This document shows positions 1 to 45,370 of a DNA stretch of 45,370 nt, piece by piece. Origin of the DNA: a virus; IMG/VR virus record IMGVR_UViG_3300017758_000017, positions 1 to 45,370 of that record; one strand, given 5' to 3'. The translations under genes were made by a program, and so were the position numbers. The notes under the pieces were generated by a model, which saw nothing but the letters and a program-made list of their open reading frames with translations, was not told the DNA's origin and made no database searches. How positions within the stretch are numbered: the first letter of the stretch is position 1; every line of letters starts with the position of its first letter.

Positions 1-366
1 GACTCCACATACGAACTTACTGAAGCAGAGCTTAAGTTGGTCGTAGATGAGTTGAAGGTTGTTGAAGCTTCTGATGAGGCTTTCGATACCTTCAAAGAAA
101 AACTTTCTATTCTTTTTGCAAGCAAGACCAAAGAGGCCATTGCAGCTCAAGAAGAGGTAGTCAAAACCAAAATCGAAGAGGCTATTGCTTCTAAGATGGC
201 AGAAGAGACTCCTGAGCAGCAAGAAGAAGTTGAGGCTAGCGAAGATGAGTTGGAAGTTGAAGAGGTCGAGGCCGCTTCTATCCCAAACAACAACGCAGAA
301 GCTTCAGAACAAATTTCTTTGGTTGCAAAGCTGAAGGAGAACTTCTCTGTAGAAGTTACAAAATAA
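1..366 (+). CDS. Putative head scaffolding/core protein, C-terminal part (5' end outside window)
   Basis: The reading frame is open from the first base, so only the last 121 residues are seen and the true start lies upstream. The visible part is strongly acidic and rich in Glu, Ala and Lys, with long stretches likely to form helix or coiled coil, and it has an EVEEVE-type acidic patch before the C-terminus. A low-complexity acidic helical protein just before the decoration and capsid genes fits a scaffolding protein, or the scaffold tail of a prohead protease fusion. The role rests on position and composition only; no catalytic motif is visible. It is followed after 23 bases by the decoration-like gene. 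Confidence 0.5.
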   Translation, partial: DSTYELTEAELKLVVDELKVVEASDEAFDTFKEKLSILFASKTKEAIAAQEEVVKTKIEEAIASKMAEETPEQQEEVEASEDELEVEEVEAASIPNNNAEASEQISLVAKLKENFSVEVTK

Positions 367-389
367 AAAAAATCTAACTAAATAATATT

Positions 390-968
390 ATGGCTAGTGA
401 AATTACTAAACTATTACCCTTCCGTCAATATGATGATAACGATGTTATCAACATGTTTGCTTATGAAGGCACTAATGTCGGGGCTGGAACCATCGTAAAG
501 GTTTCTGCCGCCAATCTCAACGACGATCTTACTGATCTCGTAGACGCTGGGACTGCTTTCCTTACTACTCAAGGAAATGCTTACTCCCCTCTTGCTGTTA
601 ACCCGCTTAAAGTTGCTTCTGCTGCTTCTGGGAATGCTGCTCTTGGAATTCTCCTCCGTGACGTTCGCGACACTGATGAGAATGGAGAGAAGCTCCGCTT
701 TTACCCTCAGAAGAAAGAAGAGCTTCAGGCTGTTGCTTCTGGAGAATCTGTTCCTGTAGCCACTAAGGGTGTATTCACCTTTATGGAAGGAGCTTTCTCT
801 GGCTCAGTTATTCCTGCTCCTAATACTGAGCTTGGACTTCGTGCTGGTGGAACGCTTGCTACTGCTGTTGCTGCTGACACTGTTGTCGGCAAAGTCCTTG
901 CTACTGGAACTCGTCCTGCTGGTGATACCCACGCAGGAGGATATGCAATTGTTAACATTAACTTCTAA
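390..968 (+). CDS. Putative capsid decoration/stabilisation protein
   Basis: A 192-residue protein rich in Ala, Gly, Val and Thr with short alternating hydrophobic stretches, as expected for a small beta-sandwich. Its place directly before the major capsid gene is typical of head decoration proteins. Codon use is strongly biased to GCT, CTT, GTT and CGT, like the capsid gene that follows and unlike the later genes, which suggests a very abundant product. The ATG lies in an AT-rich leader (AATAATATT before ATG) with no Shine-Dalgarno sequence. The codon bias also creates spurious Leu-rich and antisense frames across it. The family cannot be named with certainty; a cement or spike protein is the inference. 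Confidence 0.55.
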   Translation: MASEITKLLPFRQYDDNDVINMFAYEGTNVGAGTIVKVSAANLNDDLTDLVDAGTAFLTTQGNAYSPLAVNPLKVASAASGNAALGILLRDVRDTDENGEKLRFYPQKKEELQAVASGESVPVATKGVFTFMEGAFSGSVIPAPNTELGLRAGGTLATAVAADTVVGKVLATGTRPAGDTHAGGYAIVNINF

Positions 969-983
969 TTTTACTCACAGATT

Positions 984-2078
984 ATGAAAATTACTATTAA
1001 AAGAACTGAAGATCAGTTGGCCCTTGTTCGCGCAATGGGTTCAAATAATCGTGAAGAAGCTTACGAGGCTCAGGCCGCTGTTGCAGAACTTCTCGGGCCT
1101 GTGGTCACTGAAGTTATCAACAACGCTGTGACCGTTGGAAATCTTTTCACCACTCTGACCTATCAGGCTGATGACAATCCTTCCCTTCCTCTTGATCTCT
1201 TTCATGACATCACTGATGAAGATTATGTGCAGGTTTACTCCCAGCAAGTTGCTGGTGGACTCCCTTACAACCAAGTCTTTCCAGCTCATAACGAGCTGAA
1301 GTTTAGCACTTACACCCTTGATAGCGCACTCGCTTTCGACCGTAAGTATGCTAAGAAAGCTCGCGTTGACGTTGTTTCCAAGACCTTCACTCGTATGGCT
1401 CAGGAAGTTATGCTTAAGCAGGAGCGCACTGCATTCAATGTGCTTGCTTCCGCTCTTGTTGCTGGAGATAGCATCTCTGCTTCTGCTGGTGATCACATCA
1501 TCGCTGCTGCTGGCACTAGCCTTGTCCTTGATGATTTGAACAACCTTATCACTAAGTCCAAGCGTATCAATAGCTCGTTTGTTGGTGGAACTCCTGTTGG
1601 TGGTTCTAAGGCTGGCGTTACCGATCTTCTCGTTTCTCCTGAAGTGGTTGAAGATATTCGCGCTATGGCTTACAACCCTGTCAACACTCGTCAAGCAACC
1701 TCTGGAACTACCAGTATCACCGCTCCTGAAGAGCTTCGCTCTCAGCTTTACAGCGCTGCTGGACTCCCAAGCTTCTACGGTATCAATATCGTCGAAGTGC
1801 TTGAAATGGGTAGTGGACAACGTTTCAACAAGATCTTTGATGCTGTTAAAGGTGGCGTGAGCTTCACTGAAGGCTCTGAGCAGATCCTTATCGGTGTTGA
1901 TCGTTCTCGTGACGCTCTGCTTCGCCCTGTCGTTCTTGATGAAGGTTCTACTGGTGAACTCAACGTTCTCGTTGATGACCAGTTCTCCGTTCGCCAGAAC
2001 AAGATTGGTTACTACGGTAAAGTCGAAGAGGGTCGCGTTTGTATCGACGACCGCGCTCTTTGTGGAATCATCCTCTAA
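984..2078 (+). CDS. Major capsid protein (HK97-fold likely)
   Basis: At 364 residues it has the usual size of a phage major capsid protein. It has a helical N-terminal arm (residues about 1-60), then mixed alpha/beta sequence with an extended segment rich in Asp, Phe and Tyr at 65-120. A Gly/Ser/Ala-rich stretch around 155-170 and a C-terminal region with IGVDRSRDALLRPV and GYYGKVEEGRVCI complete the pattern. Codon use is highly biased and comparatively GC-rich at third positions, the signature of the most abundant virion protein. It follows the scaffold-like and decoration-like genes and is closed by a strong intrinsic terminator at 2099-2129. No Shine-Dalgarno sequence precedes the ATG. The assignment rests on position, length and composition. 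Confidence 0.8.
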   Translation: MKITIKRTEDQLALVRAMGSNNREEAYEAQAAVAELLGPVVTEVINNAVTVGNLFTTLTYQADDNPSLPLDLFHDITDEDYVQVYSQQVAGGLPYNQVFPAHNELKFSTYTLDSALAFDRKYAKKARVDVVSKTFTRMAQEVMLKQERTAFNVLASALVAGDSISASAGDHIIAAAGTSLVLDDLNNLITKSKRINSSFVGGTPVGGSKAGVTDLLVSPEVVEDIRAMAYNPVNTRQATSGTTSITAPEELRSQLYSAAGLPSFYGINIVEVLEMGSGQRFNKIFDAVKGGVSFTEGSEQILIGVDRSRDALLRPVVLDEGSTGELNVLVDDQFSVRQNKIGYYGKVEEGRVCIDDRALCGIIL

Positions 2079-2098
2079 TCGAGGTTTCCTAAATTTAA

Positions 2099-2129
2099 GA
2101 GTCGCCCTACGGGGCGGCTCTTTTTTTTT
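2099..2129 (+). terminator. Intrinsic terminator after the capsid gene, UACG tetraloop
   Basis: A nine-pair stem GAGTCGCCC / GGGCGGCTC (one G-T pair) closes the loop TACG, so the hairpin is capped by C(UACG)G, one of the most stable tetraloops known. Nine T residues follow at 2121-2129. It begins 20 bases after the capsid stop codon and should insulate the high-level capsid transcript from the connector genes. Confidence 0.93.
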
Positions 2130-2139
2130 GATTTTTTTA

Positions 2140-2150
2140 GTGTAATCTAT
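2140..2150 (+). promoter_or_regulatory. Candidate phage promoter motif GTGTAATCTAT
   Basis: This copy of the recurrent GTGTAWW(W)A motif lies directly after the capsid terminator and 22 bases before the next start codon. The downstream sequence TATGATAAGG could serve as an alternative -10. Placement between a terminator and a gene supports a promoter; the link to the phage sigma factor at 27413-28000 is inference. Confidence 0.45.
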
Positions 2151-2161
2151 TATGATAAGGT

Positions 2162-2545
2162 ATGGCAAATAAGAAAGAATTTTTAGAAGAGTTCAACGTT
2201 ATTGATGGTAAAGAGCGTTCTGAGCGAGAAGAGAAGATTCAAAAAACAAAGGAATTAGAAGATCTTTTGGGAGTTAAGGATGTTAATCCATATGGCACAA
2301 ATAACAAGGATGTTTTTGCTAGTAATCTTGGTAGCATGTCTGTCGGAGAAATGACGACTCTTGCTCAAAGGGTTGGTCTACCAGCTTCTTCCATTGACAC
2401 TCCATCAGTATTAAAGAAGAATTTACTAAAGTCCTTTGATATTTATGTTCAACAAAATAACGTAACAGTAGCGGGACAAGCACAACCTGTTGTTGATCCA
2501 AAGGCTGAAAATTACGATGAAGTAAAGAAGCTGTTTGAGCTATAG
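2162..2545 (+). CDS. Hypothetical protein in the head-completion block
   Basis: A 127-residue protein I do not recognise. The first 40 residues are highly charged (Glu/Lys/Arg) and probably helical. The middle (residues about 60-100) reads SMSVGEMTTLAQRVGLPASS followed by a Ser/Pro/Lys stretch, resembling a small helical bundle. The C-terminus contains DPKAENYDEVKKLFEL, a short amphipathic tail that could bind a partner. It is the first gene after the capsid terminator and precedes the connector genes, so a head-completion or portal-adaptor role is possible but unproved. It appears to have its own candidate promoter at 2140 and no clear Shine-Dalgarno site. Confidence 0.6.
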   Translation: MANKKEFLEEFNVIDGKERSEREEKIQKTKELEDLLGVKDVNPYGTNNKDVFASNLGSMSVGEMTTLAQRVGLPASSIDTPSVLKKNLLKSFDIYVQQNNVTVAGQAQPVVDPKAENYDEVKKLFEL

Positions 2546-2582
2546 AATTCCCTAAAGGCTAGTTTTGCTGTAAGATTATTTA

Positions 2583-3104
2583 ATGAATGATCTTGGTTCA
2601 CTAGCAACAAAAATAGTAAATTACGCATTTCCAGATGACACTGGAAGGTTTCCTGTGTCTTATATTTCTGGTTGGCTTGAGGCTAATATTGGAGAGCTTA
2701 ACGGTCTTACTAATGAAGAATTTTATGTTAATGATACGGGGGCTATAGAAATTGCTACTGGCTCAGGTTTATTGCCGATTGAAGAAAACATTTTTTCAAC
2801 CCTTTATGAAATTCACTATTACGAAAAAGCTTCTAGGGATTCTCTTCGTGAGTTCACTTATGGAGGAGATACAGACTGGATAACTCTAAAAGAAGGTGAC
2901 ACAACCATTCAAAGGCAAAATAAAAACTCTGTTGCCAAAACATATAGAGAATTGAAGGTTGATACTTCTGATCGTTTAAATGACTTAGTTGGTCGCTATA
3001 ATCAATACAAGTCTTCTCCCTTGCAGGTATTTGGCCGAGATGGAATTGATCCTGTTGACAGCATTGACGTATACCAATCTACGACCTCTTACAGATCATT
3101 CTAA
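2583..3104 (+). CDS. Putative head-tail connector (adaptor) protein
   Basis: A 173-residue acidic protein in the position where adaptor proteins that bind the portal ring are normally coded. The N-terminal half carries a helix (LGSLATKIVNYAF) followed by ISGWLEANIGELNGLTNEEF. The middle has another helix (EENIFSTLYEIHYYEKASRDSLREF), a helical arrangement typical of gp6/gp15-type connectors. The stop overlaps the next start (TAATG), so the two are translationally coupled. The start lies 37 bases after the previous stop, downstream of a weak copy (CTGTAAGATTATTTA) of the recurrent promoter motif. Function is inferred from order and secondary structure. Confidence 0.5.
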   Translation: MNDLGSLATKIVNYAFPDDTGRFPVSYISGWLEANIGELNGLTNEEFYVNDTGAIEIATGSGLLPIEENIFSTLYEIHYYEKASRDSLREFTYGGDTDWITLKEGDTTIQRQNKNSVAKTYRELKVDTSDRLNDLVGRYNQYKSSPLQVFGRDGIDPVDSIDVYQSTTSYRSF

Positions 3105-3553
3105 TGGCTTCATTACTTACATCTACTCAAAAGTCAGCAATCCAAAGTGCGTTAAGCGAAGTTCACGATACTTTTGCTAGAGATATTTATGTCTACATTG
3201 AGAAGAAGGTAACTACAAGACCCGCTAATTTGAACTACAATCCACTGTATGGCAGGGCCAAGGACGACTCTAGGTTGAGTTCGCAAACTACACTAGTTAA
3301 GCATACAGTGCAAGCTAGGGTCAGCTACGCGCCAAATCAGGGTGAGTCTGTAGTAGATGGTGGAGCACAATTTAATTTAACTGCCTCTCATGGCAAGGTG
3401 AGAATCAAAGTTGATTCAGATGGTTACGACAAGGTAAAGGATTCTACGAGGATTGAAATTGATGATGTTTTATTTACTGTAGATACTGATGCTAAAAATG
3501 TGGGACCATTCTCGACTCAATACTATACTGTATTCCTTAAAAGAGAAAACTAA
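3104..3553 (+). CDS. Putative neck/stopper protein
   Basis: A 149-residue protein with a short N-terminal helical region and then a run of alternating hydrophobic strands (KHTVQARVSY, GKVRIKVDSDGYDKV, TRIEIDDVLFTVD, YYTVFLKREN). The ending with a beta-barrel and the phrase IEIDDVLFTVD are typical of small head-closure proteins of the gp16/HK97 gp7 kind, which plug the connector. It overlaps the upstream adaptor and the downstream gene by single bases (TAATG at both junctions), so all are read from one message. The assignment is inference from gene order and fold pattern. Confidence 0.5.
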   Translation: MASLLTSTQKSAIQSALSEVHDTFARDIYVYIEKKVTTRPANLNYNPLYGRAKDDSRLSSQTTLVKHTVQARVSYAPNQGESVVDGGAQFNLTASHGKVRIKVDSDGYDKVKDSTRIEIDDVLFTVDTDAKNVGPFSTQYYTVFLKREN

Positions 3554-4176
3554 TGGCTAAAGCATTTCTATCAGCAACAAGGTTTCAAGTAACTATAAAC
3601 AAAGCCGCACTTCTCAGGCAGGTGACTGCTGGTAGCAATGGTAAGGTCACTGGGAGAGAAGTAAGAAAATATGTTGTTCCTATTATTGAAGACGCACAAA
3701 AAACTTTAATTAAAGATTTTTTTAATCATTCTGTCACAAAAGAAATTAAAGCTGGGCCAAATGCCTCAAATAGCTCTCGCACTTTAGGTGGTTATGGAAA
3801 CCTTTTTTCTTTTATTGGTTTTGATAAGGGGTCTGACCCAACAGCAGGAATTGAACAAATATTAAATCAAAAACTTATAGTTACAGTTCGGGCAATATCT
3901 AGTGGTAGATTTAAAATATCTATCACAAACCCTCCTTCTAAAGACGAACTTTTTAGCGTATCTCAAATACCTTGGGCTAGTGGATCTAGCTGGGCAGACG
4001 GTATAGAAAAAGGAATTTCGAACTTAGGGTCTTTCTTGTATAGAAGCAAAGGTGTTGGCAATTCCAGAGCTGGGACGGGGATACAAGTCTTAAAGAATTT
4101 AAGATCCACCAGCTTCCAAACTCAACCCTATATCTCCAAACTTGTAGATAAGTTTTACAAAAACATTATAAAATGA
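3553..4176 (+). CDS. Putative tail-completion/neck protein (HK97 gp10-like position)
   Basis: A basic 207-residue protein. It begins with a strand-helix (TRFQVTINKAALLRQV) and a long helix ending in EDAQKTLIKDFFNHSVTKEI, then a GPNASNSSRTLGGYGNLFSFIGF turn region. This resembles the order of elements in HK97 gp10-like proteins, which join the tail to the neck. A Trp/Ser/Gly-rich segment (IPWASGSSWADGIEKGISNL) and a basic C-terminus (SKLVDKFYKNIIK) follow. It overlaps the next gene by four bases (ATGA). The call is based on position and a weak motif resemblance. Confidence 0.45.
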   Translation: MAKAFLSATRFQVTINKAALLRQVTAGSNGKVTGREVRKYVVPIIEDAQKTLIKDFFNHSVTKEIKAGPNASNSSRTLGGYGNLFSFIGFDKGSDPTAGIEQILNQKLIVTVRAISSGRFKISITNPPSKDELFSVSQIPWASGSSWADGIEKGISNLGSFLYRSKGVGNSRAGTGIQVLKNLRSTSFQTQPYISKLVDKFYKNIIK

Positions 4177-5051
4177 AAGCTCAATTTGATCAGAATTTAT
4201 TGTCCAGTTTTTACTTGTGGTTAGAAAACCGCTTGTTAAAGACTGACACTAAAGCTTATATAACTGGATTAGACAATAATTTTCGCTATGTAGATTTTGA
4301 TGATATTCCCGCTGATATGGTTGGTTATCAGGGCGAGTATCGTCAACTGGTCGCTGATTATAATATTGATGTTGTCAACTCTGGATTTATGGTTGACGGG
4401 GGTTTTGTTACTGGAGATTCTAGCGCAAATGGAGGAGTCTATACTGATTACGAAAATGGGAGACTTTTGTTCCCCGCAGCCTCTGGAACTGATTTAAACA
4501 TATCTGGGACTTATTCTGTAAAAGAAGTAAATACTTACATCTCTCACGATGATGATGTAGAATTTTTGGTCTATTCTGATTTTTTAGAAAATGGGCAAGA
4601 TTCGCCTTACTTTTACAATGAGACAGGAATTATAGATAAAGGAGCTTATTTCCTTCCAGCTTGTTTTGTTTCTCTAGCTTCTTCTGAGAACGAGGAATCT
4701 GCTTTTGGTGGGGAGGAAAACACTAAAAGTAGGGTTCGTGTGATGGTGTTAACTAAAGATTCTTATATTTTAGACTCCGTTATTTCTAGGCTTAGAGATA
4801 CAGTAAGAGAAAAAGTAACTCACATTCCTTATGAAAGTTTCCCATATGCTTATTCTTATTCTGTAAAGGATTTTCCTTATACCTATACTGGAGTTGTAGG
4901 AGATCAAGGGAGTAGCCCTCTATGCTCTTATATTGACAGTGTTACAGCTTCAAAAGTTGTTTCTGAAGCTCTGCGAGAAAAGCTGAACAAAGACTTCTCA
5001 ATTGCTTTCTTAGACTTCGATTTATCAACCTATCGTTTCCCAAGGTCTTAA
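4173..5051 (+). CDS. Putative tail terminator/neck structural protein
   Basis: A 292-residue acidic, Tyr-rich protein directly upstream of the tail tube gene, where the tail terminator is usually coded. It is longer than classical terminators (130-170 residues). Residues about 60-115 form an insert-like beta region (DYENGRLLFPAASG), while the rest (NLLSSFYLWLENRLL at the start; VRVMVLTKDSYILDSVISRLRDTVREKV near 190-215) looks like a terminator alpha/beta core. The start overlaps the previous stop as ATGA. No signal or membrane segment is seen. An alternative is a neck or collar protein; the sequence cannot decide. Confidence 0.45.
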   Translation: MKAQFDQNLLSSFYLWLENRLLKTDTKAYITGLDNNFRYVDFDDIPADMVGYQGEYRQLVADYNIDVVNSGFMVDGGFVTGDSSANGGVYTDYENGRLLFPAASGTDLNISGTYSVKEVNTYISHDDDVEFLVYSDFLENGQDSPYFYNETGIIDKGAYFLPACFVSLASSENEESAFGGEENTKSRVRVMVLTKDSYILDSVISRLRDTVREKVTHIPYESFPYAYSYSVKDFPYTYTGVVGDQGSSPLCSYIDSVTASKVVSEALREKLNKDFSIAFLDFDLSTYRFPRS

Positions 5052-5055
5052 ATCG

Positions 5056-5070
5056 GTGTATTTAAAGTAA
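5056..5070 (+). promoter_or_regulatory. Candidate phage promoter motif before the tail tube gene
   Basis: GTGTATTTAAAGTAA begins 29 bases before the tail tube ATG and five bases after the previous stop codon. It matches the recurrent GTGTAWW(W)A motif. A separate promoter here would explain why the tail tube gene is bounded as its own high-expression unit. Confidence 0.45.
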
Positions 5071-5084
5071 ACCTTTTTACAAAA

Positions 5085-6320
5085 ATGGCTACAAGAACTA
5101 GAGTAATTTCACAAAATAAAGCAGTCTATGTATCTCCCACTGGATGGGGCGAATATAGTGAACACAGCGCTGGACACCCAGTAACTGGAAGAAGTATGAT
5201 TGATGCTCATCAACTTCATCGTGTTGACACATTTTCTTTCGAAATGGACCTTGCTGGGTCGCGTCAAGACGTTAGAGAATTTGGACAATTAGCACGAATC
5301 GGAACCATCAACCTTGAAGAAATTAACCCAACTTTAAGTTTCGGTTACTACTTGGGAGATGGAGAAAATGAATTAAATCTTGGCTTCCATAAATCACAAC
5401 GAACAGCAGGTAGTGGTCAGATGTGTTCTGGTCAATTATCAGAAGATCCTATTCTCGGTGAGCGGAACGTTTATCTTTTAACGGTTGAAGAGGGGAAAGA
5501 TGCTTTTGCGTTAGACACTAGCGCAAAAATGATAGCTGCTGAAGATAAGCATGATGTTATTGGATTTGGAAACTGCTTCCTTTCCAGCTACAGTGCAAAC
5601 TTCAGTGTTGGAGAAATCCCAAGGGCTGATATCGAGATGCAAGCTTCTAATATCATTTTCTATACTGGACTTAACTCTGGACTCCGTAATCCATCATTGA
5701 ATCTAGAGGGAGTAAGAACCCATAGTGGAACCACTGTCCTTCCCTCTCCGAACACTGGAACTGACGTTCCTCTTGTTCTTCGTCCTCAAGATGTAAGCGT
5801 TACTTTCTCTGACGCAGGTGATGGTGTTGCTCCAGTTGGTGGACCTTCCTTTAGTGCTCTGCCTATTCAAAGCGCTTCTATTGAACTTCCACTATCTCGC
5901 GAAGTTATTCAGGCTCTTGGTAATGAGTTGGCTTACGCTAAACTACTTGAATTCCCAATTGACGTAACTATGAGCATCAGCTCTCTTACTAGGGACTTTG
6001 CTTCTGGTGCGCTTGAGTTTGCTTTGACTGGAACGGCTGAAAACAATAAAACTGATATCGCATTGAATATTACAGAACCCGGTAAAGGAGAGCAACTCAA
6101 GTTTGAACTTATGGGCGCAGTTCTTGATAATCAGTCTTTCTCACAAGGACTTGACGACAACGAAACTGTTGATCTAACCTTCTCTGCTCAAATTGGAGGT
6201 GCTGATACCGTTTCCCAAGGGCTGTTCTTCTGCCCACAGGAATCAGTGGCTACTCCTACATTCGATGTTCGCAGTGGAACCGCGAACAAAGAGTCTGATC
6301 AGCCAGTTAAGATTGTATAA
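5085..6320 (+). CDS. Major tail tube protein
   Basis: A 411-residue protein with biased codon use like the capsid gene, its own candidate promoter and a strong terminator immediately after the stop. These are the marks of a second very abundant virion protein. The sequence is almost all predicted beta strand, with a repeated style of segment such as VDTFSFEMDLAG, SYSANFSVGEIPRADIEMQAS and QSASIELPLSREV, consistent with one or two tube-fold domains. It sits between the terminator-like gene and the chaperone/tape measure genes, the normal location for the tube. No Shine-Dalgarno site precedes the ATG (leader ends TTTTTACAAAA). It is larger than many tube proteins, so an extra surface domain is likely. 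Confidence 0.78.
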   Translation: MATRTRVISQNKAVYVSPTGWGEYSEHSAGHPVTGRSMIDAHQLHRVDTFSFEMDLAGSRQDVREFGQLARIGTINLEEINPTLSFGYYLGDGENELNLGFHKSQRTAGSGQMCSGQLSEDPILGERNVYLLTVEEGKDAFALDTSAKMIAAEDKHDVIGFGNCFLSSYSANFSVGEIPRADIEMQASNIIFYTGLNSGLRNPSLNLEGVRTHSGTTVLPSPNTGTDVPLVLRPQDVSVTFSDAGDGVAPVGGPSFSALPIQSASIELPLSREVIQALGNELAYAKLLEFPIDVTMSISSLTRDFASGALEFALTGTAENNKTDIALNITEPGKGEQLKFELMGAVLDNQSFSQGLDDNETVDLTFSAQIGGADTVSQGLFFCPQESVATPTFDVRSGTANKESDQPVKIV

Positions 6321-6340
6321 TCAGTAAAAAACTCACAAAG

Positions 6341-6371
6341 CAGCCTCACCGAAAGGTGGGGCTGTTTTTTT
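6341..6371 (+). terminator. Intrinsic terminator after the tail tube gene, GAAA tetraloop
   Basis: A ten-pair stem CAGCCTCACC / GGTGGGGCTG (one T-G pair) closes a GAAA (GNRA-type) tetraloop, followed by seven T residues. It begins 20 bases after the stop codon, the same spacing as the capsid terminator, and like that one uses a stable tetraloop. Confidence 0.93.
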
Positions 6372-6386
6372 GTGTAATATATAAGG
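6372..6386 (+). promoter_or_regulatory. Candidate phage promoter motif GTGTAATATATAAGG
   Basis: This copy starts immediately after the T-run of the tail tube terminator and ends one base before the next start codon. If the motif acts as a -10 element, the transcript would have almost no leader. Confidence 0.5.
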
Positions 6387-6387
6387 A

Positions 6388-6759
6388 ATGAAGGTTTACC
6401 AACAAGTTGCGGGTTACGAAGAATCAATTACAAATTTAAACATTTCTATTGATGACACTTTTTCGGGATTCTCTGTAGCTGCTGGGACTGGCAACGCCGA
6501 GGGAGATGGACTACTTAACAGTGGCTTTGTTTTTTCTGGAAGTGTGGGGTATATTTTTGATCAATCAGGTAGGTTTGTTGGGGGTTATTCTCCTAATATC
6601 CCCTTTGATATTTCAGTTCACATGAAAAGAAATGATACTTATTCGTATTTCATTGATGATGTTCTGATCGCGAATAATATTACTGGTTCGACTGGCTTTG
6701 ATTACATTGAGTTTGAAAAACATGGAGATTCCAGTCTTGGGATTGAATATATTTTTTAG
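6388..6759 (+). CDS. Small beta-rich tail protein, function unknown
   Basis: A 123-residue, probably all-beta protein. The C-terminal half (FDISVHMKRNDTYSYFIDD, then VLIANNITG and FDYIEFEKHG) looks like a strand-turn-strand module in which an aromatic ligand-like loop precedes an N-x-x-G turn. I have the impression that similar modules recur in phage tail proteins, but no family can be named. It stands alone between a terminator and its own candidate promoter on the left and a palindrome on the right. It may therefore be expressed independently of the tube and chaperone genes. A minor tail or decoration role is inferred from position only. Confidence 0.5.
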   Translation: MKVYQQVAGYEESITNLNISIDDTFSGFSVAAGTGNAEGDGLLNSGFVFSGSVGYIFDQSGRFVGGYSPNIPFDISVHMKRNDTYSYFIDDVLIANNITGSTGFDYIEFEKHGDSSLGIEYIF

Positions 6760-6780
6760 TATTTGTTGATATATTTGTTT

Positions 6781-6805
6781 TTTTTACGATAATATTTCGT
6801 AAAAA
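6781..6805 (+). repeat. Perfect inverted repeat just upstream of a start codon
   Basis: TTTTTACGA and TCGTAAAAA form perfect nine-base arms around a seven-base centre TAATATT. The right arm ends four bases before the ATG at 6810. It could be an operator for a dimeric repressor, or an RNA hairpin close to the ribosome site. It lacks a following T-run on the + strand, so it is a poor intrinsic terminator for the gene to its left. Confidence 0.6.
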
Positions 6806-6809
6806 GTTT

Positions 6810-7592
6810 ATGAAAGAGCTGTATTCATTCCCAATTAAGAGAAAAGTAAAGCAAAAAGTTTCCGTAGAGAAGGAAAATGCTAAAGGTAAAATCGTAGAAA
6901 CCTTTAAAACAAAGACCAAAACTGTTTCTAATAGGGTTGTTTTCGCCAAACCTTCTTTTGCTGAGATTGAAAATGCAGAGTTCTTTTATGGGCAGCAGTA
7001 TAATGATTTCATCAATGCTGGATATTTAACAAGATTCCTGCTTAACAACAAAATTGGCGACTCAGGAGGCTCTTCTTCTAAGTTGAGTAGCGAGATAATC
7101 AATAAGGCTTTTGTTGATAATATGGAAGCAGCCAAGGTTATTGAATTTTATGAGGGTCAGAAAGATCTGAATGAAGAGCAAGAAAAGAAACTTGAAGAAG
7201 CAAAGGAAATATTTGCTGAAACGCAAAGAACTGTAGCGGAATTTGAACAGTTCTATCAAATTCAATACAACCAGACGGCAGAAGCAAAAGCAGAGCAGAA
7301 GCTTATTGAGTGGTTTATCTTTAACTTTTCTTATTATGAAGACAAAGTAAATGATGCTGTAGAGCTTTTTCCTTTATTCTTGGGCGACGATTTTGATGAG
7401 AAGCGAGAGCACTACTTGCAGTTGTGTGAAGACGAGGAAGATATTGAAGACATTTCTCTTTTAGACAACAAGGCAATTTTTGATTTGTCCTTTGGAACTT
7501 TGGCTAGGGTCGCTAATTTGTGGTATAATAAAATGGGAACGAATCAGAAGGAGATTGAAGATAAAATGAAAGAGGTCTTCGGTGATGAATGA
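6810..7592 (+). CDS. Putative tail assembly chaperone, first gene
   Basis: A 260-residue hydrophilic protein between the tail tube and tape measure genes, the classical site of tail assembly chaperones. The N-terminus is very basic (KRKVKQKVSVEKENAKGK). It is followed by AKPSFAEIENAEFFYGQQY and then FINAGYLTRFLLNN, a pattern like chaperone-type phage proteins that begin with a Pro-containing helix and a G(Y/I)LT motif. Residues about 115-160 are Glu/Lys-rich and likely coiled coil; the C-terminal third is acidic and helical. The stop codon overlaps the next start as ATGA. The familiar -1 frameshift is not possible far upstream because the -1 frame has a stop right before that start. Confidence 0.5.
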   Translation: MKELYSFPIKRKVKQKVSVEKENAKGKIVETFKTKTKTVSNRVVFAKPSFAEIENAEFFYGQQYNDFINAGYLTRFLLNNKIGDSGGSSSKLSSEIINKAFVDNMEAAKVIEFYEGQKDLNEEQEKKLEEAKEIFAETQRTVAEFEQFYQIQYNQTAEAKAEQKLIEWFIFNFSYYEDKVNDAVELFPLFLGDDFDEKREHYLQLCEDEEDIEDISLLDNKAIFDLSFGTLARVANLWYNKMGTNQKEIEDKMKEVFGDE

Positions 7593-8446
7593 ACAAGGAA
7601 AGTTCACTACTCTTAGATATACTGCGTGGTTATAGTAAAATAACTTACAAGTATAAAGATTATTACTTCAAACACTTTGGAGTATATGATAGCTTGAAGC
7701 TCCAAGAGTTTGAGTTAGATTGTATTACTGAAGCCAAGAAGAAAGGTATTAAGGGAAAAGATGAGCTTCTAGAGTTAGCGATAAAAAGGGGAGGGTGGTC
7801 AAAAGAGGAAGAGTCTTCAATGAAGGACTTAAAATGGATGATTGAAAAGTCAAAAAAAGCTTCTGCAAAAATATCGGACAACAACTCTCGAAAAGCTTTT
7901 GAAGGCTCTATTGCAAAACAGGCAGATCAGCTTGTTAAATTGGAAGCCAAAAAGAATCAGTTCACTAATCATAGTGCTGAAAACTTGGGGAAAAGAAAAA
8001 GAGCTAATAAGGAAATAAGTCTCAGCCTCTTTTACGATAAGGAGATGACGAGAAATGTGAGTGAGGAAGATTTATTTTTTTTAATTTCAGAGGTCAACTT
8101 AAGGATACAAGAACTAACAAGTGTTGAGAATTTATTAAAACTTGCTTATGAATCTTACTTTTTTGATGTATATTGTTTGAATTATAGAAATCCAAATCAG
8201 ATTCTTGACACAAACATTTACAAAATAACAATATGGCAAAAAAGCTTATTGTCTTATGCCTCTATTCTTTTAAATAAACTTAAAAATCTTGATATTCCTG
8301 ATGATATTAGGGAAGATGCTGTAAAGGTGTATAATTTCCAGCCGAGAGAAGATGGAGCTAAGGGAGATAAAGTCACAGAAGGAGTCTCTGACCTTAGAGC
8401 AAAAATGGCACAAAGAGGAGGAAAGCTGACTGCTGATGACTTTTAG
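7589..8446 (+). CDS. Putative tail assembly chaperone, second gene
   Basis: A 285-residue Lys-rich helical protein ending one gene before the tape measure. Residues about 45-130 are strongly charged and probably coiled. The segment RNVSEEDLFFLISEVNLRIQ is a clear amphipathic helix, and the C-terminus (KMAQRGGKLTADDF) is polar. It starts with an ATG overlapping the previous stop by four bases, which argues for coupled translation with gene 6810-7592. No named domain is recognised; the role as chaperone partner is inferred from position between tube and tape measure. Its last base overlaps the candidate promoter for the tape measure gene. Confidence 0.5.
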   Translation: MNKESSLLLDILRGYSKITYKYKDYYFKHFGVYDSLKLQEFELDCITEAKKKGIKGKDELLELAIKRGGWSKEEESSMKDLKWMIEKSKKASAKISDNNSRKAFEGSIAKQADQLVKLEAKKNQFTNHSAENLGKRKRANKEISLSLFYDKEMTRNVSEEDLFFLISEVNLRIQELTSVENLLKLAYESYFFDVYCLNYRNPNQILDTNIYKITIWQKSLLSYASILLNKLKNLDIPDDIREDAVKVYNFQPREDGAKGDKVTEGVSDLRAKMAQRGGKLTADDF

Positions 8447-8460
8447 TGTATTTAATTACA
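8446..8460 (+). promoter_or_regulatory. Candidate phage promoter motif before the tape measure gene
   Basis: GTGTATTTAATTACA begins on the last base of the preceding stop codon and ends directly at the ATG at 8461. A purine-rich AGGAGG lies 40 bases upstream, too far for a ribosome site. Transcripts from this motif would be leaderless or nearly so. Confidence 0.45.
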
Positions 8461-11400
8461 ATGGCTGCTCCACTAAATATTAATGCTAATTTAAACCTAA
8501 ACCCAGCTAGTATCAATGCCTCTGCAAAGCAGGTGCAGCAAGCTTTAGGTAGGATTACAGGTCAAGCTTCTGAGTTTCAAAAATCACTAGATGCCTCTAC
8601 TGCTCGTGTTTTTGCGTTCGGAGCAACGACTGCTGTTATTAATGGAGTAACCCAATCGTTTAAAGCTCTTATCTCTACTACAATAACAGTTCAATCTAAA
8701 TTAGTTGAAATTAACTCGATTTTAGGGGCTGGAGCACAAGAGTTTAATAAATATAGAAACTCAATTTTCCAAGTAGCCAAAGTTACAGGGCAGTCATTTG
8801 AGACTGTAGCTGAAGGCGCTGCTGAACTTGCAAGGCAAGGTTTGAGCGCTACAGAAAGTGCTAAAAGGTTGAAAGCTGCTCTTATATTAACCAGAATCTC
8901 TGGGCTGGGAGCAGAGCAATCTGTGAAGGCTTTGACAGCAGCTATGAACGGTTTCACTTCTGCTGGACTTACTGCGGAACAAGTGGTCAACAAAATTGTT
9001 GCTGTTGATACTGCTTTTGCTGTTTCTGCTCAAGACCTCGCTGATGGTTTTAGTCGAGCTGGATCTACGGCTGAAGATGCTGGAGTTAGTTTTGATCAAC
9101 TACTTGGTTTAATTACCGCTGTTGAGCAGAGAACTGCGCGAGGTGGAGCTGTTATTGGTAACGCATTTAAATCAATTTTTACTCGCTTAAGCAGGGGGAC
9201 TACTATTGAAGACCTTCAAGAATTGGGTGTTGCCATTGATGCTAATCAAAACGGAGTTCAAAAACTACAAGCACTTTCTAAGGCTTTAGAGAATATAACA
9301 GATCCGACTGTAGCAAGTCAAATTAAAGAACTCGCTGGTGGAGTTTTCCAGATCAACGTTGTTAGTGCTGCGTTAAAAGATATTGGGAGTGAAGCTTCTG
9401 TTTTTGGACAAGCTACAGCCAAATCATTTGGCGCAACCAATGAAGCTACGAGTAAAAACATTGCGCTTAATGAACAACTTGCAGCTCAAATTAATTCGCT
9501 TGTTGTATCTGTTACGAGCTTAGGGGCGAAAATAGGCGGCATTACTTTTGGACCACTTTTACAAAATTTAGTTGGGCTTGCAACGAAGTTATCAGAGATG
9601 CTTGATGGAGCCTTAGATCCAGAAAAAGGTAATAAGTTCATACAGGGATTATTTAAATTTATTGGAGGCTTCTTATCTGGGCCGGGGTTAGCCCTCTTTA
9701 CAGTTGCTTTTGCTAAAATTTTTGGAACAGTTTTTAAATTTGCTAAAGAAGGATTTAAGACTGTTATGCAGATGGGTTCTGCCACCGAAAGAATTAAGAA
9801 TATTGAAGGTGGTATTGTTGGCTTATTACAAAAAGACGCTAACTTAAGAAAGACACTTGCAAGCACCACAGCGACACAGGCTCAAAAAGAACAAGCTATA
9901 ATCTCGGCCATTCAAAAAGAGAATATGCTGTTAACTCAACAAGAACAGCTAGTAAGGAGTATAGCTAGACAAGCTGCTGCGAGAGGCGTTACAGGATTTA
10001 GTGGAGCAGGTGGTTTTGCTGGTAAGAAAGGAAAGCGTTTCGCTGCTGGAGGAGGAGGAGAAATGGAACCAAACTTGATGTCTGCCATGATGAATGAGGC
10101 TAGAGATGCTCCTAGAGGAGCAACGCCTTATGTTACTAATTTTAGAGGCAAACCTGCTGTTATGAATACTTCCGAAATGCAAGTTCGCATTAATGGAAGA
10201 GAAGAGATTTTGCGTCAAGATCAAATTCCTAGATTCAACAAAGGCTCTGGCCTAGCAAGAAAGCAACGCCGTAGTGCTTTAAATAGAGATGGACAATTCA
10301 TCATGATGCATGGTGAAAGGACTGGCTACAAACTAAATCGTTTTTTCATGGGCGTAGATCCAAGAGGAGGCGCTACCAAGGCGACTAAAGGCCCGACTGA
10401 AACCAATAAAACCTTAGTCAATGTTCCTACATATGGAATTCCTAGAAGTAAAAAAGGTATTGGAGATATTAATACTATAGTAGAAAAACTAAGGAATACC
10501 AGTCTCGATGAGGCAATAAGAGTAGCTAGAGCGATCTCTAACAATAAAATGCCGAATAAGAAGAAGTCTGCTATAAGAGGCGCTATCTCTTCGCAAATTA
10601 ACAAAGGAACGGTTAGAGCTTTCGCAGGAAATATCCAAGAATTAGGGTTAGGAAGTTTATTAACAGATGATCAGTTTAACGATTACGTTTCACAAGGCAC
10701 TGGATCTACCTTTGACTTAAATCTATCTGGGCAAAAAGCTCTGAAAGGATTCTATAATGTTAGGAGACATAGAGCCACGACTGGTGAGGTAAAAGGATCA
10801 GGAAATGATGCTTTAGCAGCAGATACCGCTAGAAAGATATTCCGAGTTTCAAACATGGGGGCAGCCATTCATTCTTCAAGGAATAAACAAGGATTAGCTT
10901 CAGGTTCGGATTTCAAAAAAAACTATCCAAGTGGAGTTCGATTATTAGGTAAGAAAGGCAAACCAGTCGGCCCAGTAATAAAAAGCCTACCAACGATCAA
11001 TAAGGGTCTGGGGATGACTAGCGGTTCCAATGCGTCAAAGAGCCAGATTGATCAGAAATTCGTTAGAATGTCAAAAGGCTCATTGCCCAACCTCAAAATC
11101 AAAAGATACAATGAGGGGTCTATGGGTGGAATCGGCATAGATCCTATGATGCTGATGATGTTGGGCATGGGAGGCATGGGAGGCACTCTAGGAGGTGGAA
11201 AAGACGAAGAAGTGGGCGATGAATCAAAGTCAAAGCAAAAGCGTTTCGATCTAGATCAGGGACTGAAAGGTAGGGATTCTGCACCAAAAAAAACCTTCAT
11301 GCAGAGGCACATGCCTACTTTTCAGCGCATGGGTCGGAGGACTGCTGAAACAACTCGAAACGCAGGTTCTCGTGTTGCTAATTCAAGATTTGGTCAAAAC

Positions 11401-13143
11401 AGATTCGTTAGAGGCGCTGTTAAACCTTTAACAAATAGAACCCCCTCTATGAGAGGAGGCATGGGGCTTACTATTGCTGGGCAAGCTATGACTGCTTTAG
11501 CTCCGAGTGCGGGAAGTAAGGTATCAGAATTTACGGGGAGTCAAAAAGCTGGAGACATAACTGAATCTTTCGGGAGCGCAACTGGTTCAATCACACAATT
11601 CGCTGCCGCTGGAGCAATGGTAGCTGGGCCATTGGGTGCAGCGGCTGGTGCTGCGGTAGGTTATGGAAAGGCGTTACTTGATGCTAAAAAAATTCAGGAA
11701 GAAGCTACGAAGGTTGCACAGGAAGCAGCAAAAGTCTCACCAGAGATGGAAGGCAAGAATCGTGCGATGGCATTGAAAAGAGAATTTGTTGGCGATGCCA
11801 GTGGCGGTATGAATGTGGGGAACAAAAATATTCAGAAAGTGTTAAGCAACTTGGCTAAAGAGACTGGAGTTGCGGCTCTTGATACTTCGCAGCAGCTAGA
11901 GCAGCTTGGCAAAGCATTAGCCTCCACAAAAGAAGGTTCAACTGAGCGTTTGAGAGTTGAAGAAGAATTTAAAAAACTTGCCACAAAGACTGGCATGTTA
12001 ATGAAAAATTCACTGGGGATTCAGAAAACTTTAAACAAAATCAAAAAGAAAGAACTTTTAATAGACCAAGAAAGAAAAAACAACATCGCCGCTAGATTAG
12101 GAGACGACATTTCTAAACAGAGGCAGAGACTAGAGGTGGGTCAAAGATTGATGGAGGGAAACCCAGCAACACAAGGTCCACTTGCTAATCTTCTTAGTAG
12201 AGATCTTGGCATGTCTAAAGCAATTGGGGACACGGGTCAAGCAAAAGCTTTAGTTCAAGAGCTTGAAGCTGATTTAGCTGGAGCAACAACTCAAGGAGAA
12301 AAAGATAGCATACAAAAAGAATTAGATCAAGCTTCCGCAGACTTTAAATCAACGGTAGTAGAATCTGCTATTTTCATGCACAAAAAGCAAATGGAAAGTG
12401 CAAGTGAGCTTACAAAGGCAGAAGCTGAAAGAGCAAAAATCATAGCTGCTCGTGATAAAATGAGGTCTGGGCAACAAATATCTGATATGGCTAAAGCTGG
12501 TCGAGGGGAAGTGACCGATCTTAGTTTTATTGAAACTTTCAGGGTAGAATTAGATAGGATTAGAAGCCGCTTTAATACATCAACTCAAGCAGAAAAAAAT
12601 GCTGACATTGCTCGATTATCAGCTTTTGCTGAAGAGAATATCTCTAAAATTCAAAATCCCGGAAGGCAGGAGTTTGTAAGAGGATTGACAACTGCTGACT
12701 TCAACAAAAATGAGAGAGAGGCCGTTTCGAAATTATCTGTAACTGGCGCTAGTGACAACATTATGAAAGGATTCATCGAAGCTGCAACGAAAGATGCAGA
12801 AGCTAAATTTGATGCTCAGTTGGCAGAGAACGAAAGACTGATAGCGGCTTTAAAAGTCCAAGGAAAGAATATAGAAAAACAAATGGCAGCATACGCCTTA
12901 GCTTTCGATGCTGAGAAAATTCAGGAGGGAATCAATAAAACGAGCAAAAAACTGGAAGAAGCTGCCACCTCTCTTGACGGATATGTGAAAGCTTCAGAAG
13001 AGATAGGAGGAATATCAGCAAATATTATAAAATTAGGGCAAACTGCGAATAAAGCAATAGACGACCAAACCACTCGACTGGAAGGTTTTAGCCAAGACAT
13101 AACAACTCTTAAAGCAGACGTAAAGCAACTGACTAGTCCTTAA
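8461..13143 (+). CDS. Tail tape measure protein
   Basis: About 1560 residues; sets tail length and leads DNA exit. I chose the ATG at 8461 (MAAPLNINANLNLN); a GTG at 8446 would add five residues that overlap the promoter-like motif. Residues about 25-320 match the phage tape measure (TP901-like) domain: SLDASTARVFAFGATTAVING, VAKVTGQSFETVAEGAAELARQG and RGGAVIGNAFKSIFTRLSRG. Hydrophobic stretches near 395-425 and 1035-1065 (Gly/Ala-rich) could insert in the host membrane. A Met/Gly-rich linker lies near 890-910, and the last 500 residues are helical and coiled. At the usual 0.15 nm per residue the tail would be near 230 nm. Short [FYI]N[KE]G motifs recur in the middle. Confidence 0.9.
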   Translation: MAAPLNINANLNLNPASINASAKQVQQALGRITGQASEFQKSLDASTARVFAFGATTAVINGVTQSFKALISTTITVQSKLVEINSILGAGAQEFNKYRNSIFQVAKVTGQSFETVAEGAAELARQGLSATESAKRLKAALILTRISGLGAEQSVKALTAAMNGFTSAGLTAEQVVNKIVAVDTAFAVSAQDLADGFSRAGSTAEDAGVSFDQLLGLITAVEQRTARGGAVIGNAFKSIFTRLSRGTTIEDLQELGVAIDANQNGVQKLQALSKALENITDPTVASQIKELAGGVFQINVVSAALKDIGSEASVFGQATAKSFGATNEATSKNIALNEQLAAQINSLVVSVTSLGAKIGGITFGPLLQNLVGLATKLSEMLDGALDPEKGNKFIQGLFKFIGGFLSGPGLALFTVAFAKIFGTVFKFAKEGFKTVMQMGSATERIKNIEGGIVGLLQKDANLRKTLASTTATQAQKEQAIISAIQKENMLLTQQEQLVRSIARQAAARGVTGFSGAGGFAGKKGKRFAAGGGGEMEPNLMSAMMNEARDAPRGATPYVTNFRGKPAVMNTSEMQVRINGREEILRQDQIPRFNKGSGLARKQRRSALNRDGQFIMMHGERTGYKLNRFFMGVDPRGGATKATKGPTETNKTLVNVPTYGIPRSKKGIGDINTIVEKLRNTSLDEAIRVARAISNNKMPNKKKSAIRGAISSQINKGTVRAFAGNIQELGLGSLLTDDQFNDYVSQGTGSTFDLNLSGQKALKGFYNVRRHRATTGEVKGSGNDALAADTARKIFRVSNMGAAIHSSRNKQGLASGSDFKKNYPSGVRLLGKKGKPVGPVIKSLPTINKGLGMTSGSNASKSQIDQKFVRMSKGSLPNLKIKRYNEGSMGGIGIDPMMLMMLGMGGMGGTLGGGKDEEVGDESKSKQKRFDLDQGLKGRDSAPKKTFMQRHMPTFQRMGRRTAETTRNAGSRVANSRFGQNRFVRGAVKPLTNRTPSMRGGMGLTIAGQAMTALAPSAGSKVSEFTGSQKAGDITESFGSATGSITQFAAAGAMVAGPLGAAAGAAVGYGKALLDAKKIQEEATKVAQEAAKVSPEMEGKNRAMALKREFVGDASGGMNVGNKNIQKVLSNLAKETGVAALDTSQQLEQLGKALASTKEGSTERLRVEEEFKKLATKTGMLMKNSLGIQKTLNKIKKKELLIDQERKNNIAARLGDDISKQRQRLEVGQRLMEGNPATQGPLANLLSRDLGMSKAIGDTGQAKALVQELEADLAGATTQGEKDSIQKELDQASADFKSTVVESAIFMHKKQMESASELTKAEAERAKIIAARDKMRSGQQISDMAKAGRGEVTDLSFIETFRVELDRIRSRFNTSTQAEKNADIARLSAFAEENISKIQNPGRQEFVRGLTTADFNKNEREAVSKLSVTGASDNIMKGFIEAATKDAEAKFDAQLAENERLIAALKVQGKNIEKQMAAYALAFDAEKIQEGINKTSKKLEEAATSLDGYVKASEEIGGISANIIKLGQTANKAIDDQTTRLEGFSQDITTLKADVKQLTSP

Positions 13144-13147
13144 TAAT

Positions 13148-14692
13148 ATGAGTTTATTAGTTAATAATGTAATCAACTCTAATTCTCAAATTTCCTATTC
13201 TTATTTGGGAAGTCAGGAAGTTTTTGGGTATTTAGTTACTTTAAATTATACTCTAAAAGTAGAAGACATACAGTTCGACAATAATGACGGTGTTCTACTG
13301 TCTGGAAGAGCTGCCATTAGATCAGCTTACAAGAGGCAAAATATAACGGCTCGTATAGCTGGAGACGAAATATTAAACGGGCTAGTTACTAGGGTATCTT
13401 TTGCAGAAGGCTCCCTAAACGGAGAAGATACTGTAAACATAACAATTGAAGAAAGGAGGAGGTTAGATGATTACAGTTCAAAAACCTTTGCTAAATACAT
13501 CCCAAGCCCTCATTTATTAGAAGACTTCTCTGAAAGCTATGATTTTACAAGATCAGATGCAGACTACTCTTACAATAGGAGTATATCTATAAAATATTCT
13601 CAAGATGCGGGAAATCAGTTTTTGAGAAATGCAAAAGCCTTCCTCACTAATTACTACTATGCTAATAGACCCAGCTTAGGATACTATGAAGATGGCATAT
13701 CTGAAAATGCTAGATTCAATAAAAATTATAATGGGACTCTCAGCCAGACAATAGATTTAGTAAACTTATCTGTTGATCTACAAGAAAGTTTCGACTCTTC
13801 TTTTATTGTTGATTCAGAAAACGTTTCTAAAAAGATAACCACTTCTAACTCAGTTGATGAAAAAGGATACCTCACTAAAGTTATTAGTGTTGAGTTAACG
13901 TCATTAAAGCATCACTCTTCTAAAGTTTTGGAGGATGCTATAGGATTGACTATAGATAGTGTCATTTCCGATGAAGAAAGTCAGTTTGGAAAGCCATTCG
14001 CTATAGAAAAAGGCATAACAAAAGACTCTAGAAAAGCGTCACTATCTATTAGTTTCTCTACTGACCCAGAACTGTCTCAAGAAAATAGTATTTCTTATAA
14101 TTGCACTAAAAATAAAACAGGTGCGTATTTAGAATATGATTTGAGTGTGAAATATTCAGCTAAAGACAAAAATTCACAAACAAGATATGATAGTGTTATA
14201 GCTTTGTGGACTTCCAACAAAGAGAACAATGAGACTAAAGTTGTAGGATTGTTTTCAGAAGCTACAGAAATATACGAGAAATCAAGATCTGCCACGATTG
14301 ACAAACCAAAAGGATCGGTAACAGAAAATATAAAATACACTACAAATGATTCTTACGATTCTGGGCCTTTGCCGAAAGGGATTTTAAAATTTAACATTTC
14401 TATTCAAAAGAAAGATAAGGTGAAGAGAAATGAGGTGGTGTTAAGTGTAAAAGACCTAAAGCAAAAACTTGTTGTTTCTGATTTAAATGCATTAGGTTCG
14501 GCTACTGTGACTGCTACCACTACAGCAGACCCAGCATATGGGATTAATCATGGCAAAGACTTCTTAAATAGTAAAACTACGGAAATGAACGCAGCTTTAG
14601 AAGAAACAGAGTTCCACGGAACAAGCGATGTGATTACATCTAATTTAGTTGATGGAACAACAACTCGTGTAATAGAGTATATAATAGCTTAA
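13148..14692 (+). CDS. Distal tail structural protein with repeated beta domains
   Basis: A 514-residue, Ser/Asn/Tyr-rich protein directly after the tape measure gene, where distal-tail proteins are coded. The first 115 residues look like a tail-tube-like beta domain (EVFGYLVTLNYTLKVEDIQF, then DTVNITIEERRRLDDYSS). The remainder has at least two weakly similar units made of a helix, a KASLSISFSTDPELSQ-like strand pair and an SISYN-like strand. Similar units occur in the next gene, so the two may be paralogues. No cysteine-rich, enzymatic or membrane motif is visible. Distal tail protein or tail-tip adaptor is the inference; the exact family is unknown. Confidence 0.5.
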   Translation: MSLLVNNVINSNSQISYSYLGSQEVFGYLVTLNYTLKVEDIQFDNNDGVLLSGRAAIRSAYKRQNITARIAGDEILNGLVTRVSFAEGSLNGEDTVNITIEERRRLDDYSSKTFAKYIPSPHLLEDFSESYDFTRSDADYSYNRSISIKYSQDAGNQFLRNAKAFLTNYYYANRPSLGYYEDGISENARFNKNYNGTLSQTIDLVNLSVDLQESFDSSFIVDSENVSKKITTSNSVDEKGYLTKVISVELTSLKHHSSKVLEDAIGLTIDSVISDEESQFGKPFAIEKGITKDSRKASLSISFSTDPELSQENSISYNCTKNKTGAYLEYDLSVKYSAKDKNSQTRYDSVIALWTSNKENNETKVVGLFSEATEIYEKSRSATIDKPKGSVTENIKYTTNDSYDSGPLPKGILKFNISIQKKDKVKRNEVVLSVKDLKQKLVVSDLNALGSATVTATTTADPAYGINHGKDFLNSKTTEMNAALEETEFHGTSDVITSNLVDGTTTRVIEYIIA

Positions 14693-14693
14693 T

Positions 14694-16307
14694 ATGGCGA
14701 CTTCTATTACATACGGAAGCTACTCTTTCCCTGAGCCAATCCCCCTTTTTTCTGAAGAAGATGAGGCAGTTAAGCTTGGTGGATTATTAGATCATAGCAC
14801 TATTAGGGTTAATATAGTGGGCTTTTTGACTGGTAGTGACTTGAGTGGTCTAGATTTGCAAAAAATGCAAATGGTCAGTGGCTTCCTTAATGAATATCAA
14901 GACCTAACAATAACCATTGAAAACGAGGCTAAAACTTGTCCTTGCTCCTTCATAGAAAGTATTGATTTTAATGAAAGCGACTCGACTACAGTCCTTCCGT
15001 ATAGCTTAACTGCCTTATATTATTCTGGAGAAACGTTTTCAGAATATTTCGGCGTTACAGACCCACAGAACTCTTGGTCTTATGAAGAGGGGGATAATAA
15101 AATAATTACTGCAACCCACTCTGTTTCAGCCAAAGGATTAAAAGTTAATACTAAAGATCCTTTCGACAACGCTCGTGAGTTTGTTAGTGGGAAGGTTATT
15201 AATGGATTTGAAAATATAGCTTTATTCAATAGCGGAGATAACGCCTTCTTAACTTCTAGGACAGAAAACGTAGATAGAAAAGAAAATATTTATGGGGTTA
15301 CAGAAGTTTACTCTTACTCCGCTGGAGACAGAGATAATTCTGACAGGTCTTACTCCGATAGTGGCGTTTTAAGCCTCTCTACGTCGATTTCATTTAGCAA
15401 CAACTCTGAACTCTCTATCAGTGTTGATGGTAGCCTTCAGGGTAGTATAGACGCAAATACAGGGAGTCAAGTTGGTTTATTATCAACTGGTAATTTTACT
15501 CCAGAGCAAGCTACAGATGTAGCAACTAATGCGTTAGTTAATTCTTACTCTGATTATGAATCAGGCATTTATAGCTTTGTCCAAGGTGGCCCAACGGCGT
15601 TTAATTATGATTTAAATACTGGAGCGAACCTTCTTAATTTTTCTTTCACTTTCGCTGACCCAGACAAAGTTGATGTTATTAACAATAATGTTTTACACTC
15701 TTACGTATCTTCAATAAGTTTATCAAAAGATTCTTCAGTCTCTACAGTTCAACTTAATGGAAACTTAAAATATTTGGGATCTTTGTTTATTGACTCTACA
15801 GGGGAGTTTGAAAACAATGCTAGATTTCAAGCTGTGGAAACTGCTTTTGGGCAAGTTGATCAACAGGCAATAGCGACATCTGCTTTACAAAAATTTTCTG
15901 GTGTTGCTACTGGATATGAAATTAACTCATCTTATATAAATGAAGAGCCGCGAAGTTTATCTATATCAAAAAATCCTGTTGAAAATACCATCTCTTACAA
16001 TTATAATTACTCTAACCAAGTAGATTTTTCGTCAGGAAATTTAAAAGATTTAACTTTAACTATACAGGATAAAAAGCCGCTTGCGGTTAATAATGTTCAA
16101 GAAACTATTGGAGGATTTAAGGCTTCTCAAATTATTTCACGAAGCTTAGGCAATTATTCCGTTTCAGCTAATTGTAGTAATGATGGAGCTAAATTACAAA
16201 ACCTCAAAGAATTTACTTCTGGGTTATGTAGCGGTGATTTTGTCATAGAGGACTCTTATTCCACGGGCCAAAATACAATATCTTATAACTTATCCAAGTA
16301 TTATTAA
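14694..16307 (+). CDS. Distal tail structural protein, likely paralogue of the previous gene
   Basis: A 537-residue protein beginning with YGSYSFPEPIPLFSEEDEAVKLG. It then has TITIENEAKTCPCSFIESIDF, a compact N-terminal domain typical of proteins that dock on the tail tip. From about residue 130 onward it is built of repeating Ser/Asn-rich beta units. Examples are VLSLSTSISFSNNSELSIS, LLNFSFTFADPDKVDV and SLSISKNPVENTISYNYNYS, with short helices between them. These units resemble those of 13148-14692. It starts one base after the previous stop and its stop overlaps the next start (TAATG). A role in the tail tip or baseplate is inferred from position. Confidence 0.5.
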   Translation: MATSITYGSYSFPEPIPLFSEEDEAVKLGGLLDHSTIRVNIVGFLTGSDLSGLDLQKMQMVSGFLNEYQDLTITIENEAKTCPCSFIESIDFNESDSTTVLPYSLTALYYSGETFSEYFGVTDPQNSWSYEEGDNKIITATHSVSAKGLKVNTKDPFDNAREFVSGKVINGFENIALFNSGDNAFLTSRTENVDRKENIYGVTEVYSYSAGDRDNSDRSYSDSGVLSLSTSISFSNNSELSISVDGSLQGSIDANTGSQVGLLSTGNFTPEQATDVATNALVNSYSDYESGIYSFVQGGPTAFNYDLNTGANLLNFSFTFADPDKVDVINNNVLHSYVSSISLSKDSSVSTVQLNGNLKYLGSLFIDSTGEFENNARFQAVETAFGQVDQQAIATSALQKFSGVATGYEINSSYINEEPRSLSISKNPVENTISYNYNYSNQVDFSSGNLKDLTLTIQDKKPLAVNNVQETIGGFKASQIISRSLGNYSVSANCSNDGAKLQNLKEFTSGLCSGDFVIEDSYSTGQNTISYNLSKYY

Positions 16308-17695
16308 TGAGTGAGAAAGCGTTAAATGCTATTTTATTGGATGGTCTTGGTTCAAACCAACGACTATCTGCTCTTTATGATTTTTTCGGGGCATCTGCCC
16401 TAAGCGTAGGGTTTGTGACTGGGCCAGATGGAAATGTTACTGGGTCATTTTCAAACTCAATTTATTCTAATCTACCTGCTTTGCACACTGGGTTCTTACT
16501 TGGAGCAACAGGTATTAATAACACAGCCGTTACAAATAAAGCTAGTGATATTTTAGCAGGAGATACATTAGACTTAACCTATGGTAATTTTCAAGTTCCT
16601 CTAGAGGGACTTGACGCTTCCAACATTTCTGCCATAATTGATTTTGAGTTTCAAGATGGAAATATTGATGATGGCGTTATACTTGGGTGTTTTGAAACTG
16701 GAGTTGATACTGTAGGAGGTAGTGAAGTAAGGAATTCACAAGGATATAACATTGGGGTTACTGACAGAGGACACTTATTTTGTCAAACGTATAGCAGTCT
16801 TGGTGATTCAATCGAGGTAATTAGTTCTATAGAATTATCCAAAAGAAATGTTATTGGAGTATCCTTGGGTGAAAGTTTCATCACTGTTAGCCATTTTGAT
16901 TATTTTAACAGTTTGGTTCAAAGCGAAGATTTTCCTGTATCTAAAAATTTTATTACAAAAGATTCGAATACATCACTAAATTTTGGAGGGAGCGACACCT
17001 ACTTTAGGGCAACCGATAATAAGACTGCAACTTTTAGTGGGGCATTGCATGGTTTAGCCATCTTCTCTGGATTTGTAGATCCATCATTTTTAAAAGAGTT
17101 GGGAGAGGGTCTTGTTGGTAATTATTTTCATAATGCTGCCGTTGAAACATCAGCAGAAAGAGTCACAGGTTATTCTGAGAACATTGTTTTCAAAACTGGA
17201 ATTACAGGATACAATTATAACTCTACAGGGACATTAGAGATCATGACTGGAAGAGAAGAATTTACTGGTAGTATCTCACTGACTTCGTCAGAAAGTAAAG
17301 AAGAGGGCGAGCGCTTCTACAAGTATTATACTTTGAATAATGGCAGCGTTAAGACATTCTATAAAGAAGAATTGGGCAAACTTCATTCAAATTCTGGATA
17401 TATTTATTATCCCACTGGGGAAGGCGCTTACGATACTTTAGGATTAAATGATATATCAGAATCAATAGAAACTTATGCGGAGTTTACTGGAATAACTCAA
17501 GATAGAATAACAATTGACTTATACGGGAAAACCCCTCTTACTGGCGTTTTGTCTGAGGTTAGTGGTGTAACTCAAACGCCTATACAAGAGTCTTATATTG
17601 CATCTGTAGAACCAGAATCCTCTGGAGCAATTTTATCATCAAGCTCTGATAGCTTTAAAAAGAATTATATTTATTATATGGGAGGTAAATCATGA
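16307..17695 (+). CDS. Tail protein with a lectin-like (LamG/ConA-type) domain
   Basis: A 462-residue protein. Residues about 80-275 read like a concanavalin-type sandwich: paired strands ending in KTATFSGALHGLAIFSGFVD, a phrase typical of LamG-like phage tail domains that report a curved sheet and a short helix. The C-terminal 170 residues are Thr/Gly/Tyr-rich strands of unknown fold. Such proteins often bind host surface sugars, which would fit a tail-tip adhesin, but binding is not shown. The stop overlaps the next start as ATGA. A Shine-Dalgarno-like GGGAGG for the next gene lies inside its last codons. Confidence 0.5.
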   Translation: MSEKALNAILLDGLGSNQRLSALYDFFGASALSVGFVTGPDGNVTGSFSNSIYSNLPALHTGFLLGATGINNTAVTNKASDILAGDTLDLTYGNFQVPLEGLDASNISAIIDFEFQDGNIDDGVILGCFETGVDTVGGSEVRNSQGYNIGVTDRGHLFCQTYSSLGDSIEVISSIELSKRNVIGVSLGESFITVSHFDYFNSLVQSEDFPVSKNFITKDSNTSLNFGGSDTYFRATDNKTATFSGALHGLAIFSGFVDPSFLKELGEGLVGNYFHNAAVETSAERVTGYSENIVFKTGITGYNYNSTGTLEIMTGREEFTGSISLTSSESKEEGERFYKYYTLNNGSVKTFYKEELGKLHSNSGYIYYPTGEGAYDTLGLNDISESIETYAEFTGITQDRITIDLYGKTPLTGVLSEVSGVTQTPIQESYIASVEPESSGAILSSSSDSFKKNYIYYMGGKS

Positions 17696-18510
17696 CATAT
17701 AACTATATAATAGCTACTGGTGACACTACTATAACAGGTAGTCAGTTGAACATATCAGGTAAAAATCAAGATGCTTATTTTGGTGCAAACGTGCTTGAGA
17801 AAACGCATTTTAGATTAGATGGAGACGGGAAAGATAAAAAGTATCCCTTTAGTGTTGATATTAATGTCATCACTGGGGAGAAAACCTCTTTGATTTCACT
17901 TAATTCTCAAACCATGCTTGAAGCTACTGGTGTCACAATCACAAGCACCCGTAACAAAAATTATTATATACAATCAGCTACAGACTTGGGAGATTACATT
18001 ATTGATTTAAATAATGGTGAAGGGGAAATTATGTTCGACCCAGTTTTAAACTTAGATCAGCAAGATGTCATTTATTATGACAAAAGAGATTTACTTTCTC
18101 ACTTTTCCCAAGGCAAAACTAGCACATCAGCTGGGTCTTGGAATACAGAATTAGATAACATTCACGCTGCTATCGATGCTGGAGCTGTCTCATCTTCCAA
18201 GGCAGAATTGGAAGAGAATTATTTTTTATTTTTTAATGGGCAGAAGCTTAAAGATTTCACTTCAAATACAGAGTTAGATAGTGTTACTGGGGTTTTATTT
18301 GCTATCCCAAAGTTCACTAATGTTGACGAAATCACTGGAGTTGCAGATTCTTATGGGCCTAAATTTATAGAAAATCACGTTGATTTTTACATAAATGGAA
18401 TGGAGCAAACCACCGAGGATTTTCTTCAAATTCATACTGGAGTGTATATGATAGAAACGGGTATAGATTCTTCTGTTTACTTGGTGAACCAACAAGTAGA
18501 AAATTATTAA
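17692..18510 (+). CDS. Tail-tip structural protein, function unknown
   Basis: A 272-residue beta-rich protein. Two copies of a short module with an NG turn can be seen near residues 180 and 240 (NYFLFFNGQKLKDFT and HVDFYINGMEQTTEDF). The second is followed by LQIHTGVYMIETG. I recall this FxxNG plus acidic pattern from phage baseplate and fibre-attachment proteins, without a firm family name. The gene has the clearest Shine-Dalgarno site of the tail region (GGAGG, seven bases before ATG) and overlaps the preceding stop by four bases. It lies between the lectin-like protein and the large hub-like protein, so a tail-tip linker is a fair guess. Confidence 0.5.
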   Translation: MTYNYIIATGDTTITGSQLNISGKNQDAYFGANVLEKTHFRLDGDGKDKKYPFSVDINVITGEKTSLISLNSQTMLEATGVTITSTRNKNYYIQSATDLGDYIIDLNNGEGEIMFDPVLNLDQQDVIYYDKRDLLSHFSQGKTSTSAGSWNTELDNIHAAIDAGAVSSSKAELEENYFLFFNGQKLKDFTSNTELDSVTGVLFAIPKFTNVDEITGVADSYGPKFIENHVDFYINGMEQTTEDFLQIHTGVYMIETGIDSSVYLVNQQVENY

Positions 18511-18514
18511 TTAA

Positions 18515-20881
18515 ATGGCCTTAAACTCTCCAGAAACACTGACATCCTTGAATTTTAATTTTTCAAGCTCTGGAGGAGATCACTCAATGACCACTGAAAG
18601 CGTTATAAATGCCAAAGACTTAGCGCAGGATGGGAATAATCTTGGGACAATTATCGGTTCTGAGTCTGGACGAATCACTGCTTCTAATGGAAAGATTCAA
18701 CAGGCAATCCAAAACTTTGTAGTTACTAAAGAGACTACTAGCAAAAATGGGACTTTAACAACAGTAAGCAGAGAATACGCTAATAGAACTTCACTTTTAT
18801 TAAAATCTAATTGTTTTCTTGTCAGAGGAAGTCAAGGTCATCCTAGAGATGGGGAAGGAGAAATTACAGTGCCTTACTTTAGTGAATGCACAAATACCCC
18901 TGTAGACGTAAATCAAAGGTTCCCGAGAAGAGGCCCATCTTATAAAAATGGTATTGTAAGAATAGGGAATATTTATAATGAAGAAAGTTCTGTTGACTCA
19001 GATGGCGTTAAAACATCTTTAGTTTATCAAAACCAAATTCTTCAAGAAGATTTGTGTTATAATTTGACGACTGCAAATGCAGGTGGTGGCGTAAGCTCTT
19101 ACTATATAGATAATCCAGATTACGCTAATTATGATTTACGTTTTGGATACACGTTGAACGAGGCAATACAAGGATTTGGGATGTGCGGGATCAAACTTGA
19201 TGTTCCGAACTCCAATGCAAATGTGTTATTTGAGGAGTCTGGAACTTTAGACGCAATTGTTTCTAATATAGCTTCAAAATTTGGGTATTATTGGTTTATT
19301 GATCCGTTTACTAATGTAGTTAAGTTTATAAATTCTATCGCAGCATCAACCATAGCCATCACAAATCCATTAACACAATCCCAAGAGATACAAAAATCAT
19401 ACGTTGATGCTTCTTTTACAAAAGATAGGATGTCTCCCGTATTTGTTAATGCTTTTTCTGGTAATATAGAGAAACAAAAACAAACTTTTGAATATGATCA
19501 GGGAGAGAGGTTTACTAGATTTAGAAAACTTCCCGTTGATAAAGTTATAAACAAATTAAAAATTACGGAAAATTTGCTTAAATTGTATTATACGATGTGG
19601 CTCGCTGGAGCTTATAACAAGGACAATTTTGATGTTTTGGGGATTATCGCAACAAGACTATCCGAAACCATTACTTGGAAGGATCAGGAGTGGAATGGTA
19701 GTAGTGCAGTAAAGTCTTCAAGAGCGGGGGATATTTCAATACTGTTGAAGAACACTAGGATGATAGATGCCTTAAATAAAGATGGACAGATGGATCTCCG
19801 AAAAGCAAAATTTATATCTTTAGCAAACAAAACCAGTGTTGTAAAAATAGAAAGACCATCACAGGGGACAGCTTTTTCGAAAATAGACTTGGTTCTTAGA
19901 TTACTACATAATACAATTTATGTTTCTAATTTTTATAGGCAGTATTCAGCGAGGAGGACAAATTGGGCAGGATCTGAAATGAGTATAAGTGGGCCTTTCC
20001 TTAAGACAACTAAAATCAAAGAGATCGAAGCTCTCGCTGATCTTCATGGTGCTCTTGGAGAAGGCAGAGACGAAATTACACTTGAGGAGATAATGGAATT
20101 TTCTGGCTCTACTGGGGGTGGAGACTATGGTTTTATTGGAATACTTAACGGATCGAACAGAGCTAGTCGAGGACTCGGCCTAGAAGATCTTAATTTTGGT
20201 CTATTTAATAATGGTGAATATCGATATGTTAATGCAGTTAATGAACATTTAGGATATACCGAAGAACTAAGTGATAAGATAAAAAGTATTATGGACGCAT
20301 CTCCAAAAATATTTAATGATCAAGATAAAGAGGTGAGTGGACCAAGCACTGCAAAGGCTTACTTTACTAGATCAAAAAGGCCAACTGATGAGATAGCTGA
20401 CGATGCAACGAGGGAAGAAGAAGAGGAGAGAGCTGAAAAACAGGCACAGCTTGATGCGGCAGCACAGAAGTTAGCTGAATTAGCTGAGAGATATGATATT
20501 AGATATTATAGCGTGAAAAATAACGGATCTACTGGTAACATTTATAGTCCAATTAGATTAGATATTAAGAGCGGTAAAATTGCAGATATAAAAGCATTGG
20601 AAAATAGCCAGTTATCCGCTATTCAATCCCTGCGGAATCCTACGTCTCAATCCAGTAGAACGATAGTCGGGATTAGTTTGCCTACTGCATTTCAACCAAC
20701 GATATCTGGAATTTCTCTTAAGTTAGGTGGATCTGGAGTAACCACAACGATTGATGAATCTACTGTTAAGCTCCTTAGACCAGACGAACAATTGATTATT
20801 GACAGGAATTTAAATGCATTTTTGACGACTAGGAACCAGACTAATTTTAGAGCCTCTCAAAAGAATTTCTTAGGGCTTTAG
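18515..20881 (+). CDS. Putative tail hub/baseplate protein
   Basis: A 788-residue protein, the last gene of the virion block. Residues about 215-280 include GTLDAIVSNIASKFGYYWFID and then VVKFINS. This resembles the domain of tail hub proteins in which a helix precedes a strand carrying FxxD and a following strand. An Arg/Asn-rich middle and a charged coiled segment (residues about 630-660, EEEEERAEKQAQLDAAAQKL) follow, with a beta-rich C-terminus (TIVGISLPTAFQPTISGISL). No protease or lysozyme motif was found. The final 12 bases overlap the end of the convergent gene 20870-21661, with no terminator between them. Hub or baseplate is an inference from position and size. Confidence 0.5.
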   Translation: MALNSPETLTSLNFNFSSSGGDHSMTTESVINAKDLAQDGNNLGTIIGSESGRITASNGKIQQAIQNFVVTKETTSKNGTLTTVSREYANRTSLLLKSNCFLVRGSQGHPRDGEGEITVPYFSECTNTPVDVNQRFPRRGPSYKNGIVRIGNIYNEESSVDSDGVKTSLVYQNQILQEDLCYNLTTANAGGGVSSYYIDNPDYANYDLRFGYTLNEAIQGFGMCGIKLDVPNSNANVLFEESGTLDAIVSNIASKFGYYWFIDPFTNVVKFINSIAASTIAITNPLTQSQEIQKSYVDASFTKDRMSPVFVNAFSGNIEKQKQTFEYDQGERFTRFRKLPVDKVINKLKITENLLKLYYTMWLAGAYNKDNFDVLGIIATRLSETITWKDQEWNGSSAVKSSRAGDISILLKNTRMIDALNKDGQMDLRKAKFISLANKTSVVKIERPSQGTAFSKIDLVLRLLHNTIYVSNFYRQYSARRTNWAGSEMSISGPFLKTTKIKEIEALADLHGALGEGRDEITLEEIMEFSGSTGGGDYGFIGILNGSNRASRGLGLEDLNFGLFNNGEYRYVNAVNEHLGYTEELSDKIKSIMDASPKIFNDQDKEVSGPSTAKAYFTRSKRPTDEIADDATREEEEERAEKQAQLDAAAQKLAELAERYDIRYYSVKNNGSTGNIYSPIRLDIKSGKIADIKALENSQLSAIQSLRNPTSQSSRTIVGISLPTAFQPTISGISLKLGGSGVTTTIDESTVKLLRPDEQLIIDRNLNAFLTTRNQTNFRASQKNFLGL

Positions 20882-21661
20882 TTTTCTAATAGCAGCTCTA
20901 ATTTTGCGAACCTCTTTGACTGGTATTTCGTCAAAGTTATTCCAGTTTTGAGCATCTTTATTTTGATAAATCTCTTGCTTCCATAGAGAGCGCAAGGCTC
21001 CTTTTTTGAAGTCTTCGAAATTGTTACCCCCACCAGTATAGTCTTGCCAGTCTTGAAATAGTCTTGTGTGAGGGGAAAGAATGCTTCCTATAGTTTCATC
21101 GCCAGAAGATTCAACTGATTGAGAATTTACAGCTCCTTTTGATTTATCAATCTCATCAGCTCCCACGATGTGAATGTTTAGAAAATTACGAACACATCTC
21201 ACAAAAGCTCTATTGCAAGCGATAGTTTCTAGGAACTTTGCTGCGAAAGAACCTGTATTTTGTAGTGTCGCATTTGCGACATCTTGGTAAACAACGCCGC
21301 ATCCCCCAGCTCCTCTATTCTCATAATTAGGTAACCAAATGATTTCACAGCTTGCAATTGCGTAAGTATCACTTAAGTGATCAGTCTTGAAAGAAACGCT
21401 CTCAAAACCTCTAAGGCGAGCAAGCTCTTTAATACCACCCAGCATGATTAAAAGTTGTTTGTCATCCAAGCCCTCTGGTGAAGTAGGAACATCCTTTTTG
21501 CGAGCTTCAAACCAATCTTTATTTGGGTAGAGAAACTCTGGCTTAATCATGGCTCTCCAATTTACAGAGCCGTCCTCATTAAATTCGTATTCTGCATTTT
21601 CTAAAAGTCCGTGCTCATTACGTTTGTAAAGATCGGGTCCATAAATCTTTTTATCACTCAT
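20870..21661 (-). CDS. Rad52-like single-strand annealing protein (recombination)
   Basis: I place the start at the ATG of MSDKKIYGPDLYKRNEHG (263 residues), one base after the upstream gene's stop; a longer frame would run into that gene. Residues about 65-165 look like a Rad52/ERF-type annealing fold: LIMLGGIKELARLRGFESV is followed by strands with AIASCEIIWLP. Then comes NATLQNTGSFAAKFLETIAC, followed by NRAFVRCVRNFLNI and VGADEID, the last resembling the RA-x-x-R-A-LR helix of this group. The C-terminus (about 210-263) is a short helical domain. A phage annealing protein would fit the SSB-like gene in the same cluster and UvsX elsewhere. A related DNA-pairing protein is the main alternative. 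Confidence 0.5.
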   Translation of the reverse strand: MSDKKIYGPDLYKRNEHGLLENAEYEFNEDGSVNWRAMIKPEFLYPNKDWFEARKKDVPTSPEGLDDKQLLIMLGGIKELARLRGFESVSFKTDHLSDTYAIASCEIIWLPNYENRGAGGCGVVYQDVANATLQNTGSFAAKFLETIACNRAFVRCVRNFLNIHIVGADEIDKSKGAVNSQSVESSGDETIGSILSPHTRLFQDWQDYTGGGNNFEDFKKGALRSLWKQEIYQNKDAQNWNNFDEIPVKEVRKIRAAIRKLKP

Positions 21662-21662
21662 T

Positions 21663-22772
21663 TCAATCAGTATAAAGCATAAGTTTATCCAAGTCAATGA
21701 AAATATCGTCTAAATTCTCTTTGTTATTTGCCTCAAAAAGAGAGTGATATGCTTGCCCATTTTTAAAATAAATTGTATAAGATTTTATCTTCAAGTCCTC
21801 TTTTGGGAGTTCGACCATTTTTTTTGCTTCCTCTACTTTTTTAGAGTCGTTGATAAAAGAGATTTGATTATCGAAAAACTTATACCTTTCTTCATTAATC
21901 GTTTTCTCATTTGTGCAAAATAAACGTAAAGTTACACCTTTCTTTTTCGCTCTTTCGATAAACCCTGAGTCAAATCGATCACAGAAATAGTTAATGCAAT
22001 TGATATTTTTTTGACTTAAAATTTTATCGCCTAATGGCTTATTTGTTACAATAGAAATATTATTATTTTCAAATAAGTGAAGAGTATTTTCTTCATCATG
22101 ATGCAAGTCAAACCTAAGAACTGTTTGCTTGGAGGATACCCCATATTTCTTATCTGGTATAATATGGATAAATTGTTCCTTATATTTATTGCCAATAAAA
22201 ATTGTTTTTCTAGAACTCTTATTTTTGCGTAACTTTTTTAGAATAGCGTTGGCTATTTCCTCTGGTTTAATCAAGTTGACTTGCTTAGGCTCCTCTTTTA
22301 AAGAGTAAGATGGTTTTTTGCCGTTCCTATGAGATTGAATTATTGTGTGGTTCTTTTTTGAACCCCAGACTGGACTGCAAGTAGAGGCATAGGTGTGTGC
22401 ATATATCGCAACAATAGGTTTATCAAAAGAGGAAGCAATATGAACTGGCAAACTATCTATGCCAACATGCATAAGACCATTCTTAATAATATAAGCAGAT
22501 TGCTTGATGCTGGTAGTAGCAAGAAACTTGGTAACATTTTTTATTTTTGGTTCTTCCCCAGAACCTATTTGAATAAACTTAATATCTGGAGCTTGCTCCT
22601 TAACTAAGCAAATAACCTCTTCCCAATAATCGTATTCTTTGGATTGAACTTTATTATCATTATGAATGGTGATATAATTATCTTCAAGAAGAGGAAAAAA
22701 ATGAGGTTTAAAATGAGGTTGACCAATTTTAACTCCCAAATCTTTTGCGTAAACTTCTACTAAGTGGCTCAT
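21663..22772 (-). CDS. C-terminal half of a GT9 (heptosyltransferase-like) enzyme plus an extra domain
   Basis: 369 residues. Residues 1-200 match the nucleotide-sugar-binding half of GT9 enzymes: YITIHND, then KFIQIGSGEE, and GIDSLPVHIASSFDKPIVAIY at 104-124, equivalent to the G-x-D-S-G-x-x-H-x-A-x-A motif. A WG motif follows at 136-137. The start MSHLVEVYAKDLGVKIG is what usually follows the first GT9 half, which is found at the C-terminus of the upstream protein (22769-24475). The two genes overlap by ATGA, so the enzyme is split. Residues about 210-369 form a separate unrecognised alpha/beta region (LRFDLHHDEENTLHLFENNN) that may be a regulatory or second catalytic part. It probably needs the upstream half for activity. 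Confidence 0.6.
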   Translation of the reverse strand: MSHLVEVYAKDLGVKIGQPHFKPHFFPLLEDNYITIHNDNKVQSKEYDYWEEVICLVKEQAPDIKFIQIGSGEEPKIKNVTKFLATTSIKQSAYIIKNGLMHVGIDSLPVHIASSFDKPIVAIYAHTYASTCSPVWGSKKNHTIIQSHRNGKKPSYSLKEEPKQVNLIKPEEIANAILKKLRKNKSSRKTIFIGNKYKEQFIHIIPDKKYGVSSKQTVLRFDLHHDEENTLHLFENNNISIVTNKPLGDKILSQKNINCINYFCDRFDSGFIERAKKKGVTLRLFCTNEKTINEERYKFFDNQISFINDSKKVEEAKKMVELPKEDLKIKSYTIYFKNGQAYHSLFEANNKENLDDIFIDLDKLMLYTD

Positions 22773-24475
22773 CTTAATTTAAATTGAGTTTTATCTTTCC
22801 CATTGTGGTTATAGCTGTATGTTTTCTGCGTCATACAGTGAGGGAGAAAAGCTATATCAAAAAGACCCTGATGATCCCCCCTGCCTTCAAGAACATGCAA
22901 GTCTTCAAATGAGTTTGAATAAGGGATAACTTTATGAACAAAAGGATTATCGTTAATAAGGTCGTAAAATTCTGGCTGGGTGACAAAGAATATCTTCTTG
23001 TCTGGATAGAGACTATGAAGGTTCTCCATAAGAGAGTTAGCCATTAAGACATCACCCGCCGATCTAGGAAGCACTACGGCAATTCGATCTTTAAGTGGGG
23101 TGTCTTTTAAGAAATCCTCTACTGAGATACTAGGCTTCTTGTCCTCCTTTTTCTCTTCATCCTTTGCTCTTATTTCAACCGACTTAATGCAGTGTTTTAA
23201 TTTATTTATAGTGTTATGGACTGAGAATTTTTCTTTAACATATCGTTTACCCGTTTCTACGAGTTTAGATTTAGACTGTCCCTCCATTTCATAAACCTGT
23301 TTTAGCCTCTCACAAATGCTGTCTGGACATGTTGTAGCTTTGATAAATTGAGTGCTTGGTTCCCTATATTCATTCCAAGATAGAGGTAGTCCACCTTGAT
23401 GCTCATATGCAGAATCAGTTCCACAAGAGTAGTCTGTAACCAGAGTGATTAGTCCAGCAGCCTTAGCCTCTTGAATTGGTAGCTCCTGACCTCCACTTGT
23501 GAATGGGTGACAGTAAACATCCATCATGTTATATAGCTCGTTTAGCTCCTTCTCTCCTACTCCCTTCCCGCTATTCTTCGTTTTTAAAGATTTCTTAGAA
23601 CCGCATGAAGGACAGTCTTTATCTTCTCCAGAATATGGTCGAACAAAGTAATCATCACACTTGTGGCATACATAAGTTGCCAATACGCTTCCGTCTTCAA
23701 GATCTTTTTCTTTCAGGTATTTTGGGATATCCCATCCATGATCTTTTTCTCCCCAGTCCGTATGTAAGAGGAGCTTTGCAGATACCTTTGGGTTTTTATC
23801 TTTAAATTTTTTAAATCCTTCCAATAGATTCGGGACAGACTTTCTTAGTTGGTTTTTGAATACAAACCCAATTACAAAATCGTCTTCAAGACCGTGGAGT
23901 TTTCGTAACTCTTTTCTGTTATCCAGAGGCTTAAAGTGACTGTAGTCTACAGCTCCGTGAACAGTCTCCACTGTCTCATGACCAAGCTCTTTCATTGCCT
24001 TTTCAGCGAAGCTAGCCCAAACCAACATTTTGTCACATTTTGGTTCCATTTCGATAGCTTGATCTAAAATAGGTAAGCTATCTAAAGTTGTCCAAATGAT
24101 TTTTTTTGTTTTATTCCACCAAGGTTTATTTTCATATTCCCTGAAAGCCCAGACATCTTCGATCCCCAAAAATACATCTGGTTTTACTTTTTCTACGATC
24201 TCATCAATTACATAAAATCCATATTGCGCGGCTCTTTTTTTAGATGGTTCTTTTTCTATAGCACTAAGGATCTTGGGATTAGAAGGATAAGTTCCGTAGG
24301 ACTCCCAAGGGGTGCTTATATCCCTACCATAAGGAACTCCGTTGGCAGCTTCTACGACTTCAATATCTGGATCATTATAAAGAGCGAGGAGAATATTTTT
24401 CATATTCTTCCCGAAACCCGTTACCATACGGGAGTAATTAGACTGAACTAAGACTTTGATTTTAGAATGGGACAT
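22769..24475 (-). CDS. GT4-like glycosyltransferase with zinc-ribbon insertion, fused to the N-terminal half of GT9
   Basis: I use the ATG at 24475 (MSHSKIKVLVQSNYSRM; 568 residues), which lies inside the end of the SSB-like gene (14-base overlap). Residues 1-200 form the acceptor half of a GT-B fold; 200-430 form the donor half with ELPIQEAKAAGLITLVTDYS at 331-350. A Cys4 ribbon (C270, C273, C288, C291) interrupts the donor half between HTDWGEKDHGWD and the YCHPF strand, where no ribbon is usual. A charged linker (435-460) leads to residues 463-568, which match the N-terminal GT9 Rossmann half (RIAVVLPRSAGDVLMANSLM, then FVTQPEFYDLI). The product likely transfers sugars to a surface glycan. 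Substrates are unknown. Confidence 0.62.
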   Translation of the reverse strand: MSHSKIKVLVQSNYSRMVTGFGKNMKNILLALYNDPDIEVVEAANGVPYGRDISTPWESYGTYPSNPKILSAIEKEPSKKRAAQYGFYVIDEIVEKVKPDVFLGIEDVWAFREYENKPWWNKTKKIIWTTLDSLPILDQAIEMEPKCDKMLVWASFAEKAMKELGHETVETVHGAVDYSHFKPLDNRKELRKLHGLEDDFVIGFVFKNQLRKSVPNLLEGFKKFKDKNPKVSAKLLLHTDWGEKDHGWDIPKYLKEKDLEDGSVLATYVCHKCDDYFVRPYSGEDKDCPSCGSKKSLKTKNSGKGVGEKELNELYNMMDVYCHPFTSGGQELPIQEAKAAGLITLVTDYSCGTDSAYEHQGGLPLSWNEYREPSTQFIKATTCPDSICERLKQVYEMEGQSKSKLVETGKRYVKEKFSVHNTINKLKHCIKSVEIRAKDEEKKEDKKPSISVEDFLKDTPLKDRIAVVLPRSAGDVLMANSLMENLHSLYPDKKIFFVTQPEFYDLINDNPFVHKVIPYSNSFEDLHVLEGRGDHQGLFDIAFLPHCMTQKTYSYNHNGKDKTQFKLR

Positions 24476-25040
24476 CGTCATCGTCGTCCTCAACTACGGA
24501 CGCTTTAGGAGTGGATTTTTGGTAAGTTTTTTTGGGCTGATCCTGCTTATAAGCTTCTGATTTAGCAGTTAAACTATCTTTGATGTAGCCTTCAAGCAAA
24601 ACAGCTAGGCATTCAGCCTCTCCAGCTTCGATTGGAAGTTTAAAGAATTGAGAAGAATTTTTTGTAACTGTCAGACCCCAAGCTGGTGATTTAAAGGTTT
24701 CTTGGCCATCTTTGTTTTTGATGATACGGTTTTTATCCCAAGGGGTGAATTTAATGATTGTTGTCTTTTCTTCTGTTTTGTGAAAACCTAAGAATGGAAT
24801 CCTAGTTTTCATTGAGGACAAGAACTCTCCAGCTTCAATGTCTGTGAGCTTAATTGTAGTAGATTTATCTGGATTCTTGGCGTTCTCCTTAAAAGAACCC
24901 GTTTTACGTTCATTATTCCAGCTATGCTGAAGAATCATGGAGACAAAAAGAACTGGATTACCGTTTCTGTCTTTAGTGCAGTCAAAGGTGAATGCTGATC
25001 CAGTATTTTTAGCATTAGGCTTATAAAGTGTAAATTTCAT
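24462..25040 (-). CDS. Whirly-like single-stranded DNA-binding protein with SSB-type acidic C-terminus
   Basis: 192 residues. The last nine are EDDDDDVPF, close to the DDDIPF tip with which bacterial SSB recruits partner proteins, but no OB-fold pattern is seen. Instead residues about 15-155 follow the order of a Whirly-type domain. Opening strands (FTFDCTKDRNGNPVLFVSM) lead to KLTDIEAGEFLSSMK at 64-78, then GFHKTEEKTTIIKFTPW at 85-101. WGLTVTKNSSQFFKLPIEAG at 121-140 and a closing helix AECLAVLLEGYI complete it. Lys/Gln-rich linker at 160-185. It should coat single-stranded DNA during replication and recombination. It stands divergent to the adhesin gene across 38 bases. The SSB role is well supported; the fold is my reading. 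Confidence 0.68.
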   Translation of the reverse strand: MKFTLYKPNAKNTGSAFTFDCTKDRNGNPVLFVSMILQHSWNNERKTGSFKENAKNPDKSTTIKLTDIEAGEFLSSMKTRIPFLGFHKTEEKTTIIKFTPWDKNRIIKNKDGQETFKSPAWGLTVTKNSSQFFKLPIEAGEAECLAVLLEGYIKDSLTAKSEAYKQDQPKKTYQKSTPKASVVEDDDDDVPF

Positions 25041-25047
25041 AGAAAAA

Positions 25048-25056
25048 GTGTATTCT
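25048..25056 (+). promoter_or_regulatory. Candidate phage promoter motif GTGTATTCT before the adhesin gene
   Basis: This + strand copy lies in the 38-base gap between the divergent SSB-like and adhesin genes, 31 bases before the ATG at 25079. It is the weakest fit at its last positions (TTCT instead of WWWA). A second AT-rich stretch, TAGATAATCT, lies just downstream and could serve as -10. Confidence 0.35.
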
Positions 25057-25078
25057 TATTTAGATAATCTATTGTAAC

Positions 25079-25957
25079 ATGGCATTTACTAAAATTCAAC
25101 CACAACAATTACAATTACCTACTTTTACGAGTCCTAGTGGTGATTTTTCATTTACTGACCTTTCAACTGGGATTCAGATTAACCTAGACAGGGAACTTGG
25201 TGGGGTGGTAAACTTCACTCATGGTGCTACAGTTAATACTAGACCGATTATAACTACAGCATCTACTAATTCTATTGCTGATGATTGTTTTGTTTTAGGG
25301 GGGTCAGATAACGAGGTTACGGGGCTAAATAATGTCATTATTAATGGTGAGAATAACACCAATGTGTCTGGAAACTTTAATACCCTCTTAAATGGGACTC
25401 AGGCGAATTTTGGAGCTTCTGGTCAAAAAAATACAATTATAGCAGGAAGATTAGCGGCTTTCGCTGATCAGACCACTGGAGCTGTTATATTAGCAGACCA
25501 TGAAGGATCTACCACCAATAGCACCAATCACTCTTTGTTAGTTTCTTTCAAGAGTGGAATGACTTTCCAAGACGGTGAGGTCTCCTTTAATAATAATATC
25601 GTTCATTTTACTGGTAGTTCGTCGCAAATACATGCGAAAAATTTATCAATAGAAACTAGTCTAATTTTGACCGACTCTTCAGAAGCGGCTTCTCAAGCTT
25701 ATGTTGATGAAAGGGTTGGATTTTCGCTAACAGAATCTGTGGATAATAACTTGACTAGTAAGCTTGAAGGTGCTGATTATTCATATATCAATGGTGTAAC
25801 CAATCTAGAAAATGTTTTAACTGGGACTTCGGCTGGAGTATCAGATGTATTTACTGGTCATGTATTGACTGGAACCAGTGTAGCTTATTTTGTTTTGCAA
25901 GGAGCTAATTTCACAGGGGCTTTACAGTTCTCAGGTGATGCTTTTAGAGCGGTTTAA
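25079..25957 (+). CDS. Adhesin/tail-fibre-like protein with YadA-style head repeats
   Basis: 292 residues. Residues about 65-130 contain turn-like repeats with the pattern N-[VT]-[IL]-[IL]-x-G: CFVLGGSDNEVTGL, NNVIINGENNTNVSGN, FNTLLNGTQANFGASG and NTIIAGR. Such 15-17 residue units form left-handed beta rolls in trimeric adhesins and phage fibres. A LADHEGSTTNSTNHSLLVSF stretch continues the pattern, and the C-terminus is Thr/Gly/Ser-rich (GVTNLENVLTGTSAGVSD). It is the only + strand gene inside the minus-strand cluster and its stop shares four bases with the stop of 25954-26337. Codon style and AT content look like the tail genes. It is probably a virion adhesin or fibre tip inserted into an early gene cluster. 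Confidence 0.62.
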   Translation: MAFTKIQPQQLQLPTFTSPSGDFSFTDLSTGIQINLDRELGGVVNFTHGATVNTRPIITTASTNSIADDCFVLGGSDNEVTGLNNVIINGENNTNVSGNFNTLLNGTQANFGASGQKNTIIAGRLAAFADQTTGAVILADHEGSTTNSTNHSLLVSFKSGMTFQDGEVSFNNNIVHFTGSSSQIHAKNLSIETSLILTDSSEAASQAYVDERVGFSLTESVDNNLTSKLEGADYSYINGVTNLENVLTGTSAGVSDVFTGHVLTGTSVAYFVLQGANFTGALQFSGDAFRAV

Positions 25958-26337
25958 TCAAGATCAATTTTAATCTTAGAAGTTTCAATAGTCTTCTTTT
26001 TATCAGAAATGTGCTTTTTGCCCACTTTCTTTTCGTAGTCATCAAAAGCCTTTCTTTTGACTGGATCTTCTCCACCGTTAGCTTCTGCCCTTTTCGCAGA
26101 TAATTCCGAGGAGTAGTCTAGAACATCGCCCACAGTTCCTTTCATCTTGCCAGTTTTCTCTACAAATCCGTTGTGATTCCAAGCATCATCTTTTGTATCA
26201 ATAGTTGCGTTGGGGATTGTGAAAATTCTCTTCCATTTCAGCCCAGAATCGTCAGTATATACATGTTCTTCATTCATGGTTTGAACGATTTCCTTGTATT
26301 CTTCGGTTTCTGGGTGTTTAAAAATATAAATAGGCAT
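25954..26337 (-). CDS. Small FmdB-like protein lacking the zinc cysteines
   Basis: 127 residues. It begins MPIYIFKHPETEEYKEIVQTM, which resembles the start of FmdB-type small proteins (MPTY-x-F/Y-K). It then has EEHVYTDDSGLKWKRIFTIPN where that family normally has its metal-binding cysteines, but no cysteine is present. The C-terminal half is Lys/Glu-rich and probably helical (EDPVKRKAFDDYEKKVGKKH). I have the impression that similar short proteins occur in other marine phages, without known function. It follows the GT4 gene with no gap (stop at 26338-26340, start at 26337) and ends tail-to-tail with the adhesin. Its role is unknown. Confidence 0.55.
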   Translation of the reverse strand: MPIYIFKHPETEEYKEIVQTMNEEHVYTDDSGLKWKRIFTIPNATIDTKDDAWNHNGFVEKTGKMKGTVGDVLDYSSELSAKRAEANGGEDPVKRKAFDDYEKKVGKKHISDKKKTIETSKIKIDLD

Positions 26338-27420
26338 TTAATAAATTTTTTCTAGGATTTTTTCAACGGTCTTTGCGTATGTAAACTCCTCTTGAAGCTT
26401 TAGCCCTTCGGTATTTTCAGATTTAGCAAACTGAACGGATTGATCCAAAGCATTAGAGATGCCATCTTGGTGAAGTCGGTAATACTCTCCTTGATTGTAT
26501 TTATGACCTTTGATGAAAAAGGCATTATCATAACAAGGTTGTTTTCCTACTGGATCTACAAGGATAGCGTTATCCTTAGTGGCCCAATCTTTATGTGAAG
26601 AGCAATTACTCACAATGGACCACTTACCTAGAGCGGTTGCATTAAATGCGGGTAGATTCCATCCTTCTCCATTAGATAAGCCAGAAATATCGATATCAAT
26701 TGAATTGATTAGGTCGTTAACTTCACTGTTTGTTTTAAGTCGAGGTAGGAAGTTAATATTAGAATACTTTTGATTATTCATCGCTTGAGCAATCGCTTGA
26801 TTCATTTGTTCTTCCTTTAAGAACGGGTTTCCAATTAAGCAGGTTAGTTGGTATCTTGGATTATTGCCAAATTTATTTGACCATAGCTGGATGAGAGCTT
26901 GGGTGTTTTTTCTTCTTTCCATTTTCCCAATAAGGCCGAAGTGAATCACATCATCACCAAGGTATTCTTTATCTATTTTGTGAAAATCTGTATCAAAACC
27001 AAGCGGGACATAGGACACATTGCCACAACCCTTATCCTTAAATGATTGAGCAGCTTCAGAACAAGAAAAGAAAACGTGATTCTGAGCTTTTACAATACTA
27101 ACCTCCTCTTCTGTAGGAGAGTCCACTTCATAAAAAGTGTATAAAAATTGATTATCTCCGATCTTTTTTTCTGACCCGTTAATATGCCAAACTTTTAGGG
27201 TGGGGGTTGACCTATCTAAACGACTTACTGCTTTGTCTGCATTTTCATTTATGTAGTCTTGATCTTCTTTCGGTAACTTGTCAAAGGCCGAGAAGTCTAA
27301 ATTACCCATTGGAAATATATTGAGATCTATATTTTTTTTCTTTAATTCCCTAAGAAAATTTAAAGAAACATTGCCTAAGCTTAGAGAATTGAACGGAGCG
27401 TCGAAATTGAGTTTATGCAT
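26338..27420 (-). CDS. GT4-family glycosyltransferase
   Basis: 360 residues, the second gene after the sigma factor in this minus-strand unit; its start overlaps the sigma gene end by eight bases. The N-terminus is a Rossmann-like half (LNFDAPFNSLSLGNVSLNFL, then LKVWHINGSE). The second half has the donor-site order of GT4 enzymes: IHFGLIGKMERRKNTQALIQ at 158-177, then YQLTCLIGNPF and SGLSNGEGWNLPAFNATALG. WSIVSNCSSHKDWAT follows, where the EGxxxPxxEA region is usual; here Glu is replaced by Asn/Ala. Probable role: adding a sugar to a glycan. The link to the sigma factor gene is unexplained. Acceptor and sugar are unknown. Confidence 0.66.
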   Translation of the reverse strand: MHKLNFDAPFNSLSLGNVSLNFLRELKKKNIDLNIFPMGNLDFSAFDKLPKEDQDYINENADKAVSRLDRSTPTLKVWHINGSEKKIGDNQFLYTFYEVDSPTEEEVSIVKAQNHVFFSCSEAAQSFKDKGCGNVSYVPLGFDTDFHKIDKEYLGDDVIHFGLIGKMERRKNTQALIQLWSNKFGNNPRYQLTCLIGNPFLKEEQMNQAIAQAMNNQKYSNINFLPRLKTNSEVNDLINSIDIDISGLSNGEGWNLPAFNATALGKWSIVSNCSSHKDWATKDNAILVDPVGKQPCYDNAFFIKGHKYNQGEYYRLHQDGISNALDQSVQFAKSENTEGLKLQEEFTYAKTVEKILEKIY

Positions 27421-28000
27421 TTTTTTTAAATTGTTTTTTAAATTCTTTTAACGTTCGGTCATGAATGTTTATGCAGCCCTGAGCAGAAACGCCAACTTGT
27501 TCTCCAATATTTTTCCAAGTTTGAAGTTTACCTTTTTCTCCTCCAAAGTAGCGTTCTTTAAAAATAGTTTTTACTCTTTCATCACGATGACCATTTATAA
27601 GTTCGACAATTGAAAACATGCTTTCTTTAATTTCGCAACTTTCATCTGGGTGCAAGTCGTCAGACTCTTTGGAGTAATCGATTGAGTCGAATGGCAACAT
27701 GATTTTGCCGTTTTTCCTTGCTGTTTTTTTGCTCAAACAGAGATATTTTGCTTTGTTGCCAACATGAGTGGAAAACTTAGCTTTGTTTTCGTCATAATCT
27801 AAGGCTGCTTTGTAAATTATGTAATCTTTTTCATCAATTATGTCAACAACGTCATTTGAAGGTAGGGATTTTGATGCGTATCTCCTCACCATATCAACAT
27901 AAATTCCTGAATGCCTCTCTATCAGCAAACCTAAAGCTTCTTCATGGTCACTCTGTTTAACTAAATCAGTTAATTCAGGATCTGTTGAGTCATAATCCAT
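27413..28000 (-). CDS. Phage-encoded RNA polymerase sigma factor (sigma-70-like)
   Basis: 195 residues. Residues about 18-95 match sigma region 2: EEALGLLIERHSGIYVDMVRR, then DYIIYKAALDYDENKAKFST and HVGNKAKYLCL. These give the core-binding helix and the -10 recognition helix with the D-Y-D and KFST signatures. Residues about 140-195 match region 4 (RVKTIFKERYFGG, then QTWKNIGEQVGVSAQGCIN), an HTH that would contact a -35 element or a partner protein. Region 1 and most of region 3 are lacking, so it is a compact sigma, comparable in role to T4 gp55 but longer at the C-terminus. Candidate targets are the GTGTAWW(W)A motifs. It has its own divergent promoter. Confidence 0.8.
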   Translation of the reverse strand: MDYDSTDPELTDLVKQSDHEEALGLLIERHSGIYVDMVRRYASKSLPSNDVVDIIDEKDYIIYKAALDYDENKAKFSTHVGNKAKYLCLSKKTARKNGKIMLPFDSIDYSKESDDLHPDESCEIKESMFSIVELINGHRDERVKTIFKERYFGGEKGKLQTWKNIGEQVGVSAQGCINIHDRTLKEFKKQFKKNA

Positions 28001-28003
28001 AAT

Positions 28004-28042
28004 TTAATACGAATATACTCTCATTAAGTCAATAAATGTCAA
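28004..28042 (-). promoter_or_regulatory. Promoter for the sigma factor gene (divergent)
   Basis: On the minus strand TTGACT (28032-28027) is followed after 17 bases by TATTAA (28009-28004), three bases before the ATG. A second TTGACA (28042-28037) pairs less well with TATATT (28017-28012) at 19 bases. Host sigma-70 type elements would make this an early gene. The very short leader of the first pair is unusual. Confidence 0.5.
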
Positions 28043-28056
28043 GTAAAATTTTTTTC

Positions 28057-28084
28057 TTGACGGATTTTTTATTTTCAGTATAAT
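28057..28084 (+). promoter_or_regulatory. Sigma-70-type promoter for the ribonucleotide reductase genes
   Basis: TTGACG at 28057-28062 and TATAAT at 28079-28084 are separated by 16 bases; only one base differs from the full consensus. Transcription would start near 28091, giving a leader of about 167 bases before nrdB. The element is back to back with the sigma gene promoter and should be read by host polymerase early in infection. Confidence 0.82.
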
Positions 28085-28131
28085 AGACGTATTGGAGCCG
28101 AAGTAGCAAGGATACGAACCTTTACAGTGCA

Positions 28132-28156
28132 GTTAGGATTCGTTGTTAGGATTCGT
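28132..28156 (+). repeat. Direct repeat pair GTTAGGATTCGT
   Basis: Two identical 12-base copies, 28132-28143 and 28145-28156, one base apart (period 13). They lie in the nrd leader and could be a binding site for a protein or a duplicated hairpin arm. The repeats are exact. Confidence 0.85.
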
Positions 28157-28193
28157 ATTCTATTAATACTCACTACGTTCGCATTAATAGAAT
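28157..28193 (+). repeat. Perfect 11-base inverted repeat ATTCTATTAAT
   Basis: Left arm 28157-28167 and right arm 28183-28193 are exact reverse complements around a 15-base loop (28168-28182). The T-run further right at 28205-28217 does not directly follow the stem, so it is not a typical intrinsic terminator. It may still stall or protect the nrd leader transcript. Confidence 0.75.
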
Positions 28194-28257
28194 GGCTTCG
28201 CCAGATTTTTTCATTTTTTCCTTGCCCATTAAGCCCATTCGTGTAAATAGATGAGAC

Positions 28258-29229
28258 ATGATTTTTGAAGAACAAATATCGAGAAAGCCTGACCATTATC
28301 CTTGGGCAGGAGAGTTTATTGAGGCAATGCATAATGGGTTCTGGACTGACAATGAATTCAGCTTCGCTTCCGATATTCAGGACTTCAATGTGGTGCTTGG
28401 AGATAGGGACAAAGAGATAATCGTTAGAACACTTTCTGCCATCGGGCAGATCGAAGTTGCTGTTAAAAAGTTCTGGAGTAAGTTGGGAGACAATTTGCCG
28501 CACCCATCATTGAGTGACTTGGGATTTGTTATGGCGAACGTTGAAGTTATTCACAATAATGCTTATGAGAGGTTGCTTGAGGTTTTGGGTTTGGAAGATG
28601 TATTTGAGGAGAATCTGAAGCTAGACTTTATTGAAGGACGGGTAAATTATTTAAGGAAATATACTCATAAATTTTACAAGAATAGCAAGAAGCAATATGT
28701 TTACGCTTTAATACTATTCACCCTCTTTGTAGAGAACGTGTCTTTGTTTTCTCAATTTTATGTAATAAACTGGTTTGCTCGAAATAAAAATGTTCTGAAG
28801 GATACTGATCAACAGGTCAAATACACACGGAATGAAGAGAATGTTCACGCTCTTGTTGGGATGAAGATCATTAACACTATTCGCGAAGAACATCCTGAGC
28901 TTTTCGACGAGGAATTAGAGCAGCGAATTCTCGACGAGGCTCAACAAGCATTCAATGCTGAGAGTAAGATTGTTGATTGGATGATTAATGGAATCCGAGA
29001 GAAAGGACTCAACGCTGTCGTTCTAAAAGAATTCATTAAGAATAGGATAAATGATTCTCTAAAAAGAATTGGCTTCAAACAAGCTTTTGATGTTGACAAA
29101 AACCTGCTGAAAGATACCATCTGGTTTGAAGAGGAGTTGCTTGGCAATAATGCCACCGACTTCTTTTATGCTCGACCAGTTGAGTATTCAAAAAATTCGC
29201 AGACGTTCAACGCAGAGGACTTGTTCTAA
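28258..29229 (+). CDS. nrdB: Class I ribonucleotide reductase, small subunit (R2)
   Basis: 323 residues, typical length. Supplies the radical for the large subunit, making dNTPs for phage DNA. The diiron ligand set is readable: E66, E96-x-x-H99, E159, E194-x-x-H197. The radical tyrosine Y103 stands four residues after H99, as in the E. coli protein (H118, Y122). The C-terminus (NSQTFNAEDLF) has the acidic-aromatic tail used to dock on the large subunit. The stop at 29227-29229 directly abuts the nrdA start. It is transcribed from the sigma-70-type promoter at 28057 after a structured leader. All residues needed for a tyrosyl-radical enzyme appear present. Confidence 0.95.
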   Translation: MIFEEQISRKPDHYPWAGEFIEAMHNGFWTDNEFSFASDIQDFNVVLGDRDKEIIVRTLSAIGQIEVAVKKFWSKLGDNLPHPSLSDLGFVMANVEVIHNNAYERLLEVLGLEDVFEENLKLDFIEGRVNYLRKYTHKFYKNSKKQYVYALILFTLFVENVSLFSQFYVINWFARNKNVLKDTDQQVKYTRNEENVHALVGMKIINTIREEHPELFDEELEQRILDEAQQAFNAESKIVDWMINGIREKGLNAVVLKEFIKNRINDSLKRIGFKQAFDVDKNLLKDTIWFEEELLGNNATDFFYARPVEYSKNSQTFNAEDLF

Positions 29230-30876
29230 ATGACAGATTACTATTGGCTAAATGATGACTCAAGGTTATTTCTTGAGAGGGGCTATCTAAAGAAAGGCGA
29301 AACTCCAGAGCGTAGAATCCGTGATATCGCAGAGACTGCTGAAGCGTATCTCGGTATAGACGGGTTTGCTGACAAGTTTGAGGGTTATATGAAGCAGGGA
29401 TTTTATTCCTTAGCTTCCCCTGTTTGGTCTAATTTTGGTCGTGATCGAGGTTTACCTATATCTTGTAATGGAGTTTATGTTCCCGACAGAATGGATGGTA
29501 TTTTAGCTAAACAGTCTGAGGTTGGAATGCAGACTAAGCATGGGTCAGGGACTTCTGCTTACTTTGGTGATCTTCGCGAGCGTGGAGCACCAATTAATTC
29601 TGGTGGTGAATCATCTGGGGCAGTCCATTTTATGGAACTGTTCGACAAGGTTGCTGCTGTTGTTTCTCAAGGGAATGTTCGTCGTGGTTCTTTTGCAGCT
29701 TACCTACCTATTGAGCACCCTGATGTGAAAGAGTTTCTTCGTATTAAGAGTGAGGGCAATGCAATCCAAGATATGTCTTTCGCTGTCACTGTGACTGATG
29801 GTTGGATGCAAAGTATGATTGATGGCGATCCAGAAAAGCGTCAGCTTTGGGCTTCTGTAATTAGAAAGCGCTTTGAGACTGGATATCCGTATATTTTTTT
29901 CCAAGATACAGCAAATAATAATGCCCCCGACTGCTATAAAGACAAAGACATGAAGATTTATGCTTCAAACCTTTGTAATGAGATCAGCTTGCCGTCCAAA
30001 GAAGATGAGTCTTTCGTTTGCTGTTTGTCTTCTTTGAATCTAGTTAGATGGGATGATATTGTAAAAACGGACGCTATTGAGACATTAGTTGCATTTCTTG
30101 ATGCAGTAATGGAAGAATATATCCTAAAAACCAGCAATATTCCGTTCATGGAGTCCTCCCACAACTTTGCCAAGCGTCACAGGGCTTTGGGGATGGGGGT
30201 TCTTGGTTGGCACTCTTACCTACAAAGCAAGATGATTGGCTTTGAAAGTATGGAAGCTAAAATGGAGAATAGCTCTATTTGGAAGACTATCCGTAATCGT
30301 GCAGATGAAGCTACAGAAGAATTGGCTCTATCTTTAGGACAACCTATGTATTGTGAAGGATATGGCCGTCGAAATACCACAACCCTAGCTATCGCTCCAA
30401 CTACAAGCAGCTCGTTTATCTTGGGTCAGGTTTCTCCGTCTATCGAACCTCTAAATGGCAATTATTTCACCAAAAATCTAGCTAAAGGAAAATTCACATT
30501 CAAAAACCCTTACCTCAAAAAACTTCTATCTGAAAAAGGTCAGGATAACCAAGACACTTGGATGAGTATCCTTGAAACTGGTGGCTCTGTTCAGCACTTA
30601 CTCTTCCTCACGGACAAAGAAAAAGAAGTGTTCAAAACATTTGGGGAAATTAGCCAAAAAGAAATTGTTATTCAAGCAGTCCAAAGGCAAAAGTATATTG
30701 ACCAAGGACAATCCCTGAATATCATGGTCGCCCCAAAAGCTCCTGCCAAAGAGGTTAATCAGCTTTTAATTTATGGATGGCAGAATGGCATTAAAGGCTT
30801 TTATTACCAGAGAAGTGCTAATCCTAGCCAAGAATTAGCAAGGTCTATGATGGAATGTAAGTCTTGTGAGGGGTAG
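29230..30876 (+). CDS. nrdA: Class I ribonucleotide reductase, large subunit (R1)
   Basis: 548 residues; converts ribonucleotides to deoxyribonucleotides with NrdB. Catalytic features present: C79 in LPISCNGVYVPD; the N247-L-C249-x-E251 active-site set; C264/C265 in the CCLSSLNL strand. A YY pair in FYYQRSANP carries the radical, and C543-x-x-C546 at the extreme C-terminus acts as redox shuttle. PTTSSSFILGQVSPSIEP is the usual loop around the active site. It is short: the N-terminal ATP-cone that gives dATP feedback in many relatives is absent, so it is probably not shut off by dATP (inference). The start follows nrdB with no gap. Confidence 0.95.
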   Translation: MTDYYWLNDDSRLFLERGYLKKGETPERRIRDIAETAEAYLGIDGFADKFEGYMKQGFYSLASPVWSNFGRDRGLPISCNGVYVPDRMDGILAKQSEVGMQTKHGSGTSAYFGDLRERGAPINSGGESSGAVHFMELFDKVAAVVSQGNVRRGSFAAYLPIEHPDVKEFLRIKSEGNAIQDMSFAVTVTDGWMQSMIDGDPEKRQLWASVIRKRFETGYPYIFFQDTANNNAPDCYKDKDMKIYASNLCNEISLPSKEDESFVCCLSSLNLVRWDDIVKTDAIETLVAFLDAVMEEYILKTSNIPFMESSHNFAKRHRALGMGVLGWHSYLQSKMIGFESMEAKMENSSIWKTIRNRADEATEELALSLGQPMYCEGYGRRNTTTLAIAPTTSSSFILGQVSPSIEPLNGNYFTKNLAKGKFTFKNPYLKKLLSEKGQDNQDTWMSILETGGSVQHLLFLTDKEKEVFKTFGEISQKEIVIQAVQRQKYIDQGQSLNIMVAPKAPAKEVNQLLIYGWQNGIKGFYYQRSANPSQELARSMMECKSCEG

Positions 30877-30897
30877 AATTCCCCAAGTTTTGGTTTT

Positions 30898-30906
30898 GTG
30901 TATATA
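30898..30906 (+). promoter_or_regulatory. Candidate phage promoter motif GTGTATATA
   Basis: This is the cleanest copy of the recurrent motif, in the gap after nrdA and 17 bases before the ATG of the 33-residue ORF. A weak GGGG/CCCC hairpin lies just upstream. Confidence 0.5.
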
Positions 30907-30914
30907 CATGCACT

Positions 30915-31016
30915 ATGACCGAACCAGAAATTAATTTTACAGACGAGGTAGAACTCGACGAAACAATAGCATTTATACTAGATCGTATTGACGAAGCTCA
31001 ATTAGAAGAGGATTGA
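30915..31016 (+). CDS. 33-residue acidic ORF
   Basis: A short frame (33 codons) too small for usual ORF lists. It begins with MTEPEINFTDEVELDETIAF and ends in LDRIDEAQLEED. It is strongly acidic and likely one amphipathic helix. It has a candidate promoter at 30898 and ends four bases before the next promoter-like motif. Small acidic proteins in phages often bind host enzymes or DNA-mimic targets, but here only size and charge are known. Coding is supported by position between two promoter-like motifs rather than by similarity. Confidence 0.45.
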   Translation: MTEPEINFTDEVELDETIAFILDRIDEAQLEED

Positions 31017-31019
31017 TTT

Positions 31020-31027
31020 AGTATATC
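31020..31027 (+). promoter_or_regulatory. Weaker promoter-like motif AGTATATC before Hsp20
   Basis: AGTATATC (with TTT before and TCTA after) lies 12 bases before the TTG at 31032. It lacks the leading GT but otherwise matches the recurrent motif. Confidence 0.3.
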
Positions 31028-31031
31028 TCTA

Positions 31032-31520
31032 TTGTCTGAGAATTTCCAGCACCCAAATGGGGCTAGAAAAACAAAACTAACTAAAAATAGTAGTATGACA
31101 ATGATGATAAACAAAATGTTGGCTCCCTTGGTTTTCGAGGGAGATATCTTTAAACGTATGCAGTTATTAGCTAACGAAGCTAATGCTCCACTGTATTCAG
31201 GCTCAGAGCCTTACGATGCTTACAAAGACAAGGATGGTAATTTTATTCTTGAGTTTGCATTAGTCGGATTAGATCAGGAAGATATTTCCGTATCTGTATC
31301 TGGACAGACCTTGAAGATTGAGGCGGGATCTCAGCAAAAAGACGATGATGCTGAATTCTACCATAAAAAAATATCTCGACGATCTGTCAAGAAGCACTTT
31401 ACCTTGCATCAGAACGTTGATAAGGACTCCATTCAGGCAGAATATAAAAATGGCCTACTGAGAGTCAAAATACCTCTTGAGAAAGAGGAGAAAAAAGACA
31501 TAATGATTGAAGTTAAGTAA
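31032..31520 (+). CDS. Hsp20-family small heat shock protein
   Basis: 162 residues from a TTG start (MSENFQHPNG); an ATG at 31095 (MTMMINKML) would give 141 residues, so the start is uncertain. Residues about 60-160 form the alpha-crystallin domain. It begins with PYDAYKDKDGNFILEFALVG and includes EDISVSVSGQTLKIEAGSQQ. It ends with AEYKNGLLRVKIP, the A-x-x-x-NGxL signature. The protein should hold unfolding proteins soluble. Hsp20 genes occur in several marine T4-like phages, where help in capsid assembly or host stress is suspected. A strong terminator follows 22 bases after the stop. Confidence 0.9.
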   Translation: MSENFQHPNGARKTKLTKNSSMTMMINKMLAPLVFEGDIFKRMQLLANEANAPLYSGSEPYDAYKDKDGNFILEFALVGLDQEDISVSVSGQTLKIEAGSQQKDDDAEFYHKKISRRSVKKHFTLHQNVDKDSIQAEYKNGLLRVKIPLEKEEKKDIMIEVK

Positions 31521-31542
31521 AACTTTGAAGTGACTTATATCG

Positions 31543-31579
31543 CTCCTTCTAGGTTGTGCTTACCTAGAAGGAGTTTTTT
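31543..31579 (+). terminator. Terminator hairpin that also masks the ribosome site of the next gene
   Basis: A perfect 12-pair stem CTCCTTCTAGGT / ACCTAGAAGGAG with loop TGTGCTT is followed by six T (31574-31579), the form of an intrinsic terminator. The next ATG starts at 31580. The right arm contains AAGGAG at 31568-31573, a Shine-Dalgarno sequence six bases before that ATG, so in the folded RNA the ribosome site of 31580-32191 is paired. Similar hairpins regulate several T4 late genes. Confidence 0.9.
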
Positions 31580-32191
31580 ATGATCACTTACGGAATAACA
31601 GTTGCAGACGAGTTTTTTGAATTTAAAAGATTAATTAATTCACTTGAGCCTTATATTCTTCCAAATGAAGAAATTGTCATCTTGGCAGACAAAAACAAAG
31701 TAACCAAAGAGATTGAAGAGTTTTGTGAGCTTTGCGGGTTAAAAGTAAACTACTTTGACTTTCAGAAAGATTTTTCTGAGTTTAAGAACACATTATTTGA
31801 TCTATCTACAAAGCGTTATTTGATGCAGATAGATGCAGATGAACAGATACCTCCTTCTCTAATAAATGCTTTGAGGGAGGTCGCCAAAGAGGGGAACTTT
31901 GACATGCTTTGGATTCCAAGAATTAACGTTGTTCGCGGGGCGACAGGAGAGCATATCAAAAAATACAACTGGAAAATAGACGATATGGGTTGGGAAGGAT
32001 TTCCTGATTTTCAATCTCGCTTTGCTTCTACCAAAGGTCATATTAGGTGGCAGAATAAAGTCCATGAAGTTTTAGCTGGAGGGAATGATCAAGGTAAACT
32101 TTATCTCAATCCTATTGAAAATTTCTGTATCCTTCACGTTAAGGATATTCAAAAACAAGAAAAACAAAATGACCTCTACGATACAATCTGA
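31580..32191 (+). CDS. GT2-family glycosyltransferase
   Basis: 203 residues, GT-A fold. D85-A-D87-E88 in YLMQIDADEQIPPSLINALR is the metal-binding DxD; FDMLWIPRINVVRG and then FPDFQSRFASTKGHIRWQNK precede VHEVL, the W-x-x-x-VHE signature of WaaE/KdtX-like enzymes that add glucose or similar to LPS core. The first enzyme gene of the sugar cassette; translation is probably limited by the hairpin at 31543. The end overlaps the start of the next gene by 23 bases. Sugar and acceptor unknown. Confidence 0.75.
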   Translation: MITYGITVADEFFEFKRLINSLEPYILPNEEIVILADKNKVTKEIEEFCELCGLKVNYFDFQKDFSEFKNTLFDLSTKRYLMQIDADEQIPPSLINALREVAKEGNFDMLWIPRINVVRGATGEHIKKYNWKIDDMGWEGFPDFQSRFASTKGHIRWQNKVHEVLAGGNDQGKLYLNPIENFCILHVKDIQKQEKQNDLYDTI

Positions 32192-32993
32192 AATATTGGT
32201 TAGAGCAGAAGGGGGCTTGGGAGATTGTTTGCTTTCTAATAGATTTATTCCAGCGATTAGAGAATACCACTCTGATTGCCATATTACTTTTGCTTTCGAT
32301 AATGACAGAGGAGAAACCTATCAACTAGATGTTTTGCGGGATTTTTACCCAAGCATGTCTGACAGGTATTGTTTGTGGAGTGAGGTTGATAAAAATAATT
32401 ACGATTTCTTTTATGATCTCCATATCGATAAAATGGAATGGACTACTTATGATTTTGATTGGTTGAGCCGTTTCTATTATTTTCCCAAACTAGAGCTAGC
32501 AATTGAAAAAGGAGACTATGTCTGCTTGCACTTGACTCATAATTTATGGGAACCAAAAAACCTTAAAAAAGATTATGTAACTCAGTTAGTGAACTGCCTA
32601 CATGAGACAGGAAACAAACTTGTAGCTATTTGCACAGAAAAGGAAAAAGAGCGTTACTCTGATGTTTTGGACAAAGTGCAAATAGTTTGTTCTAGTATTC
32701 AAGATGCATGTATTACAGTAATGTCAGCCAAGGCTTTTGTAACTATTGATTCTGGTTTCAAGTATATAGCTTATGCGAATGGAGTTCCTACAATAGAAAC
32801 TGCTGACTACTATTCACAAGTGGGAGCAACTAATCCAATGATTAAAGCTAGGTGGTTGCCATTCCAAGAGAGAGGCTTACCCCTTTACTCTGATCCTCAA
32901 TATTTTTCAGTCGGCTTAAAAAATGTTTTAGAAAATAAAATTTCTTCAATATTTCCATATAACAATTCAAACAAGAAAGTCTTCAAATTATGA
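32169..32993 (+). CDS. GT9-like glycosyltransferase, compact
   Basis: I start at the ATG of MTSTIQSEILVRAEGGLGDC (274 residues); a frame open further upstream begins in the previous gene with a Leu/Ile-rich, unlikely extension. EGGLGDCLLSNRFIPAIRE matches the nucleotide-binding start of GT9 (heptosyltransferase-like) enzymes. ITVMSAKAFVTIDSGFKYIA, then YANGVPTI, matches the second-domain D-S-G motif. A CLHLTH strand lies between. It is shorter than the usual 330-350 residues. Probable role: transferring a sugar within the surface glycan. The stop overlaps the next start as ATGA. Confidence 0.6.
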   Translation: MTSTIQSEILVRAEGGLGDCLLSNRFIPAIREYHSDCHITFAFDNDRGETYQLDVLRDFYPSMSDRYCLWSEVDKNNYDFFYDLHIDKMEWTTYDFDWLSRFYYFPKLELAIEKGDYVCLHLTHNLWEPKNLKKDYVTQLVNCLHETGNKLVAICTEKEKERYSDVLDKVQIVCSSIQDACITVMSAKAFVTIDSGFKYIAYANGVPTIETADYYSQVGATNPMIKARWLPFQERGLPLYSDPQYFSVGLKNVLENKISSIFPYNNSNKKVFKL

Positions 32994-33751
32994 TCGTTTC
33001 AACTTCAAGAGGTCTCTATGACTTGAAAGAAAAAAAATTCATTATAGAAGATAATGGCCCATATTTTGGCGTAGCTAAAGATAGCAATAATTGTATCTAC
33101 GCAGCTAGAAGGGGGACAAGCGATGTAATAATTTTAGATGAAAATTATAAAAAAGTTGGCGTAATTAATACTCCAACTTGCGTGGATGCACACGGCTTAG
33201 AAATTTATAATAATAAAATTTACATTTTATCGACAAAGAGTAATGATATTATTCAAGCCGATTTGCAATCAATGGAGGTAGAAAAAATTTTTAGAAATAC
33301 TGTGGGTGATAAAAATCCACATATGAATAGTGTTGAAAAAATTGGCGATCTTTTATTTATAATGTCTCATAGGGATAACTCTACGAACTCGTCTTGTATT
33401 CATTTGTTTAGTCCTGAAATAAATAGAGCATTCAGATTTTTTAATGATCTTGGCGAGCACTGTCATACAATCAAATATTACAATAGCACTTTCTGGTATT
33501 GCGACTCTTTTAACTCTAGAGTTGCCTCTGTTGACGGAGACAGCATTGAGATTGATTCAAGTCAGCTAGTTAGGGGGATGGCATTGCAAGATAACAAGCT
33601 TTATGTTGGTTTATCTGAAAAAGCTTCAAGAGCAGATCGGCATGACAGCGTTGATGGGGAGGTAGTGGTTTTTGACTTTAAATCAAAAAAATATATCGAA
33701 AGCATAAAAATTAAAAACTGTGGGCAAGTAAATGAAATCCTATTACATTAA
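32990..33751 (+). CDS. Beta-propeller protein of the sugar cassette (TIGR03032-like)
   Basis: 253 residues with about six blades. Blade motifs include FGVAKDSNNCIYAARRG, VDAHGLEIYNNKIYILST, PHMNSVEKIGDLLFIMSHRD, EHCHTIKYYNSTFWYCDSFN and VRGMALQDNKLYVGLSEKAS. The last, with a strand followed by R-G-M-A and VGLS, resembles the TIGR03032/DUF4915 group found beside glycosyltransferases. No catalytic set is evident. It could be a scaffold, a lectin or a modifying lyase. The end overlaps the next gene by 20 bases, so both are read from one message. Confidence 0.6.
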   Translation: MIVSTSRGLYDLKEKKFIIEDNGPYFGVAKDSNNCIYAARRGTSDVIILDENYKKVGVINTPTCVDAHGLEIYNNKIYILSTKSNDIIQADLQSMEVEKIFRNTVGDKNPHMNSVEKIGDLLFIMSHRDNSTNSSCIHLFSPEINRAFRFFNDLGEHCHTIKYYNSTFWYCDSFNSRVASVDGDSIEIDSSQLVRGMALQDNKLYVGLSEKASRADRHDSVDGEVVVFDFKSKKYIESIKIKNCGQVNEILLH

Positions 33752-34412
33752 CCTTGAATCTAGAAAAGACAGGCTGGAAAGTTTTTCAAGTGAGTTTAAA
33801 AAAATTCGAAGTTTATTCGTCGATGGTTGCGATAGAATAGAAGCTATAAAATTTAGTGAAGATAATGTTTCTTATAATAAAGCTGCCTGTTCCGCTTCCC
33901 ATGCTAAAGCAATCAGAAAAGCAATACAACATGGCTCTACCAAATTCACTATTTTTGAAGATGATGTAGTTTTTGACGAATCAAAAACAGAAGATTTTAT
34001 TATATCTCACGATTCTCTGCCAGAAAATTTTGATTTATTTTATTGGGGTTGTGTTTTACAAAAAAGCGGTTCCGTCTACATCCCAGATAAAAACAAGAGA
34101 GGTGCAGAAAATCATTCAGACACTTTGTATAAAGTGAATTCTGCGGGTTCTGCTCATGCAATTACTTATTCTTTAGAGTTTGCTAAATTTTTGGATGAAA
34201 ATCTTTTTCCTAAAAGCTATGATATGACATCATGGGTTGAATGGCAAAAAGAGAACATTTGTTATGATCATTGGTTGAAGTTTCAAGGTTTTAATTTTAA
34301 TTTTTTTAGCCCAAAATTTATCTATGCATCTCAATATGATAATCATTCAGATATAGATGGAAAATTTTCTAATAGAGATGTTGTAATTAAAAATTCATTT
34401 TTAGATATTTAG
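33732..34412 (+). CDS. GT25-family glycosyltransferase
   Basis: 226 residues. It starts MKSYYINLESRKDRLESFSS, the classical opening of GT25 (LPS galactosyltransferase type). It has ACSASHAKAIRKAIQHG at 52-68, and the metal site E76-D77-D78 in FTIFEDDVVF. The segment NFDLFYWGCVLQKSG and a Tyr/Asn-rich C-terminus follow. It should add galactose or a related sugar to the glycan chain. It overlaps the propeller gene and ends one base before the fucosyltransferase. Substrates are inferred only from the family. Confidence 0.78.
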   Translation: MKSYYINLESRKDRLESFSSEFKKIRSLFVDGCDRIEAIKFSEDNVSYNKAACSASHAKAIRKAIQHGSTKFTIFEDDVVFDESKTEDFIISHDSLPENFDLFYWGCVLQKSGSVYIPDKNKRGAENHSDTLYKVNSAGSAHAITYSLEFAKFLDENLFPKSYDMTSWVEWQKENICYDHWLKFQGFNFNFFSPKFIYASQYDNHSDIDGKFSNRDVVIKNSFLDI

Positions 34413-34413
34413 T

Positions 34414-35196
34414 ATGATTACTTGTTTAGATATTTCGAATAGAGCTATTGGAAACGCTCTTTTTAATTATTATTTCTTACTTACGGTTGCAGATAAGACT
34501 GGTTATAAGCCTATTTATCCAGTTTCTCAAGAGTTTATGCATCACTCTGGCCAAAGGATACAACAATTACAATCTGGCTTTAATATTGATATAGATAAGA
34601 TGCCAGTAGATGAGATTAGCAAGCATTTGAAGTATATTTACAGAGAACATCAGGATAATGTTTTCGATGAAGATGTTTTCAATATCAAAGATGACACTAA
34701 TTTTACTGGGTATTTTCAGAATCGAAGATTCTTTAATTTGGACGATAAAAAAAATATTGAATTCAAGGACTCCATAATTGAACAATCACTTTTAGTTCTA
34801 GAAAAACTTGGAGTAGAAGCTAAAGATTTTGTTTCTATTCATGTGAGGAGGGGAGATTATCTAAAAATAGACCAGCACCCCGTTCAAACAATGGACTATT
34901 ATAATAAAGCTGTCGATCAATTCCCAAATCGTAAATTTTTGGTATTTTCTGATGACTATGAATGGATTAAAGACAATTTCGATTCAGAAAGATTTGTATG
35001 TTTCCCAACTCAAGAGGATGCGTTCATAGATTTGTATTGCATGTCGGCTTGTTCTGACAATATAATAGCGAATTCTACATTCTCTTGGTGGGGGGCTTTT
35101 TTAAATAAAAATGTGGACAAGACAATTGTTTACCCTGATAATTGGTTTAAGAGCAAAAGTGCGGAAATATTCCCAGAGGACTGGGTAAGGATATGA
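34414..35196 (+). CDS. GT11-family alpha-1,2-fucosyltransferase
   Basis: 260 residues. The GDP-fucose-binding motif H143-V-R-R-G-D-Y149 is intact. So is the second conserved motif NSTFSWWGAFL near the C-terminus. A preceding GYFQNRRFF and a FSDDYEWIK strand also match GT11. It should transfer fucose from GDP-fucose to a glycan, which needs a GDP-fucose supply: Gmd at 37367 makes the precursor, but no GDP-fucose synthase (fcl) gene is in this window. The stop overlaps the next start as ATGA. Host supply of GDP-fucose is possible. Confidence 0.85.
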   Translation: MITCLDISNRAIGNALFNYYFLLTVADKTGYKPIYPVSQEFMHHSGQRIQQLQSGFNIDIDKMPVDEISKHLKYIYREHQDNVFDEDVFNIKDDTNFTGYFQNRRFFNLDDKKNIEFKDSIIEQSLLVLEKLGVEAKDFVSIHVRRGDYLKIDQHPVQTMDYYNKAVDQFPNRKFLVFSDDYEWIKDNFDSERFVCFPTQEDAFIDLYCMSACSDNIIANSTFSWWGAFLNKNVDKTIVYPDNWFKSKSAEIFPEDWVRI

Positions 35197-35606
35197 AAAA
35201 AATAAAAAATAAAAATGGGGATGTATTGCACATCATCTATAGATTATCAGAACTAGAAGACCTAGATTTTAGAGAGGATATTTCGGATGAGTCTGAATTC
35301 CTGCAACTTGCCGCAATTAAAATCCCAGATAACCATAAATTTCGGGGACACAAACACCTAACTCTTCCTAGAGAAACAAACATCACCCAAGAATGTTGGG
35401 TGGTTGTTAAAGGTAAAGTCAAAACATTCCATTATGATGAAGACGATAATCTCTTAGAAGAAAACATTTTGGAGGTTGGTGACGCGACTATAACTTTCAG
35501 AGGAGGTCATAATTATCAGGCTCTTGAAGAAGGTGCGCTAGTTTACGAAATAAAAACTGGCCCTTATATGGGGCAAGCAAAAGATAAAACATTTATTAAT
35601 GATTAA
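35193..35606 (+). CDS. Cupin-fold protein (WxcM/FdtA-like position)
   Basis: 137 residues, jelly-roll fold. FRGHKHLTLPRETNITQECW and the hydrophobic VVVKGKVKTFHYDE strand, then GDATITFRGGHNYQALEEGA and TGPY, give two cupin motifs. The histidines in GHKH and GGH could bind a metal. In sugar loci such cupins act as ketoisomerases or epimerases of nucleotide sugars. The context (between the fucosyltransferase and methyltransferases) supports sugar modification, but the exact reaction cannot be read. It overlaps the next gene by eight bases. Confidence 0.6.
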   Translation: MKKIKNKNGDVLHIIYRLSELEDLDFREDISDESEFLQLAAIKIPDNHKFRGHKHLTLPRETNITQECWVVVKGKVKTFHYDEDDNLLEENILEVGDATITFRGGHNYQALEEGALVYEIKTGPYMGQAKDKTFIND

Positions 35607-36156
35607 GTTAAATTTAGGCTGCGGCCCTACCAACTTTGGAGATGAATGGATTCATATTGATTCTGGTGACTACGATCACTTGGATTTGAAATTTAACTCT
35701 ATTACTAATTTACGTTGGGAATCAAATTCTGTAGATGTTATTTATGCTTCTCACGTTTTAGAATATTTCGATAGACAAGAAGCTTTAGAGATTTTATCCG
35801 AATGGAAAAGGGTTCTTAAAAAAGGGGGGACTCTTCGATTAGCTGTTCCAGATTTTGATGTGATGTCTAGGCTGTATCAAGATGGAGAGTATCCATTAGA
35901 TAGATTTCTTGGGCCTTTGTATGGCAAGATGGTAATGTCAGATAAAATAATTTATCACAAGACAGTCTACGACTTTGATTCAATAAGTAAGATTCTTAGT
36001 GAGGAAATTGGATTTAATTCTGTTAAGCGTTATAATTGGAGGGATACGGATCATTCTCATATTGATGATTGCTCTCAAGCGTATTTGCCCCATATGGACA
36101 AAGATAATGGAACCTTAATAAGTTTAAATGTAGAATGTAAAAAATGGACAAGTTAA
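35599..36156 (+). CDS. SAM-dependent methyltransferase (class I)
   Basis: 185 residues. Motif I is LNLGCGPTNFGDEWIHIDSG, followed by SVDVIYASHVLEYFDRQEAL, the motif after strand 4. KRVLKKGGTLRLAVPDFDVM completes the Rossmann-like core. It is a short single-domain enzyme of the type that methylates sugars or glycan ends. The following FkbM-type enzyme overlaps its end by 13 bases, so two methyltransferases are made together. The target is unknown. Confidence 0.8.
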   Translation: MIKLNLGCGPTNFGDEWIHIDSGDYDHLDLKFNSITNLRWESNSVDVIYASHVLEYFDRQEALEILSEWKRVLKKGGTLRLAVPDFDVMSRLYQDGEYPLDRFLGPLYGKMVMSDKIIYHKTVYDFDSISKILSEEIGFNSVKRYNWRDTDHSHIDDCSQAYLPHMDKDNGTLISLNVECKKWTS

Positions 36157-36779
36157 CGAAAAATTTAATAAAAGATCTTATTGGCAAGAATGATCCTATC
36201 ATATTGGAGGTTGGGTCTTATGATGGTGAAGATAGTCTTGAAATGTTAAAGTTAATGCCTCAAGCGGAAATTTATGCCTTTGAAGCTGATCCGACATCAA
36301 TTCAACATTTTAAAGATTTAGATCATCCAGAAAAAATTGTTTTAGTAGAAAAGGCGGTAGGTAAAGAAGATGGTTATATTGATTGGTATCCTAGCCAAAC
36401 CAATAACGGGGAACGTTGGTCTTTATCAAGCTCTCTTAAAAAACCATTAAATCATTTGAGAAACTACCCAACTGTTTCATTTAAAACAGATCCAGATAAA
36501 GTAGAGTGTGTTAAATTAGACTCTTGGTCTCAAGAAAATATTGGAGAAAGTATTATAGATTTTATCTGGTGTGATGTGAATGGAGCGGAAGAAGAAATGA
36601 TTCTGGGGGCTATCGAAACCCTTCAAAACAAAACAAGATACTTTTACACAGAGTGTTTTGATACAGAACTTTGGGAAGGGCAAGTAAATACCAAATGGAT
36701 TCTTGAAACTTTAGATAATTTTGAGTTTCTTGGAAAGTATGGCCACAATATTCTTCTTAAAAATAAAACCTTAGAATGA
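36144..36779 (+). CDS. FkbM-family methyltransferase
   Basis: 211 residues. ILEVGSYDGEDSLEMLKLMP (motif I), EIYAFEADPTSIQHF, KVECVKLDSW and then IDFIWCDVNGAEEEMILGAI match the FkbM family, which O-methylates sugars of surface glycans. The protein is complete but lacks an N-terminal extension seen in some relatives. Its stop overlaps the next start as ATGA. Together with the previous methyltransferase it suggests a methylated sugar in the phage-determined glycan. Confidence 0.82.
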   Translation: MDKLTKNLIKDLIGKNDPIILEVGSYDGEDSLEMLKLMPQAEIYAFEADPTSIQHFKDLDHPEKIVLVEKAVGKEDGYIDWYPSQTNNGERWSLSSSLKKPLNHLRNYPTVSFKTDPDKVECVKLDSWSQENIGESIIDFIWCDVNGAEEEMILGAIETLQNKTRYFYTECFDTELWEGQVNTKWILETLDNFEFLGKYGHNILLKNKTLE

Positions 36780-37360
36780 AGCAAGTAAAAGACTTTGAGG
36801 ATAAGGTGGCTAAGTTTTTCGGAGCTAAGTATGCTGTAGCTGTAGATAGCTGCACACATGGCTTGGAACTTTGTTTGAGAATGCAAAACATTAAAGAGCT
36901 TTGCGTTCCTAAGAGAACATATATTTCAGTTCCTTTTTTAGCAAATAAATTAGGTATTCCACTCAAATGGAAGGAAGAGTCATGGCAAGATTACTATTTT
37001 ATTGAAGGGACAAATATTGCTGATGCAGCAGTTCTTTGGCGCAAGGGTAGTTATGTCCCAAATACATTTATGTGTTTGAGCTTCCAATTTCAAAAACATC
37101 TTAGTCTTGGGAGAGGTGGTATGATTCTAACCGACAACAAACAAGCCTCCGAAGATTTAAAGAAAATGTCTTATGATGGGAGGTTGCCAGATGTCCCTTG
37201 GAGAGATCAGGACATATCTAGTTTTGGGTATCATTATTACATGACCCCAGAGACAGCTCAAATAGGGTTAGATAAATTAGAGGACGCTATTAATACTAAA
37301 CCCAAAAAATGGGTTATAAATGATTGGCCAGACTTGACAAAGATGAAAGTTTTTCTATAA
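36776..37360 (+). CDS. Miniature DegT/DnrJ-type aminotransferase
   Basis: 194 residues, about half the usual 370. The PLP-enzyme core is still readable: FEDKVAKFFGAKYAVAVDSC at the start, then TNIADAAVLW where D83 would touch the PLP ring. LSFQFQKHLSLGRGGMILTD has K107 as the likely PLP lysine. The small C-terminal domain is missing after GYHYYMTPETAQIGLDKL. It could convert a 4-keto sugar, such as the Gmd product, to a 4-amino sugar as PerA does. The reduced size could mean a degenerate or partner-dependent enzyme. Its last 27 bases hold the promoter of gmd. Confidence 0.68.
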   Translation: MKQVKDFEDKVAKFFGAKYAVAVDSCTHGLELCLRMQNIKELCVPKRTYISVPFLANKLGIPLKWKEESWQDYYFIEGTNIADAAVLWRKGSYVPNTFMCLSFQFQKHLSLGRGGMILTDNKQASEDLKKMSYDGRLPDVPWRDQDISSFGYHYYMTPETAQIGLDKLEDAINTKPKKWVINDWPDLTKMKVFL

Positions 37361-37361
37361 T
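37334..37361 (+). promoter_or_regulatory. Consensus sigma-70 promoter before gmd
   Basis: TTGACA at 37334-37339 and TATAAT at 37356-37361 are both exact consensus hexamers, 16 bases apart. The ATG of gmd is at 37367, so transcription would start at about the start codon and the message would be leaderless or nearly so. It lies inside the end of the aminotransferase gene and would supply gmd and the replication genes early. Confidence 0.75.
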
Positions 37362-37366
37362 AAGGC

Positions 37367-38362
37367 ATGAAGAAAAAAGCTCTTATTACTGGCATCTCAG
37401 GTCAAGACGGAAGTTACTTGGCAGAGTTACTCTTAGAAAAAGATTACGAAGTTTATGGATTTATTAGGCGGCATTCTCTAGCTAGCACTCAAGAAACTAG
37501 GGTTGATCATCTAGTCAGCAAAGGTCTAGTTAAAACTGATTATGCTGATCTTTTAGATAATTCCTCTATAAATCGTTTGATGGGTCTTATTCGACCAGAT
37601 GAGATTTACAATCTTGCAGCTCAAAGCCACGTTAGAGTCAGCTTTGATGTTCCTCAATTTACTTTGCAAACAAATATGATAGGAACTCTGAACATGCTTG
37701 AAGCATATCGTTTCTGTTGCCCAGAAGCTAAATTTTATCAAGCGAGTTCTTCTGAGATGTTCGGTAATGAGATCGATGAAGATGGGTTTCAAAGAGAAAC
37801 TACTCAAATGAAGCCTGTTAGTCCTTATGGGTGTTCTAAGTTAGCTGCTCATTGTATCGTAAGAAATTATCGTAATTCTTATAATTTGTTTGCTTCTAAC
37901 GGCATTTTATTTAATCACGAGTCCCCTCGTAGGGGAGAAAACTTTGTTACCGCAAAAATAGCTAAAGCTGTAGCAGCAATCCACTTGGGATTACAGGAGG
38001 ATTTGGTTCTAGGAAATTTGGAATCTTATAGGGACTGGGGTCATTCTAAAGATTATGTAAAAGCAATGCATGCTATTTTGCAGCACCACGAACCAGAAGA
38101 TTTTGTTATTTCTTCAATGCAGACTCATTCTGTTAGGGATTTTTGCGAGGAAGCATTTGGTTTTGTTGATCTAGATTACAAGGATTTTGTTAAGAGCGAT
38201 CCGAAGTTTTATAGGCCAGAAGAGTTGAAAAAGCTAAAGGGCGACTCGTCTAGAGCTAGAAAAACTCTTAATTGGGAGCCAGAATTTGACTTTAAAGGCT
38301 TGGTTGCAGATATGGTTTCTTACTGGATTAATGAATTATCTGTTGACAACAATCAAAATTAG
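37367..38362 (+). CDS. gmd: GDP-mannose 4,6-dehydratase
   Basis: 331 residues, normal length. Makes GDP-4-keto-6-deoxymannose, precursor of GDP-fucose and GDP-perosamine. G9-x-x-G12-x-x-G15 in ITGISGQDGSYLAELLL binds NADP; the catalytic set is seen in QASSSEMFG with S128 and E130, and in the Y154-x-x-x-K158 pair of VSPYGCSKLAAH. FNHESPRRGENFVTAKIAKA and NLESYRDWGHSKDYVKAM match the sugar-binding part. It should feed the fucosyltransferase and/or the aminotransferase of the cassette. It has its own consensus promoter. Confidence 0.95.
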   Translation: MKKKALITGISGQDGSYLAELLLEKDYEVYGFIRRHSLASTQETRVDHLVSKGLVKTDYADLLDNSSINRLMGLIRPDEIYNLAAQSHVRVSFDVPQFTLQTNMIGTLNMLEAYRFCCPEAKFYQASSSEMFGNEIDEDGFQRETTQMKPVSPYGCSKLAAHCIVRNYRNSYNLFASNGILFNHESPRRGENFVTAKIAKAVAAIHLGLQEDLVLGNLESYRDWGHSKDYVKAMHAILQHHEPEDFVISSMQTHSVRDFCEEAFGFVDLDYKDFVKSDPKFYRPEELKKLKGDSSRARKTLNWEPEFDFKGLVADMVSYWINELSVDNNQN

Positions 38363-38376
38363 ATTAAGGTTCCTTT

Positions 38377-38823
38377 ATGCCGAGGGGTAAAAAGGAATGT
38401 CCAAAGTGTTCTGCTTTGTGTTCTAGCCGAGCTTTAGAGTGTGAGTGTGGGTTTATATTTAAAAACCACAAAAAAACACCCAAAAAGCCTACTTATTTTA
38501 GAGAGAGGCAGCAGTTTATAAAGAGGATGCTGAATAATCAGCCTTCAACGAATTACAAGCTGGATATGATCACAGCTACGAAGGTTTTCAAGCGCTTTGA
38601 AAATGATGCTGATTTTTTGTTGAAGGTTAAGCCTCCATTTAAGTTTGATGGGTCAATAAAATATTTTTTAACCAAAGATGGATTAGAATACTTAGACAAG
38701 AAGCTCAGAGAATTTTACTACAAGCCAAAAAACTCCGAAAAAATGGTTGACCATAGGCTCAAATTCGGAGAAGATATATTGATCGAAAAAAGAAAAACCC
38801 TGAGAGATTTTTTAGATGAGTAA
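38377..38823 (+). CDS. Zinc-ribbon protein, function unknown
   Basis: 148 residues. The first 30 residues carry a C-x-x-C ... C-x-C ribbon (CPKCSALCSSRALECECG), followed by a basic stretch and helices (RERQQFIKRMLNNQP, then DMITATKVFKRFENDADFLL). The KPPFKFDGSIKYFLTKDGLEYL segment could contact DNA. It lies directly upstream of the UvsX gene and overlaps it by eight bases, so a recombination or replication accessory role is likely but unproved. A small AAGG lies before the ATG. Confidence 0.6.
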   Translation: MPRGKKECPKCSALCSSRALECECGFIFKNHKKTPKKPTYFRERQQFIKRMLNNQPSTNYKLDMITATKVFKRFENDADFLLKVKPPFKFDGSIKYFLTKDGLEYLDKKLREFYYKPKNSEKMVDHRLKFGEDILIEKRKTLRDFLDE

Positions 38824-39943
38824 GAAAAGCGCAAAAGAAACAATCGGCACTTCGCAATTTATGTCGAAGTTTTTTAAGAGTAACAAAGAGTTTCATTACA
38901 ATTATGAAGATACTGCGAAGCCTTATATAGTTTCGACTGGTTCTTTGATTTTAGACCAGTTTATTGGTGGTGGTCTTGGAGCTGGTTTGCAGCGTTTTAT
39001 CGGCTGCAATGAAGGAGGTAAAACAAACGAGGCTCTTCATGTTATGAAGAACATGCTTGAGACAGTAGAGAAAACCAAGGGTCTTTATATTAAAGCAGAG
39101 GGTCGCCTATCAGGAGACATCCAAAAGCGTTCTGGATTGAAGTTTGTGACTGACCCAGAAGATTGGGAAGTCGGCACTTGCCTTGTTTGGGAGTGCAATA
39201 TTTATGATGTAGTTTTCGATGGTCTTAGAGAACTACTAAAGAATAACCCAGATAAAGAAAAATTTTGCATTGTCATCGACAGTATGGATGGCTTGATTCC
39301 TAAATCTGACCTAGAGAAGACTACCAGTGACGCAGCAAAAGTTGCAGCAGGTGCATCTTTAACTTCAGATTTCTTAAAGCGAGTTAGTCTTGGGATGGGT
39401 AAATTTGGTCACATGTGCATTATGATCTCTCAGGTTCGGTCAACTATTAAGACGAGTCAGTATGCAGCTAGTGATCCAAACAACCAAACCAATTCTAGCG
39501 GTGGCAATGCAGCACTTCACTATCCAGACTGGATCATTAACTTCGAAAAGAGAAATCAGGCCGACTTGATCTTGCAAGACCAAAAGGCAAGGCCAAGCCC
39601 AGAGAATCCAATCATTGGGCATTATGCCAAGGTTCATATTCAAAAGTCTACGAATGAGAGCACAGGGATGCGTATCCGCTATCCAATTAAGCATGGTCGA
39701 TCTGATGGAAAGTCTATCTGGATTGAGCGTGAGATTATTGAAATGCTGCTAATGTGGAACTTTATTGAGAAGTCAGCTTCTTGGTTTAAGTTTGATGAGG
39801 AGTTGATCAAATATCTTGACGATAGAGGCATTGAACTTCAGGAGAAGTATCAAGGAATGAAGGCTTTGTATGATCTCTTGGAGAGCAACGAAGAGGTGAC
39901 AAAAGCAATGCACTTATTTATTGCTGAAAACGTTTTCGCATGA
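38816..39943 (+). CDS. uvsX: UvsX/RecA-like recombinase
   Basis: 375 residues, close to T4 UvsX length. Walker A G63-C-N-E-G-G-K-T70 and Walker B in KFCIVIDSMDGLIP are intact. The L2 region GGNAALHYPDWI (with NSSGGN before it) matches RecA-type DNA-binding loops. GKFGHMCIMISQVRSTIKTS is the usual adjacent strand. It should form a filament on single-stranded DNA, coated by the SSB-like protein, and drive recombination-dependent replication and repair. ATGA overlap with the next gene. The C-terminal third (from about 300) is helical as in UvsX. Confidence 0.88.
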   Translation: MSKKSAKETIGTSQFMSKFFKSNKEFHYNYEDTAKPYIVSTGSLILDQFIGGGLGAGLQRFIGCNEGGKTNEALHVMKNMLETVEKTKGLYIKAEGRLSGDIQKRSGLKFVTDPEDWEVGTCLVWECNIYDVVFDGLRELLKNNPDKEKFCIVIDSMDGLIPKSDLEKTTSDAAKVAAGASLTSDFLKRVSLGMGKFGHMCIMISQVRSTIKTSQYAASDPNNQTNSSGGNAALHYPDWIINFEKRNQADLILQDQKARPSPENPIIGHYAKVHIQKSTNESTGMRIRYPIKHGRSDGKSIWIEREIIEMLLMWNFIEKSASWFKFDEELIKYLDDRGIELQEKYQGMKALYDLLESNEEVTKAMHLFIAENVFA

Positions 39944-40347
39944 TCTTTTTAACGACAACTGGTCGGGAACAAAAGCTCAAAAACTCTACAAAGTATTTAA
40001 TTGATTGGGACAAAAAGTGTCGGAGTAAGCTTCAAAAAAAAGTTAAAGATCTCTTATATTCAAATTGGGTTTCTGATGTTGTTTTCGAGGAGCTTCCCGT
40101 TCTTGGGACACGAATGACATTAGACTTTTACAACGCAAATAAAAAACTTGCAGTAGAGGTGGATGGTAATCAACATTACAAATACAACAAGTTCTTCCAC
40201 TCAAACTCTAGGCAAAATTTCCTTTCTCAATTGCAGAGAGATGAGAAAAAGGAGTATTTTTGTGAAATTAACCAAATTAAGCTTGTCAGAATATTGGAAA
40301 GGGATACCATTGACGAGGAGCTTCTAAGAGCATTAGACATTATATGA
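39940..40347 (+). CDS. PD-(D/E)XK endonuclease (DUF559/VSR-like)
   Basis: 135 residues, compact nuclease fold. The active-site set is readable: MTLDFYNANKKLAVEVDGNQ gives D, then the E-V-D-G-x-Q-H motif (with H just after Q), and QRDEKKEYFCEINQIKLVRI gives the later basic residues. The layout is like very short patch repair or DUF559-type nucleases, often with phage recombinases. It may cut recombination intermediates, mismatches or host DNA. A free-standing homing nuclease is less likely because the gene is embedded with ATGA overlaps on both sides. Confidence 0.68.
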   Translation: MIFLTTTGREQKLKNSTKYLIDWDKKCRSKLQKKVKDLLYSNWVSDVVFEELPVLGTRMTLDFYNANKKLAVEVDGNQHYKYNKFFHSNSRQNFLSQLQRDEKKEYFCEINQIKLVRILERDTIDEELLRALDII

Positions 40348-40565
40348 ACAATTTTGACAAAACGGATAATACGTTACCTATAAGCATTCTAACGAAGCTT
40401 TTTGATTGCACGGGTTCTGGGAGTGGAGGAAACAAGGGATTCTTCCTTTATTACATTAATGATGCGGGTCAACCTACTTTTGCAACCAAGACAGAAAATA
40501 CTTGTGTCGATATGGCTTTGAGTAAGTTGGTAGAAATTTCTTTGGACGAGGGGGGTAATCGATGA
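40344..40565 (+). CDS. Small hypothetical protein between nuclease and helicase
   Basis: 73 residues. It contains GSGSGGNKGFFLYYINDAGQ, a Gly-rich turn followed by aromatic strand residues, and a helix CVDMALSKLVEISLDEG. No family is recognised. It is coded in the replication operon with ATGA overlaps at both ends, so a small accessory protein for helicase or primase is possible. A GGGGGG run near its end acts as the ribosome site of the helicase gene. Confidence 0.55.
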   Translation: MNNFDKTDNTLPISILTKLFDCTGSGSGGNKGFFLYYINDAGQPTFATKTENTCVDMALSKLVEISLDEGGNR

Positions 40566-42112
40566 TATCTAGCATGGATCTAGAGAAGACTGTATTGAAG
40601 GGTCTTCTCCAGCACCCTCACAAGTGGGCTGAAGTTTCAGTATTTCTCAATGAGAAAGATTTCTTCAGTGAGGACTCTCAGGTTCATCTTTCTATTTTTA
40701 AATTGATCCGCAATGCATCGAATAATATGGAGTCAATTGATGACACTATTCTTATTCCAAGATTGGAGCAACTAAAGGTGAGCTTTCCAGACAGTATCGA
40801 CCTACCAGAATATATCCGCTCTCTTGTTTATCATAAGATAACAGAAGATATCTTTATTTCTTCAGTGAGGGAGTTGAAAAAGTTCTCTGCTCGTAGAGAG
40901 ATTTATCGCTCCGCAAGGGACGTAGCGTCTTACGTCAAGAAGATCGATCCTGATGTAAAATATTCAGAAATTATAGATAAAGCTGACGAGATTTACAATA
41001 AAAACATCAAAGACTTTGAGTTCACTGATGAGGGGCCAATCAACCTTTTTGATATGATGGAAGATTTGGTTGAAGATAGGGGAAACAATCCTATTGAAGA
41101 ATCTGGATTAATGGGGCCACATGAAAGAATAAACGAGATTTACGGATCTCTACTTCTAGAGGGTAACATCTCCGTTATTGTCGCTCGTTCTGGCGTGGGA
41201 AAGACTCAGTTCTGCATGGATTACACAATAAGAACTGGAGCTAAATACAATATTCCTGTCTTACATTTTGACAATGGTGAAATGAGTGAAGAGGAGCTTA
41301 TTTTTCGTCAATGTTCTGCAATGAGCGGCATACCTGTTTACCTCTTGCAAAGTGGGAAGTGGAGGACTTCTAGTTATAAGAATTGGTCTGTTGAAGAGGT
41401 TGTAGCAAAGGTTCGTCAAACTTGGGATAAGATAAAGTCTGGTAATATGCAGTTTTATTATGTGAATGTTGCTGGTATGTCTGCTGAAGAAATGTGCTCT
41501 TATCTAAAAAGGTATTACTACTCTAAAGTTGGCAGGGGTAATAAAATGATCTTTAGTTTTGATTATATCAAGACAGACTTCAACAGTGTTGGCAAAAACG
41601 ATTCTGGTTGGCAGCAAGTTTCTTTGATGGTTCACTTGTTCAAGCAAACTATCCATAGGGATTTGTGTTTTGATGGCAAGCCCTGCGTTTCAATGATGAC
41701 TTCTGTTCAAGCAAATAGACTTGGGATTACGGGTAACAGGGGAACAGATTCAATAGTCGATAATGAAAGTGTAGTTTCTCTTTCTGATGGGATCACTCAA
41801 TTTTGTTCTCATTTGTTTTTATTGAGGAGGAAAGTCCCAGATGAAATTCATGAAGATGGAGATCGATTCGGAACTCACAAGCTAGTAAATCTTAAAGCTC
41901 GTCATCTAGGTAAAAACCCTCTTCGTGACATTAATCCCATAGAAATGCCAGATGGCTCTAATCGCAAGAATTTTATAAACTTGAATATTCAAAACTTTAG
42001 AATCGAAGAGCGCGGAGACCTTCAGGATATTGTTAATTCTATTAATAACGTTGATGTTAATTTGGAGTCTAGCAACGAAAGTGATGACATCCCAATCAGT
42101 CTTTCGCAATGA
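40562..42112 (+). CDS. Replicative DNA helicase (DnaB-like)
   Basis: 516 residues, DnaB/T4 gp41-type domain order. Residues about 1-150 form the N-terminal collar (DLEKTVLKGLLQHPHKWAEV), then a linker, then the RecA-like motor from about 180. Walker A is A208-R-S-G-V-G-K-T215; NIPVLHFDNGEMSEEELIFR, NKMIFSFDYIKTD (Walker B) and KARHLGKNP follow. Translation starts at ATG 40562 with a GGGGGG ribosome site eight bases upstream. It unwinds DNA at the phage fork and should work with the primase that follows after four overlapping bases. Confidence 0.88.
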   Translation: MISSMDLEKTVLKGLLQHPHKWAEVSVFLNEKDFFSEDSQVHLSIFKLIRNASNNMESIDDTILIPRLEQLKVSFPDSIDLPEYIRSLVYHKITEDIFISSVRELKKFSARREIYRSARDVASYVKKIDPDVKYSEIIDKADEIYNKNIKDFEFTDEGPINLFDMMEDLVEDRGNNPIEESGLMGPHERINEIYGSLLLEGNISVIVARSGVGKTQFCMDYTIRTGAKYNIPVLHFDNGEMSEEELIFRQCSAMSGIPVYLLQSGKWRTSSYKNWSVEEVVAKVRQTWDKIKSGNMQFYYVNVAGMSAEEMCSYLKRYYYSKVGRGNKMIFSFDYIKTDFNSVGKNDSGWQQVSLMVHLFKQTIHRDLCFDGKPCVSMMTSVQANRLGITGNRGTDSIVDNESVVSLSDGITQFCSHLFLLRRKVPDEIHEDGDRFGTHKLVNLKARHLGKNPLRDINPIEMPDGSNRKNFINLNIQNFRIEERGDLQDIVNSINNVDVNLESSNESDDIPISLSQ

Positions 42113-43158
42113 CCGATTACAAATCTGTTTTAGAAGATCTTGGTTATCGACTAAAAGATCATGGCTCTTATTGGAGAACTAGCGCTGTATATAGGTCTGG
42201 TGATAATTCTACAGCACTACAGATTTATAAAGATACTGGGGTTTGGAAAGATTATGTGGAAGACTCTATGTTTCTCCCCTTTGAAGCCTTACTTCAGAAA
42301 ACTTTAAATACTAATGACAAAAGTATTTTAAGCTCTTACCTAAAGAGTAATAGTGTAAATATATATGAACGCTCTGCTCAAAAAAAACTTTTGAATGAAG
42401 AAAAAACATATCCAGATTCTTGCTTAAATCGCTTGCTACCCCATTATGACTTTTATTTGAACAGGGGTATATCAGAAGACACTTTGAAGAAGTTCAAGTG
42501 CGGATTGGCAATGTCTGGAAAAATGTATCAGCGAGTCATATTCCCCATTTGCCGCCCTGACGGGAGGATACATGGCTTTTCGGGCCGAAAGGTAACGGAT
42601 GACCCTAGACCTAAATGGTTGCACAATGGGAGGTGTTCTGATTGGTTTTATCCATATTATACAATTGATAAAGTTCGAACTGCTATTGAAGAAAGTCGCA
42701 GTGTTTATGTTGTAGAATCGATTGGAGATTGTATTTCATTATTTGATGCTGGAATCAAAAATGTTCTTGTTTCTTTCGGTCTTAATATTTCACCTAAGTT
42801 CATATCTAAGCTGCATGGCTTGCCCTTAGATAAAATTTTTATTGCATTTAATAATGATTTTAATTCAGGTTCTAACAGGGGATTTGAAGGTTCAATTAAG
42901 TCTATATTCAAGCTCTGCGATCAAATTGATTTTGATAAAGTATTTTTTTCTCCACCTCCAGAAAATGATTTCGGAGACATGGATAAAGACCAAATAAACA
43001 AATATGTTGAATATTGTGCATCAATTAAGCATAATGAAACAATAGCCAACGTTATTGATTTTGCCAAAGAGATGAATAAACGTGGGGTCAATAAAACATT
43101 TACTTCTAATTTACGGAAGTTCGAAAAAAAATACGACTTCCATTATGGAGAAATCTGA
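42109..43158 (+). CDS. DnaG-like primase with cysteine-less zinc-binding domain
   Basis: 349 residues. Residues about 15-55 have the layout of the DnaG CHC2 domain (DHGSYWRTSAVYRSGDNSTA, then LQIYKDTGVWKDYVE), but the cysteines are gone. The polymerase part has VIFPICRPDGRIHGFSGR near 140-160. The TOPRIM fold follows: VYVVESIGDCISLFDAGIKN supplies the E and D, and FIAFNNDFNSG has N-N-D where D-x-D is usual. Primer synthesis for the phage fork is the expected role. The start overlaps the helicase stop as ATGA. Altered active-site residues could mean a weakened or unusual primase. Confidence 0.82.
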   Translation: MTDYKSVLEDLGYRLKDHGSYWRTSAVYRSGDNSTALQIYKDTGVWKDYVEDSMFLPFEALLQKTLNTNDKSILSSYLKSNSVNIYERSAQKKLLNEEKTYPDSCLNRLLPHYDFYLNRGISEDTLKKFKCGLAMSGKMYQRVIFPICRPDGRIHGFSGRKVTDDPRPKWLHNGRCSDWFYPYYTIDKVRTAIEESRSVYVVESIGDCISLFDAGIKNVLVSFGLNISPKFISKLHGLPLDKIFIAFNNDFNSGSNRGFEGSIKSIFKLCDQIDFDKVFFSPPPENDFGDMDKDQINKYVEYCASIKHNETIANVIDFAKEMNKRGVNKTFTSNLRKFEKKYDFHYGEI

Positions 43159-44191
43159 AAACAAGCCTCTGTCAGCCTCACGCATTAAAACAATGCAGAC
43201 TTGCACTTGGCAATATTGGGCTAAGTATCATTTGCGTCTACCAGACAAATCTAATCATGGATCTTTGCGTGGGACAATCTGTCATGCTATTTTTGAGAAC
43301 TTAGGTAACCCTAGACATAGGAAGCATTATAGAGCTATTATTAAAGCTCAAGATATAAATGTTAGCTCTCCTATTAAGAGGATGGTCGAAGCTTATGCTA
43401 AAAAGTATGAGATAGACGACTTTGAGAATATGGACCTAATCAATAAGATGACAGTTGAGGGTTTGAATTTTGACTTCTTTGGGGATACAGAGGGGAAACC
43501 TACAGAAGCTATCTCTGAGAAAGATTTCGATATATCTGTAGATGAAGGAGATAAGAATTATCGGATACTAGGGTTTATAGATAAGCTATTCCTCTTTAAA
43601 AGAAAAAAAACAGCCATAATCCGAGACTTTAAAACATCAAAAAATGTTTTCGAAGGTAAGGAGTATTCAGACAACATGCAGGATTATATGTATTGCCTTG
43701 CTGTTAAATATTTGTATCCAGAATACCTTAAGAGGCGTATGGAGTTCTTATTTTTAAAGTTCGATTTAAATGCGGAGGGTCTTATGGCTATGGAGCCGTT
43801 AGATGAACTAGACTTAGAAGGTTTTGAATATTTTTTAACGGATGTTCAGCAGGTAATCAACAACTTCAGTGAAAAGACTGCGGTTAGCGGTCTTGCTTGG
43901 GACAAGGGTTATCCAGCAAAGGAAGACGGGTTCGCTGGCAAAATTGTTTGTGGTAGAGCTACTCATGTAGGGCAATTGAAAAAGAATGGAGATTTGATGT
44001 GGCACTGTCCGTTCAAGTTTCCATTCGATTATTATCACCTGCTTGGGGGAAAAGATAAGTTCATCAAGTCGTCTTATGTAAAAGAAGATTTACAAGTCAT
44101 GCTTGACGAAGGAGTAGGCACACATATCGAGAAGAAAAAATATTCTGGTTGTCCGTCTTTTTCGTTTGACAGTCCAAGTGACCTCCTTTAA
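43145..44191 (+). CDS. RecB-family PD-(D/E)XK nuclease
   Basis: I start at ATG 43145 (348 residues), overlapping the primase end by 14 bases; the open frame starts earlier but inside the primase. LSASRIKTMQTCTWQYWAKY is the opening of RecB-type nucleases. RILGFIDKLFLFKRKKTAII and the RDFKTSK motif give the catalytic D and K. YSDNMQDYMYCLAVKYLYPE supplies the Q-x-x-Y helix. It probably trims DNA ends for recombination or replication, as with Cas4/AddB relatives. The cysteines do not fit a normal Fe-S cluster set. Confidence 0.8.
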   Translation: MEKSENKPLSASRIKTMQTCTWQYWAKYHLRLPDKSNHGSLRGTICHAIFENLGNPRHRKHYRAIIKAQDINVSSPIKRMVEAYAKKYEIDDFENMDLINKMTVEGLNFDFFGDTEGKPTEAISEKDFDISVDEGDKNYRILGFIDKLFLFKRKKTAIIRDFKTSKNVFEGKEYSDNMQDYMYCLAVKYLYPEYLKRRMEFLFLKFDLNAEGLMAMEPLDELDLEGFEYFLTDVQQVINNFSEKTAVSGLAWDKGYPAKEDGFAGKIVCGRATHVGQLKKNGDLMWHCPFKFPFDYYHLLGGKDKFIKSSYVKEDLQVMLDEGVGTHIEKKKYSGCPSFSFDSPSDLL

Positions 44192-44200
44192 GATTTCTGC

Positions 44201-44902
44201 ATGATACCTCTCTTTAAGAGCCAGTTTAGTATAGGTAAGTCTATTCTGACCGCAGAGAAAATATTGGAAATCGCAAAGCTCAACTCCTTGGATCGCGTTG
44301 TCTTGGTTGAGGATAGCTTTTATGGATTTAGAATATTTAACAATCTTTTTCAAGAGGAAAATATTGATTTGGTATTTGGTCTTAGGATTCCTGTTATAAA
44401 TAATGGAGTTGATGAAAACGAAAGGTCTAGCAAGTTAGTTCTTTTTGCAAAAAATAATGAAGGGGTAAAAGATTTAAAAAAAATGTATTCCAGTGCATCT
44501 TTGAATGATTGCAATTCCCTGATTTTATCCGAATACAGTAAGGAAGATTTTAAAAACCTTAAGGTTTGCGTCCCCTTTTACGACTCTTATATTTTTAATA
44601 ATTTATTTTATTTTGGATTATCTCATATAGATATTAAACACTTAGACCCAGTTTATTTTATCGAAGATAATAATCATCCTTTTGATTTTCAAATCAAGTC
44701 TGTTATTGATGGACTTGGAGTCAAGACGCAAGCAGTTAAGACAATTGTTCATCACAACAAAGATGAATTTGCAGCTTCACAAATGTATAAAGCTACTTGC
44801 AATAGATCTGGAGGCAAATCTCCAACTTTCCAAAGCCCAAACCTAAATCACTTCTGTTCAGACGAGTTCTGCTGGGAGTCTTACAAAGATGCTACCACAT
44901 AA
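44201..44902 (+). CDS. Degenerate PHP domain of a family C DNA polymerase, stand-alone
   Basis: 233 residues resembling the N-terminal PHP domain of DnaE: LTAEKILEIAKLNSLDRVVL, FYGFRIFNNLFQEENIDLVF, GLRIPV, and AKNNEGVKDLKKMYSSAS in the order seen in that domain. The metal-binding histidines are lost: the H-x-H motif is replaced near FKSQFS and TDH by VEDS. The protein ends where DnaE would continue into the polymerase palm. Together with the DnaQ-like gene that follows (14-base overlap) it suggests a phage replicase coded in pieces, with the palm probably downstream. A structural or interaction role is likely. Confidence 0.6.
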   Translation: MIPLFKSQFSIGKSILTAEKILEIAKLNSLDRVVLVEDSFYGFRIFNNLFQEENIDLVFGLRIPVINNGVDENERSSKLVLFAKNNEGVKDLKKMYSSASLNDCNSLILSEYSKEDFKNLKVCVPFYDSYIFNNLFYFGLSHIDIKHLDPVYFIEDNNHPFDFQIKSVIDGLGVKTQAVKTIVHHNKDEFAASQMYKATCNRSGGKSPTFQSPNLNHFCSDEFCWESYKDATT

Positions 44903-45370
44903 TCAAAAATATCTAGTTTTCGACACGGAAACTGAAGGTCTTAATTTACATTCTTCTCGCACTTGGCAGGTTTCATGGTTGATCTGTCAAGGTAATAGAA
45001 TCATCGAAGAGAATGATAGGTATATTAGTCATAAAGATCTGCAAATCAATAAATTAGTAGAGCGCCTTACTGGTTTCACTTGGGACGAGTATAACGAAAG
45101 AAAAGAGCCTTTGAAGAAAGTTTGGGCCGACTTTAAGGCTGATTTATTTAACCCAGAATATAAAATTGTTGGTCAGAACCTTCTAGGATTCGATGTCTAC
45201 ATGGTAGCTGGGATGCAAAGATTATTGGGAGAAATCCCTGATTACTCATATCTTAATCGAATTTACGATACTAGAGCTTTCGGTAAGGCTTACAGAGAAG
45301 ATCTCGACAAGCCCAAGAAAGATTTATTGAGTTGGCAGTATAAGATAATCCATGACCGATCCCTCAAGGC
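44889..45370 (+). CDS. DnaQ-like 3'-5' exonuclease (3' end outside window)
   Basis: The frame from ATG 44889 stays open to the window end (160 codons and two bases), so the C-terminus is missing. MLPHNQKYLVFDTETEGLNL holds the Exo I D12-x-E14 site. KIVGQNLLGFDVYMVAGMQR matches Exo II (N...FD), and YLNRIYDTRAFGKAYREDL is the following region. It should proofread phage DNA synthesis as the epsilon-like part of the replicase. The start lies 14 bases inside the PHP gene. Exo III (H or Y...D) lies beyond the window. Confidence 0.85.
   Translation, partial: MLPHNQKYLVFDTETEGLNLHSSRTWQVSWLICQGNRIIEENDRYISHKDLQINKLVERLTGFTWDEYNERKEPLKKVWADFKADLFNPEYKIVGQNLLGFDVYMVAGMQRLLGEIPDYSYLNRIYDTRAFGKAYREDLDKPKKDLLSWQYKIIHDRSLK

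Follow-up and report, generated by a model that had tools for sequence, protein, structure and literature searches.

Can the docking peptide at the C-terminus of bacterial SSB be carried by a DNA-binding protein that is not built on the OB fold? The question is raised by an open reading frame on the minus strand (positions 24462–25040) of the IMG/VR virus record IMGVR_UViG_3300017758_000017, the whole 45,370 bases of which were analysed and are termed the window in the following. The frame is a genuine ORF with an ATG start and 192 codons (192 aa); the C-terminus of its product reads KASVVEDDDDDVPF and ends VVEDDDDDVPF. The original prediction had proposed that the body of this protein follows the strand-helix order of Whirly domains instead of an OB fold and that its last nine residues, EDDDDDVPF, come close to the SSB C-terminal tip (SSB-Ct).

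Elsewhere in the window, PHROG families were matched by a tape measure protein, ribonucleotide reductase subunits, a small heat-shock protein and part of a DNA polymerase, and, on the plus strand, by a UvsX/RecA-like recombinase (38816–39943; phrog_97, E 1.7e-31), a DnaB-like replicative helicase (40562–42112; phrog_19, E 2.7e-30; PF03796), a DNA primase (42109–43158; phrog_47, E 1.8e-23) and a PD-(D/E)XK exonuclease (43082–44191; PF12705, E 8e-15; phrog_69, E 7e-19). Two further minus-strand genes, 25954–26337 and 27413–28000, weakly matched PHROG families of transcription regulators (phrog_385; phrog_36 and the sigma factor family phrog_351); in some 40 loci these regulator-like genes are kept next to a further glycosyltransferase gene.

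Family and predicted fold

Confirmed relatives of the protein were found 318 times in viral metagenome contigs, the carriers of the gene forming a large group of phages, uncultured and for the most part marine; the relatives analysed here (the best 80 of the 318, plus others from separate scans) range in identity to the window protein from 100% down to approximately 27%. Across 52 diverse aligned rows the residues Y6, K7, P8, N9, K11, N12 and G14 as well as Q38, W41, F50, E69, H87 and E141 are invariant; the most conserved stretch of the family is the motif YKPNAKNTG (residues 6–14; 24999–25025, minus strand). The window protein alone matched no Pfam family at E values up to 10, no PHROGs family and nothing meaningful in the PDB, and a tblastn search against 50,697 phage records returned no match; divergent family members likewise found none among the cultured phages.

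The AlphaFold model of the 192-aa protein, calculated from 23 aligned sequences, reached a mean pLDDT of 87.6 and a pTM of 0.77, with pLDDT values of about 90 or more across residues 1–160. In the model, a single chain forms two β-β-β-β-α repeats in residues 1–166 (strands 2–7, 15–23, 29–37, (40–42, 47–49) and 60–65, helix 67–79, strands 83–88, 93–109, 112–127 and 131–138, helix 139–166), followed by a disordered tail (residues 170–192). On the minus strand, the predicted Whirly-fold domain is encoded by positions 24543–25040, a variable, low-confidence linker (residues 167–183; pLDDT about 45) that differs in length among the relatives by 24492–24542, and the tip (residues 184–192) by 24465–24491; the tailed relatives are 178–221 aa long. 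A Foldseek search against the PDB gave 14 chains at E < 0.001 (2e-5 to 4e-4), every one of them a plant Whirly protein. Structural alignment with VIA-align 2 gave a Z score of 16.2 to Arabidopsis AtWHY2 (rmsd 3.0 over 133 residues), followed by the trypanosome MRP1/2 proteins (Z 15.1) and Pur-alpha (Z 8.2), after which the scores drop to 5.8. No OB-fold chain was among the matches listed by VIA-align, a finding which by itself excludes nothing; in the BFVD, moderate scores were obtained for uncharacterised proteins of the Bacillus phages BPS10C and PPIsBest.

At the sequence level, Whirly (PF08536) was the commonest weak Pfam match of the family members (7 of 23 and 6 of 52 at E up to 1), the best E value among the 52 being 0.0019 and thus under the curated cut-off; StWhy2 was the sole PDB protein matched by profile A2 (E 0.67), and the 52-row profile retrieved from the PDB unrelated fibre proteins only, attributable to chance, and did not recover Whirly. 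Since in sequence similarity to Whirly the family stays below the threshold, the fold assignment rests on structure prediction. On this basis the models argue strongly for a Whirly and not an OB fold: Foldseek and VIA-align both favour Whirly, no OB fold was predicted, and the AlphaFold model confirms the strand-helix order originally read from the sequence.

Plant Whirly proteins (WHY1–3, StWhy2; PF08536) share the predicted fold with the phage protein over the whole domain, at Z 15–16. The phage protein is only 11–15% identical to them, below the Pfam cut-off, and differs in its origin, in the motif YKPNAKNTG at the start of the domain and in its true SSB-Ct-type end (acidic-x-P-F/W). Whirly proteins form tetramers or 24-mers, and their motif KGKAAL is needed for higher-order assembly; it was not found in the window protein, whose own invariant motif, YKPNAKNTG, lies between strands 1 and 2. 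The PC4-like ssDNA-binding protein of phage T5 (PDB 4BG7), a protein of the PC4-like superfold proposed as a recombination promoter (PMC8545432), is a dimerising β-β-β-β-α protein of PC4 type, whereas the window protein is predicted to form a two-repeat Whirly chain; 4BG7 was absent among the fold matches listed for the latter.

Conservation of the C-terminal tip

EDDDDDVPF shows the succession of acidic residues and hydrophobic-P-F by which the tip of OB-fold SSBs is recognised, so that the resemblance first noted holds for the sequence as read. In the family it is kept as acidic-x-P-[FW]: 78 of 81 distinct full-length relatives terminate in P-F (71) or P-W (7), and after clustering of the domains at 70% identity the tip is retained in 20 of 23, in each of the 20 with an acidic residue among the three positions preceding the proline. 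Variation is far greater in the linker than in the terminal pair, and acidity and length of the tail vary (e.g. GNSGAAPF, KDPSEAPF). A loss of the tip in close relatives, which would have spoken against the original prediction, was looked for: all close relatives and most of the distant ones retain it, and the three exceptions are diverged members, two ending before the tail (L040, L043) and one ending DDEVVF (L053). The two former proteins (L040:5881–6357 and L043:6001–6456) stop directly after the domain, and their short contigs yielded no OB SSB. The Whirly proteins of L044–L050 end P-W instead of P-F.

As a comparison set, the 792 further ORFs from the same loci with a length of 120 aa or more were examined; seven of them end in P[FW], of which five are OB-fold-SSB-like by their end (e.g. 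EFADIPF) and two represent the family itself, read from alternative starts. Because the non-family ORFs with this ending all resemble OB SSBs in their ends, the ending appears to mark ssDNA-binding proteins in these genomes. Bacterial and phage OB-fold SSBs (PF00436) follow the same tail plan of variable linker, acidic stretch and terminal P-F (P-W in some of the phage OB SSBs found here); it is the DNA-binding fold in which they differ from the window protein.

Gene cluster, probable annealase and OB-fold SSBs

The Whirly-fold gene is the first of a conserved cluster on the minus strand, followed by a glycosyltransferase (22769–24475; PF00534, E 7e-7), a second, GT9/heptosyltransferase-like glycosyltransferase (21663–22772; PF01075, E 3.4e-9, over the cut-off) and, as the last gene, a probable Rad52-like single-strand annealing protein (20870–21661). 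Among the 96 loci reaching far enough, the glycosyltransferase was present in 95, the GT9-like gene in 94 and a protein of 237–295 residues in the last position in 93; strand and order were identical in 93 of 93 loci. The linkage of the two intervening glycosyltransferases is as strict as that of the probable annealase.

The protein encoded by 20870–21661 found no match among the families of Pfam or PHROGs. AlphaFold (pLDDT 84, pTM 0.60) models it as a core (residues 1–166), a disordered link (174–194) and a helical C-terminal part. RAD52 tops both fold lists (Foldseek E 0.017; VIA Z 7.6 over 111 residues, rmsd 3.9) and Mgm101 reaches a VIA Z of 6.2, all Z scores lying below 8 and hence in the range where a common arrangement alone may explain a match. 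Although the single scores are weak, annealing proteins coherently lead the lists; the structural evidence is thus suggestive, and the protein is probably a Rad52-like annealase.

The search for PF00436 covered the window and the records of 83 relatives, the contigs being incomplete. No match was found in the window, nor in any of the 39 unfinished records of relatives more than 50% identical to the window protein, and an OB SSB accompanied the Whirly-fold protein in 23 of the 44 more distant relatives. Among the 14 window-clade records of the first set, none contained an OB SSB and 13 contained a DnaB gene, which indicates that the replication region is represented, though the records are unfinished. 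Those coexisting OB SSBs that were read are tipped as well (ADIPF, EDIPF or EDIPW); in L120, L121 and L122 the OB SSB of the phage ends W, its Whirly protein F. It is tentatively conceivable, at somewhat short of balanced likelihood, that a lineage of uncultured phages replaced its OB-fold SSB by a Whirly-fold SSB carrying the SSB-Ct peptide, the tip having either moved between unrelated folds or evolved twice.

Proposed role and its alternatives

From the gene, its predicted fold, the conservation of the tip and the cluster, all of which were computed, we infer ssDNA binding, oligomeric state, docking and partner choice. The Whirly-fold protein is probably a non-OB phage SSB whose tail docks partner proteins, in the first place presumably the annealase of the phage itself. 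The domain, probably oligomeric, would coat the ssDNA arising from replication and recombination, and the disordered acidic tail with its SSB-Ct-like end (acidic-V/A/I-P-F/W) would dock proteins bearing an SSB-Ct pocket: most likely first the Rad52-like protein encoded in the same conserved cluster, with the primase and the RecA-like recombinase of the phage and the SSB partners of the host as further possible partners. Among bacterial primases, DnaG is a known binder of the SSB-Ct. A precedent is phage 80alpha, in which the C-terminal domain of the Rad52-like annealase Sak80alpha and the last seven residues of SSB80alpha act in coordination (PMC11846896). In both cases an SSB-type tail would cooperate with the C-terminal domain of an annealase: here a tailed, putative ssDNA binder and a probable Rad52-like protein with a helical C-terminal part share a cluster, and it is this similarity in architecture that makes the annealase of the phage the first candidate partner. 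The systems differ in that SSB80alpha is described as tetrameric, whereas the binder proposed here is of Whirly type and two glycosyltransferase genes separate the pair. The phage proteins T7 gp2.5 and T4 gp32 are SSBs whose acidic C-terminal tails contact the replication proteins of the phage itself; in contrast to the window protein they possess an OB fold, and their tails are less similar to the host SSB-Ct.

Alternatively, and in line with the original prediction that the tip imitates host SSB, the tip might mainly serve to draw SSB-interacting proteins of the host (DnaG, PriA, RecO, RecQ, exonuclease I, Pol III chi and others) to the ssDNA of the phage. EDDDDDVPF resembles the ends of bacterial SSBs, and the tip is conserved family-wide; moreover, a 92% relative lies on a bacterial contig of a Flavobacteriaceae MAG, the chromosomal SSB of which ends EEDDLPF. 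However, this host link depends on one MAG of 299 genomes: within the Flavobacteriaceae group the family is present in that MAG alone, on two contigs, and the same MAG (G036) holds on its contig 64 a phage-type OB SSB ending DDEPPF that adjoins a glycosyltransferase (L127). Two Whirly-family contigs and a phage-type SSB contig in a single MAG make co-binned phage DNA look likely and suggest that the bin holds several phage contigs; Flavobacteriaceae were therefore downgraded as the host. In addition, a primase, a helicase, a recombinase and a probable annealase are encoded by the phage itself, and in one clade the last residue is W and not F, which need not suit the pockets of host proteins. 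A predominant recruitment of host factors is consequently regarded as possible but rather doubtful, and the tip may serve the machinery of the phage first.

It is unlikely that the tail is mainly autoregulatory, i.e. that it competes with ssDNA and tunes cooperativity in the manner of the acidic C-domain of T4 gp32, with no specific partner. The charge distribution (core approximately +7 and basic, disordered acidic tail −3) would be consistent with such a function, and plant Whirly proteins likewise carry a disordered end of acidic and aromatic character (PMC6963530); yet a role based on charge only would leave the last two residues unfixed, and it is precisely the terminal P-F/W that is constant while acidity and length vary. 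Still less probable is a nucleic-acid-binding regulator of the glycosyltransferase operon, be it a Whirly-type transcription factor or an MRP-like RNA annealer. The guide-RNA binders MRP1/MRP2 do reach a Z of 15, and in almost all loci two glycosyltransferase genes come next, but an SSB-type tip would be odd in a regulator; only SSB-like proteins bear it in these loci, and the cluster ends in a probable annealase.

A last explanation concerns the DNA itself. In the window clade, the codons GAT GTC CCA TTC TAA at the end of the Whirly-fold gene hold the start of the glycosyltransferase (ATG TCC CAT TCT), whose ATG lies within the D-V codons of the tip at position −10; GTC and TTC hardly vary, even at the third base. 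The start of the following gene lies outside the tip codons in 46 distinct relatives, mostly at TAATG or later, and here the codons vary freely (e.g. GCT CCT TTT, GTA CCC TTT, ATT CCT TGG). The overlap alone could hold the D-V codons constant in the window clade, where it limits codon-level tests, but 43 of the 46 non-overlapping relatives retain the tip, so that the peptide and not the overlap is conserved family-wide and tip conservation as a mere by-product of the neighbouring start codon is refuted as a general cause and extremely improbable.

Among the proteins already known are the PC4-like ssDNA binder of phage T5 and the plant Whirly proteins. The latter have a nanomolar affinity for ssDNA and protect organelle DNA from microhomology repair, and a function comparable to that of the SSB tail has been suggested for their disordered acidic/aromatic C-terminal end (PMC6963530). 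Searches of the open-access literature yielded no report of a phage protein of Whirly type, nor of an SSB-Ct joined to this fold. The window protein, being of phage origin and predicted to share the fold of these organelle proteins, bears on the idea of an SSB-like acidic Whirly tail. SSB is usually regarded as a matter of the OB fold and SSB-Ct as the tail of SSB; a non-OB family carrying the same docking peptide in hundreds of phage contigs would show that the docking code is detachable from the fold. If the replacement considered above did occur, the sister lineages would have retained both proteins, each with its own tip, and the common currency conserved in bacterial ssDNA metabolism would be the tip rather than the fold that binds the DNA.

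Follow-up and report, generated by a model that had tools for sequence, protein, structure and literature searches.

The sigma factor gene at the locus

The window, by which is meant here the whole 45,370-nt stretch of viral DNA that was analysed, carries on its minus strand (27413..28000) a gene for a 195-aa protein, which on the evidence of the reading frame, profile matches and a predicted structure is a diverged two-domain (sigma2 + sigma4) sigma factor. The original prediction had held that regions 2 and 4 could be read in this gene, and both are indeed visible by HMM and in the model: sigma2 (residues ~7-100) is followed by a linker and then by sigma4 (residues ~120-194), sigma3 being absent and residues 102-123 forming a low-confidence linker in the AlphaFold model (two domains, pLDDT 82). 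A Pfam search of the protein returned nothing above the cut-off, and its matches in PHROGs are weak, the N terminus to an RNA polymerase sigma factor (phrog_351) and the C terminus (residues 120-193) to a transcriptional regulator (phrog_36). A PDB profile search from a 47-member alignment of the family matches SigA, FliA and sigmaE, and the motifs QGCINIH and HSG are invariant across these 47 relatives. The best structural matches of the model are to region 2 of sigmaE (VIA Z 10.9) and region 4 of SigH (Z 9.6), and the nearest fold is that of the ECF sigmas (e.g. E. coli sigmaE), which likewise have sigma2 and sigma4 without sigma3; where the phage protein differs from these is that no anti-sigma is seen, there is no -35 consensus and the sequence identity is low.

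Both the sigma factor and the major capsid protein (MCP) have many relatives in IMG/VR. Among 50,697 named phages, tblastn found no relative of either protein and megablast no match to the window, and the more distant members of the sigma family just touch the sigmas of cyanophages and Bacillus phages. No relation was detected to T4 gp55 (hhalign probability 0.5%, BLASTP 13.9 bits) or to phiEco32 gp36 (hhalign probability 0.1%). The sigma gene itself has a weak sigma70-like promoter, TTGACA-19-TATATT (28012..28042, minus strand, 42 nt before the ATG), which has a suboptimal spacer, is incompletely conserved in relatives and lacks GTGTA.

GTGTA sites in the window and in related contigs

According to the original prediction, GTGTA followed by A/T bases stands before gene blocks at seven places. 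Six of these are real, GTGTA being present at 2140, 5056, 6372, 8446, 25048 and 30898; two further sites, 14667 and 28241, had been left out, while the "weaker copy" at 31020 reads GTATATC and is rejected, the motif being absent before 15 of 15 Hsp20 orthologues. Along the plus strand, putative promoters lie at 2140..2147 (22 nt before the gene at 2162; 6 of 13 orthologues have the motif), 5056..5064 (29 nt before the putative major tail protein gene at 5085; 17 of 25), 6372..6379 (16 nt before 6388; 6 of 11), 8446..8454 (15 nt before the tape measure ATG at 8461; 17 of 18, mostly also at 15 nt), 14667..14674 (27 nt before 14694; 10 of 13) and 25048..25055 (31 nt before 25079; 14 of 16, at 31-32 nt), to which are to be added a GTGTAAATA box at 28241..28249, 17 nt before nrdB (28258), and a GTGTATATA box at 30898..30906, 17 nt before a 33-aa ORF. 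The GTG-start ORF that had been called at 8446 is the promoter itself. Also correct was the statement that two sites directly follow terminators, since intrinsic terminators are found at 2097-2122 and 6337-6368, directly before the sites at 2140 and 6372.

The 33-aa ORF (30915..31016, plus strand; MTEPEINFTDEVELDETIAFILDRIDEAQLEED, in short MTEPEINFTDEV...) is marked by its upstream GTGTA box and shows 84-100% identity in contigs of eight relatives; it is likely to be a real small gene, missed by ORF length cut-offs. The stretch TTTAGTATATCTCTATTGTCTGAGAA at 31015-31060 on the plus strand, upstream of the Hsp20 gene, contains two 8-mers (TCTATTGT and GTCTGAGA) that are enriched upstream of relatives' genes, and it may be an alternative start that has been conserved (TTG 31032), or else some other element. 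From the Hsp20 gene to the replication genes (31580-37360, plus strand) there is a run of sugar-/methyl-transfer-like ORFs which, unlike the flanks, are mostly present in only 2-9 relatives, and which perhaps constitutes a variable surface or glycan region.

Plain counts within the window give no enrichment (GTGTAWWWA 6, against 3.5 +/- 2 expected; GTGTAWWA 7, against 5.7), so that the earlier hand estimate, by which well under one hit would be expected by chance, is insufficient for the claim on its own. Placement, on the other hand, is far from chance: 8 of the 17 plus-strand occurrences of GTGTAW lie 14-37 nt before plus-strand genes where 0.36 would be expected (P about 8e-10, for a -14..-37 zone that was picked after relatives had been examined). 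These relatives comprised 14 further sigma-bearing contigs, plus seven at about 40% sigma identity; the contigs are fragments, genes were taken as ATG ORFs (first-ATG calls) from a simple script, and the counts among related contigs were thinned by identity, leaving their independence incomplete. When 6-mers upstream of genes were counted without supervision in 15 contigs (including the window), GTGTAA came top, at 88 against 7.6 expected; on the reverse strand the same count gave 11, and TTGACA was high too. Sense upstream DNA contains GTGTAWWW at 2.7 per kb, coding DNA at about 0.1 per kb. The specificity extends to single bases, there being 123 GTGTAA and 30 GTGTAT sites at 14-19 nt before an ATG, and 0-8 sites for each of the other 17 of the 18 single-base variants; on these counts G at box positions 1 and 3 is essential, TATA-type variants are unused, and the 6-mer ATGTAA itself is not enriched in the relatives. 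No -35 consensus was found, every position from -40 to -7 staying under 0.08 bit, and a T-run just upstream of GTGTAA is enriched, as would be seen after terminators (12% vs 4%).

Were the window considered alone, its non-significant plain counts might encourage the view that GTGTAA arises by chance or merely from the composition of AT-rich intergenic sequence, but this is refuted in the relatives by the strand and position of the motif, by its specificity down to single bases and by its conservation among orthologues, and practically no probability attaches to it. These comparisons instead support a conserved promoter-like motif before virion genes that is tied to the sigma-bearing lineage.

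Two probable promoter classes and their distance from the start codon

If the distance d is counted in nucleotides from the G of the motif to the ATG, the 282 non-redundant GTGTA sites number 1 at d = 13, 62 at 14, 46 at 15, and then 13, 16, 7 and 7 at 16 to 19, above a background of about 0.8 sites per position at d 60-120; at 7-13 nt there are about 6 of the 282. Stop codons cannot be the cause of this edge, as at d = 14 there is no in-frame stop within GTGTAA. The fixed spacing of 14-19 nt to the start codon is the most unusual feature of the whole system, and is absent from the original prediction. Shine-Dalgarno-like sequence occurs in 0.5% of the 189 genes with d of 13-19, which is below the level in shuffled sequence (the figure for T4 is 66%). 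About a third of the GTGTA sites lie at 22-45 nt from the ATG, also mostly without a Shine-Dalgarno, and for these one would expect leaders some 10-30 nt long.

A second class of promoter, TTGAC-17-TATAAT, stands before replication genes, with a peak at d = 35 (65 sites) and an edge at 33-34; a TATAAT-like -10 lies between TTGAC and the ATG, and variants of TTGAC are at or near background. Putative members of this class in the window are TTGACT-17-TATACT at 21669..21697 on the minus strand (36 nt before gene 20870, which starts at 21661; 10 of 20 orthologues) and, on the plus strand, TTGACA-16-TATAAT at 37334..37361 (33 nt before the sugar-nucleotide dehydratase-like gene at 37367), together with TTGAC -35 elements at 38343..38347 (34 nt before 38377; 6 of 13 orthologues) and 44166..44170 (35 nt before the DNA polymerase-like gene at 44201; 9 of 14).

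The promoter type is kept by orthologues, the tail, tape measure and 25079 genes belonging to the late class, where "late" is a label taken from gene content and not from timing. Recognisable early-class genes are those for DNA polymerase (one early-class relative matches the DNA polymerase phrog_405 in PHROGs), helicase, clamp loader, ribonucleotide reductase small subunit and rIIB; PHROGs annotation of late-class genes in the relatives gave two recognisable genes, both tail proteins, and eight others without a family. In one relative (G031), a 987-aa late-class protein (L226:3220-6183) has a match to the "tail sheath" phrog_15433 in its last ~260 residues, a J-like central tail fibre being encoded on the same contig. 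Among 1639 non-redundant gene starts, the number having a promoter at near-leaderless distance was 153 for the late class and 128 for the early class, with just 1 having both (about 12 expected). The classes are nonetheless not absolute, since nrdB is found with both promoter kinds among relatives (the late kind in 15 of 18 orthologues, the early kind in 4 of 18). In the window, a near-consensus sigma70 promoter, TTGACG-16-TATAAT, lies at 28057-28084 on the plus strand, with a ~160-nt leader before nrdB, and the GTGTAAATA box is near the end of this leader (window 28057-28257); with both elements before it, nrdB may have transcripts in the early and the late phase alike. The leader RNA (28089-28257) has a predicted fold no better than shuffles (z -1.4), and an Rfam search with an E-value limit of 1 gave six weak matches, none above the gathering score.

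Where a sigma70 promoter has a spacer of 17 nt, counting 35 nt from the T that begins TTGACA leads to +1. In the case of the GTGTA box there are two known phage systems to go by: phiEco32 transcripts start 6-8 bp after tAATGTAtA (PMC8948821), a rule that would put +1 at d 13-15, while the T4 late box has its first base at position -13 (PMC2988020), which would put it at d 14. Two unrelated elements thus have matching edges, as would be expected if +1 coincides with the start codon, and from this and the analogy with known boxes we infer that transcription begins on the start codon and that the mRNA is near-leaderless. The -10 element is separated from the start codon by about 10-14 nt, as is characteristic of leaderless genes. 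Near-leaderless promoters of one class or the other are found, however, for only 146 of the 511 genes whose upstream gap is at least 40 nt.

There are two ways in which the spacing might be read differently. GTGTAA could be a promoter with its +1 elsewhere, giving ordinary leaders or a start inside the gene; the start position is, after all, predicted from sequence, and the few sites at 7-13 nt could be taken in this sense, but the edge falls exactly where the phiEco32 and T4 boxes predict, the -35 edge of the second class agrees, and we consider such an arrangement improbable. Alternatively, the tight ATG spacing and absence of Shine-Dalgarno sequences could indicate that GTGTAA is no promoter at all, but rather a translation-initiation element, i.e. 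a ribosome signal 14-19 nt before the ATG. This seems less probable again, because conserved sites also occur at orthologue-specific distances (27 nt for 14694, 31 nt for 25079), the upstream T-run is enriched (e.g. at sites 2140 and 6372), GTGTAA is confined to one gene class, and the unrelated TTGAC/TATAAT element has a similar edge where +1 on the ATG predicts one.

The probable reader of the box, and related systems

At least one GTGTAW lies 14-19 nt before an ATG in 78 of 81 sigma loci, the corresponding figure for control variants being 1-22 loci. The GTGTAA signal is kept in contigs at about 40% sigma identity that are without this MCP, and T4 and S-H34 do not have it at these positions. 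When IMG/VR was scanned for a terminator followed by GTGTAA and ATG (pattern GGGGCTTTTTTGTGTAA-N8-10-ATG), a search which picks promoter-after-terminator sites only and may for the most part yield one or two loci from each phage, 36 contigs were returned, all of the same lineage (34 with this MCP, the other two with sigma); of those above 49 kb, 12 of 12 carry the sigma gene, and the contigs that lack it are fragments no longer than 46 kb. Association of this kind falls short of proof of recognition, but it makes a strong case that it is the phage sigma that reads GTGTAA. A phage-encoded multisubunit RNA polymerase was rejected as the reading enzyme, since a search of 12 contigs, for which the control was positive, gave no beta subunit; a search for a single-subunit polymerase (PF00940) gave no match in the contigs or elsewhere, and is hence uninformative, and the sliding-clamp profiles PF09116 and PF02768 had no match in 12 contigs, PF09116 having matched no control either.

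Recognition by the phage sigma is nevertheless deduced from sequence, and TGTAAT is similar to TATAAT, so that one might suppose that GTGTAAWW is read by a host sigma (an alternative one, or sigma70 on a variant extended -10) and that the phage sigma acts otherwise. We regard this as unlikely, given the requirement for G at positions 1 and 3, the disuse of TATA-type variants, the lack of a -35 partner to GTGTAA, the ordinary TTGAC/TATAAT promoters that the lineage already uses for its other gene class, the way in which the motif tracks the sigma to 40% identity (including relatives without MCP), and its absence at these positions in T4 and S-H34.

We therefore return to the reading in which the phage sigma is the reader, and it is very probable, on evidence that consists entirely of sequence comparison, that this small protein directs transcription from GTGTAAWWW late promoters of -10 type and that near-leaderless mRNA results from both promoter classes. 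The two-domain sigma would redirect host core RNA polymerase to GTGTAAWWW, without a fixed -35, at promoters standing before virion and other late-type genes; the G of the box would lie at about -14, and most promoters would start transcription on the ATG or no more than about 5 nt away from it, yielding mRNA that is leaderless or nearly so and without a Shine-Dalgarno. A host-sigma70-type class (TTGACA-17-TATAAT) would serve the replication genes, with +1 likewise on the start codon, and the lineage would depend on 5'-AUG (leaderless) initiation to translate whichever gene comes first on many of its transcripts. Points against this scheme are that the sigma has a region 4-like domain, yet a -35 consensus was not found; that start codons are first-ATG calls; that some third of the GTGTA sites would give short leaders; that near-leaderless promoters account for a minority of the genes with a sufficient gap; and that the candidate hosts sampled from MAG bins do not look leaderless. 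It is also likely, if rather less so, that a whole uncultured marine lineage runs on leaderless mRNAs in this way, its early genes via host sigma70-type promoters and its late genes via the phage sigma and its GTGTAA box, both placed on the start codon.

Among known systems, phiEco32 gp36 is a phage sigma of middle/late promoters, tAATGTAtA (PMC8948821), and resembles the system proposed here as a phage sigma acting on host RNA polymerase at late genes through a single -10-like element without a -35, its box being one base from GTGTAtA; it differs in being reported to lack region 4 and in having no detectable sequence relation to the marine phage sigma, and the core of its box, AATGTA, lies mostly 41-67 nt before the ATG, with a Shine-Dalgarno leader. 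T4 gp55 is of similar size and also uses a -10-like box only, the -35 not being conserved, but lacks sigma4 and works with gp33 and gp45 (PMC2988020, PMC7892883). The GTGTAAATA box, which is G + TGTAAATA, is one base from the T4 late TATAAATA, although T4 late genes have Shine-Dalgarno leaders, with TATAAATA 22-36 nt before the ATG (one at 81); upstream of the relatives' genes TATAAATA is rare and similar on both strands, while present in the T4 control. In S-H34, CTAAATA lies mostly 25-34 nt before the ATG, farther than GTGTAA in the marine lineage. On sequence grounds the GTGTAA late box is, then, a variant of a known phage -10-like kind, and of the earlier suggestion of a new late-promoter class it is the conserved box in a sigma-bearing lineage that stands, the novelty being tempered by the single base that separates it from the T4 and phiEco32 boxes. 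Phage 7-11 gp47, which was compared by description, has a region 4-like C terminus as well as sigma70 early and phage-sigma late classes, but its promoter is bipartite, GTAAtg-(16)-aCTA (PMC8948821). The closest known gene architecture is cellular, and common in a few bacterial phyla: in leaderless genes of Actinobacteria and Deinococcus-Thermus, TANNNT precedes the start by ~12 bp (PMC3160421, PMC12340547), so that they have a -10 element at a fixed short distance from the start codon and no Shine-Dalgarno, although this is a sigma70-type element, whereas the phage lineage has both an ordinary and a phage-specific class.

As regards the host, four GTDB genomes hold the sigma, namely three Flavobacteria MAG bins and one Halobacteriovorax bin (L265-L268, G077-G080). 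One MAG bin has two separate sigma contigs, plus further contigs with the GTGTAA/ATG spacing, and the sigma contigs look like passengers, i.e. binned phage DNA; neither group was accepted as host on the strength of such bins, and the candidate hosts sampled from them do not look leaderless. Cultured flavobacteria have TAnnTTTG promoters and mostly leadered mRNAs (PMC6847099, PMC9723704), and were not accepted on that count either. Halobacteriovorax was set aside as its sampled DNA uses Shine-Dalgarno sequences and has no leaderless edge. Leaderless promoter placement throughout a phage lineage did not come up in the open-access literature that was searched. Single leaderless phage messages are known. 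The authors of work on AR9 have further remarked that phage transcripts "are often leaderless" (PMC5312081), and the novelty consequently lies in a lineage-wide, two-class placement and in the new box.

The two promoter classes together would constitute a readable transcription map, from which early and late genes and start codons may be picked out, small genes included. Gene callers based on Shine-Dalgarno sequences may misplace starts in genomes of this leaderless type. The sigma and its box would also provide a new specificity pair with which to ask how region 2 picks a -10 element (GTGTAA vs TATAAATA vs AATGTATA). Phage-wide leaderless placement, if true, would amount to a new strategy and would hint at hosts in which leaderless mRNA is translated, and were it to hold across the lineage, it would imply that initiation in the host (or on a ribosome modified by the phage) takes place mainly at 5'-AUG.
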